A stretch of DNA of 34,470 nt from an archaeon GW2011_AR18 (GTDB taxonomy: Archaea; Nanobdellota; Nanobdellia; SCGC-AAA011-G17; GW2011-AR18). The stretch lies in contig JWKX01000010.1 in assembly GCA_000806155.1 (NCBI GenBank), positions 1 through 34,470 of the forward strand, in the 5' to 3' direction. Under the pieces are notes generated by a model. That model made no database searches, was not told where the DNA came from, and was given only the letters and a program-made list of their open reading frames with translations. Below are positions 1 to 34,470 of the stretch, in pieces. A program made the position numbers and the translations under genes. Positions within the stretch are counted from its first letter, which is position 1. Every line of letters begins with the position of its first letter.

Positions 1-41
1 GACTTACGTTTTATAGCGTTTCTTACTAATATTGTTCCCAT
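1..41 (-). CDS. 5' end of an unidentified minus-strand gene, cut by window edge
   Basis: Reading leftward from an ATG at 41-39 gives 13 codons, MGTILVRNAIKRK, still open at the window edge. The strong Shine-Dalgarno GGAGGTG lies at 51-57. The stretch from this site through the ATG matches the leader of the gene starting at 1396 over about 22 nt, so translation initiation is well supported. The product is too short to identify. A TATA-like element (101-112) and two ATCGTCGAT palindromes lie upstream, so this gene may be regulated. Confidence 0.5.
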   Translation of the reverse strand, partial: MGTILVRNAIKRK

Positions 42-75
42 TTCTTCTACACCTCCTTTTCCCAGTTCGATTATT

Positions 76-84
76 ATCGTCGAT
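76..84. promoter_or_regulatory. candidate operator, TSS-proximal copy
   Basis: ATCGTCGAT is a perfect ATCG/CGAT inverted repeat with one central base. It lies where transcription of the minus-strand gene at 1-41 should start, about 25 nt downstream of its TATA-like box. An identical 11-nt block, TTATCGTCGAT, recurs at 113-123. CG-containing 9-mers are rare in this AT-rich DNA. The operator role is inference. Confidence 0.35.
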
Positions 85-100
85 ATTCCTATATATTCTC

Positions 101-112
101 TTATTTATAAAG
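101..112 (-). promoter_or_regulatory. TATA-like promoter for the partial gene at 1-41
   Basis: The minus strand reads CTTTATAAATAA here, a good archaeal TATA match. It lies about 60 nt upstream of the ATG at 41 and is bracketed by the two palindromic sites at 76-84 and 115-123. Confidence 0.4.
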
Positions 113-114
113 TT

Positions 115-123
115 ATCGTCGAT
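115..123. promoter_or_regulatory. candidate operator, BRE-proximal copy
   Basis: This is the second ATCGTCGAT palindrome, 39 nt from the first (close to four helical turns). It sits immediately upstream of the TATA-like box at 101-112, where a bound regulator could block or assist TFB/TBP. The flanking two bases (TT) are also conserved between the copies. Confidence 0.35.
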
Positions 124-180
124 TTTTCATAGTTTTTCCATCGATTAAAATATTTAATAATTATCTTGTATAAACTATTT

Positions 181-888
181 TTAATTATATTTTTTGTACC
201 ATATGAAACTTATTATCATTGATGCTAAGAAAGCAGTTATTAATGCCCATATTATTGTATATTGTATCAGTAAAAAGAATATTATTAAGAATATTAAATT
301 AAAGACATATAAGAATAGATTACCAAAAAATATCTTTGCACCGTCGAGATCTCCTATTGGCAGGTAATTGAATATTATTAAAAAAAAGTTTATTGTTATC
401 AGCATTTTTATTCCTGTTGCTGCTCCGATTATTGCTAATATTACTCCAGACCATATGGAATATAGGCATATCATTGCTCTTTCATAATCTTGTAAATGTA
501 TTCTTCTCCTTCCAGTTCTGTGTTCTATGTTTTCGTTTAGTTTGTGTTCTCCTATTGCTGTAAAGAACAGTTTTCCTTTTGATACTATAACTACTATTAA
601 TGCTAATAATATTCCGAATGGCATTCCTTTTTTTGATTCAGCTCCTTTGAACCAGAATTTTTTCACATTCCATATTGTATATTCTGATTTTGCTTCATGT
701 TTTGATGCTTTATATTTTATCATTGCCTCTCTGAATAATATTGATAATGTTACTATCAAAAAAACTCCTAAGAGATTTAATAGCCAGTATTTTGCAATAA
801 ATGTTTCTCTCCCATCATCAAATCCGAATATGAATGTAAGGATTAATATAGAAATTGCTAAGTGTATTCCCTCTTTCTTTGTAAACAT
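181..888 (-). CDS. site-2-protease (M50)-like membrane protein with degenerate active site
   Basis: This is a 235-residue protein with about six hydrophobic segments. Residues 174-183 read NYLPIGDLDG, the conserved second metal-binding region (N-P-D-G) of M50 intramembrane metalloproteases. The first motif, normally HEXXH in a membrane helix, is expected near residues 53-57, where the sequence reads R-E-A-M-I, so both zinc-binding histidines are absent. I infer a catalytically inactive relative, possibly a substrate-binding or regulatory pseudoprotease. A His-rich loop (115-132) might be mistaken for a metal site but has no HEXXH spacing. The gene is monocistronic, with its 3' end next to the promoter of the partial gene at 1-41. 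Family assignment is moderately secure; function is unknown. Confidence 0.7.
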   Translation of the reverse strand: MFTKKEGIHLAISILILTFIFGFDDGRETFIAKYWLLNLLGVFLIVTLSILFREAMIKYKASKHEAKSEYTIWNVKKFWFKGAESKKGMPFGILLALIVVIVSKGKLFFTAIGEHKLNENIEHRTGRRRIHLQDYERAMICLYSIWSGVILAIIGAATGIKMLITINFFLIIFNYLPIGDLDGAKIFFGNLFLYVFNLIFLIIFFLLIQYTIIWALITAFLASMIISFIWYKKYN

Positions 889-927
889 GATATTCTTATA
901 ATAAATTAATATTTAAACTTTCTTAAT

Positions 928-944
928 TGTTTACCGAACTGTTA
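928..944 (-). repeat. 17-nt element downstream of the 974-1396 gene, copy 1
   Basis: TGTTTACCGAACTGTTA (plus strand) occurs here and again, identical, at 1596-1612. Each copy lies 25-30 nt beyond the stop codon of a minus-strand small membrane protein gene, after a T-rich tract (minus strand) of the kind that ends archaeal transcripts. Confidence 0.6.
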
Positions 945-973
945 TATTTAATAAAAAAAATAAAATAAATTAT

Positions 974-1396
974 TTACTTATCGCTCCAAGCTAATACTCC
1001 CATTATAATTAAGTTTACTAGTGGTATCCACATTAATGCTCCTAACCATCCTGGCATTTTTCTTGCTTCAGCTATTTTCCACCATAAATAACAGAATATT
1101 ACTGCAAATGCTATTGGTCCGATGAATGGAATAATGAATAATAATATTGATAATGTCCACCATCCTGGAACTCCTGCTATCTGTGTCATTAGGTAAATAT
1201 TCGCTATTGGTATCCATGCTAACCAGGAGTTTTCTGTCTTTGTTCTTTTAGCTATTGTCATTAATGCTATTGATGTATATACATATACTATTAATCCAAC
1301 AAGAAGCATAACTAATAACATTCCAGCTAATAAAGCCATAAAACCGCCTGGCCCATAAGATCCTGCTGTTCCATAATCTACATAATCTATTGCCAT
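974..1396 (-). CDS. DUF5684-like four-helix membrane protein
   Basis: This is a 140-residue integral membrane protein. A Gly-rich N-terminus is followed by a hydrophobic helix (about 20-45), then the motif A-K-R-T-K-T-E-N-S-W-L-A-W-I-P-I-A-N, then two more helices, and a second W-I-P-L-V-N near the C-terminus. The paired WIPxxN signatures and PGWW are typical of the DUF5684 family as I recall it; its function is unknown. Start ATG 1396 has GGAGGTG 9-15 nt upstream. The leader and trailer are nearly copied at the next gene (1637-2020), although the two proteins are not obviously homologous. Confidence 0.75.
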   Translation of the reverse strand: MAIDYVDYGTAGSYGPGGFMALLAGMLLVMLLVGLIVYVYTSIALMTIAKRTKTENSWLAWIPIANIYLMTQIAGVPGWWTLSILLFIIPFIGPIAFAVIFCYLWWKIAEARKMPGWLGALMWIPLVNLIIMGVLAWSDK

Positions 1397-1467
1397 TTCT
1401 TCTACACCTCCTTTAAATTGTATATATTATTTAGAATTAATCTCTATTTAAGATTTTTTATATTATA
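1397..1467 (-). promoter_or_regulatory. promoter and 5' leader, cassette copy 1
   Basis: The minus strand carries TATAATATAAAAAATCTTAA at the promoter and a GGAGGTG ribosome site close to the ATG. A 25-nt block spanning the TATA region is identical to the leader of the gene starting at 2020, and the rest aligns with scattered substitutions. Confidence 0.55.
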
Positions 1468-1553
1468 GTCGCGGACAAAAATAAGTTATTAAACCCTTCA
1501 ATAAACTAGATATTCCTGTATAAATGCTAGACTCTATAACTGTTGAGAAATTT

Positions 1554-1569
1554 CTATTTGAAGAAATAG
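1554..1569. other. small perfect hairpin in the 1397-1636 intergenic region
   Basis: CTATTT and AAATAG pair over 6 bp around a GAAG loop. It lies beyond the 3' trailer of the minus-strand gene ending at 1637. No coding frame was found in 1468-1595. Function is unknown; it may be a downstream stability element or chance in AT-rich DNA. Confidence 0.25.
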
Positions 1570-1595
1570 GATAATTATACTTTTGTCATCTACTA

Positions 1596-1612
1596 TGTTT
1601 ACCGAACTGTTA
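1596..1612 (-). repeat. 17-nt element downstream of the 1637-2020 gene, copy 2
   Basis: This is identical to 928-944 and in the same position relative to the upstream minus-strand stop codon, again after a T-rich tract (about 1615-1635). Confidence 0.6.
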
Positions 1613-1636
1613 CATAAAAAAATAAAAAATAAAAAT

Positions 1637-2020
1637 TTAATTAAATAATTTTTTTACATCATCATTGAACCATAGGAAGTACAATATTCCTCCGTTGATT
1701 ATTGTTCCTATTGGGAAACTGAATAATCCTACTACTGAGACTATTGTTGCAACTACTCTCGCCCATGATTTATGTTTCCATATTCCGAATCCTGTCACTA
1801 ATGCACAGACTCCTATTATCAACATGAACAATCCAAAGAAAGCTGCTAATGCTCCGAATAATCCTCCAAACATTCCCATTCCCTGATATGCTGTTCCTAA
1901 AGCTCCTAGGGCACTTCCCATTATCAGTATGAATAATCCAAATAACAACATGAATGCTGCTTCAATCCAGTATAATACAGAAATAACTTTTACTACTGTA
2001 TTTGCTTGTCCTTTTTCCAT
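1637..2020 (-). CDS. small four-helix membrane protein, unknown function
   Basis: This 127-residue protein has four hydrophobic helices (about 10-33, 48-72, 80-100, 103-122), rich in Gly/Ala/Phe/Met. A central Gly-Met-rich hinge reads Y-Q-G-M-G-M-F-G-G-L-F-G, and there is a charged loop K-H-K-S-W-A-R. It resembles small DUF2127/DUF4064-type membrane proteins in general layout, but I cannot assign it. Start ATG 2020 has a GGAGGTG site, and its promoter overlaps the last codons of the TraB-family gene upstream. It shares a near-identical leader and an identical 17-nt trailer with the 974-1396 gene, suggesting co-regulation. Confidence 0.7.
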   Translation of the reverse strand: MEKGQANTVVKVISVLYWIEAAFMLLFGLFILIMGSALGALGTAYQGMGMFGGLFGALAAFFGLFMLIIGVCALVTGFGIWKHKSWARVVATIVSVVGLFSFPIGTIINGGILYFLWFNDDVKKLFN

Positions 2021-2094
2021 ATCTTATACACCTCCTCTAATTTCATATGTAATATTTAGGAATAATATCTATTTAAGATTTTTTATATTATACA
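2021..2094 (-). promoter_or_regulatory. promoter and 5' leader, cassette copy 2
   Basis: The minus strand carries the same 25-nt TATA block as copy 1 and a GGAGGTG ribosome site. The distal part overlaps the stop codon of the TraB-family gene (2088-2090), so the promoter is embedded in the end of that gene. Confidence 0.55.
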
Positions 2095-2762
2095 TCCCTT
2101 ATTCTTTTTATCTCTTCTATTATTTCTTCCTCATGTCCTGCTCCTACTACTGCTACTATTTTTGTATAGTTCTTCATTAATCCATCTAATCTCTTTGCCA
2201 TATATTTATTTCTATCTGTTACTAATACTTTATAGAAATTTGGATATCTTTTCTTTGTTGTTTTTAATAATTGTTCTATTAATTCTTTTTCTGGTACTTT
2301 ATTTAGATCTATTATCATCCTATTTTTCTTTGAGAATATTCCTTTTATTATATCTTCTGCAAATCTATATTTTTCTTTCCACGTTATCTCTTTTGAAAAA
2401 TTCTTTAGTGTTATCTCTATTTTCTGGTCTATTAATGCTATTTTTGCTTTTATTTCAGTTGCTATCTCTGCTGCTTTGAGCATCTCATCTCCTGGACTAA
2501 TTCCTACTGATTTTCCTAATTTCTTCTCAATATACTCACCAAATTTTGCAAATACAAATCCTTTAACTCCTATAACTCTTAGTTCTCTAAGTCCTGCCTT
2601 TCTTTTCTCTTTTGTAACTAAAGAATAATATCTTGCCTTATCTAGTTCTAGTGCTACTACTTCTGGTTTTTCTTCTCGTATCACTCTCTCTACTTCTAAT
2701 AAACTCTGCTTCGCTATGTGTGATGTTCCTATAATAATTAGATTTTCAAATACTCTCATCAT
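2088..2762 (-). CDS. TraB/PrgY-family protein (short form)
   Basis: This is a 224-residue soluble protein with the TraB-family landmarks in order: I-I-G-T-S-H-I-A (10-17), A-L-E-L-D (37-41), G-D-E-M (91-94), a-L-I-D-Q-K-I-E (109-116), V-T-D-R-N-K-Y-M-A (181-189) and V-V-G-A-G-H (205-210). The conserved GTSH, E/D and GAGH residues suggest a metal-dependent fold related to TIKI/EreA-like proteins; substrates in archaea are unknown. Many archaeal homologues carry C-terminal membrane helices that are absent here. The minus strand has TTTAAATA about 20 nt before the tandem ATG ATG, so the transcript is probably leaderless. Confidence 0.85.
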   Translation of the reverse strand: MMRVFENLIIIGTSHIAKQSLLEVERVIREEKPEVVALELDKARYYSLVTKEKRKAGLRELRVIGVKGFVFAKFGEYIEKKLGKSVGISPGDEMLKAAEIATEIKAKIALIDQKIEITLKNFSKEITWKEKYRFAEDIIKGIFSKKNRMIIDLNKVPEKELIEQLLKTTKKRYPNFYKVLVTDRNKYMAKRLDGLMKNYTKIVAVVGAGHEEEIIEEIKRIRDV

Positions 2763-2829
2763 AAAAGAGAAAAATATTTAAACTTAAAAATGTTGTTTTT
2801 ATTTAGAAATCAGATAAAAGGTGAAATAA

Positions 2830-3126
2830 ATGCTTAAAACTAGAAAAGTAACAGATGTTTTTGGAATGCAGGTTTATACAGACGACGGACTTTTTTACGG
2901 AGAAGTTGAAGAAGTTATTATACAGAATAACAGGGTTTATGGCTGGCGTGTTAGGGCAACTAAGCACTCTCAATTGAGTCGTGTTCTTACAGGTGCTAAA
3001 GGTGCTACTGTCCCTCATCAAATGGTTAAAGCTGTTGGTGATATTATGATAATCTCAAGATCAGCTCTTCCTTCTGAGGAACTTCCAGAATCTGATAAGG
3101 AAGAATTATCTGCTGAAGATTATTAA
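2830..3126 (+). CDS. PRC-barrel domain protein, possible CdpB-like
   Basis: This 98-residue protein is made almost entirely of a single PRC-barrel: V-F-G-M-Q-V-Y, D-D-G-L-F-Y-G-E-V-E-E-V-I, a Lys/Arg-rich middle, and V-P-H-Q-M-V-K-A-V-G-D-I-M-I-I at the end of the barrel, followed by an acidic tail (E-E-L-P-E-S-D-K-E-E-L). Stand-alone PRC-barrel proteins are common in archaea, and in haloarchaea the CdpA/CdpB proteins act with SepF and FtsZ in division. A division role here is inference from fold only. AAGGTGA lies at a good ribosome-site distance before the ATG. Transcription diverges from the TraB gene. Confidence 0.75.
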   Translation: MLKTRKVTDVFGMQVYTDDGLFYGEVEEVIIQNNRVYGWRVRATKHSQLSRVLTGAKGATVPHQMVKAVGDIMIISRSALPSEELPESDKEELSAEDY

Positions 3127-3160
3127 TTTTTATTTTAATTCTATCGATACTAACCGCAAC

Positions 3161-3170
3161 ACTTATATAT
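3161..3170 (+). promoter_or_regulatory. TATA box for the three-paralogue membrane operon
   Basis: ACTTATATAT lies 23-32 nt upstream of the ATG at 3193, a spacing that implies a leaderless or nearly leaderless mRNA. No Shine-Dalgarno site precedes this first gene. Confidence 0.55.
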
Positions 3171-3192
3171 TAATTCTCATATTTTAGAATTC

Positions 3193-3774
3193 ATGGTTTC
3201 ACCATTAGAAAAAGCGGTGTTGTTTTTTAAAGAGTTTGGACTCTTTGATGTTGTACTTCCATTCTTGTTAGTATTCTCAATTGTTTTTGCTTTATTGGAA
3301 AAAAGCATGATTCTTGGTGTTGAAAAGATTAATAATAAGGATGTTCCTAAGAAAGCTTTGAACACAACTGTTGCTTTTGTTGTTGCTATGTTAGTGATTG
3401 CTACTAATAAGATTGTTTCAGCTATTAATAATGCTCTTCCTAATATTGTTTTATTAATTGTTATTATTATATCATTCTTGATGCTTATCGGCAGTTTCTA
3501 TAAGACTGGAGAATTTGATTTCTTCCATAATGATAATTATAACTTTGCTAAGATGGGTTTCTTTTTTGTTATACTTATCGTTGTTATACTAATATTCGCT
3601 AACTCTATTATGAGAACTGAGAATGAATCCTGGCTGGAGTTTGTATGGAATTATTTTGCAAATAATCTTACAGGTACTGTTGTGACATCATTGATTTTCT
3701 TGGCTGTTGCTATTGGTGCTGTTCTTTATGTTACAAATAGCAGTTCTTCCTCATCAAGCGGGGGTAAGCCATAA
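3193..3774 (+). CDS. tandem membrane paralogue A
   Basis: This 193-residue protein has about five hydrophobic segments. After a short amphipathic start comes V-L-P-F-L-L-V-F-S-I-V-F-A-L-L-E-K-S, then I-L-G, a hydrophilic loop with N-N-K, and A-F-V-V-A-M-L-V. The same order recurs in the next two genes, so all three are paralogues. The C-terminus is a Ser run ending in G-G-K-P. No enzyme motif is seen, and a structural or channel-like membrane role beside the pilus-type machine is inferred. The stop overlaps the next ATG (TAATG), so translation is coupled. It has an extra loop (R-T-E-N-E-S-W-L-E-F-V-W) between the last helices that paralogue B lacks. Confidence 0.8.
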   Translation: MVSPLEKAVLFFKEFGLFDVVLPFLLVFSIVFALLEKSMILGVEKINNKDVPKKALNTTVAFVVAMLVIATNKIVSAINNALPNIVLLIVIIISFLMLIGSFYKTGEFDFFHNDNYNFAKMGFFFVILIVVILIFANSIMRTENESWLEFVWNYFANNLTGTVVTSLIFLAVAIGAVLYVTNSSSSSSSGGKP

Positions 3775-4340
3775 TGTTATTTGAATTAACTTTTAGTTTC
3801 GCTGATACTTTTTATTATCTTGAACAGGTTGGTGTTATGAACTATGTTCTTCCTTTCTTATTAGTTTTCGCTATCGTTTTCGCTATTCTTGAGAAGACAG
3901 CAATCTTGGGTGAGAATAAGAAAAATATCAATGTTGTTGTATCATTTGTTATTGGTATGTTATTAGTTGTTCAGCAGGGTATTGTTGAATTGATTAATCT
4001 TTTTTTGCCTAGAGTCTCTTTGATTTTAGTTGTTATGTTAATGACTCTGATGCTGATTGCAATGCTTGCAGGTAAGAAATTTGAGGGTATTAAAGGTCCT
4101 GTTTTTAGTATTGGTATTATCTTAGTTATAGTAGCCATAATTTTTGCTCTTACATCTCCTCCTGCTACTTCAGGATTCTTCTTGTCTGAGGCTGATAAGG
4201 CTGCTTTGATTAGGATTGGTATTCCATTATTGATATTCTTTATAGCTGTTGGTATTGTTACTAGCGGTGGTGAGAGACCTAATAAAGAGAGTAATATGGA
4301 AACTCTTGCGAAAGCATTTGGTAGAGGTAAAGATAGTTAA
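3774..4340 (+). CDS. tandem membrane paralogue B
   Basis: This 188-residue protein has four or five transmembrane segments. It carries Y-V-L-P-F-L-L-V-F-A-I-V-F-A-I-L-E-K-T-A followed by I-L-G-E-N-K-K-N, and V-V-S-F-V-I-G-M-L-L-V, matching paralogue A segment for segment. The tail is basic and hydrophilic (A-K-A-F-G-R-G-K-D). Its ATG overlaps the stop of paralogue A by one base, and paralogue C starts 3 bases after its own stop, so the three are one operon. I do not recognise a characterised family. Confidence 0.8.
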   Translation: MLFELTFSFADTFYYLEQVGVMNYVLPFLLVFAIVFAILEKTAILGENKKNINVVVSFVIGMLLVVQQGIVELINLFLPRVSLILVVMLMTLMLIAMLAGKKFEGIKGPVFSIGIILVIVAIIFALTSPPATSGFFLSEADKAALIRIGIPLLIFFIAVGIVTSGGERPNKESNMETLAKAFGRGKDS

Positions 4341-4342
4341 TC

Positions 4343-4873
4343 ATGGCAACTATTCTTGATATAAGTCTTTTGAATTTTTTGCTTCCTATATTTGTATTCT
4401 CTCTCACTTTTGTTTTTATTTATGCTATTCTTCAAAAAACTGAATTGTTTGGTAATGCAGGCAAGAATCAGGCTTTGAATCTTATTGCAGCTTTTAGTGT
4501 TGCAGCAATTTCTGTTTTCGCAGGTACTATTACTGGTATTGTCTCTATTGTTACTCCTTGGATTGTTTTCATAATCTTCATTTTAGTTATGTTATTTGGT
4601 ATGTATAGGTTCTTTGGTATTGAGGATTCTAAGACTTGGGATAATATTGGTGGACCAACTCTTGTATTTGTTATTATTTTAATAGTAATACTTATTGCTT
4701 TATCAACAGTGTTCGAAAGCCAAGTATCTCCGTATGGTGATTCTTCTGATACTGGTGTTAAATCTCAGGTCTTGAAGACTTTGACACATCCAAGATTATT
4801 AGGGGCTTTATTCATCTTGATTATAGCTTCATTCTCAGTAAGGTTCTTGTCTGAAACTGTGGTTCCTAAATAA
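4343..4873 (+). CDS. tandem membrane paralogue C
   Basis: This 176-residue protein is the most diverged of the three. It reads L-L-P-I-F-V-F-S-L-T-F-V-F-I-Y-A-I-L-Q-K-T-E, then L-F-G-N-A-G-K-N-Q-A, then helices around 45-65, 70-90, 100-125 and a final helix near 150-170. The E-K-T/S of A and B is Q-K-T here, and I-L-G is L-F-G. The order of helices and the loop after the first long helix are kept, supporting triplication and divergence. It ends the operon; the following 71 bases are AT-rich with no obvious hairpin. Confidence 0.8.
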   Translation: MATILDISLLNFLLPIFVFSLTFVFIYAILQKTELFGNAGKNQALNLIAAFSVAAISVFAGTITGIVSIVTPWIVFIIFILVMLFGMYRFFGIEDSKTWDNIGGPTLVFVIILIVILIALSTVFESQVSPYGDSSDTGVKSQVLKTLTHPRLLGALFILIIASFSVRFLSETVVPK

Positions 4874-4944
4874 TTCAATATTTACGGAAATCTTCCATTT
4901 TATTTACCGCAAATAATAAAAACTTGAAATTATTAATAAATATT

Positions 4945-5073
4945 ATGTCACAAAATATTAATGGGAATAAGAGGATTCATTTACTATTTTTAATAATTAA
5001 AATAATCAGCATATTATTAATATTGACAGGTATTATTGGGACTATATTAATCACTGTAGGGACAATAAACTGA
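4945..5073 (+). CDS. 42-residue single-helix membrane protein
   Basis: ATG 4945 to TGA 5071-5073 encodes a short basic start (M-S-Q-N-I-N-G-N-K-R-I-H) followed by about 28 hydrophobic residues ending G-T-I-N. It has the shape of a small single-pass or hairpin membrane protein. Only a loose AT-rich promoter precedes it. It is followed immediately by an open frame beginning within its stop codon (see 5070-5261). No family is recognised; it could be a chance ORF, but the pair fills an otherwise empty 390-base gap. Confidence 0.4.
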   Translation: MSQNINGNKRIHLLFLIIKIISILLILTGIIGTILITVGTIN

Positions 5074-5261
5074 AGAATTTTACATTATTATTTATTATAA
5101 GTTCATTTGCTTTAGGTATTGTAATATTTAATAATCTAATTCAGGCAACTTTGTATATTATAGAACATAATTTATATATTATTTATCTGATAATCTCATT
5201 GTTAGGTGCTATAACATATAGTTCTGTAATATCATTGGAAGAAAAATCTTTATTTAAATAA
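5070..5261 (+). CDS. 63-residue two-helix membrane ORF with no ATG, possible CTG start
   Basis: From CTG 5070, which overlaps the previous TGA as CTGA, an open frame runs to TAA 5259-5261. It encodes L-K-N-F-T-L-L-F-I-I-S-S-F-A-L-G-I-V-I-F, a short polar stretch, a second hydrophobic helix I-I-Y-L-I-I-S-L-L-G-A-I-T, and a charged end E-E-K-S-L-F-K. There is no in-frame ATG; upstream the frame closes at TAA 4998-5000. The CTGA overlap mimics the ATGA coupling used elsewhere in this window. It ends 3 bases before the convergent gene's stop. Confidence 0.35.
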   Translation: MKNFTLLFIISSFALGIVIFNNLIQATLYIIEHNLYIIYLIISLLGAITYSSVISLEEKSLFK

Positions 5262-5264
5262 GAA

Positions 5265-5798
5265 TTATTTTTTACTTGTTTTCATCTCTTTTACTAGCCT
5301 GTCTAGTTCTTTGATGTTTGTTGTTAATGGTTCTACTATTTTCTCAAATACTTTCTCTAATGCCTTCATCTCTGTACTTACTCCCTGCATTCCTTGATCA
5401 TATTCTTTTATTCTTCCTAATATTGCATTCTGTAGATTATCAAATCTCTCATTTGATCTTAATATTTCCTGTTTTATTGCTATTACATCATTATTGATCT
5501 TTTCTTTCCATACTGATAAATTTCCTACTCCACTCATCATCTCATCAAATTTCTCACTTACTATTGCTTCTACTATCTGATGTATCCTATCACTATCCAT
5601 TTGTGGTGCTGTATTCTGTGATTGGTTGCTGAAATCCATTAATGGTGCTGTTGTTTGTTCCTGTATGCTTTCTTCAGAATTCTGTGTCTCTGGCATTTCT
5701 TCAGTTGTAGGTTCTGGAGCATCTGTTGGACTTGGAACATCTCCTATCATTCCATCCACTCCTGCCTTTATTTCTGTATAATCACTCTTTTCTGCCAT
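5265..5798 (-). CDS. ArlC/D/E-like coiled-coil protein, second of pair
   Basis: This protein has 177 residues if started at ATG 5798 (M-A-E-K-S-D-Y), preferred because GAGTGA lies at ribosome-site distance. An upstream ATG at 5840 would add 14 mostly Lys/Arg residues (191 in all) and a longer overlap with the preceding gene. The N-terminal half is Pro/Glu/Thr/Gln-rich and probably disordered; from about residue 80 it is a long coiled coil (E-A-I-V-S-E-K-F-D-E-M, later A-L-E-K-V-F-E-K-I-V). This layout matches archaellum accessory FlaC/D/E-type proteins and their relatives in DPANN. Its start lies inside the end of the upstream coiled-coil gene (17-base overlap), so the two are co-translated and probably associate. 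Confidence 0.6.
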   Translation of the reverse strand: MAEKSDYTEIKAGVDGMIGDVPSPTDAPEPTTEEMPETQNSEESIQEQTTAPLMDFSNQSQNTAPQMDSDRIHQIVEAIVSEKFDEMMSGVGNLSVWKEKINNDVIAIKQEILRSNERFDNLQNAILGRIKEYDQGMQGVSTEMKALEKVFEKIVEPLTTNIKELDRLVKEMKTSKK

Positions 5799-6192
5799 AA
5801 ATTTCACTCTTTTTTTCTTTTGTTTCTTGATGTTCTTCAAGACTTTCTTGTATTAGTCTTTTCACATCATTTTCTGTTGTAAACTTTAAAGGGTTCCATA
5901 AGTTAATATATTTTTCTAAAAATTTTACATCCTCTTTTCTTGCGAATAGTTCTAATTCATTAAGAAGATGTTTCATTGACTCTTTTATCTTGAATATATC
6001 TTTTTTTATCTCTTTTATTTCTTCATTCAATGATTTTGTTTCTGTTATGCTTTTTTTATACTCTTCTATCATATTATTGTTTATTATTAGTACTTTATCT
6101 CTTAGTAAATTATACTTTCCCTCTAATGATCTTATTCTTCCTACTGTATCCATTAACTCATCATTTGGAGAAATCTGTTGTTGTTCAGCCAT
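5782..6192 (-). CDS. ArlC/FlaC-like coiled-coil protein, first of pair
   Basis: This 136-residue protein is mostly coiled coil (about 15-85) and then has F-A-R-K-E-D-V-K-F-L-E-K-Y-I-N-L-W-N-P, followed by K-F-T-T-E-N-D-V-K-R-L-I-Q-E. The L-E-K-Y-I-N-L-W-N-P-x-K-F segment resembles the conserved core of FlaC/E-type archaellum accessory proteins, which in euryarchaea link the motor to chemotaxis and the cytosolic ring. Here it lies beside a pilus-type ATPase with no ArlH visible in the window. The gene is divergent from the 6272 gene, with a shared 79-base AT-rich promoter region. Confidence 0.6.
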   Translation of the reverse strand: MAEQQQISPNDELMDTVGRIRSLEGKYNLLRDKVLIINNNMIEEYKKSITETKSLNEEIKEIKKDIFKIKESMKHLLNELELFARKEDVKFLEKYINLWNPLKFTTENDVKRLIQESLEEHQETKEKKSEIYGRKE

Positions 6193-6271
6193 CTTTTTAT
6201 TTAATATCCTATTATCCTACTAAATAAATGTTTTGAAAAGGTTTTTATATTATAAATAAGAATTTTAAGAT

Positions 6272-6850
6272 ATGGGGTTTAAAGAATTTATTAGAAAATT
6301 AACTAGACAATTTTTCGGAACAAGAGTCTCTAAGTATTATTTAGGTTCTTTAAAGGTTGATAATAAAGAATTAACATTCCTAAGTAATTTCTATAAAGTT
6401 TCTAAAAAAGAAGCTGTCAGAAATTTTAGAGAAGATTTTAAAGAATTAAGAGAGTTGGAAAAAACTTATAGGGATATTAGAAGGACTATTAATAATGTCA
6501 CATCTTTAAATGAAAGAAGGGCAGAAGTTGAAGAACTAGAAAAAATTAGGGCAAGAAAGGAAGAAAGAGAACCTAAAAATCTTATTTCATTATATGGAGT
6601 CTATGCTAGTAATCTGGAAATTGAGTTGTCAATGTCTAATGATAAATTTAAAAAACTAGAACAAAGAAAAAGAATTTTAGGAATTGAACTTAAACAAAAA
6701 TATGAATCTTTACTTAACTTAGCAGAGCTACTCTCAGAAGAAGTTAATGATTCAGAATTAGCCTCTAAAATTAAAAGTGATATTATAGATTCTTATGGAA
6801 CTATATATTCAGAAGTAAAGAATTTACCCTCTTTAAGAAGTGTTAAATGA
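6272..6850 (+). CDS. cytosolic coiled-coil protein, unknown
   Basis: This 192-residue, highly charged protein has no membrane segment or signal peptide. Helical heptad-like stretches cover about 45-105 (E-L-R-E-L-E-K-T-Y-R-D-I-R-R, then E-R-R-A-E-V-E-E-L-E-K) and 115-165. A basic N-terminus (K-E-F-I-R-K-L-T-R-Q) could contact membrane or nucleic acid. No family is recognised. Its position between the ArlC-like pair and the secretion ATPase suggests a cytosolic accessory of the same machine, by context only. The codons are A-rich, unlike the T-rich ATPase gene that follows. Confidence 0.65.
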   Translation: MGFKEFIRKLTRQFFGTRVSKYYLGSLKVDNKELTFLSNFYKVSKKEAVRNFREDFKELRELEKTYRDIRRTINNVTSLNERRAEVEELEKIRARKEEREPKNLISLYGVYASNLEIELSMSNDKFKKLEQRKRILGIELKQKYESLLNLAELLSEEVNDSELASKIKSDIIDSYGTIYSEVKNLPSLRSVK

Positions 6851-6888
6851 TTAGAAACCTATAAAAATTCTCGATTAACTATCTATTT

Positions 6889-9800
6889 ATGGTTTTGTTC
6901 AAAAAAAAGGTTAAGCCTGGTGATTACGAGCTTCAGAGGGATGGTGCTGAGGATGTTCTTCATATTAATTATGATTCTTATCCCAGGATTGCTTCTATAG
7001 AAGATGATGCTCTTGTTATGTCTTATGTCATTGAGGCTTTGTCACAAAACCCATCTGTTAACAGGATTATTTTTCATCAGAAGAAGAAATATGAATATGG
7101 TCATCACCAGACTGTTTTGCTAGTTGAGATTGCTACTATATATAATCATTTTATTAAGCAAAAAAAGTTTTTATCTCAGGCAGCTTTAGAAGTTTTTGGT
7201 CCTATTGAAGATTCTAATAATAAGATAAAAAATCTCCAGTATATTATCCTTAATTTATTAAAGACAGATCCTATTGGCGCTTTTGTTGAATCTAAAAGAT
7301 TCTTGAGAGAAGAAAAAATTAATCTATTAAGTTCTTCAGAAGATTATAAAATTAGATTGCAGCCTTATATTATTTTATTATCTGAGATTTATAATCTGTT
7401 AGCTAATACTAAGCTTCTATCTTTATGCAAAGATAAGATTGATGGTTACGAGACAGGTTCTAGGGATATTTACAAGTCTATATTCAAGCCTTCCATTACT
7501 CCTGATTTTATGTATACAAGATTGATTTCTACCCCACCTTTGAATGCTCAGATGCTTGATTCTTATTCTGTTGGAAAGAATGTTAATATTCAGATTTTTA
7601 ACACTAAAGATAATATCAAACCATTATATCATATCACCCCTCCTGAATTTTTGATTTCTGAAGATAAATATGAATTATTAGATCTCGCTAGAAAAGTTTT
7701 ATCAGAACACCAGCCTAAAGCTGAAGAATTTTTAGATGTTGAGAAGATGAGAGAGACTTTCTTTAATATTGGTAAGGATCTTTTGACTGAGTTGGCTGAT
7801 AATAAAAATATCTCTCTTACTTATCCTGAGATAGAAGAACTAGCACAGATTTTAGTTCGTTATACTGTAGGATTTGGATTGATTGAAAGTTTGTTGATGG
7901 ATGATAATATTCAGGATATTGCTATTAACAGTCCAGCTGGTGTTACATCTATCTTTGTTGTTCACGGTAAATATGATGAGTGTATTACTAATATTGTTCC
8001 CTCTATTGAGGATGTTGAGAGCTGGGCTTCTAAGTTTAGATTAATTTCAGCTAGACCTTTGGATGAAGCCAATCCTGTTCTTGATACTGAATTATCTATT
8101 CCTGGTGCTCGTGCTAGAATTGCTGTTATCACAAGACCATTGAATCCTACTGGTTTGGCTTTTTCTATTAGAAGACATAGAGATAAACCTTGGACTCTTG
8201 CCTTATTTATTAAAAATAATATGATCTCAGATCTTGGTGCTGGGTTATTATCTTTTTTTATTGATGGTGCTAGAACATTATTAATTGCTGGTACTCGTGG
8301 TTCTGGTAAGACAAGTTTGATTGGTTCTGTTCTTGTTGAAATTATGAGGAAATATAGAATTATTGTTGTTGAAGATAGTGTTACTGGAGATGCTGAAATT
8401 TTAGTTAAAAAAGGTAATAAAATTGAAAAAACTACAATTGGTAACTTAGTTGATTCAAGTATAAACAAATATCGGTCTTGGTATGATTTATCAGATTCAG
8501 AGGTTTTAGGTAATGATGAGAATATAGAAGTTTTATCAAAAACTAAACAAAATAAAGTAATATGGGCTAAACCAACAAGGTTGATAAGACATAAAGTAAA
8601 TAAGAGAATATATGAAATAAGAACTAGAACTGGTAGAATTATCAAGGTTACAGAAGACCACTCTTTATTTTCTCTTGATGAGAATACTGAAGTAAGTGAA
8701 ATTAAACCTACAGCTCTTCGGAAAGGTTCATTTATAGCTGTACCAAGAAAGATTCCATTTAATGAAAAAGATATTTTTAAAATAAATCTTTTGGAATATT
8801 TAGATAAATTAAGTTCTGGTTTTATTGAAGGTGAAAGTTTAAAGGTTTTTATAAAAGAGAATTATCAAGAAATTAAACAATTATCAAGAGAACATAAATA
8901 TACAAGATCAATGGTCCCAAGATGGGCAAGAAAAGGTATAATACCTATAAAAATACTCAAAGATTTAGATTGTTTAAACAAAAAGATACAAGACTGTAAA
9001 GATTTATATTTCAAAAATGCTTCAAATGCAGAAAGAATACCAATTATTATTGATTTAAACGAAGATATTTTGACTTCTGTAGGTATTTGGTTAGCAGATG
9101 GGTGTTATGATAAAAGATCTATTATCTTTTCCACATTCGATATAGAAGATCGTGATGTTGTAAATAAAGTAGCAGATTATTTTAATTTTGAAACTAAAAT
9201 CCATAGTGATGGAGGTTCTCATATGATAAATTCTTCATCATTAAGAACTATTTTTAGAGAAGTTTTGGAACTAAAAGGAGATGCATATACTAAAAAAGTC
9301 CCAAATTGGGTATTTAATCTTTCAAAAAAACAAATCTCTTTTGTAATTAAAGGATTAATTAGTGGTGATGGGCATGTTTCTAAAAATGAAATTTCAATTT
9401 CTTTATGTTCTAGACAATTATTGAAGGATTTACAAACTTTATTGCTAGGTTTTGAATTAAATCTTAGAATAAACAACAAAATGAAAGAAAAAGATAAGAC
9501 TTATCACTCTACTATAAGTTCTGTTAAAAATTTAATTGCATTTAAAGAGAATATTGGGTTATTGCAGGGTTATAAGAAGAAAGATTTAAACATATTATGT
9601 AAGAGAATATCAACACATGATACTACAGATATTATTCCTTTAAATTTAGAGTTTAAGAGATCATTGAAAGAATATATAAAAAAAGAAAGAATATTTAATG
9701 GACAGGATTATATAAAAAGAGATAATAATGTTGGCAGAGAGAAACTTAAAAGTTTATTATCGCAGGAACAGATTCAGGAGTTTAAACAAATAGAAAATTT

Positions 9801-10116
9801 AAAATTATTAGCTTATTCTGACATTTTTTGGGATGAAGTTTTAGAAATAAATATCTTGGAATTAGGAGAGATTAATGTTTATGATTTATCAATTCCAGAA
9901 TCTGAAAGTTTCATATGTAATAACATGATATTACATAATACTGCAGAGCTTCCGGTTAGTGCTTTATCTAAAATGAATTATAATATCCAGCCTATGAAAG
10001 TTCGTTCTGCATTATTAAAATCTGGTTCTGAACTTTCTGCTGATGAGGGTATAAGAACAAGTTTGCGTATGGGTGATTCTGCTTTAATAATGTCCCTTCA
10101 ATGGACTTTGATTTAA
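6889..10116 (+). CDS. archaeal secretion/pilus ATPase (GspE/TadA/ArlI-like), N-terminal part with intein 1; broken downstream
   Basis: This 1075-residue reading frame contains the N-terminal domain of an archaeal type II/IV secretion ATPase (1-about 440), Walker A G-T-R-G-S-G-K-T (468-475), and V-V-E-D at 493-496. Intein 1 follows (497-1017), then host sequence resumes as T-A-E-L-P-V-S-A-L-S-K to G-D-S-A-L-I-M (about 1068). After that only seven out-of-family residues precede a stop. In homologues this point continues into the Walker B-region motif G-E-V-R and the C-terminal half, found here in another frame at 10101-12143. The ATPase would energise prepilin assembly with the T2SF protein downstream. 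TATA-like CTATAAAAA lies about 25-30 nt upstream of the ATG. Confidence 0.85.
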   Translation: MVLFKKKVKPGDYELQRDGAEDVLHINYDSYPRIASIEDDALVMSYVIEALSQNPSVNRIIFHQKKKYEYGHHQTVLLVEIATIYNHFIKQKKFLSQAALEVFGPIEDSNNKIKNLQYIILNLLKTDPIGAFVESKRFLREEKINLLSSSEDYKIRLQPYIILLSEIYNLLANTKLLSLCKDKIDGYETGSRDIYKSIFKPSITPDFMYTRLISTPPLNAQMLDSYSVGKNVNIQIFNTKDNIKPLYHITPPEFLISEDKYELLDLARKVLSEHQPKAEEFLDVEKMRETFFNIGKDLLTELADNKNISLTYPEIEELAQILVRYTVGFGLIESLLMDDNIQDIAINSPAGVTSIFVVHGKYDECITNIVPSIEDVESWASKFRLISARPLDEANPVLDTELSIPGARARIAVITRPLNPTGLAFSIRRHRDKPWTLALFIKNNMISDLGAGLLSFFIDGARTLLIAGTRGSGKTSLIGSVLVEIMRKYRIIVVEDSVTGDAEILVKKGNKIEKTTIGNLVDSSINKYRSWYDLSDSEVLGNDENIEVLSKTKQNKVIWAKPTRLIRHKVNKRIYEIRTRTGRIIKVTEDHSLFSLDENTEVSEIKPTALRKGSFIAVPRKIPFNEKDIFKINLLEYLDKLSSGFIEGESLKVFIKENYQEIKQLSREHKYTRSMVPRWARKGIIPIKILKDLDCLNKKIQDCKDLYFKNASNAERIPIIIDLNEDILTSVGIWLADGCYDKRSIIFSTFDIEDRDVVNKVADYFNFETKIHSDGGSHMINSSSLRTIFREVLELKGDAYTKKVPNWVFNLSKKQISFVIKGLISGDGHVSKNEISISLCSRQLLKDLQTLLLGFELNLRINNKMKEKDKTYHSTISSVKNLIAFKENIGLLQGYKKKDLNILCKRISTHDTTDIIPLNLEFKRSLKEYIKKERIFNGQDYIKRDNNVGREKLKSLLSQEQIQEFKQIENLKLLAYSDIFWDEVLEINILELGEINVYDLSIPESESFICNNMILHNTAELPVSALSKMNYNIQPMKVRSALLKSGSELSADEGIRTSLRMGDSALIMSLQWTLI
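8377..9939 (+). mobile_element. intein 1 of the secretion ATPase, with LAGLIDADG endonuclease
   Basis: This is a 521-residue in-frame intein (ATPase residues 497-1017). It begins with Ser as the splicing nucleophile (S-V-T-G-D-A-E-I-L), has block B T-R-T-G-R-I-I-K-V-T-E-D-H-S-L-F, and ends I-L-H-N with Thr as the first residue of the C-extein. Two LAGLIDADG motifs, V-G-I-W-L-A-D-G and G-L-I-S-G-D-G-H, keep their acidic residues, so homing activity is possible. It interrupts the host motif directly after V-V-E-D. Base usage is clearly A-richer than the T-rich extein, consistent with horizontal origin. Confidence 0.92.
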
Positions 10117-11504
10117 AATTTAAATTAAAAAAATTAAAAGCCTTTGTTAAACATCCTAAAAGAAAAAAATTATTGGAGGTTATAACAAGGACTGGAAGAA
10201 AGATTACTGTAACTCCAGATCACAGTTTGTTTACTAATAAAGACTTTAGAATAATTCCAATAGAATGTCAAAATTTAAGTATAAAAAGTAAGATTATAAT
10301 ACCAGAAAAGTTGCCTTCAAATTATAACAATATTCAATCTATAAATTTATTTGAAATGTTAGAAAATGAAAATTGTAGGCTTGAAGGATATGAAGAGGAT
10401 TTAAGACAAATAATTCAAAAGATAGGGTATAAGAAAGCTAGTGAAATTTCTTCCTGCACTCAGGATATATATCAGTACTTAAGACCGGGAATTCAACACA
10501 CTAATATTTTAATTTCAGATTTTAAAAAATTAACTCAAGAAGCTAATCAGAATTTAAACACTAAAACTCTTCAGATTAAAAAAGGAACAAGTGGTACATT
10601 GCCTGCAGAAATAGAATTAACTAAAGATTTTTGCAGATTCTTAGGATATTATGTTGCAGAAGGTTATACACAAGAATCAGGTAGTGTTGTTTTTTCTAAT
10701 GGGGATGATATTATTATTAAAGATATAATAGCTCTGTCTGAAAAATTATTTGGTATAACACCATATGTAAGAAAAACAGAAAGTTTAGGCATTTCTACAC
10801 AAATTACTTTAAATAATAAAATTTTAGGATTATTAATAAAAAAACTTGATTGTGGACGCATAGCTTTAGAAAAAAGAGTTCCTCCAATAATATTTGGATT
10901 ATCTGAAGATAAAATTTGTGAATTCTTTAAGGGTTATTTTGACGGTGATGGTTCACAAACTTCTAAGATATATTCTGGCAATAGAATTGCTTGTAGTACA
11001 ATTTCTAAAGATTTAGCAGATGGTTTATTATACTTATTTTTAAGTTTAGGTATTGTAGCAAGAGTTTATGAAAAAGAACCTCGGGGAATAGGAAAGCATA
11101 AACAATATACTATAGAATTTAAAGAAAAAAGATTTGTTGAATTATTCATTAGTAAAATAGGTTTTAAAAAATACAAAAAAGAATTAATTAATAGAGGATT
11201 TTCTCACACCAAGTTTAATAATGTAAATTATGACCCTAAAATTTTAGAACAACATGTTATATTAAAACACAAATTTAGGCATTTAAGAAGATATAGTTCA
11301 TGTGGTAAGCTTTATCTTAAAAAGGTTGTTGATGAATGTGGTGGAAGTGATTTAATAAAAAACTTTGTTAATGGTGAATTTTTCTTAGATGAAGTAAAAT
11401 CTATAAAGGAAATAAACCTAGAAGAAGGAGAATATGTTTATGACTTGTCTGTAGAACCATGTCAGAACTTTATTGGAGGTTTTGGAGCTGTAATGTTACA
11501 TAAT
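10101..11504 (+). mobile_element. intein 2 of the secretion ATPase, N-terminal block missing
   Basis: About 468 residues remain. They include D-F-D-L-K-F-K-L-K-K-L-K-A-F-V-K-H-P, block B T-R-T-G-R-K-I-T-V-T-P-D-H-S-L-F, LAGLIDADG motifs L-G-Y-Y-V-A-E-G and F-K-G-Y-F-D-G-D-G, and the C-terminal M-L-H-N followed by Thr. Block A with its Cys/Ser nucleophile is absent, so this copy cannot splice as written. The insertion point would be just after the Walker B-region G-E-V-R(-S). Block B and the HN|T junction resemble intein 1, so the two may be related, but the sequences are not close copies. Confidence 0.85.
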
Positions 11505-12143
11505 ACTGAAGCGCTCGCTCTTTTTGAGGCTATGCGTACTGGTGCTCTTGCTAATACTGTTGCTGGCACTATTCATGGTGATTCTCCTTATGGTGTTTTT
11601 GATAGGATTGTTAATGATCTTCAAGTTCCTCGTACTAGTTTTAAGGCTGCTGATATTATTATTGTTGCTAATCCTGTTCGTTCTGCTGATGGTCTTCATA
11701 AATTCAGGAGGATTACTCAGATTACTGAAGTTCGTAAACAATGGGAGGAAGATCCTCTTAAGGAAGGTGCTTTTGTTGATCTGATGGTTTATGATTCTAA
11801 AACTGATTCTTTGCTTCCTACTGATGAATTGATTAATGGTGATTCTGATATCATTAAAGCTATTGGTGGTTCTGTTAAGGAATGGGCTGGTGACTGGAAT
11901 GCTATCTGGAGTAATATTGTTTTAAGGTCTAAGATTAAAAGAACTATTGTTGATTATTCTGTTAAGTATAATATCCCAGATTTATTGGAAGCTGAATCTG
12001 TCATTTTCATGAATGATGAATTCCATAGGGTGATGGATATTGTTCGTGAATCTTCTGGTAGTTTAGACTCTGAAAAGATTTTTGTTGAATGGGAGAAGAG
12101 ATTGAAAGATCATATTCAGAATGTTTTTAATATCCAATTATAA
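10101..12143 (+). CDS. secretion ATPase C-terminal part with truncated intein 2
   Basis: This 680-residue open frame starts inside a second intein that lacks its N-terminal splicing block. The intein ends at M-L-H-N (residue 468) and the host sequence resumes T-E-A-L-A-L-F-E-A-M-R-T-G-A-L-A-N, then T-I-H-G-D-S-P-Y-G-V (His-box region) and A-N-P-V-R-S-A-D-G-L-H-K-F-R-R, all conserved in archaeal GspE/TadA-type ATPases. The frame differs from the upstream half, and homologues would have G-E-V-R plus the intein's first 50-75 residues in between. As written, this piece has no credible start of its own: the first ATG lies mid-domain with no ribosome site. Confidence 0.8.
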   Translation: MDFDLKFKLKKLKAFVKHPKRKKLLEVITRTGRKITVTPDHSLFTNKDFRIIPIECQNLSIKSKIIIPEKLPSNYNNIQSINLFEMLENENCRLEGYEEDLRQIIQKIGYKKASEISSCTQDIYQYLRPGIQHTNILISDFKKLTQEANQNLNTKTLQIKKGTSGTLPAEIELTKDFCRFLGYYVAEGYTQESGSVVFSNGDDIIIKDIIALSEKLFGITPYVRKTESLGISTQITLNNKILGLLIKKLDCGRIALEKRVPPIIFGLSEDKICEFFKGYFDGDGSQTSKIYSGNRIACSTISKDLADGLLYLFLSLGIVARVYEKEPRGIGKHKQYTIEFKEKRFVELFISKIGFKKYKKELINRGFSHTKFNNVNYDPKILEQHVILKHKFRHLRRYSSCGKLYLKKVVDECGGSDLIKNFVNGEFFLDEVKSIKEINLEEGEYVYDLSVEPCQNFIGGFGAVMLHNTEALALFEAMRTGALANTVAGTIHGDSPYGVFDRIVNDLQVPRTSFKAADIIIVANPVRSADGLHKFRRITQITEVRKQWEEDPLKEGAFVDLMVYDSKTDSLLPTDELINGDSDIIKAIGGSVKEWAGDWNAIWSNIVLRSKIKRTIVDYSVKYNIPDLLEAESVIFMNDEFHRVMDIVRESSGSLDSEKIFVEWEKRLKDHIQNVFNIQL

Positions 12144-12157
12144 TTTTTCTTGAATCG

Positions 12158-12177
12158 ATATATATATATATATATAT
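12158..12177. repeat. (AT)10 dinucleotide tract in a promoter
   Basis: Twenty bases of perfect AT repeat lie about 50 nt before the ATG at 12225 and probably supply its TATA box. Such tracts change length by slippage, which could alter promoter strength. Confidence 0.7.
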
Positions 12178-12198
12178 CATATGTTCTTTATTTTATTA
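12171..12198 (+). promoter_or_regulatory. extended promoter block shared with the T2SF gene
   Basis: TATATATCATA, one extra T, then GTTCTTTATTTTATTA matches 12809-12835 with one indel and one substitution. A later AGGGGATGA is the ribosome site for the ATG at 12225. Confidence 0.45.
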
Positions 12199-12224
12199 TA
12201 TAAAAATGTTAAGGGGATGATTAT

Positions 12225-12779
12225 ATGAATAAATTAAAGACTGGTCATGTTTTATTGCTTGCAACTTTTGTTGCTCTTATTGTTTCTTTTGGTGTTACAA
12301 CTTTTACTGGACAAGTAACTGGATCGCAGTCTGCTTCAGCTATGAAGTATGCTAAACCTGTTTGTGATGTTATTGATATTCAGTCAAATTTAACAATTTT
12401 AGCAGCTGTTAACCCTAGAATTAGAGGAGCAGACTTTAACAGGAGTATTACTGCTTCACAAGCTTGCAGTTCTATGAATCCTAGTTATAGATGTGTGGGT
12501 ACTTTTTCAGAATTAAAAACACATAATAGAATACAATCTCCTGTTTATCAGAGAATACCTGATCGTCCTTGGTATAGTTTGACTAATAATCCTAGTTATG
12601 TAACTATAGGTGTGGATATAAATACTGTAGAAACATTTGAAAAAGATGATTGTAACAGTGTATTAGGTGGTCCTGCAATATATGATTCTAGTGATGTTGA
12701 TAATCCTGCATTAATAGGCCCTCAATATTATCGTTCCATTAAAACATATAATAAGGCACTCTGCTGTAAATTAGAATAA
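12225..12779 (+). CDS. secreted Cys-containing protein between ATPase and T2SF genes
   Basis: This 184-residue protein has a short basic start (M-N-K-L-K-T-G-H) and a hydrophobic helix at about 9-31, ending near T-F-T-G-Q-V-T-G, so it is exported or anchored by an N-terminal signal. The mature part carries Cys in K-P-V-C-D-V, Q-A-C-S-S, Y-R-C-V-G, D-D-C-N-S and a terminal C-C-K, suggesting disulfides, plus the aromatic motif D-R-P-W-Y. No family is recognised. GGGGATGA precedes the ATG. Its location in the motor section suggests a secreted or pilus-associated component rather than a classic pilin, since it lacks the KKG/KKA motif. Confidence 0.65.
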   Translation: MNKLKTGHVLLLATFVALIVSFGVTTFTGQVTGSQSASAMKYAKPVCDVIDIQSNLTILAAVNPRIRGADFNRSITASQACSSMNPSYRCVGTFSELKTHNRIQSPVYQRIPDRPWYSLTNNPSYVTIGVDINTVETFEKDDCNSVLGGPAIYDSSDVDNPALIGPQYYRSIKTYNKALCCKLE

Positions 12780-12808
12780 ACCTTTTTATTTTTTTTTATT
12801 AATCTTTA

Positions 12809-12835
12809 TATATATCATAGTTCTTTACTTTATTA
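12809..12835 (+). promoter_or_regulatory. extended promoter block of the T2SF gene
   Basis: TATATATCATA followed by GTTCTTTACTTTATTA is nearly the same as at 12171-12198. AAGAGGTATT follows as a ribosome site for ATG 12853. Confidence 0.45.
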
Positions 12836-12852
12836 AAAAGAGGTATTAATAA

Positions 12853-13191
12853 ATGTCTGAAAATCCTGATGATATACTAAATAAATATCGTAAGAAGATT
12901 AATGATCATGTTGATAAGGATACTTTAGGTCAAGTTTCTGACTCTTCAGATGCTTCTTTCTCTAATGAATACTCTAAATTTCGTGATGAGATTACTTCTT
13001 CTAAACGTTCTAGTTATGAACAATGGTGTAATTTTGCTGAACGTGTTATTAAATTCAGTCCCTCTCCTAAGATTCTTTCATCTTTAGAGACAGCTTTTTG
13101 CTCTTCAGGGTATGGATTTCGCGAACTTTCCAATTTTCACTTTATTAGTTTTTTTAATTACTGGATTATTATCTTTTGTTTATCTTCCTAG
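12853..13191 (+). CDS. T2SF/TadC-like membrane protein, N-terminal fragment
   Basis: The authentic part is residues 1 to about 82 (12853-13099). It has a hydrophilic Ser/Asp-rich tail, then S-Y-E-Q-W-C-N-F-A-E-R-V-I-K-F-S-P-S and I-L-S-S-L-E-T-A-F, as in N-termini of archaeal TadC/ArlJ-like proteins. Beyond the run of five T at 13095-13099 the frame becomes nonsense. Dropping one T would read L-E-T-A-F-A-L-Q-G-M-D-F-A-N-F-P-I-F into the next fragment, so fragments 1 and 2 are one gene split by a single-base insertion. A ribosome-like AAGAGGTATT precedes the ATG. Confidence 0.7.
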   Translation: MSENPDDILNKYRKKINDHVDKDTLGQVSDSSDASFSNEYSKFRDEITSSKRSSYEQWCNFAERVIKFSPSPKILSSLETAFCSSGYGFRELSNFHFISFFNYWIIIFCLSS

Positions 13192-14044
13192 GATTCCTAT
13201 TTATATTGCAACTAGATGGCGTCTTCAGGCTAGCAATCAGATGGTTACATGTATTTTATATGTTGTAATCTACATGAGACATACTTCTAATCTTGAACAC
13301 GCTATTAAATTTGCAGCTCAACATATTGACGCTCCTTTATCTTTGGATTTGAGAAAGATTTTTTGGGATATGGAAACTCGTAAGTTCTCAACTATTAAGG
13401 AATCTTTGGATAATTATCTTGAATCTTGGAGACATTATAATCTAGAATTTGTTACTTCATTTCATCTTATTGAATCTTCTTTGTATGAACCATCTGATTC
13501 TAGAAGATTAGACCTGTTGGATAAATCTCTAAGTGTTATTCTTGAAGGGACTTATGAGAAGATGCTTCACTATGCTCAGGAAATTAAAAGTCCTATTACC
13601 ACTTTGCACATGTTAGGCGTTATCTTGCCTATTCTTGGTTTAGTTATATTCCCATTGTTAGGTGCTTTCCTTCAAGGGTTGGTTAAGTGGTATCATCTTG
13701 CTTTCATTTATAATATTGTATTGCCATTAATGGTTTATATTTTTGGTATGAATATCTTATCTAGAAGACCTACTGGTTATGGTAACTCTAAGATTATCAA
13801 TTCTGTTTATGAGAGAGGTTTCAATCCTTTCTGGTTGTGTTTCATGATTGCATCGTTCTTCATAATTATAGGTTTATTTCCTTTAGTAATTAATATTTTA
13901 AATCCTCCATCTGCTGTTGATGGTTCTGCTTGTTTATCTAATGATATTGACTTAGGTAAGTTAGGTTGTTTTTTTGGGTTTATTAATTTCCAGAATTCTG
14001 TTTATGGTCCTTTACCGAGTTTTCATCAGCTCTTTTCCAGTTAG
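13112..14044 (+). CDS. T2SF/TadC-like membrane protein, central fragment
   Basis: This 310-residue frame holds the first membrane helices (F-T-L-L-V-F-L-I-T-G-L-L-S-F-V-Y-L-P), the first cytosolic T2SF helical bundle (N-Q-M-V-T-C-I-L-Y-V-V-I-Y-M-R-H, and I-K-S-P-I-T-T-L-H-M-L-G-V-I-L-P), and further helices up to N-S-V-Y-G-P. The last residues (L-P-S-F-H-Q) are read-through after a junction near 14011. Homologues continue with two membrane helices and a linker of roughly 55-60 residues before the second T2SF bundle. The ATG at 13112 is an internal Met, not a likely start. In archaeal pili this protein is the inner-membrane platform contacting the ATPase. Confidence 0.75.
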   Translation: MDFANFPIFTLLVFLITGLLSFVYLPRIPIYIATRWRLQASNQMVTCILYVVIYMRHTSNLEHAIKFAAQHIDAPLSLDLRKIFWDMETRKFSTIKESLDNYLESWRHYNLEFVTSFHLIESSLYEPSDSRRLDLLDKSLSVILEGTYEKMLHYAQEIKSPITTLHMLGVILPILGLVIFPLLGAFLQGLVKWYHLAFIYNIVLPLMVYIFGMNILSRRPTGYGNSKIINSVYERGFNPFWLCFMIASFFIIIGLFPLVINILNPPSAVDGSACLSNDIDLGKLGCFFGFINFQNSVYGPLPSFHQLFSS

Positions 14045-14076
14045 GTAACAGGATTGGTGATGGTATTCCTACTGAG

Positions 14077-14808
14077 ATGGCTTTTAGTAGTGTTTCTAAA
14101 ACTTTGGAAGGCACTCCTTCTGGTAATTTCTTCAAAGCTGTTGATACTAATATCAGGCAGTTGGGTATGGGTATTAATGAAGCTTTATTTAATCCTAAGA
14201 ATGGTGCAATTTTGTCTTATCCATCACCTTTGATTGAGAGTTCAATGGAAGTTTTATTGGAAAGTTCTCGTAAAGGTCCATCTATTGTCTCTCAGTCTTT
14301 GATTAGTATCTCTACTTATATTGAGAGGATTCACAAAGTTTCTGAGAGATTGAAAGATCTATTGGCTGAGGTTATTTCTTCTATGAAGGCTCAGATATCT
14401 TTCTTGACTCCTGCTATTGCTGGTATTGTTGTTGGTATCTCTGCTATGGTTGTTAATATTATTGTAAAACTTAATATGAGTCTTTCAGTTACCTCTTTTG
14501 AGGGTGGTAGTGCTGATGTTGCTGGTTCTGCTGGTGGTTTGACTGCTCTTGTTGATTTATTCTCAGTTAATGGTATTATTCCTAGTTACTGGTTCCAGTT
14601 GGTTGTTGGTATTTATGTTGTTGAATTAGCTTTTGTTTTGACTATTTTACAGAATGGTATTGAGAATGGTTCTGATAAGATCAACGAACAATATTTATTA
14701 GGTAAAAATCTTGGTAAGAGCTTTTTATTATATGCCATTATTGCTTTTATTGTTACTTTGTTATTTACTTTCATGGCTCAGGGTATTTTACAAGGTGAAC
14801 TAGTCTGA
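14077..14808 (+). CDS. T2SF/TadC-like membrane protein, C-terminal fragment
   Basis: The second T2SF bundle and last helices are here: S-K-T-L-E-G-T-P-S-G, I-R-Q-L-G-M-G-I-N-E-A, L-I-E-S-S-M-E-V-L-L-E-S, and L-L-A-E-V-I-S-S-M-K-A-Q-I-S-F-L-T-P-A-I, then about three transmembrane segments to the end. Upstream of the first ATG the same frame already reads conserved sequence (E-F-S-S-A-L-F-Q-L-G-N-R-I-G-D-G) from 14017, so translation truly begins earlier and the ATG at 14077 is not the native start. It is therefore the 3' part of a single T2SF gene spanning 12853-14808. Confidence 0.75.
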   Translation: MAFSSVSKTLEGTPSGNFFKAVDTNIRQLGMGINEALFNPKNGAILSYPSPLIESSMEVLLESSRKGPSIVSQSLISISTYIERIHKVSERLKDLLAEVISSMKAQISFLTPAIAGIVVGISAMVVNIIVKLNMSLSVTSFEGGSADVAGSAGGLTALVDLFSVNGIIPSYWFQLVVGIYVVELAFVLTILQNGIENGSDKINEQYLLGKNLGKSFLLYAIIAFIVTLLFTFMAQGILQGELV

Positions 14809-14812
14809 AAAG

Positions 14813-14821
14813 CTTTAAATA
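14813..14821 (+). promoter_or_regulatory. TATA box for the prepilin-like run
   Basis: CTTTAAATA lies about 22-30 nt before the ATG at 14843, fitting a leaderless transcript that starts the first block of prepilin-like genes. Confidence 0.55.
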
Positions 14822-14842
14822 GAATCTTCTTTTATTTATTCT

Positions 14843-14971
14843 ATGGATAAAAAAGGTGATAGTATGCCTTTATGGCTTATTGTATTATTGATTTCTGCTG
14901 TTATTCTTTTAGCTCTTGGATTCTTGATTATTAAAAATAAAATAATTGACGGAGTGTTTAGAGGAATATGA
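14843..14971 (+). CDS. 42-residue prepilin-like protein 1
   Basis: The sequence starts M-D-K-K-G-D-S-M-P-L-W-L-I-V-L-L and runs through a hydrophobic helix to a short basic-hydrophobic tail. The K-K-G preceding a hydrophobic helix resembles archaeal class III signal peptides cleaved after the Gly by a prepilin peptidase. At 42 residues it is essentially just the helix. It follows a TATA box directly and its TGA overlaps the next ATG (ATGA), so it leads the first co-translated block. Confidence 0.6.
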   Translation: MDKKGDSMPLWLIVLLISAVILLALGFLIIKNKIIDGVFRGI

Positions 14972-16071
14972 ATAAAAAAGGTTTAGAGAAAGAGCAGCTT
15001 GTATACTTGATAATTACAGTTTTAATAATATTTTTTATTAGTACAACAGGTTATGCTGCTTACAAAAGAACTTCTAGCGCTTCTAATATTGCTATTGTCC
15101 AGTCTTGGGTTAATGAAAAAAGTGCTGTTAATAGTATTCCTATTGCAGGTTCTTCTATACCTATTCCAGACAGACCTCCTATTACTGAATTAGATGAACC
15201 CTACATTGTTTATGAAAAAGATTTGGAATGGAATAATGATAAAGCCCCTAAATTATATTATGAAATTGCGAATTCTATGGTTGATTGCTATAATGCTTTC
15301 AATAATGGTAAAATAGATTTTATTGATAATATTAATAGAGATGTTTTCTGTTTCTCTTGCAGGCAGTTTGCTTTTGAAGATAAGATAAAGAATGATAAAG
15401 TTGTCCTTAAGGATTTTAAAAAATTCTTGCAAGATGAGAAGATAGGTATTATTCAGGATAAAACTTATGCTCAATTGATTGATTATGGGAAAGTTCCTAA
15501 TATTCAGGTTGATAATTCTGATATTGTTATTGACAATAATCTTTATGTTTATTATGTTGCATTTTCTGGAAGGAAATTCACTCAGATTTTAGGTGAAGTT
15601 ACAGGTTTTGAAACTGATACATCTATTGAAAATAATTTGCAGGATGCTGCTGAAACTTCAAGGGATATAGCTGCAGGTACAGGTAGTTCAGCTCTTAAAT
15701 CAGGTATTCAGGCTGCACAGAATGATCTTCCTTGGAAGAGTGTCTTGAATGATATTGGCAGCTCTGCTGCTAAAGCTAGTAAATCTGAAGCTTTTCTTCT
15801 TAATATTGGAAAAGTTTTAGGTGAAAAAGGTCTTAAAGTTGTTCCTATTCTTGGTTGGGGTCTTACAGCTTATGATACTGGTAAAGGTACTTATAGAATT
15901 ATTTGGGGAGATAAACCATTCCCTTCAGCTGTTACTGTAGCAAATGCTGAACAAGTTAATAGTCTCTGTAATGAAAAAGTTGATGATATTAGAGTTCCTT
16001 CACAACCTGTAGATATTGCAGATAATTCTAGAAGGCTTGAAGATAGTAGTTCTGGAGGTTTAGCTTCATGA
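14968..16071 (+). CDS. prepilin-like protein 2, large, Cys-containing
   Basis: This 367-residue protein begins M-N-K-K-G-L-E-K-E-Q-L-V-Y-L-I, with a helix at about 10-32 and then a long extracytoplasmic part. It has C107 and the motif F-C-F-S-C at 127-131, D/N-rich loops, and an Ala/Ser-rich helical stretch (230-280) followed by a hydrophobic segment V-V-P-I-L-G-W-G-L-T. The class III-like start suggests assembly by the same pilus machinery, possibly as a tip or adhesin-like minor pilin because of its size. No known family is recognised. It is coupled by ATGA overlaps on both sides. Confidence 0.65.
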   Translation: MNKKGLEKEQLVYLIITVLIIFFISTTGYAAYKRTSSASNIAIVQSWVNEKSAVNSIPIAGSSIPIPDRPPITELDEPYIVYEKDLEWNNDKAPKLYYEIANSMVDCYNAFNNGKIDFIDNINRDVFCFSCRQFAFEDKIKNDKVVLKDFKKFLQDEKIGIIQDKTYAQLIDYGKVPNIQVDNSDIVIDNNLYVYYVAFSGRKFTQILGEVTGFETDTSIENNLQDAAETSRDIAAGTGSSALKSGIQAAQNDLPWKSVLNDIGSSAAKASKSEAFLLNIGKVLGEKGLKVVPILGWGLTAYDTGKGTYRIIWGDKPFPSAVTVANAEQVNSLCNEKVDDIRVPSQPVDIADNSRRLEDSSSGGLAS

Positions 16072-16226
16072 AATTTAAAAAAGCTGATTTCGAATTCGAG
16101 TCTATAATCAAGCTATTGATAGTATTGATTGCTCTCTTTATCATTATTGGTTTAATATTTATGTTCAAGAAAAGTTCTTCTGCTTCAGTCACTAAAGTTT
16201 TTGATTTGTTGAGGTTTGGCAGGTAA
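16068..16226 (+). CDS. 52-residue prepilin-like protein 3
   Basis: The start is M-K-F-K-K-A-D-F-E-F-E-S-I-I-K-L-L-I, with K-K-A in place of K-K-G before a helix at about 13-32, then a short polar tail (K-K-S-S-S-A-S-V-T-K) ending L-L-R-F-G-R. The Glu two to five residues after the cleavage position recalls the Glu of type IV pilins, although position 5 is not strictly kept. The ATG overlaps the previous TGA, and the next gene starts one base after its TAA. Confidence 0.6.
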   Translation: MKFKKADFEFESIIKLLIVLIALFIIIGLIFMFKKSSSASVTKVFDLLRFGR

Positions 16227-16227
16227 T

Positions 16228-17220
16228 ATGAATATCCCCCTTGAAAAAATTGTTAAATGGGCAATAATCCTTATTGCATTCTTATTGTTGCTTTTTTGGG
16301 TTACTCCTGCTTATGGTAAACTAAAAGTTGCAATTTTTGGCAATTCATCTTCTGATGTTATTGTTGATAAGTCTATATCAGAAATTAGGAATCTTTTCTT
16401 TGACCATATTGTTAGTGATTATCAATCATGTAAATATTCTAAAGATATTAATTGTTATTGTCCTATAAGAAATACTAATATCCCTCAAGGTTTTGTTGTT
16501 GAAATATCAAATATTAATGATAATTCTATAATTAAACTTCACAAGAAAGCAACTATTTCTGGTGGTGTTGTTAATGATTATTCTCTGTCTGCTGTTGATG
16601 GTTCTGATATCACTTCTATTGAGGTTAATATTGGTGATGATAAGTTATTTGTTGAGAATACTGCTTATGGTGATCCTACAATGCTTTCTGATACTTCATT
16701 GGATTTTAAGGATTTCCTGACTACAGATAAAGTCTATCTTGAATCATCTGATCTTTATACTACGGCAGACTTAAAAGGACGTAACAAGATTGATTTCTCT
16801 AAAGGTATTATTTACAAAAAAGATCAACAGAGGACTTTCTTATTGAATAAAATTAATGATTTAGCTAGATGTTCTACTATTCCTAATGTTGATAAGGCTC
16901 TTAACAATTTTGATTCTGTTATCTCATCATTTGATAAATGTAATAAAAAAGATAATAATAAATGTGCGGCTTTTATTCAGTCATTGCCTTCTGATTATTT
17001 ATTAAAAGCTGAATCTTCAAACTTAAATCTTTATTACAAGAATGAAAAAATTAAATCTGCTGATTTCAGGATATCTTGTATACTTAATAGTTTCAATAAC
17101 CCTTCAAAAGAATTGTCAGGTAAATTTAATGGTTTAATCTTTAATGATTACTCAACTATTGATTTCTATTCTTATGATGATGGTTCTGTATGTGTTGCTG
17201 TTCAGGATAAAATCCGATAA
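16228..17220 (+). CDS. prepilin-like protein 4
   Basis: This protein has 330 residues from ATG 16228 (M-N-I-P-L-E-K-I-V-K-W-A-I-I-L). An in-frame TTG at 16216 would add four residues but lies inside the previous stop region and has no better ribosome site. It has an N-terminal helix at about 9-26, then an exported domain with S-C-K-Y-S-K-D-I-N-C-Y-C-P, further Cys in L-A-R-C-S, D-K-C-N and N-K-C-A-A, and a C-terminal D-G-S-V-C-V-A-V. It lacks the KKG motif but shares layout and operon with its neighbours. No family is recognised. Confidence 0.65.
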   Translation: MNIPLEKIVKWAIILIAFLLLLFWVTPAYGKLKVAIFGNSSSDVIVDKSISEIRNLFFDHIVSDYQSCKYSKDINCYCPIRNTNIPQGFVVEISNINDNSIIKLHKKATISGGVVNDYSLSAVDGSDITSIEVNIGDDKLFVENTAYGDPTMLSDTSLDFKDFLTTDKVYLESSDLYTTADLKGRNKIDFSKGIIYKKDQQRTFLLNKINDLARCSTIPNVDKALNNFDSVISSFDKCNKKDNNKCAAFIQSLPSDYLLKAESSNLNLYYKNEKIKSADFRISCILNSFNNPSKELSGKFNGLIFNDYSTIDFYSYDDGSVCVAVQDKIR

Positions 17221-17227
17221 ACAAAAC

Positions 17228-17238
17228 CTTTATATATA
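17228..17238 (+). promoter_or_regulatory. TATA box for the second prepilin-like block
   Basis: CTTTATATATA lies 31-41 nt before ATG 17269, and TTTAGGTGATTTA supplies a Shine-Dalgarno site (AGGTGAT), so the mRNA has a short leader. Confidence 0.55.
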
Positions 17239-17268
17239 ATCTTAGATGAGAATATTTTAGGTGATTTA

Positions 17269-17685
17269 ATGTTTAACAAAAAAGGTCAGAGTATGCCAAT
17301 GAATGTTATTATTGTTGGTATCATAGTTCTTGTTGTTTTAGTTATTATTGTAGCTTTCTTTGCTGGTGGTTTCAATAGTTTAGGCAATAAATTCAAGGAT
17401 ATTTTTAGTGGTCAGGCTGGTGGTCAGGCTTTGGATCTTACAATTCAGACTTGTCAGTCTAGTTGTGAGAATGCTCAAAATCTTCCTGGTTCATCTCAGG
17501 CTAAGTCTAGTTATTGTACATCTACTTATATTGTGGATACTGACTCTAATCCAAGTACAGCTCCTGAAAAAGTTAAATGTGGTTCTGTTAGTAATGCAGA
17601 TTTGACAATTTCATCTTCTGAAGAGAAGAGGGGTGTTGTTAAGACTGGGGACTTAGGTGTTGAGTGCGATATTAGTTGCAGTTAA
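17269..17685 (+). CDS. class III signal peptide protein, prepilin-like 5
   Basis: This 138-residue protein is the clearest pilin candidate: M-F-N-K-K-G-Q-S-M-P-M-N-V-I-I-V-G-I-I-V carries K-K-G, Q-S and a long Ile/Val helix, the hallmark of archaeal class III signal peptides. The exported part is Gly/Ser-rich with Cys in Q-T-C-Q-S-S-C, S-S-Y-C, V-K-C-G and the terminal E-C-D-I-S-C-S. It could be a major pilin. The next gene begins one base after its stop. Confidence 0.75.
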   Translation: MFNKKGQSMPMNVIIVGIIVLVVLVIIVAFFAGGFNSLGNKFKDIFSGQAGGQALDLTIQTCQSSCENAQNLPGSSQAKSSYCTSTYIVDTDSNPSTAPEKVKCGSVSNADLTISSSEEKRGVVKTGDLGVECDISCS

Positions 17686-17686
17686 A

Positions 17687-17857
17687 ATGAAAAAAGCTCA
17701 ATCTTTGCCTTTGAATACTATTGTTATCTTGATTATTATTCTAGTTGCTGCTTTTCTTATTATATTATTTATCTCTAAGTATGGTTCTCAATTAGGGTTT
17801 AATTTTGGTCAGCAGGTTGATAATGTTATTAACTTGACTAATGATGCTAAACCATAA
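17687..17857 (+). CDS. 56-residue prepilin-like protein 6
   Basis: The likely start is ATG 17687 (M-K-K-A-Q-S-L-P-L-N-T-I-V-I-L-I), one base after the preceding stop. An upstream in-frame ATG at 17657 would put a hydrophobic segment before the class III motif and is rejected. K-K-A-Q-S-L-P-L-N matches the previous protein's K-K-G-Q-S-M-P-M-N, so the two are related. After the helix there are only about 25 residues. Confidence 0.65.
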   Translation: MKKAQSLPLNTIVILIIILVAAFLIILFISKYGSQLGFNFGQQVDNVINLTNDAKP

Positions 17858-17860
17858 GTA

Positions 17861-17883
17861 ATATATACTAAATTTTCTTTATT
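17861..17883 (+). promoter_or_regulatory. promoter block for the third prepilin-like block
   Basis: TATATACTAAATTTT followed by CTTTATTA lies about 25-45 nt before ATG 17906. The same order recurs upstream of the radA operon (26573-26590). An AAGAGGTATTG ribosome site follows. Confidence 0.45.
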
Positions 17884-17905
17884 AAATTATAAAAGAGGTA
17901 TTGAA

Positions 17906-18880
17906 ATGAAGAAGAAAGCAATTCTTGGTGTTACTCCTGAAATACTTGTAGGTATTATTGTTGCTGTTATGTTTATTATTGGTCTTGTTTTTATAGCAGC
18001 TCCTAAATTAATTAAATTACTTCCAGGTCAGCAATCTAGTAATGAATGTTCTAATATTGCAGAATGGAATAATATTAAGTCTGTTCTTGAAAAATTTGAT
18101 TCTTCTGAATTATCATCTTCTGAATCTCCATTCTATAATAAAGAGTGTAATCTTGTCAGTTTTACTTTATCTCAAGGTTTAGGTAAGATTAAGCCTGCTT
18201 TCAATATTAATTCTGAATCTCAGTTATGTCTTTGTAATATAGAAGATGATCTTTGCAGGCAGAGTTCTTGTTATATCTTAAAGAATTTTAATGCTATTAA
18301 TTCTCAGCAGTTTGAGACTTCTGATTTTAAGGATTATCTTATATTGAAATTTGTTAAAGATGGCAAGACTTTGTTGATTAATCCTATTGGTGATAAGAAA
18401 GAACCAGAACCAATATTGTATTCTTATTCTGAACAGTTTAAGATTTTTGATGAATCTAATATTGTTAATTCATTGACTCTGGAATTTAAGAGCACTGAAG
18501 TAAATTCATTTATTCCTTTGGTAGAGTCTAAGCAGCCAGAACAATTTAATCCTGTTGGTGTAACTATAGTTCCAGGATTTACTTCTTATTTTTCTATTAA
18601 AATAATAAAACCTGTTGAGGATCTTCCTTTGTCTTCTGTTAAGTCTAATCCAGAATTTATTGATAATAATGCTGTTGCCTTTGCTCATGTTGTATTAAAT
18701 ATTCCTTCAGAAAAGTTAGCTCTTATCAATGATGAACCTGCTATTTATTATTTGACTGATGATTGGCATTCATCTCAATTATCATGCGTTAAAGATACTG
18801 AAAAGAATTCTTTATGTTCAGCAGATATTGATGGTTTTTCAAATGATTTTATCTTATCAGTTAAACCAGGTGCAACATGA
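17906..18880 (+). CDS. prepilin-like protein 7
   Basis: This 324-residue protein starts M-K-K-K-A-I-L-G-V-T-P-E-I-L-V, with a helix at about 14-32 ending A-A-P-K-L. The exported domain has the Cys cluster L-C-L-C-N-I-E-D-D-L-C-R-Q-S-S-C, and a later β-rich part (P-G-F-T-S-Y-F-S-I-K-I) with C-V-K-D-T and L-C-S-A-D. AAGAGGTATTG is its ribosome site. The last codons overlap the next ATG (ATGA). No family is recognised; a minor pilin or pilus-bound adhesin is inferred from the signal and operon. Confidence 0.65.
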   Translation: MKKKAILGVTPEILVGIIVAVMFIIGLVFIAAPKLIKLLPGQQSSNECSNIAEWNNIKSVLEKFDSSELSSSESPFYNKECNLVSFTLSQGLGKIKPAFNINSESQLCLCNIEDDLCRQSSCYILKNFNAINSQQFETSDFKDYLILKFVKDGKTLLINPIGDKKEPEPILYSYSEQFKIFDESNIVNSLTLEFKSTEVNSFIPLVESKQPEQFNPVGVTIVPGFTSYFSIKIIKPVEDLPLSSVKSNPEFIDNNAVAFAHVVLNIPSEKLALINDEPAIYYLTDDWHSSQLSCVKDTEKNSLCSADIDGFSNDFILSVKPGAT

Positions 18881-19263
18881 ACAAGAAAGGTGATATTTTA
18901 GATCTGCAGTTAGTCTGGGTTATAGATCTTATACTCTTTACTTTTTTGATCATTACTTATTTTGCTATTGATTCAAGGATAAAGAATAGCGAACTTCATG
19001 ATATTCATATGACTGCTCGTGAGGTTGCAATGACTTATGATGCTGTTAAATCTTCTCCTCATGATGTTGTTTATTCTTTAAATTTCAAGGATAATCTTGC
19101 TGTTAATTTTGATAAAGATACTTGTACTGTTTTTGTAAAATCTAAAAAACCAGGTGATACTTTAAATTCTAAATCTTATTGTGGTAAGAATAATTTTTTA
19201 GTTGTTAATGATAATATTATGAATGACAGGGTGGTTTTATCTAAAAATGAACAAAAGGGCTGA
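18877..19263 (+). CDS. prepilin-like protein 8
   Basis: This 128-residue protein begins M-N-K-K-G-D-I-L-D-L-Q-L-V-W-V-I, followed by a helix to about residue 30, then M-T-A-R-E-V-A-M-T-Y-D-A, which resembles the amphipathic spine of archaeal minor-pilin-like proteins. Two Cys lie in D-T-C-T-V and S-Y-C-G-K. Its ATG overlaps the previous stop (ATGA), and its end overlaps the next start by 17 bases. Confidence 0.65.
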   Translation: MNKKGDILDLQLVWVIDLILFTFLIITYFAIDSRIKNSELHDIHMTAREVAMTYDAVKSSPHDVVYSLNFKDNLAVNFDKDTCTVFVKSKKPGDTLNSKSYCGKNNFLVVNDNIMNDRVVLSKNEQKG

Positions 19264-19747
19264 TGCTGGAAACTTTTTGCAGCTTTTCATAAAGTTTATT
19301 CCAGTTTTTATAGTATCAGGTTTTATTGCTATTGTTGCTTGGAATTATCTTAATGAAGATATTAATACTCACAATTTAGAGACTTATATTTTAACTAAAG
19401 ACTTATTGTATTCTGATTCCTGTCTTGCTTTATCAGACTCTAATGTTCATCCTATGACTATTGATGTCAAGAAAATTTCAGATGAAAAACTTGCCTCTTG
19501 TTTTACTAAATCAAATATGGGTTACAGGATTACTTTATTAGATAAAGATAAGAATGAAGTTAAATCAGCTAAATCTTTGACTGTAAGGCAGGAGGGTTAT
19601 CTTGTTAAGACTAAGAGTGGTTATCCTGTTTGTAAGTCTATTCCTGAATATCGTTGCTCTCAAAGGATTGATCCTATTTTATATTCTTCAGATGATAATA
19701 AAAAATTAGGTTTCCTTGTTACTGAGGTGATTAATTTTGTTGGGTAA
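19247..19747 (+). CDS. prepilin-like protein 9
   Basis: This protein has 166 residues from ATG 19247 (M-N-K-R-A-D-A-G-N-F-L-Q), chosen because it puts a K-R-A class III-like motif at the N-terminus. An in-frame ATG at 19223 adds eight residues of unlike character. The helix is at about 12-33. Cys occur in D-S-C-L-A, A-S-C-F-T, Y-P-V-C-K and Y-R-C-S-Q, again a disulfide-prone exported domain. It overlaps both neighbours. Confidence 0.65.
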   Translation: MNKRADAGNFLQLFIKFIPVFIVSGFIAIVAWNYLNEDINTHNLETYILTKDLLYSDSCLALSDSNVHPMTIDVKKISDEKLASCFTKSNMGYRITLLDKDKNEVKSAKSLTVRQEGYLVKTKSGYPVCKSIPEYRCSQRIDPILYSSDDNKKLGFLVTEVINFVG

Positions 19748-20237
19748 GAAAGGTGCTGATTTCGGTATGGGTCTTACAATGATTCCCTCTATAATAATTC
19801 TTATTATAATATTAACATTCTATTTTTTCCTTTTCATAATCCTAGGTTTTGGTAAATCTCCTGACTTGATTATAAAAGCTGATTCTTATTCTGATTCTTC
19901 TAAAATTCTTGTATTAGTTAATGTTCCTATTGGTGAATCCACTCTTTCTGAATCAATAATTAATAACATTGATGATAAAGAACAATTAAAAAAATTAGAA
20001 CCTGAAATAAATAGTATTATTAAATCTCTTCCAGTTCCTATTCGTAAGAATGCTTTCTGGAATTTTATTGTATCAAGGAATGATGAAGAATTATTTAGTA
20101 TTAGGGAGTCTACTATTGCGTCTTCTGATTATTATAGACAATCAATTAATATTCCATTAAAGGATAAATCATTATTGAATATGGAATTATATCTCGACTG
20201 TAATAGTTGTACTGAGGAGGATCTTGCAGTAATATGA
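19737..20237 (+). CDS. prepilin-like protein 10, TTG start
   Basis: This 166-residue protein starts at TTG 19737 (or TTG 19740), giving M-L-G-K-K-G-A-D-F-G-M-G-L-T with a helix at about 16-38. TGAGGTGATT lies just upstream as a ribosome site, supporting the non-ATG start. The exported part is Ile/Ser-rich with L-D-C-N-S-C near the end. Its TGA overlaps the next ATG. No family is recognised beyond the class III-like N-terminus. Confidence 0.6.
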   Translation: MLGKKGADFGMGLTMIPSIIILIIILTFYFFLFIILGFGKSPDLIIKADSYSDSSKILVLVNVPIGESTLSESIINNIDDKEQLKKLEPEINSIIKSLPVPIRKNAFWNFIVSRNDEELFSIRESTIASSDYYRQSINIPLKDKSLLNMELYLDCNSCTEEDLAVI

Positions 20238-21112
20238 ATAAGAAAGCAGATTTGTTCATGCCAATGTTTGTTCTCACATCTTTCATAGTCTTGGCTCTAT
20301 TATTTTATACAATAAGTTCTACTAATGCTAAAAGGAACGATCTTATTGGTGCAAGTTCTATTGCTTTGATAAAAGTTTATGATGAAGGAGAAAAAGTATT
20401 ATATTATATAGATAAATCTTCTCATATGAGCTTTGATTCTGCTTATAATAGGATTGCCAATAATGGAGGATATTATTCTTCAGATGATTGTGACCAGATT
20501 AATGGTTACCTTATTATTAATCACTGCAAGGAAGATTTCAATCCTTATGAGAATTTCAAAAAACTTTTCTCTGAGGATATGAATTCTTATCTTAAAGTTT
20601 ACAAGAGTTCTTATAATGAATTCAAGCCTGAAGATATAACATTATCATCAACTTTCAATTTTTTTGGTTTTATTCCTGATGAAGTTAAGCCTGATGATGA
20701 ATACTCTTATAAGTCTTTATTGGAAAAGCCTGTTAATAATCTTCAGATATCTAGTTTCGATTTTAAAGATAATGAACTTAATGTTCTTTATTCAGATGTT
20801 AAATTTCATGTTGAGCCTGTTAAATCAAGTCCTTTAGCTTCATCTTATTATACTATTCACCCTAAATTCTCTGTAGATATAGATGATTTTGAGATTTATA
20901 ATAGATTATATGCTTCTATTGCTGTTAATTGTATTAATAAAAATCATGAATCATGTAATAATATTTTAGTATCATCTTTCTCTAATATAGAATTTGAGCA
21001 GGTAGGTAATATAATTAAATTAACTCTCCCTTTGAAATATTCTACTATTAGGATGGCTTTTGATAACTCTAAACCATTGAAGCAGCTTGATCTATTCAAA
21101 TCATCACAATAA
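20234..21112 (+). CDS. prepilin-like protein 11
   Basis: This 292-residue protein begins M-N-K-K-A-D-L-F-M-P-M-F-V-L-T-S, with a helix at about 10-28, then an exported domain with D-D-C-D-Q, N-H-C-K-E, N-C-I-N-K-N-H-E-S-C-N-N, and mostly β-type sequence. It closes the prepilin-like run. The following 61 bases contain the TATA-like promoter of the RPA gene. Confidence 0.65.
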   Translation: MNKKADLFMPMFVLTSFIVLALLFYTISSTNAKRNDLIGASSIALIKVYDEGEKVLYYIDKSSHMSFDSAYNRIANNGGYYSSDDCDQINGYLIINHCKEDFNPYENFKKLFSEDMNSYLKVYKSSYNEFKPEDITLSSTFNFFGFIPDEVKPDDEYSYKSLLEKPVNNLQISSFDFKDNELNVLYSDVKFHVEPVKSSPLASSYYTIHPKFSVDIDDFEIYNRLYASIAVNCINKNHESCNNILVSSFSNIEFEQVGNIIKLTLPLKYSTIRMAFDNSKPLKQLDLFKSSQ

Positions 21113-21173
21113 TTGCAATTCACTATTTAGTATTAACACAATGTTTTTATATTAATTTCTTCAATTAATTTTT

Positions 21174-22142
21174 ATGATTCTAAAATACGAGGATATTATT
21201 GGTAAGATTCTTAGTTCTACTTCATTGCCTAGAGATCAGATTGAGTCTAAGATTGAACAGAAATTAAAAGATCTCCATGATTTGATATCTAGGGAGGGTG
21301 CAGCTCATATTGTTGCTAATGAATTAAGTGTTAAACTATTTGATAATACAATTATGGAACCTGGTAAGGCTCTTAAGATTCGTGAAGTTAAACCTGGTTT
21401 GAATTCTGTTAATCTTATAGCAAGAGTAATGACTATTTATGATACCAAAGAATTCAAGACTGATAAACGTCAGGGGAGGATAGGTTCATTTTTAGCAGGT
21501 GATGAGACAGGCAGTACTAGGATTGTTGTCTGGGATGAAAAGATAATTTCAGAGATGAAAGAACTTCAGGAAGGCAATATTGTCAAGATTAATAATGCTT
21601 ACTCTAAAGTAAATAATAAGAATTATACTGAACTTCATTTAGGTAGTAAGTCTCAGCTTATTATTAATCCTAAGAACGAGACAGTTCCAGAAATAAAGAT
21701 AAATATGACATCTTCTAGGAAGACTATTAAAGATCTTCAGCCTAATGATTTTGTCGAAGTTTATGGTACAATTGTTGAAGTTTTCGAGCCTAAGTTCTAT
21801 CAGGCATGTCCTGTTTGTAATCGTAAAGTTTTATTCAATAATGATTTTTTCAATTGTCAGGAGCATAATAAAGTAGAACCTAAGTCTGTTCCTATTGTTA
21901 ATATTGTTCTTGATGATGGCACTGGTAATGTTAGGATGGTTTGTTTCCGTGATGTTGCTGAAAAGATTATTGGTAAAGTTCAATCTGGTTTTGATGCTGT
22001 TAAACATGAGAATAAAGGAAGGCAGATTGCTGTAAAAGGTAAAGTTTCCAAGAATGAGATGTTTGCTAGGACTGAGTTGATTGCTTCTTCTATTGAGGAT
22101 TTGGATCCTGCTAAGCTTTTGGCTGAATTGGAAGGTAATTAG
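21174..22142 (+). CDS. RPA-like single-stranded DNA-binding protein (OB folds, Zn finger)
   Basis: This 322-residue archaeal replication protein A-type protein binds ssDNA in replication and repair. An N-terminal helical region (1-55) is followed by an OB fold at about 75-165 (K-R-Q-G-R-I-G-S-F-L-A-G-D-E-T-G-S-T-R-I-V-V-W-D). A second OB fold from about 190 contains a zinc ribbon: C212, C215, C228, H231 (C-P-V-C and C-Q-E-H). D-D-G-T-G-N-V-R-M-V-C-F follows. It has its own promoter (TTTTTATATT about 25 nt upstream). Length and layout fit archaeal RPA41-like proteins. Confidence 0.85.
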   Translation: MILKYEDIIGKILSSTSLPRDQIESKIEQKLKDLHDLISREGAAHIVANELSVKLFDNTIMEPGKALKIREVKPGLNSVNLIARVMTIYDTKEFKTDKRQGRIGSFLAGDETGSTRIVVWDEKIISEMKELQEGNIVKINNAYSKVNNKNYTELHLGSKSQLIINPKNETVPEIKINMTSSRKTIKDLQPNDFVEVYGTIVEVFEPKFYQACPVCNRKVLFNNDFFNCQEHNKVEPKSVPIVNIVLDDGTGNVRMVCFRDVAEKIIGKVQSGFDAVKHENKGRQIAVKGKVSKNEMFARTELIASSIEDLDPAKLLAELEGN

Positions 22143-22176
22143 TAAACTTTATTATTAGTTAATATTTTATTGATTT

Positions 22177-23049
22177 ATGGGATTATTTAATTTGTTTGAT
22201 AAAAAAGAAAGGTTTTCTATAAGAAATAAAGATTATATAATAATAAATAAAAGTTATTGTAATAAACTTATTTTAGATAAAGTTAATGATATAATCTATG
22301 AAGTATTAAATTCAGAAAATATTGTTAAAAAACTGCCAGGGATAACTTTCATTTTAAATAATAAAAATCAGAAATCTCATGGTAGCATTAAGACATATGC
22401 CATAATGAAAGGCAAGGTTATTATTCGCCTAAATATTTTTGATGATATTGATTTAAAAAGTATTAAATTTACTTTGCTTCACGAATTAGCTCATGCTTGG
22501 GATTATATGAATAAGAGTAATATCTTAAAATCTCATTTTAAATTTTTTGATTTAAGTTTCTGGACTATTGATAGAAAAATTATGAGATTCAGAGAGGTTA
22601 TTCATATTTATTTTAGTGGTTTAAAATCTGAAGGTTTAGCTATATATTATGAAGGTTACAAGGATTGTCAAGTTTATGATAGGGATCTTTTCTTTGATTT
22701 ATATAATATGGCTTATTCTGATGCTAAGCATAATAAGAAAATCTTTAATGAGATACTTCATAATATTAAAGGAAATAATAAAGAACTCTATACTGAGATT
22801 AGTTATCATACTATAGGTTTTCACATGTTTTATTCTATAATCTATCTTAATCTTAGTCATAATATGGAATTTAATGCTCTTGCGAAAATGGGATATGCTG
22901 AATTTATTAGAAAATATGAACTCACTATGTGGAAATTTGGATATGCTCCAATAATATCATTAAATAGCGGAAGAGGTATAATAGACTATAAGAAATTATT
23001 AAATGAATGGGCAGCTGTTGCAAAGAATGAGGGTATAGAAAAGTTCTAA
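22177..23049 (+). CDS. HEXXH zinc metallopeptidase-like protein
   Basis: This 290-residue protein has no signal peptide, so it is probably cytosolic. L-L-H-E-L-A-H-A-W-D-Y at 100-110 gives the zinc-binding H102-E103-x-x-H106, and S-E-G-L-A-I-Y-Y-E at 151-159 offers E152 as third ligand, a gluzincin-like arrangement seen in many uncharacterised peptidases. The rest is Ile/Asn/Lys-rich and matches no family I know. Substrate is unknown. It is monocistronic, with an AT-rich promoter about 30 nt upstream. Confidence 0.65.
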   Translation: MGLFNLFDKKERFSIRNKDYIIINKSYCNKLILDKVNDIIYEVLNSENIVKKLPGITFILNNKNQKSHGSIKTYAIMKGKVIIRLNIFDDIDLKSIKFTLLHELAHAWDYMNKSNILKSHFKFFDLSFWTIDRKIMRFREVIHIYFSGLKSEGLAIYYEGYKDCQVYDRDLFFDLYNMAYSDAKHNKKIFNEILHNIKGNNKELYTEISYHTIGFHMFYSIIYLNLSHNMEFNALAKMGYAEFIRKYELTMWKFGYAPIISLNSGRGIIDYKKLLNEWAAVAKNEGIEKF

Positions 23050-23144
23050 ATTTATATCTTATACTAAAAAATTTAATGTTATACTCGCAATTTTTTCAAT
23101 ATTTTTCACATAACACTTATAAAGTTTAAAATTAATATATTATC

Positions 23145-23330
23145 ATGGTTAATCACGAACTAAATCATGAAAAAAGTTTTAATTGGAGGGAATTTTTTAA
23201 AATATTTGGTGGTATTTTCTTAATGTGTGCTGGTGTTAGTATTGGAGTTTATTTTAAAGGAGAATTATTACCATTAATAATAGGTTTTGGTATTAGTGCT
23301 TTTGGTGCTGCTATATTATTTACTGACTAA
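23145..23330 (+). CDS. 61-residue two-helix membrane protein
   Basis: A charged, His-containing start (N-H-E-L-N-H-E-K-S-F-N-W-R-E-F) is followed by two hydrophobic helices at about 17-34 and 39-58 with little between. TATA-like ACTTATAAAG lies about 30 nt upstream. The next gene begins three bases after its stop. Function unknown. Confidence 0.6.
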   Translation: MVNHELNHEKSFNWREFFKIFGGIFLMCAGVSIGVYFKGELLPLIIGFGISAFGAAILFTD

Positions 23331-23332
23331 AA

Positions 23333-23584
23333 ATGGAAAAAATAGAATTAAAGAAAAATGTTCTGGATCTTGAATATAATCACGAATCTCACAAATCAGG
23401 CATATTTTTGGCTCTTACAACTACAGGTATTCTTGGTTTTTTCGGGAATATTTTGTTATTAAAGAATTCACTATTTATTATTGGGTTGTTTGTCACACTT
23501 TTTGTTATATTATTAAGTGTTGTTGCATATTATAAATGTTCAAAGAGAATGAAGTTGATTCTTTATCAGATTGAAAACCTTTAA
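23333..23584 (+). CDS. 83-residue two-helix membrane protein
   Basis: The N-terminal 22 residues are charged (E-K-I-E-L-K-K-N-V-L-D-L-E-Y-N-H-E-S-H-K-S), followed by helices at about 24-43 and 46-68 and a basic end. The N-H-E-x-H-K element recalls N-H-E-L-N-H-E-K of the previous protein, so the two may be diverged duplicates. They are adjacent in one operon. Function unknown. Confidence 0.55.
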   Translation: MEKIELKKNVLDLEYNHESHKSGIFLALTTTGILGFFGNILLLKNSLFIIGLFVTLFVILLSVVAYYKCSKRMKLILYQIENL

Positions 23585-23625
23585 TAAATACCAGAGCTTT
23601 CTTCTTTTAAAAGATGTGATAATTT

Positions 23626-24099
23626 ATGATGTTCAAGACTCATTTAGCATTTGGTTTTCTTATATCATTATTGGTTGTAAAATTCTTTTCTGTTCCTTAT
23701 CCTTTATTGTTTATTCCTTTAGTTACTATCCTTAGTGGGTTGCCTGATATTGACCATCCTAAAAGCAAGTATGGGAGGAAATTATTTTTCTTGTCTATTC
23801 CTATCTCATTATTCTTTAAACATCGTGGTTTTTTCCACTCTATTTTTCCTCCTTTGATTGGTTTTTTCCTTCTTCAGTATTTTGGGATGCCTTTCTTAGG
23901 ATTGGCTTTGGTTGTAGGTTATTGTTCTCATCTCTTAGGTGATTGTGTTACTAAGGAGGGTATTAATTTCTTGCATCCTTTCTCTACTTTCAGGATTCAG
24001 GGTCCTATTACTACTGGTCATGTTATAGAATCTTTTTTATTTGTTATTATCATGTTGGCTAATGCTTATTTTATACTTAATATTCTGAATATTTTATGA
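23626..24099 (+). CDS. YdjM/DUF457-like membrane-bound metal-dependent hydrolase
   Basis: This 157-residue protein has four or five membrane segments. Conserved family positions are present: T-H-L-A-F-G (H6), L-P-D-I-D-H-P (D41, D43, H44), K-H-R-G-F-F-H-S (H66, H71), and S-H-L-L-G-D-C-V-T-K-E-G (H102, D106), then L-H-P-F. These His/Asp residues are the predicted metal ligands of the YdjM family, whose substrate is unknown. Two ATGs start the frame (23626, 23629); GTGAT lies upstream. It stands at the head of a lipid/envelope cluster. Confidence 0.8.
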   Translation: MMFKTHLAFGFLISLLVVKFFSVPYPLLFIPLVTILSGLPDIDHPKSKYGRKLFFLSIPISLFFKHRGFFHSIFPPLIGFFLLQYFGMPFLGLALVVGYCSHLLGDCVTKEGINFLHPFSTFRIQGPITTGHVIESFLFVIIMLANAYFILNILNIL

Positions 24100-24133
24100 A
24101 TAGTTTTATATAACTCTTAATTTTAGTTTTATT

Positions 24134-24589
24134 ATGTTATTAAATGAGAGGATAGAATCAGCTTTTCGTGACGCTAGTGCTTTAGGTAGTCATGTTTTTG
24201 TCTTTATTTTGATAGTATTTGCTTATCTTATAGGATTAAAACTATTGTCTTTGCAATTATTAGTTGCTGTTGTATTGTCTTATTTTATTATCATGATCAT
24301 AAGGACTTTTTATTTTAGGAACAGGCCTGTTAAGGAAAAGTTTAATTCTTTTTTCTCTAAGATTGATTCTTCATCTTTTCCAAGTGCTCATTCATCAAGG
24401 GGGATTATTATACTAATATTATTATCAAAATATTTTAATAATCTTTATCTAACATTATTTTTATCATTCTGTACCTTGGTTTTGATTTATTCAAGATTGC
24501 GTCTTAAAAAACATTTCTTTTCTGATATTTTAGCTGGCGCAATATTGGGAGTAGTGATATCATTATTTGTTCTGAGGGTTGTTCAATGA
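24134..24589 (+). CDS. PAP2-family membrane phosphatase
   Basis: This 151-residue protein has three or four helices. The acid-phosphatase signature is complete in order: R57...R64-P65 (first motif, with Arg for the usual Lys), F-P-S-A-H at 82-86, and S120-R121-x5-H127-x3-D131. H86 would give the phosphotransfer, and H127/D131 the activation. It likely dephosphorylates a lipid phosphate or prenyl diphosphate. Its last bases overlap the next ATG (ATGA), so it probably acts with the phosphatidyltransferase, for example removing phosphate from an archaetidyl-glycerol-phosphate-type product (inference). Confidence 0.85.
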   Translation: MLLNERIESAFRDASALGSHVFVFILIVFAYLIGLKLLSLQLLVAVVLSYFIIMIIRTFYFRNRPVKEKFNSFFSKIDSSSFPSAHSSRGIIILILLSKYFNNLYLTLFLSFCTLVLIYSRLRLKKHFFSDILAGAILGVVISLFVLRVVQ

Positions 24590-25101
24590 AAAGATCAATT
24601 TTTAATATTCCGAATTTATTTACATCATTGAGGATTTTATTACTTCCATTTCTTGTATATTATATTAATTTACACAATACTTTCATGTCTTTGATATTTA
24701 TAATTATTATAACATCAACTGATTTTTTTGATGGTTTTTTTGCTAGGAGATTTAATCAGGTCACATCTTTTGGTGCTAAGTTTGATACTGTTGCTGATGC
24801 CTCTTTTATGGTTGTATCTCTATTGTCTTTGGTTAATGCTGATTATATTTTATTCTCTTTAGCTTTGATTATTATCTCTCCAAAGATTATCAGTTTAGTT
24901 ATGATCCAGAATCTGAATCTTTACAAATACTCAGCTCCTCTGCCAGCTAAACTTGCTGCTGTTTTTGTATATATTGCTTTAGTTTTGATAGTAGTTGAGA
25001 TTAATATTCTATATATTTACTATTGTATAATTATTTCTTATATTTTTTCTTTATGGCAATGGTATAATATGATTAAAAACAGGAAAAAGTACTCTTCATA
25101 A
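24586..25101 (+). CDS. CDP-alcohol phosphatidyltransferase family protein
   Basis: This 171-residue protein has five or six helices. The catalytic signature D46-F-F-D49-G50-F-F-A53-R54 ... G63-A-K-F-D67-T-V-A-D71 fits D-x2-D-G-x2-A-R-x8-G-x3-D-x3-D exactly. Family members join a CDP-activated lipid (CDP-archaeol in archaea) with an alcohol such as glycerol phosphate, serine or inositol phosphate. The substrate cannot be told from sequence. Coupling to the PAP2 gene points to a phosphorylated product that is then dephosphorylated. Confidence 0.88.
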   Translation: MKRSIFNIPNLFTSLRILLLPFLVYYINLHNTFMSLIFIIIITSTDFFDGFFARRFNQVTSFGAKFDTVADASFMVVSLLSLVNADYILFSLALIIISPKIISLVMIQNLNLYKYSAPLPAKLAAVFVYIALVLIVVEINILYIYYCIIISYIFSLWQWYNMIKNRKKYSS

Positions 25102-25133
25102 TATTTATAAAACAAATAAATTATATTTATGTT

Positions 25134-25787
25134 ATGATTAGTATTATTATTCCTGCATGTAATGAAGAAAAATATTTATTAGATACTATTAAGTCTATTA
25201 AGTCTCAGTCTTTCAAGGATTTTGAGATTATTGTTGTATGTGATGGGTGTACTGATAATACTCCTTTGATTGCTAAAAAACATTCTGATAAAGTTATTTT
25301 AAATAAAGAACGTAATGGTCCTACAAGACCTAAGAATCTTGGTGCTAAGAAATCTTCTGGTGATATTCTTGTTTTTCTTGATGCTGATACTCATCTGACT
25401 AAAGATGTTCTTAAAAAAATTAATGAAGTATCTGATAAGATAATTGTCGGCACTTGTAAGATTAAGCCCTCTAATAATAAATTTAAACATAGGCTTATGA
25501 TGTCTTTGAAGAATAATATTTTATGTCCTTTTGGTGTCAGCAATGGTATTATCTTCTGTAAAAAAAATGATTTCTTCAAATATAATGGTTTTAATGAAAA
25601 ATTAAAGAAAGGTGAGGATGGTCATTTTGTCCGTTTACTAAAGAAGAAAGGGCGTTTTATCATACTTAAAAATCATGTTATAAGTTCTACAAGAAGATTT
25701 GATAGTAAAGGTTATATTAGGACTTTTGGTTATTGGCTGAGGGAATATTTTAATCCTAGCAATGATGATTATGAGATTATTCGTTGA
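25134..25787 (+). CDS. GT2-family glycosyltransferase (GT-A fold)
   Basis: This 217-residue protein has the GT2 landmarks: S-I-I-I-P-A-C-N-E-E (3-12), V-V-C-D-G-C-T-D (34-41), and the DxD motif F-L-D-A-D at 81-85 for metal/nucleotide-sugar binding. The acceptor-side K-K-G-E-D-G-H-F follows further along. It has no membrane helix. Its own TATA-like element TATTTATAAA lies about 25-30 nt before the ATG. Location after the phosphatidyltransferase suggests a glycolipid or surface-glycan role. Confidence 0.82.
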   Translation: MISIIIPACNEEKYLLDTIKSIKSQSFKDFEIIVVCDGCTDNTPLIAKKHSDKVILNKERNGPTRPKNLGAKKSSGDILVFLDADTHLTKDVLKKINEVSDKIIVGTCKIKPSNNKFKHRLMMSLKNNILCPFGVSNGIIFCKKNDFFKYNGFNEKLKKGEDGHFVRLLKKKGRFIILKNHVISSTRRFDSKGYIRTFGYWLREYFNPSNDDYEIIR

Positions 25788-25788
25788 T

Positions 25789-26454
25789 TTATATTATTTT
25801 TTCATCTATCCAATAATGTTTCATAAACAGTTCTGTTCTCTTCTTATCTATTTTAGAAGCTTTTTTTAGATACTCATTAAACTCTTTTCTCCCTAATTGG
25901 AATAATATTCCTGCTTTTTGAATTGTAAGATCATAATCATCACTTTCTATTTTTAATCCTTTATTGCAACAATCTAAAGATTTTATTAATAAATTTTTGT
26001 TTTTTGTTTCAAATCCTTTAGTTAACAATACACAGCTTTTTATTTTGTACGCATTAACATATATCTCAGTATTCAGAAACTTCATGTTTATTAATTTGTC
26101 AGCTATTTTTTCAGCATCATCAGGTTTATTATGACTTTGTATAACATCCATTTTTATGTTTAATGCTTGTTCATTTTCAGGATCTAATTCTAAAGCCTTA
26201 TCTAATAATTCTAATCCTGGATCATCCATTTTCCTGTTTAGGTATTCTGTAGCATCATAAACTAGTTCATATGCTTCCAAAATATTCGAATTTTCTGAAA
26301 TGTTTATTTTTTTCTCATTATCAAATTCCTTCTGGAATTTTTTTATATCAAGCTCTTTATTATTTTTTAGATGTTCTATTAAATTCTCTCTGAACTCTCT
26401 TGATATGATATTATGTTTAAGATATAATTCTATACTAATTTCTTCTTCTTTCAT
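25789..26454 (-). CDS. TPR-like helical repeat protein
   Basis: This 221-residue soluble protein has tetratricopeptide-like repeats: one around 80-105 with G-L-E-L-L-D-K-A-L-E-L-D-P-E-N-E-Q-A-L-N, another near 160-185 (L-D-C-C-N-K-G-L-K-I-E-S-D-D-Y), and a weaker one near the C-terminus. TPRs mediate protein-protein contact; the partner is unknown. Its stop lies one base from the convergent glycosyltransferase stop. The ATG at 26454 is preceded by an AT-rich promoter shared in a divergent way with the radA leader. Confidence 0.7.
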   Translation of the reverse strand: MKEEEISIELYLKHNIISREFRENLIEHLKNNKELDIKKFQKEFDNEKKINISENSNILEAYELVYDATEYLNRKMDDPGLELLDKALELDPENEQALNIKMDVIQSHNKPDDAEKIADKLINMKFLNTEIYVNAYKIKSCVLLTKGFETKNKNLLIKSLDCCNKGLKIESDDYDLTIQKAGILFQLGRKEFNEYLKKASKIDKKRTELFMKHYWIDEKII

Positions 26455-26476
26455 AGAGTTTTTAGATATTTAATTG

Positions 26477-26486
26477 TTTATAAAAT
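26477..26486 (+). promoter_or_regulatory. possible upstream plus-strand TATA element
   Basis: TTTATAAAAT lies about 25 nt before a stretch with pairing potential, CCTGTGGA (26510-26517) with TCCACTGG (26539-26546). The element is nearly symmetric, so it could equally serve the minus-strand TPR gene. Confidence 0.25.
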
Positions 26487-26547
26487 TTTTTCTATAGGAC
26501 AGTTGATTTCCTGTGGAACCACTTTAAAATGCCTTCTCTCCACTGGA

Positions 26548-26612
26548 CACGACAAACTTGCGCGCCAGGTTTATATACTAAATTCCTTATTACTATATTT
26601 AGTTTGGTCGTG
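26548..26612. promoter_or_regulatory. radA-operon promoter bracketed by nested inverted repeats
   Basis: The BRE/TATA-like CAGGTTTATATACTA (26566-26580) is flanked by CACGACAAACT (26548-26558) and its near-perfect inverse AGTTTGGTCGTG (26601-26612, one extra base). Nested inside are ACTAAAT (26577-26583) and ATTTAGT (26597-26603), an exact 7-bp inverted repeat, and GCGCGC at 26560-26565 just upstream of the TATA. The symmetry suggests regulator binding at a recombination-gene promoter. Confidence 0.45.
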
Positions 26613-26626
26613 ATAAGACATTAACA

Positions 26627-26690
26627 GGAAAAGTTTCCCCCGAAACAAATTTCCGATAAAGTGCCTGGATTTTCCAATAATCCTTCACTT
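26627..26690 (+). ncRNA. structured 5' leader of the radA operon (two predicted stem-loops)
   Basis: Hairpin 1 nests GTTTC/GAAAC (26633-26637 with 26642-26646, loop CCCC) inside GGAAA/TTTCC (26627-26631 with 26650-26654). Hairpin 2 nests GGATT/AATCC (26667-26671 with 26679-26683) inside AAGTG/CACTT (26659-26663 with 26686-26690). Both lie downstream of the TATA at 26570 and more than 75 nt before ATG 26768, so the mRNA would have an unusually long leader for this genome. It matches no RNA family known to me. Confidence 0.35.
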
Positions 26691-26767
26691 AAGTTTATGA
26701 ATTCTGTTGATGTTTTATTTTAAACAAACAAAATTGAAAAAAAACCGATAAGGAATGGAGGAAAACT

Positions 26768-27031
26768 ATGGCAAAACCAATAAAAAAGTACAGGTCAGGT
26801 CAGTTAGAAGCCGCTATCTGGGAGAATGATAGAGAAGTGAATGGGAATATTGTTTCTTTTAAGACTGTTAGCTTAAGAAAGAGCTGGCATGATAAAGAAA
26901 AAAATATCTGGAGAGACAGTACAATCCAGTTGAGAAGAAATGACATACAGAGGGTTCTTGTTGTCTTGCAGAAGGTGCAGGAAGACTTATTATTAGCACA
27001 AGAAGGTGAAGGAGATGATGAAGATGAGTAG
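26768..27031 (+). CDS. small conserved archaeal protein cotranscribed with radA, possibly DNA-binding
   Basis: This 87-residue protein reads [18 protein letters not shown], then [28 protein letters not shown], and a helix with an acidic tail (E-G-E-G-D-D-E-D-E). The β-strands with alternating basic/aromatic residues, a C-terminal helix and an acidic tail resemble small ssDNA-binding, PC4/YdbC-like proteins, but this is by eye only. GGAATGGAGGAAAAC provides a strong ribosome site. Its end overlaps the radA start, so both are co-translated and a recombination or repair role is plausible. Confidence 0.6.
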
Positions 27032-29276
27032 AAAAGTTGAAATATTAGAACAAGTTCAGGAGACTATGGAAGAAGTTAAACCAGTAAAAAAACAAAATGT
27101 TATGACAGTTGAAGATCTGCCAGGTGTTGGTCCTGCAACTGCAGAAAAATTAAAAGAATCTGGTTTTGATACTTTGTTGTCTTTAGCTGTTGCATCTCCA
27201 GGTGAATTAGTTGAGGCTGGTGGTTTGACTGAGGCTACTGCTCGTAAAGTTATCAAGGCTGCTCGTGATACTATGAATATGGGTTTCGAGTCTGGTGAGG
27301 AAGTTTTCGAAAAAAGAAAAAATATTATGAAAATAACTACATGTGCTAAAGGTCTTGATGCTTTGTTTGGTGGTGGTATTGAGAGTGGTGCTATTACTGA
27401 ATGTTATGGCGAGTTTGGTTGTCTTACTCCAGATGCTAGGATAACATTAGCAGATGGTAGGGTTGTCCCTATTGGTAATATTGCAGGAAATAAAAGTGCT
27501 GGTACATATCCTATTAATATTGATGTGTTAACAAGAGAAAAAGATTCAATAATTAAGGTGAAGGCGACTAACCTATTTATTTATGACTGCAACCATGTCT
27601 TGAAAGTAATATTAAATGATGGTAGACAATTATCTGTTACACCGAATCATCCATTAATGACTGATAGAGGATGGATTGAAGCAAAGGACTTAACAGTTGA
27701 TGATAATCTAGTTATAGTAAACGATTATGAATTTAGTAAAGAAGAAGTTAAGTTAAGTGGGATAACTCCAAGTAAAAACGTTCGTGTAAAAGTTGATCTT
27801 CCTAAAAAACTAAATCCTAGACTTTCTAAAATATTAGGGTATTTAGTTGGTGAAGGTTGGAAAGAAACAAATCCCCATCTTACTGACACTGGGAATGTAT
27901 ACAGGTTAAGTTATGCATCTAAAACTAAGGTTTTATTAGATGATTGGAAGACTAATGTTAAAGAAGTTTTTGGTTTGGAAAGTAATTATAGGAGAACAGA
28001 CAAAACTTCCACTGAAACTTGGGCTATAGATTCTGTAATGGTGGGAGAATTTATGAGACAGTTTAATAATCTATATGAATTAGCTCCAAAAAAAAGAGTT
28101 CCTCAGCAGGTATTTGAGTCTCCAAAAGATGTTGTAACAGAATTTTTAGCAGCATTATATGATAGCGAAGGACACGCTCTTTTAGACTTGACAGTTAGAG
28201 AAAGGGAGCATACGAGAGTAAGTTCTAATGGCCAGCTTTTAATCTACAAATATAAATTGCCTAACTATGGGAGGGATATTGGGTTGAAAAGTTCGAGTCT
28301 TGGTTTGCTTCAAGATGTTCAAATTCTTCTGACTAAGTTGGGAATAAAATCGTGGATCAACCATTTTACGTCTAAAAAGACCTCAAAACTTACTGGCAAG
28401 AATTTTGTAGAACATAAATTGCATATAACTCAGGAAGAATCTATTAACAAATTCTATGATGAGGTTGGTAATAAGACTTTAAGAGTTAGAGATGGAATTA
28501 AAAAAGTCTTGAATAGCTATAAAAGGCATGTAAATAGTCCATTCAATTATAATAAAATAAAAGAGATTATATTGATGGAAAATCCCTTTGGCAAAGTGTA
28601 TGATATTGAAGTTCCTGAAACTCATAGTTTTATTGCTAATGGGATTTTGTCGCATAACTCAGGTAAATCTTCCATTGCTCATCAGTTAGCAGTTAGCACT
28701 CAATTGCCTAGAGAACAAGGTGGTGCTGAGGGTATGGTTGTCTGGCTTGATACTGAATCAACTTTTAGACCTGAAAGGATTAAACAGATTTGTGAAGGTC
28801 GTGGTTTAGATGTTAGCACAACACTAAAAAATATTAAAGTTGCTAGATGTTTTAATTCAGACCATCAGATGCTTCTTGCTGAGAAAGTTGAGGACTTGAT
28901 TAAAGAGGGTAATAATATAAAATTGGTTATTGTGGATTCTTTGATGTCTCACTTCAGGGCAGACTTTTCTGGACGTGGTCAGTTAGCTGATAGACAGCAG
29001 AAATTGAACAAGCACATGCATGCATTACAAAAACTTGGAACTTCTTATAATGTTGCGATTTATGTGACAAATCAGGTGATGTCAAAGCCAGATACTTTCT
29101 TTGGTGACCCTACTGCAGCTATTGGAGGGCATATTGTTGGACACAATTCAACATACCGTGTTTACTTGAGAAAAGGTAAGAAAGGTACTAGAGTTGCTAA
29201 AATGATTGATGCTCCTCATTTGCCTGACACTGAAGCTATTTTTCAAGTGACAGAAAAGGGTATTGAAGACGTTTAA
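27024..29276 (+). CDS. radA: RadA recombinase with intein
   Basis: This 750-residue precursor starts at ATG 27024 (M-S-R-K-V-E); GTG 27006 and ATGs 27015/27018 are alternatives, but AAGGAG at 27009-27014 fits 27024. The mature protein after splicing would have 337 residues, normal for archaeal RadA. A helix-hairpin-helix domain ([15 protein letters not shown]) precedes the RecA core. The P-loop G-E-F-G-S-G-K-S is interrupted by the intein after G132. Later motifs include [17 protein letters not shown] (Walker B) and T-N-Q-V. RadA forms filaments on ssDNA for homologous recombination. The start overlaps the upstream small gene by 8 bases. Confidence 0.93.
27420..28658 (+). mobile_element. RadA intein (P-loop insertion) with LAGLIDADG endonuclease
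   Basis: This intein has 413 residues, starting with Cys ([10 protein letters not shown]) and ending I-L-S-H-N before extein Ser (S-G-K-S). Block B is [21 protein letters not shown] motifs L-G-Y-L-V-G-E-G and [10 protein letters not shown] keep acidic residues. The insertion splits Walker A, a known hot spot for inteins in archaeal RadA. The terminal residues required for splicing are all present, so it should be functional. Confidence 0.93.
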
Positions 29277-29359
29277 ACCTCTTTTTCTTTTATTTTATTA
29301 ATAGTAAACATTTTTAAATATTCACGAATATATTCCTTTAATATAAAAGGGCGTGTAAA

Positions 29360-32300
29360 TTGAAAATTTCAAAGTTTGATAAGATTAAAAAATTGAATGA
29401 GGAGATTAATATTTTAAAGTCTCATAAAGATAATATAATTGATTCTAATGATAAATACTTATTAAATAAATATACTGCTCTTATTCATAAGAAAAATATT
29501 GAATTAAATAATATTACAGAATCTAAAATTTCTAATAAAAATCTTGGTATAATATCTGTTTTTGTTATAATATTATTTGTATTCTCTCTTTTATTTTTTA
29601 ACAATGCTAAGACAGGTCTTATTGTTGGTAATGTTTCTTCTAATAAAACAATAGTCTATATTCCTTCAGAGGCTATTGGGGGTAATATTACTTTGCAATT
29701 TAATGTTGGTGATTTTATTGGTGTTGATAATTCTATTTTCATTAATGTAACATTGACTAACACTACAGGTTCTACAACAAATATATTGAATCATTCCTCA
29801 ATGTCAATCCTTCAGTTTTTTAATAATGCGTCTGAATGGTATTGCCAGAATAAGAGTTCTGAAGAATTGATATGGAATGATGTTGATAATGTTAGGGCAT
29901 GGGAGGGAACTATTAGTTTAGGTAATGGTTATAACGGTTCTGCTGGTTGTTCTAATATATATCAGGTTAATCTAAGCACATTTTTTCCACCTTTTCTTTA
30001 TGCTCCGAAATTTGTCAGCGGGCAGTCTTTTAATATTACTGTAAATTCAACATATTTTAACAGCCCAAGTAGTCGTGACACAATAATTTACAAATCTTCA
30101 TTGTTATTTTTGAACAGGCCTCCAAATATGACAAATATAAGTATTCTGCCTACTCTCCCATTGATAGATGATAACCTCACTGCTAATATAACAGGGTTAG
30201 GTGATCCTGATGAGAATTCTTTTTCTGGGGTTAATAATGTCAGTTATAATTGGTATAGAAATAATCTTCCTATAACAGTTTTAAATCTGCCGTTTACTAA
30301 TAATAAGTATTCTATTGATGAGAGGACGTCTTTTGATTTTAGTGGCAATAATCTGAATGCAAAGATAGACGGAGGAAATGGGACTACTTACACATCTGAT
30401 AACTGTACTATTGGTGGATGTTATAGGTTAAGTTCATATAGTTGGATAAACATAAGTGATCCTAGGAATTTGACTCTCGGTATGGATAATTTCACTATAG
30501 CTTTTTGGTGGGATCCTGATGGTAGGAATTTAACAGTTCTAGATGAATATTATATGATCTATAAAAGAGTTCAAAACCAAGATCCATCCTATCAGGGTAT
30601 TTGGGTTGCTGTGGGTCTTAGTTCTCAGGTAGGTGCTAATGAATTAGAATTCCAGATAAGCATATGGAATAGTTATAAAAATGATGGTATAACATTCAAT
30701 ATTAGTATACCAGGAACAAATAATCCTGGTAAGAAATTTATAGCAATAACTAATAGGTTAACTCAATCTGTAAATGGGCATACTGTTACATTATTTATTA
30801 ATGGTTCAAGCGAGAGTCTTTCTGATCTTTTCCCAATGGAAGGTATTATAAATAATACAAACAAGGATATAGTTTCATATATTGGTTCCGGTGGTGCAGG
30901 TAGTGGTATTGATGATGAATCTGGACCATATCCTCTAAGCATTAATGGTACTATTGATGAATTCCAGATATACAACAGAACTCTTTCTATTAATCAGCTT
31001 AATGCTATTTATAATAATGGTATTGGTAATTATAGTCTTATTGTTAAGGATGAACTAAAAGCAAATGAAGTTTGGAATGTCTCTGCTGTCCCTATTGATA
31101 ATGATGGCCTTAATGGTTCTAGGATTATGTCTAATTCTGTAATTCCTATATTAAGGCCTGTGCTTGTCAACCCTAGGAGTTCTAAGGTTATTATTAATCC
31201 TAAATTTAGCATGACCTTTAATTTTACTACTTTAGAATATTTGTATCTTAAGAACGCTACTATTTATGGTAATTGGAGCACTCTTGTCTTTAAGGCTAAT
31301 AATTCAAATCTTTCAGCAATAAATTCTAATTCTATTAATTCAATTAATGTAAGTGGTATAGGTAATGGCACATGGTCTTGGAATGTTGAAGTTTGTAACT
31401 CTGATCATAATTGTATACTGAATAATTCAAATTTTTCTTTTACTGCAAATAATGCTCCAAATATTTCCAGTGTTTCAATTCTCCCATCATCTCCTTCACC
31501 TACTAATGACCTTATTGCTAATATAACAGGTCTTACTGATTATGACGGTGATGAACTTGTAGCTGTCAATAATGTTAGTTATAATTGGTATGTTAATCAT
31601 TCCTCTATTACTCTATTGAATCTTCCTTTCAATGATGTCATTTATGGTTCAGAGGATAATTTTAATAATATGACTAATAGGACTATCTTTGATTTTAGTG
31701 GTAATAATCTGGAAGTTAATTTAAAGGGTATTGCTGGTTCATTGGGTCCAGGTAATAATGGAAGATTCCCTGAATTTTTCACAAAAAGATGTACTATCGG
31801 TGGATGTTACAATTTTAGTGGTGGTAGTAGTACCTCTTCTGTACATAATTTTATTAATGTTAGTGACCCAGATAATATTACAATAAGTATGGGCAAGCAT
31901 TATAGTATACTATTCTGGTTTAATAAAAATAATAAAGTTGAAGGTACACGTACAGTTTATCAAAGGGGTACAACACTCACGCCTCTAAGAATGACTATTG
32001 GAAAGACAAGCCTAAGTACAACCGTTCCATATATAATAAATGTTCTGCACACAAATAATACTCTAACTCAGAAAACTGCAAACTACTCATTTAAAGGTTC
32101 AATAGGCAACTCAATATTTATTGCAGTATTATATGATGGTGAAACCGGTAATACTACACTGATTATTAATGGTACTCTTGCTCTTGAAGCTGAAGAAGCT
32201 GATAAGTTATATGGTGCTATAAGAAATGAGAGTAGTGTTTCATCATTTTTAATAGGTTCTGGTGGTACTGCAAATACTGCTATTTTTGGTTCTATCGACG

Positions 32301-33040
32301 AATTCCAGATTTATAATAGGACTTTGACTTCTGCTCAGGTTGCCGCTATTTATAATAATGGTAAGGGTAATTATAGTGTTATTGTTAAGGAAGAGATATT
32401 ATTAGGCCAGACATGGAATGTCTCTGCTGTCCCTATTGATTATCTTGGCTTGAATGGTTCTAGATCTGTATCTTCATCTGTTACTATTTCTAACCCATCT
32501 GCTATAGCCTGTACTTGGAGTAATGCTGCTTTGAATGTTAGTTTTGGTAATGGTCTTTCTCAGTCTTTATCTCAGGGTGTTGTATATAATGCTTCTAAGA
32601 ATTTTGAGGGTTATATAGGTTCTTCATCTCAGAATGCTGGTATTAATTGGTCTTTGTATAATGTTACTGCTGATAATACAAATACTGCTGATGTAAATAT
32701 CTCAATAATGGGAAGTCATCTTCTTTCTGGTATTAATACTCTTGGTATTGGTAATATTACTTGGATGTCTAACGAATCTAATGGTAATGGTACTGATGCT
32801 TCTGGTGTTATCAGGAACTTTACTTATCTTGGTTCTAGTGCTGCTGGTCAGAATTTTGAGGGTTTTAATCTCACTCTGATTAATGATGGTGATACTAAAC
32901 TTGCTTTGAGGAACAGGAACTTTTCTAACAATCTTGCACCTGATTCTACATCATGGTTTAGGTTCTGGCTTCATGTCCCAAGGAATACTGTGGGAGCAAA
33001 GTATATTGGTAATTATACTATGGAGTGTTCACAAGCTTAA
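29360..33040 (+). CDS. large surface protein with two LamG-like domains
   Basis: This 1226-residue protein starts at TTG 29360 with an AGGGCGTG site upstream. A charged N-terminal helix lies in the cytosol, a single transmembrane helix spans about 62-80, and the remainder is extracytoplasmic. Two LamG/concanavalin-like units (about 322-560 and 775-1010) share F-D-F-S-G-N-N-L, T-I-G-G-C-Y, N-I-S-D-P/N-V-S-D-P, I-D-E-F-Q-I-Y-N-R-T-L and A-I-Y-N-N-G. Each is preceded by an Ig-like stretch (V-N-N-V-S-Y-N-W-Y) and followed by W-N-V-S-A-V-P-I-D. There are dozens of N-x-S/T sequons. LamG domains bind glycans or cell surfaces, so a host-contact adhesin is plausible but unproven. Confidence 0.8.
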   Translation: MKISKFDKIKKLNEEINILKSHKDNIIDSNDKYLLNKYTALIHKKNIELNNITESKISNKNLGIISVFVIILFVFSLLFFNNAKTGLIVGNVSSNKTIVYIPSEAIGGNITLQFNVGDFIGVDNSIFINVTLTNTTGSTTNILNHSSMSILQFFNNASEWYCQNKSSEELIWNDVDNVRAWEGTISLGNGYNGSAGCSNIYQVNLSTFFPPFLYAPKFVSGQSFNITVNSTYFNSPSSRDTIIYKSSLLFLNRPPNMTNISILPTLPLIDDNLTANITGLGDPDENSFSGVNNVSYNWYRNNLPITVLNLPFTNNKYSIDERTSFDFSGNNLNAKIDGGNGTTYTSDNCTIGGCYRLSSYSWINISDPRNLTLGMDNFTIAFWWDPDGRNLTVLDEYYMIYKRVQNQDPSYQGIWVAVGLSSQVGANELEFQISIWNSYKNDGITFNISIPGTNNPGKKFIAITNRLTQSVNGHTVTLFINGSSESLSDLFPMEGIINNTNKDIVSYIGSGGAGSGIDDESGPYPLSINGTIDEFQIYNRTLSINQLNAIYNNGIGNYSLIVKDELKANEVWNVSAVPIDNDGLNGSRIMSNSVIPILRPVLVNPRSSKVIINPKFSMTFNFTTLEYLYLKNATIYGNWSTLVFKANNSNLSAINSNSINSINVSGIGNGTWSWNVEVCNSDHNCILNNSNFSFTANNAPNISSVSILPSSPSPTNDLIANITGLTDYDGDELVAVNNVSYNWYVNHSSITLLNLPFNDVIYGSEDNFNNMTNRTIFDFSGNNLEVNLKGIAGSLGPGNNGRFPEFFTKRCTIGGCYNFSGGSSTSSVHNFINVSDPDNITISMGKHYSILFWFNKNNKVEGTRTVYQRGTTLTPLRMTIGKTSLSTTVPYIINVLHTNNTLTQKTANYSFKGSIGNSIFIAVLYDGETGNTTLIINGTLALEAEEADKLYGAIRNESSVSSFLIGSGGTANTAIFGSIDEFQIYNRTLTSAQVAAIYNNGKGNYSVIVKEEILLGQTWNVSAVPIDYLGLNGSRSVSSSVTISNPSAIACTWSNAALNVSFGNGLSQSLSQGVVYNASKNFEGYIGSSSQNAGINWSLYNVTADNTNTADVNISIMGSHLLSGINTLGIGNITWMSNESNGNGTDASGVIRNFTYLGSSAAGQNFEGFNLTLINDGDTKLALRNRNFSNNLAPDSTSWFRFWLHVPRNTVGAKYIGNYTMECSQA

Positions 33041-33066
33041 TAAACTGAATTATCTTTTTATATTTT

Positions 33067-33318
33067 ATGAATAATAATCAAAAATTATTTTTATTATTTT
33101 CTATACTGCAACTTTCTATTATATTATTTATTGATCCGCAATACTACACTGCTAATGTTATTGGAAGTGCTGATGTGCAGGTTACAAGTGTATTAGCTGA
33201 GGATAATAATAGTCGCCCAATTGCTCTTTATGTCTCTATCATCTTCTTGATTTTATTATTAGTCTCTGTTGTTGTAAGGATTTATTTTTTAGTTAGAAAG
33301 TTAAGAAAGAGACATTAA
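33067..33318 (+). CDS. 83-residue exported protein with C-terminal helix and basic tail
   Basis: A hydrophobic N-terminal segment (about 6-22) acts as signal or anchor. An extracytoplasmic part of about 30 residues (A-N-V-I-G-S-A-D-V-Q-V-T) is followed by a helix at about 52-73 and a strongly basic end (V-R-K-L-R-K-R-H). The layout resembles small sorted or anchored surface proteins, but no sorting signature is seen. It follows the LamG gene closely (26 bases) with a possible TATA in between. Confidence 0.55.
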   Translation: MNNNQKLFLLFSILQLSIILFIDPQYYTANVIGSADVQVTSVLAEDNNSRPIALYVSIIFLILLLVSVVVRIYFLVRKLRKRH

Positions 33319-33354
33319 AAATTTTTAAAAAATTAAAATAAAAAAAGAAAAATT

Positions 33355-33371
33355 CCTCAAATTTATTGAGG
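33355..33371 (-). terminator. intrinsic-terminator-like hairpin of the PEGA gene
   Basis: On the minus strand a perfect 6-bp stem (CCTCAA/TTGAGG, loop TAAAT) is followed by a T-rich run. The expected frame-corrected stop TAA (33365-33363) falls in the loop, showing where the gene should end. Confidence 0.55.
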
Positions 33372-33421
33372 TGTTAATGTAGCACTTAATGTTGTTGTCT
33401 GACCGCTATTTACAGTGACCA
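33363..33421 (-). pseudogene. out-of-frame 3' end of the PEGA-domain gene
   Basis: In the other minus frame the sequence T-L-V-T-V-N-S-G-Q-T-T-T-L-S-A-T-L-T-P-Q runs to TAA 33365-33363. This is a typical last strand pair of a PEGA domain, so it belongs to the gene read at 33406-34242. The frame change lies at about 33420-33425. Confidence 0.6.
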
Positions 33422-34242
33422 AAGTGTGCTCCTGTTGGAGATGATGTAACACTTAAGGATCCTGTTTGTACTAATGCTACATTTGCTGTTGTGTAATTAT
33501 ATACAATCTGCCAGTTAGCATTCATTCCATTAGGGCTTGCAATATCTATTGTGCTTACACTTGTAACAAATCCTGTTCTTGACACTGTCAATGTATATGT
33601 TCCAAGATCAACTAAATTATTTCCGCCAGTTCCTCCAGCATTTGTTGTTCCTTGATATGTTGCATGTCCTGGTTTTGTCAATTTCCATGTAGTTGAGCCT
33701 GGACTTGTTGTCAGCCAGAAAGCACCTGTGCTATCTACTCTCTTCATTACAGCATTGTATGCTTTTGTAGCTCCAGCACTTAATGGATGGTAACTTGTGT
33801 TTGTAAAGTATCCATATTTCTGGAATATCAATGTCCAAACGTATAAATTATTGTCTGGAACATACCAGTTGATCAATTTTGAAGTTGTTCCTACACATGC
33901 TCCAGTATCTCTTACACATACTATCGCTTCACTTGGATCTGATGTTGTATCAAATGTTACATAAGGTACATTGAATACTGTTGTTACTCCGTCAGTAACA
34001 TTTACATTTCCCCACCATGATGACCCAGGACTAGCTAAATTTCCTATATTAAGATAATGTGATCCAGCAGATAAATCATTCACTGTTAAAGGTGTATTTC
34101 CTTTGTATACACTTTCAACATATACTGATGACTCATCTGGTGCATTAACCTCTAATGAACCATTTGCGAATGCATTTCCTACCATAACTAAAAACAAACT
34201 TAAAATTACTAAAGAAATTGTTATTTTTTTTCTTTTATCCAA
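33406..34242 (-). CDS. PEGA-domain secreted protein, frame-disrupted C-terminus
   Basis: This 278-residue protein starts at TTG 34242 with GGAGGGAGAT upstream. An N-terminal signal helix (about 8-26) ends before A-N-G-S. The first PEGA domain reads G-S-L-E-V-N-A-P-D-E-S-S-V-Y-V with K-G-N-T-P-L-T-V. A middle part has C-V-R-D-T-G-A-C and W-Y-V-P-D-N-N. Further PEGA-like strands follow, and finally G-S-L-S-V-T-S-S-P-T-G-A. There it runs out of frame (H-F-G-H-C-K). PEGA domains are β-rich surface modules. Either a base is inserted or deleted, or a PEGA domain core of about 40 residues has been lost. Confidence 0.75.
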   Translation of the reverse strand: MDKRKKITISLVILSLFLVMVGNAFANGSLEVNAPDESSVYVESVYKGNTPLTVNDLSAGSHYLNIGNLASPGSSWWGNVNVTDGVTTVFNVPYVTFDTTSDPSEAIVCVRDTGACVGTTSKLINWYVPDNNLYVWTLIFQKYGYFTNTSYHPLSAGATKAYNAVMKRVDSTGAFWLTTSPGSTTWKLTKPGHATYQGTTNAGGTGGNNLVDLGTYTLTVSRTGFVTSVSTIDIASPNGMNANWQIVYNYTTANVALVQTGSLSVTSSPTGAHFGHCK

Positions 34243-34370
34243 TTTTATCTCCCTCCGATTTTTTATAACTTTTTATTTATCGCTATTTATATATATTTAA
34301 ACTTATTACAAAAGAAAAATATATTTCATAATATACACTTTTAACAATATTTACTTATTCTCTTTATTTA

Positions 34371-34470
34371 GGGGCTTAGTTGAAAGTCTCTTGATTTATT
34401 AGTGATATATTGTGGGCTATTGCTCTACAATATATCTCTGCTCTTTGGCTTACAAGAGACTTGGACAGAA
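34371..34470 (+). ncRNA. long nested inverted repeat, possible structured RNA, cut by window edge
   Basis: AAGTCTCTTG (34384-34393) pairs with CAAGAGACTT (34453-34462) over 10 bp. Inside, GATATATTGT (34404-34413) pairs with ACAATATATC (34427-34436) over 10 bp and continues through GGGC-TATT-GCTC, giving about 14 bp. A weak TATA-like element lies near 34337-34346. No coding frame with a start was found on the plus strand. A minus-strand frame of about 30 codons, open at the window edge and closing with TAA near 34377, is the main alternative. Confidence 0.4.

Follow-up and report, generated by a model that had tools for sequence, protein, structure and literature searches.

What would an archaeon do with eleven prepilin-like genes placed side by side, three of which encode proteins of 42 to 56 aa? 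The question is raised by a stretch of DNA from archaeon GW2011_AR18 (assembly GCA_000806155.1, contig JWKX01000010.1, positions 1-34,470 of the forward strand), and this whole stretch of 34,470 nt is hereafter called the window. We compared its genes with those of related genomes, in which the same pilin-like proteins are found with additional domains that bear on their possible function.

The pilin-like genes of the window and the core machinery

The eleven ORFs (a1-a11) run in one direction from 14843 to 21112, as a preliminary description of this DNA had it, and several neighbours overlap by 4 nt, stop to start (Table 1). In ten of the eleven, where eight to ten had been claimed, a pattern-based search finds a hydrophobic stretch preceded by a class III prepilin signal of the form [KR][KR]-[GA]; only a4 (likely start ATG 16228) departs from this, with a helix but no K-G/A. 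The starts of a6 and a9 were likewise corrected, to ATG 17687 and ATG 19247, respectively. None of the window pilins has a convincing family in Pfam or NCBIfam. The predicted structure of a11 consists of an N-terminal helix of 74 residues and a beta domain (pLDDT 81), and the shape of this model is that expected of a pilin, though a fold search against the PDB gave no meaningful match, solved pilins included. Chance ORFs are ruled out for a1-a11 by the conserved synteny and by HMM homologues throughout the order, and the matching sizes of the small proteins in relatives (44/54/58 aa in locus L007 and 42/50/57 aa in L008, against 42, 52 and 56 aa in the window) rule out that these minis are frameshifted pieces. 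A further ORF upstream (12225-12779) was considered as a twelfth pilin and rejected, as it has K-T instead of K-G/A and no homologue in the approximately 170 fetched loci; the ORF at 6272-6850 has no homologue there either. Residues ~230-330 of a2 are an insertion that includes a conserved hydrophobic segment (VVPILGWGLTAYD...YRIIWG); L007 has this insertion and L008 lacks it.

Table 1. Features of the window and corresponding values for the pilin slots across the order
Feature	Position	Strand	Length (aa)	Cys in window	Size in order (aa)	Median Cys in order	Description
TadA/FlaI-type secretion ATPase	6889..12143	+					Pfam T2SSE, Intein_splicing, LAGLIDADG_3; NCBIfam TadA/FlaI; two LAGLIDADG inteins
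TadC/FlaJ-type platform protein	12853..14808	+					tblastn with L007/L086 TadC; three ORFs in window
a1	14843..14971	+	42	0	~42 (36-44 in relatives)	0	minimal pilin, KKG signal
a2	14968..16071	+	367	4	~280	6	large pilin, KKG signal; C-terminal extra ~100 aa with hydrophobic segment
a3	16068..16226	+	52	0	~52	0	minimal pilin, KKA signal
a4	16228..17220	+	330	8	184-1031	6	N-terminal helix without K-G/A signal; heads in other families: SLT, or (degenerate) M23 plus metzincin-like domains
a5	17269..17685	+	138	6	~125	6	KKG signal, six conserved Cys; best-conserved pilin, candidate major pilin
a6	17687..17857	+	56	0	~60	0	minimal pilin, KKA signal
a7	17906..18880	+	324	8	160-570	8	large pilin, KKA signal; no head in window; heads in relatives: M15, SLT, Amidase_2, or SLT+Amidase_2
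a8	18877..19263	+	128	2		0	pilin-like, KKG signal
a9	19247..19747	+	166	4		4	pilin-like, KRA signal
a10	19737..20237	+	166	2		2	pilin-like, TTG start, KKG signal
a11	20234..21112	+	292	4	142-518	4	large pilin, KKA signal; no head in window; heads in relatives: M15, Amidase_2 or SLT
RPA-like OB-fold single-stranded-DNA-binding protein	21174..22142	+					Pfam; after a11 in most loci (synteny)
RadA	27006-29276						with intein
Laminin_G_3 protein	29360-33040		1226				Laminin_G_3 domains

A secretion ATPase (61-75% identity within the family) and a TadC platform protein are encoded upstream of the pilin run. Of the archaellum genes FlaH and FlaC/D/E, no copy was seen beside the ATPase gene. The preliminary description had named the absence of a prepilin peptidase as the observation that would speak against its pilin assignment; an A24 prepilin peptidase is encoded elsewhere in the 822-kb AR18 genome (G000:C14, E = 4e-14) and in nine of ten genomes of the window's family. 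However, each of these core parts carries deletions in the AR18 assembly when compared with relatives. The ATPase frame is broken near 10092-10116, where ~37 codons including the Walker B region are deleted relative to L086 and L007; the TadC gene, whose product has about 725-739 aa in relatives, has lost its frame through two deletions (~13107-13124 and 14011-14014) that remove ~36 and 42 codons; and the peptidase (L173:11401) is missing 20 codons at its start, among them that of the first catalytic Asp, together with the spacer to the neighbouring gene. These four deletions are of roughly 90-125 bp. It is conceivable, though somewhat doubtful in our view, that the AR18 system is a decaying remnant, which would be compatible with any functional reading for the relatives. 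Decay is suggested because every core part is hit while the other compared genes are intact, and a search of the whole AR18 genome for SLT, Amidase_2 and M23, three of the domain families fused to pilins in relatives (see below), gave no match. On the other hand, all eleven pilin ORFs are whole, and an error of metagenome assembly is suggested because the deletions are alike in size and affect those genes whose sequences differ least between related species. The reading of the cluster as a complex, disulfide-stabilised appendage holds for the type of protein, i.e., prepilin-like proteins of a type IV pilus system; given the deletions, the AR18 copy may or may not build a filament.

A locus shared by an order of Woesearchaeota

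The relatives that carry a name are classified as 'Candidatus Woesearchaeota' and include the complete genomes of GW2011_AR20 (CP010426) and CP066683. The order is represented by 103 genomes, 93 of which have TadC, and the region downstream of it was fetched from ~65 of these genomes and from 80 named loci, the records being partly shared; genes were called and assigned to slots with iterated HMMs, with the assignment of a1 and a6 resting more on position and size than on HMM score. The 38 complete loci, which extend from a readable TadC to the RPA gene, have a median of 11 pilin-like genes, 10 of them with a signal. The gene order is kept in these loci, minis included, with one to four genes (mostly two or three) of at most 75 aa per locus. 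A strict signal-plus-helix pattern is matched by 30-94% of the members of each slot, whereas 4 of the 50 proteins taken from these loci as controls match it. The predicted pilin set is not peculiar to AR18; it is a standard locus of the order, and the minis are standard members of it. It also outnumbers, as had been remarked, the pilin-like genes of a usual archaellum or Ups/Aap operon. In other Woesearchaeota, TadC mostly lacks this cluster beside it, and we therefore claim the system as described for this one order only; a5-like N-termini are spread wider in the phylum. The cluster of genome G004 (L008) contains, between a4 and a5, a gene pair identified by eye as nucleotidyltransferase-like and HEPN-like (L008:10378-11389).

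The cysteines had been described as pairs or C-x-C motifs. Pairing is borne out insofar as the slot medians across the order are even, and six cysteines in a5, three in a11 and two in a7 are invariant or nearly so; literal C-x-C motifs are few, with one in a4 and one in a7 of the window. These conserved cysteines fit disulfides.

The locus is commonly followed by the RPA-like gene: in 33 of 43 loci (script count), it lies downstream of a11, at most 400 nt away and on the same strand. This adjacency could be read as a sign of a pilus for DNA uptake or exchange, whose filament would draw in DNA while RPA handled the single strands and murein enzymes, such as those described below, opened the donor cells. 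We consider such a role very unlikely, as the adjacency can be plain synteny and other housekeeping genes follow as well.

Murein hydrolase-related domains on the pilins of relatives

In 20 of the approximately 100 genomes, a large variant of a4, a7 or a11 carries C-terminal domains related to murein hydrolases, and these heads sit on proteins with pilin N-termini. They belong to four families, viz., M15/VanX-like, Amidase_2, SLT transglycosylase and M23. Peptidase_M15 is fused to a11 in L007 and to a7 in L008 and L026, and Amidase_2 to a11 in L008 (1e-24) and to a7 in L041 (5e-30), L032 and L028, where the contig end cuts it. SLT is found on a7 of L027, L028 and L041 and on a11 of L071, with weaker cases in L045, L055 and L169, and it occupies slot a4 in G073, G100 and G102 (7.6e-27, 1.5e-20 and 3.8e-25). 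M23 is borne by a7 of L034 and by a4 of L083, L051, L053, L060 and L064. The M15 domain falls under the Pfam sequence cut-off; it has the HxxGxxxD and EWWH motifs, matches VanX in a PDB profile search (E 0.0019) and retrieves VanX (probability 0.96), as well as VanY and LdcB, in a fold search for which the M15 part of the model was of middling confidence.

As judged by eye, the catalytic residues look intact in 11 genomes (G002, G003, G004, G007, G008, G012, G070, G072, G073, G100 and G102). This applies to all three M15 domains, to Amidase_2 in the three complete copies and to the ES motif of SLT in G007, G008, G012, G072, G073, G100 and G102. Not every head retains them: the SLT domains of G038 and G042 have lost the catalytic Glu, the M23 domains of family f5 have lost their metal ligands, and M23 of G069 is doubtful. 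Such degenerate heads may bind instead of cut. The f5 slot-a4 proteins with lost M23 residues show a metzincin-type motif, HELGHKFGL (HELGHKFGL..DQY next to the degenerate M23 in L051:6363-8738, L053:6138-8588 and L083:4108-6426).

The heads are concentrated at the locus. Searches of 102 whole genomes gave 96 SLT, 14 Amidase_2 and 49 M23 loci, of which 10, 3 and 6, respectively, are found no farther than 9 kb downstream of TadC, where ~1% would be expected by length (P of 1e-7, 4e-4 and 2e-5, in a test that treats matches as independent even though the f5 genomes share ancestry). A fourth Amidase_2, that of G004, lies at 9.06 kb, and a 10-kb limit gives 4 of 14. Outside the pilus locus, many genomes encode giant proteins of ~2000-2700 aa (for example, L170:202-6699 of archaeon AR20) in which little besides a single SLT domain is recognised. 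The heads also change places. Three species of a single genus share an M15 domain (52-55% identity), which G002 carries on a11, whereas a7 is its carrier in G003 and G004; G004 in turn has an amidase on its a11. Heads thus move between scaffolds.

Based on these observations, we suggest that the cluster probably encodes the pilins for a conserved type IV pilus of the archaeal TadA/TadC type, on which relatives mount murein hydrolase-related heads for contact with bacteria. The A24 peptidase would trim the [KR][GA] leaders, and the ATPase and TadC would polymerise the subunits into an exported filament. Its shaft, the bulk of the filament, would consist of the six-Cys and best-conserved a5, and the three minis would lie as near-bare helices within the filament or at the base of it. 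The large Cys-rich a2, a4, a7 and a11 would be sparse subunits, probably at the tip. Since the hydrolase-related domains are interchangeable and several have apparently intact catalytic residues, contact with a neighbouring bacterium would expose that cell to murein-cutting enzymes displayed by the filament, in about one-fifth of the order's genomes. No murein synthesis is known from archaea of this kind. A more specific proposal, plausible but falling short of probable, is that of a pilus by which DPANN archaea breach walls on contact: exchangeable murein-cutting tip heads would let Woesearchaeota open bacterial walls; if so, bacteria would be the hosts or prey of the order.

In most loci of the order, no enzyme head can be detected. 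Five of the seven readable clusters in the window's own family carry one (G002, G003, G004, G007 and G008), and the window and G009 do not; domain searches found no hidden enzyme head in a2, a4, a7 or a11 of the window, which holds the putative scaffold pilins without one. The generality of the scaffold in the order, set beside heads in about one-fifth of genomes, some of them catalytically degenerate, and a headless window, would suit a pilus for general adhesion or host attachment, in which the enzyme domains of some relatives are incidental additions rather than what the system is for; type IV pili also serve episymbiosis in Saccharibacteria (PMC12206443). We regard this explanation as unlikely, because four unrelated enzyme families in three slots of one polymer, enriched at the locus and switching slots, are hard to call incidental. 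Much less likely still, the system might be a pseudopilus-type device for secretion or surface display, with pilin N-termini that merely anchor enzymes at the cell surface. The a4 protein, which bears SLT in three genomes, is indeed a membrane helix protein without cleavage signal; however, the remaining ten of the eleven subunits retain a prepilin signal, and proteins as small as the minis (42-56 aa) are best understood as parts of a filament. The contact-directed pilus remains our preferred reading. It matters because hosts have been identified for only a minority of the uncultivated DPANN archaea, and a pilus with murein enzymes in many relatives implicates bacteria as their partners, hosts or prey, which single proteins make testable. 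The system also suggests that pilins can act as interchangeable enzyme carriers.

Comparison with known systems

Class III signals occur on non-filament proteins in the Sulfolobus bindosome, whose ATPase model gives a weak match to the ATPase of the window; the bindosome bears sugar-binding proteins and not hydrolases. The Tad/Flp pili of bacteria have relatives of the ATPase and TadC and very short pilins, whereas eleven different pilins are present here. Murein-cleaving domains are also known from the archaeal peptidoglycan hydrolases, which kill bacteria and are prominent in Nanoarchaeota (Strock et al. 2025, PMC12352652). However, those enzymes have Sec or Tat signals or none recognised, and the words pili and pilin are absent from the main text of that study. 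The murein transglycosylases of 'vampiristic' Woesearchaeota concern the same archaeal group and the same hypothesis of an attack on bacteria; predation was proposed and GH23 genes were counted as such, with no link to a pilus and no word beginning with pili in the main text (Vigneron et al. 2022, PMC9723730). In searches of an open-access library, with few subscription papers or preprints, for work that joins these subjects, no title or abstract points to a hydrolase borne by a pilin.

Archaeal type IV pili, for which Makarova, Koonin and Albers gave a census in 2016 (PMC4858521), share the VirB11/TadA-type ATPase, TadC, class III prepilins, the A24 peptidase and modular pilin sets. The main text of that census contains no word beginning with Woese or DPANN, and pilins were not found for one ATPase clade of nanoarchaea. 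A definite pilin set can now be given for an order of Woesearchaeota, and it differs from the archaeal type IV pili of the census in its approximately 11 pilin slots of fixed order, its three minis and, in relatives of AR18, its enzyme heads.
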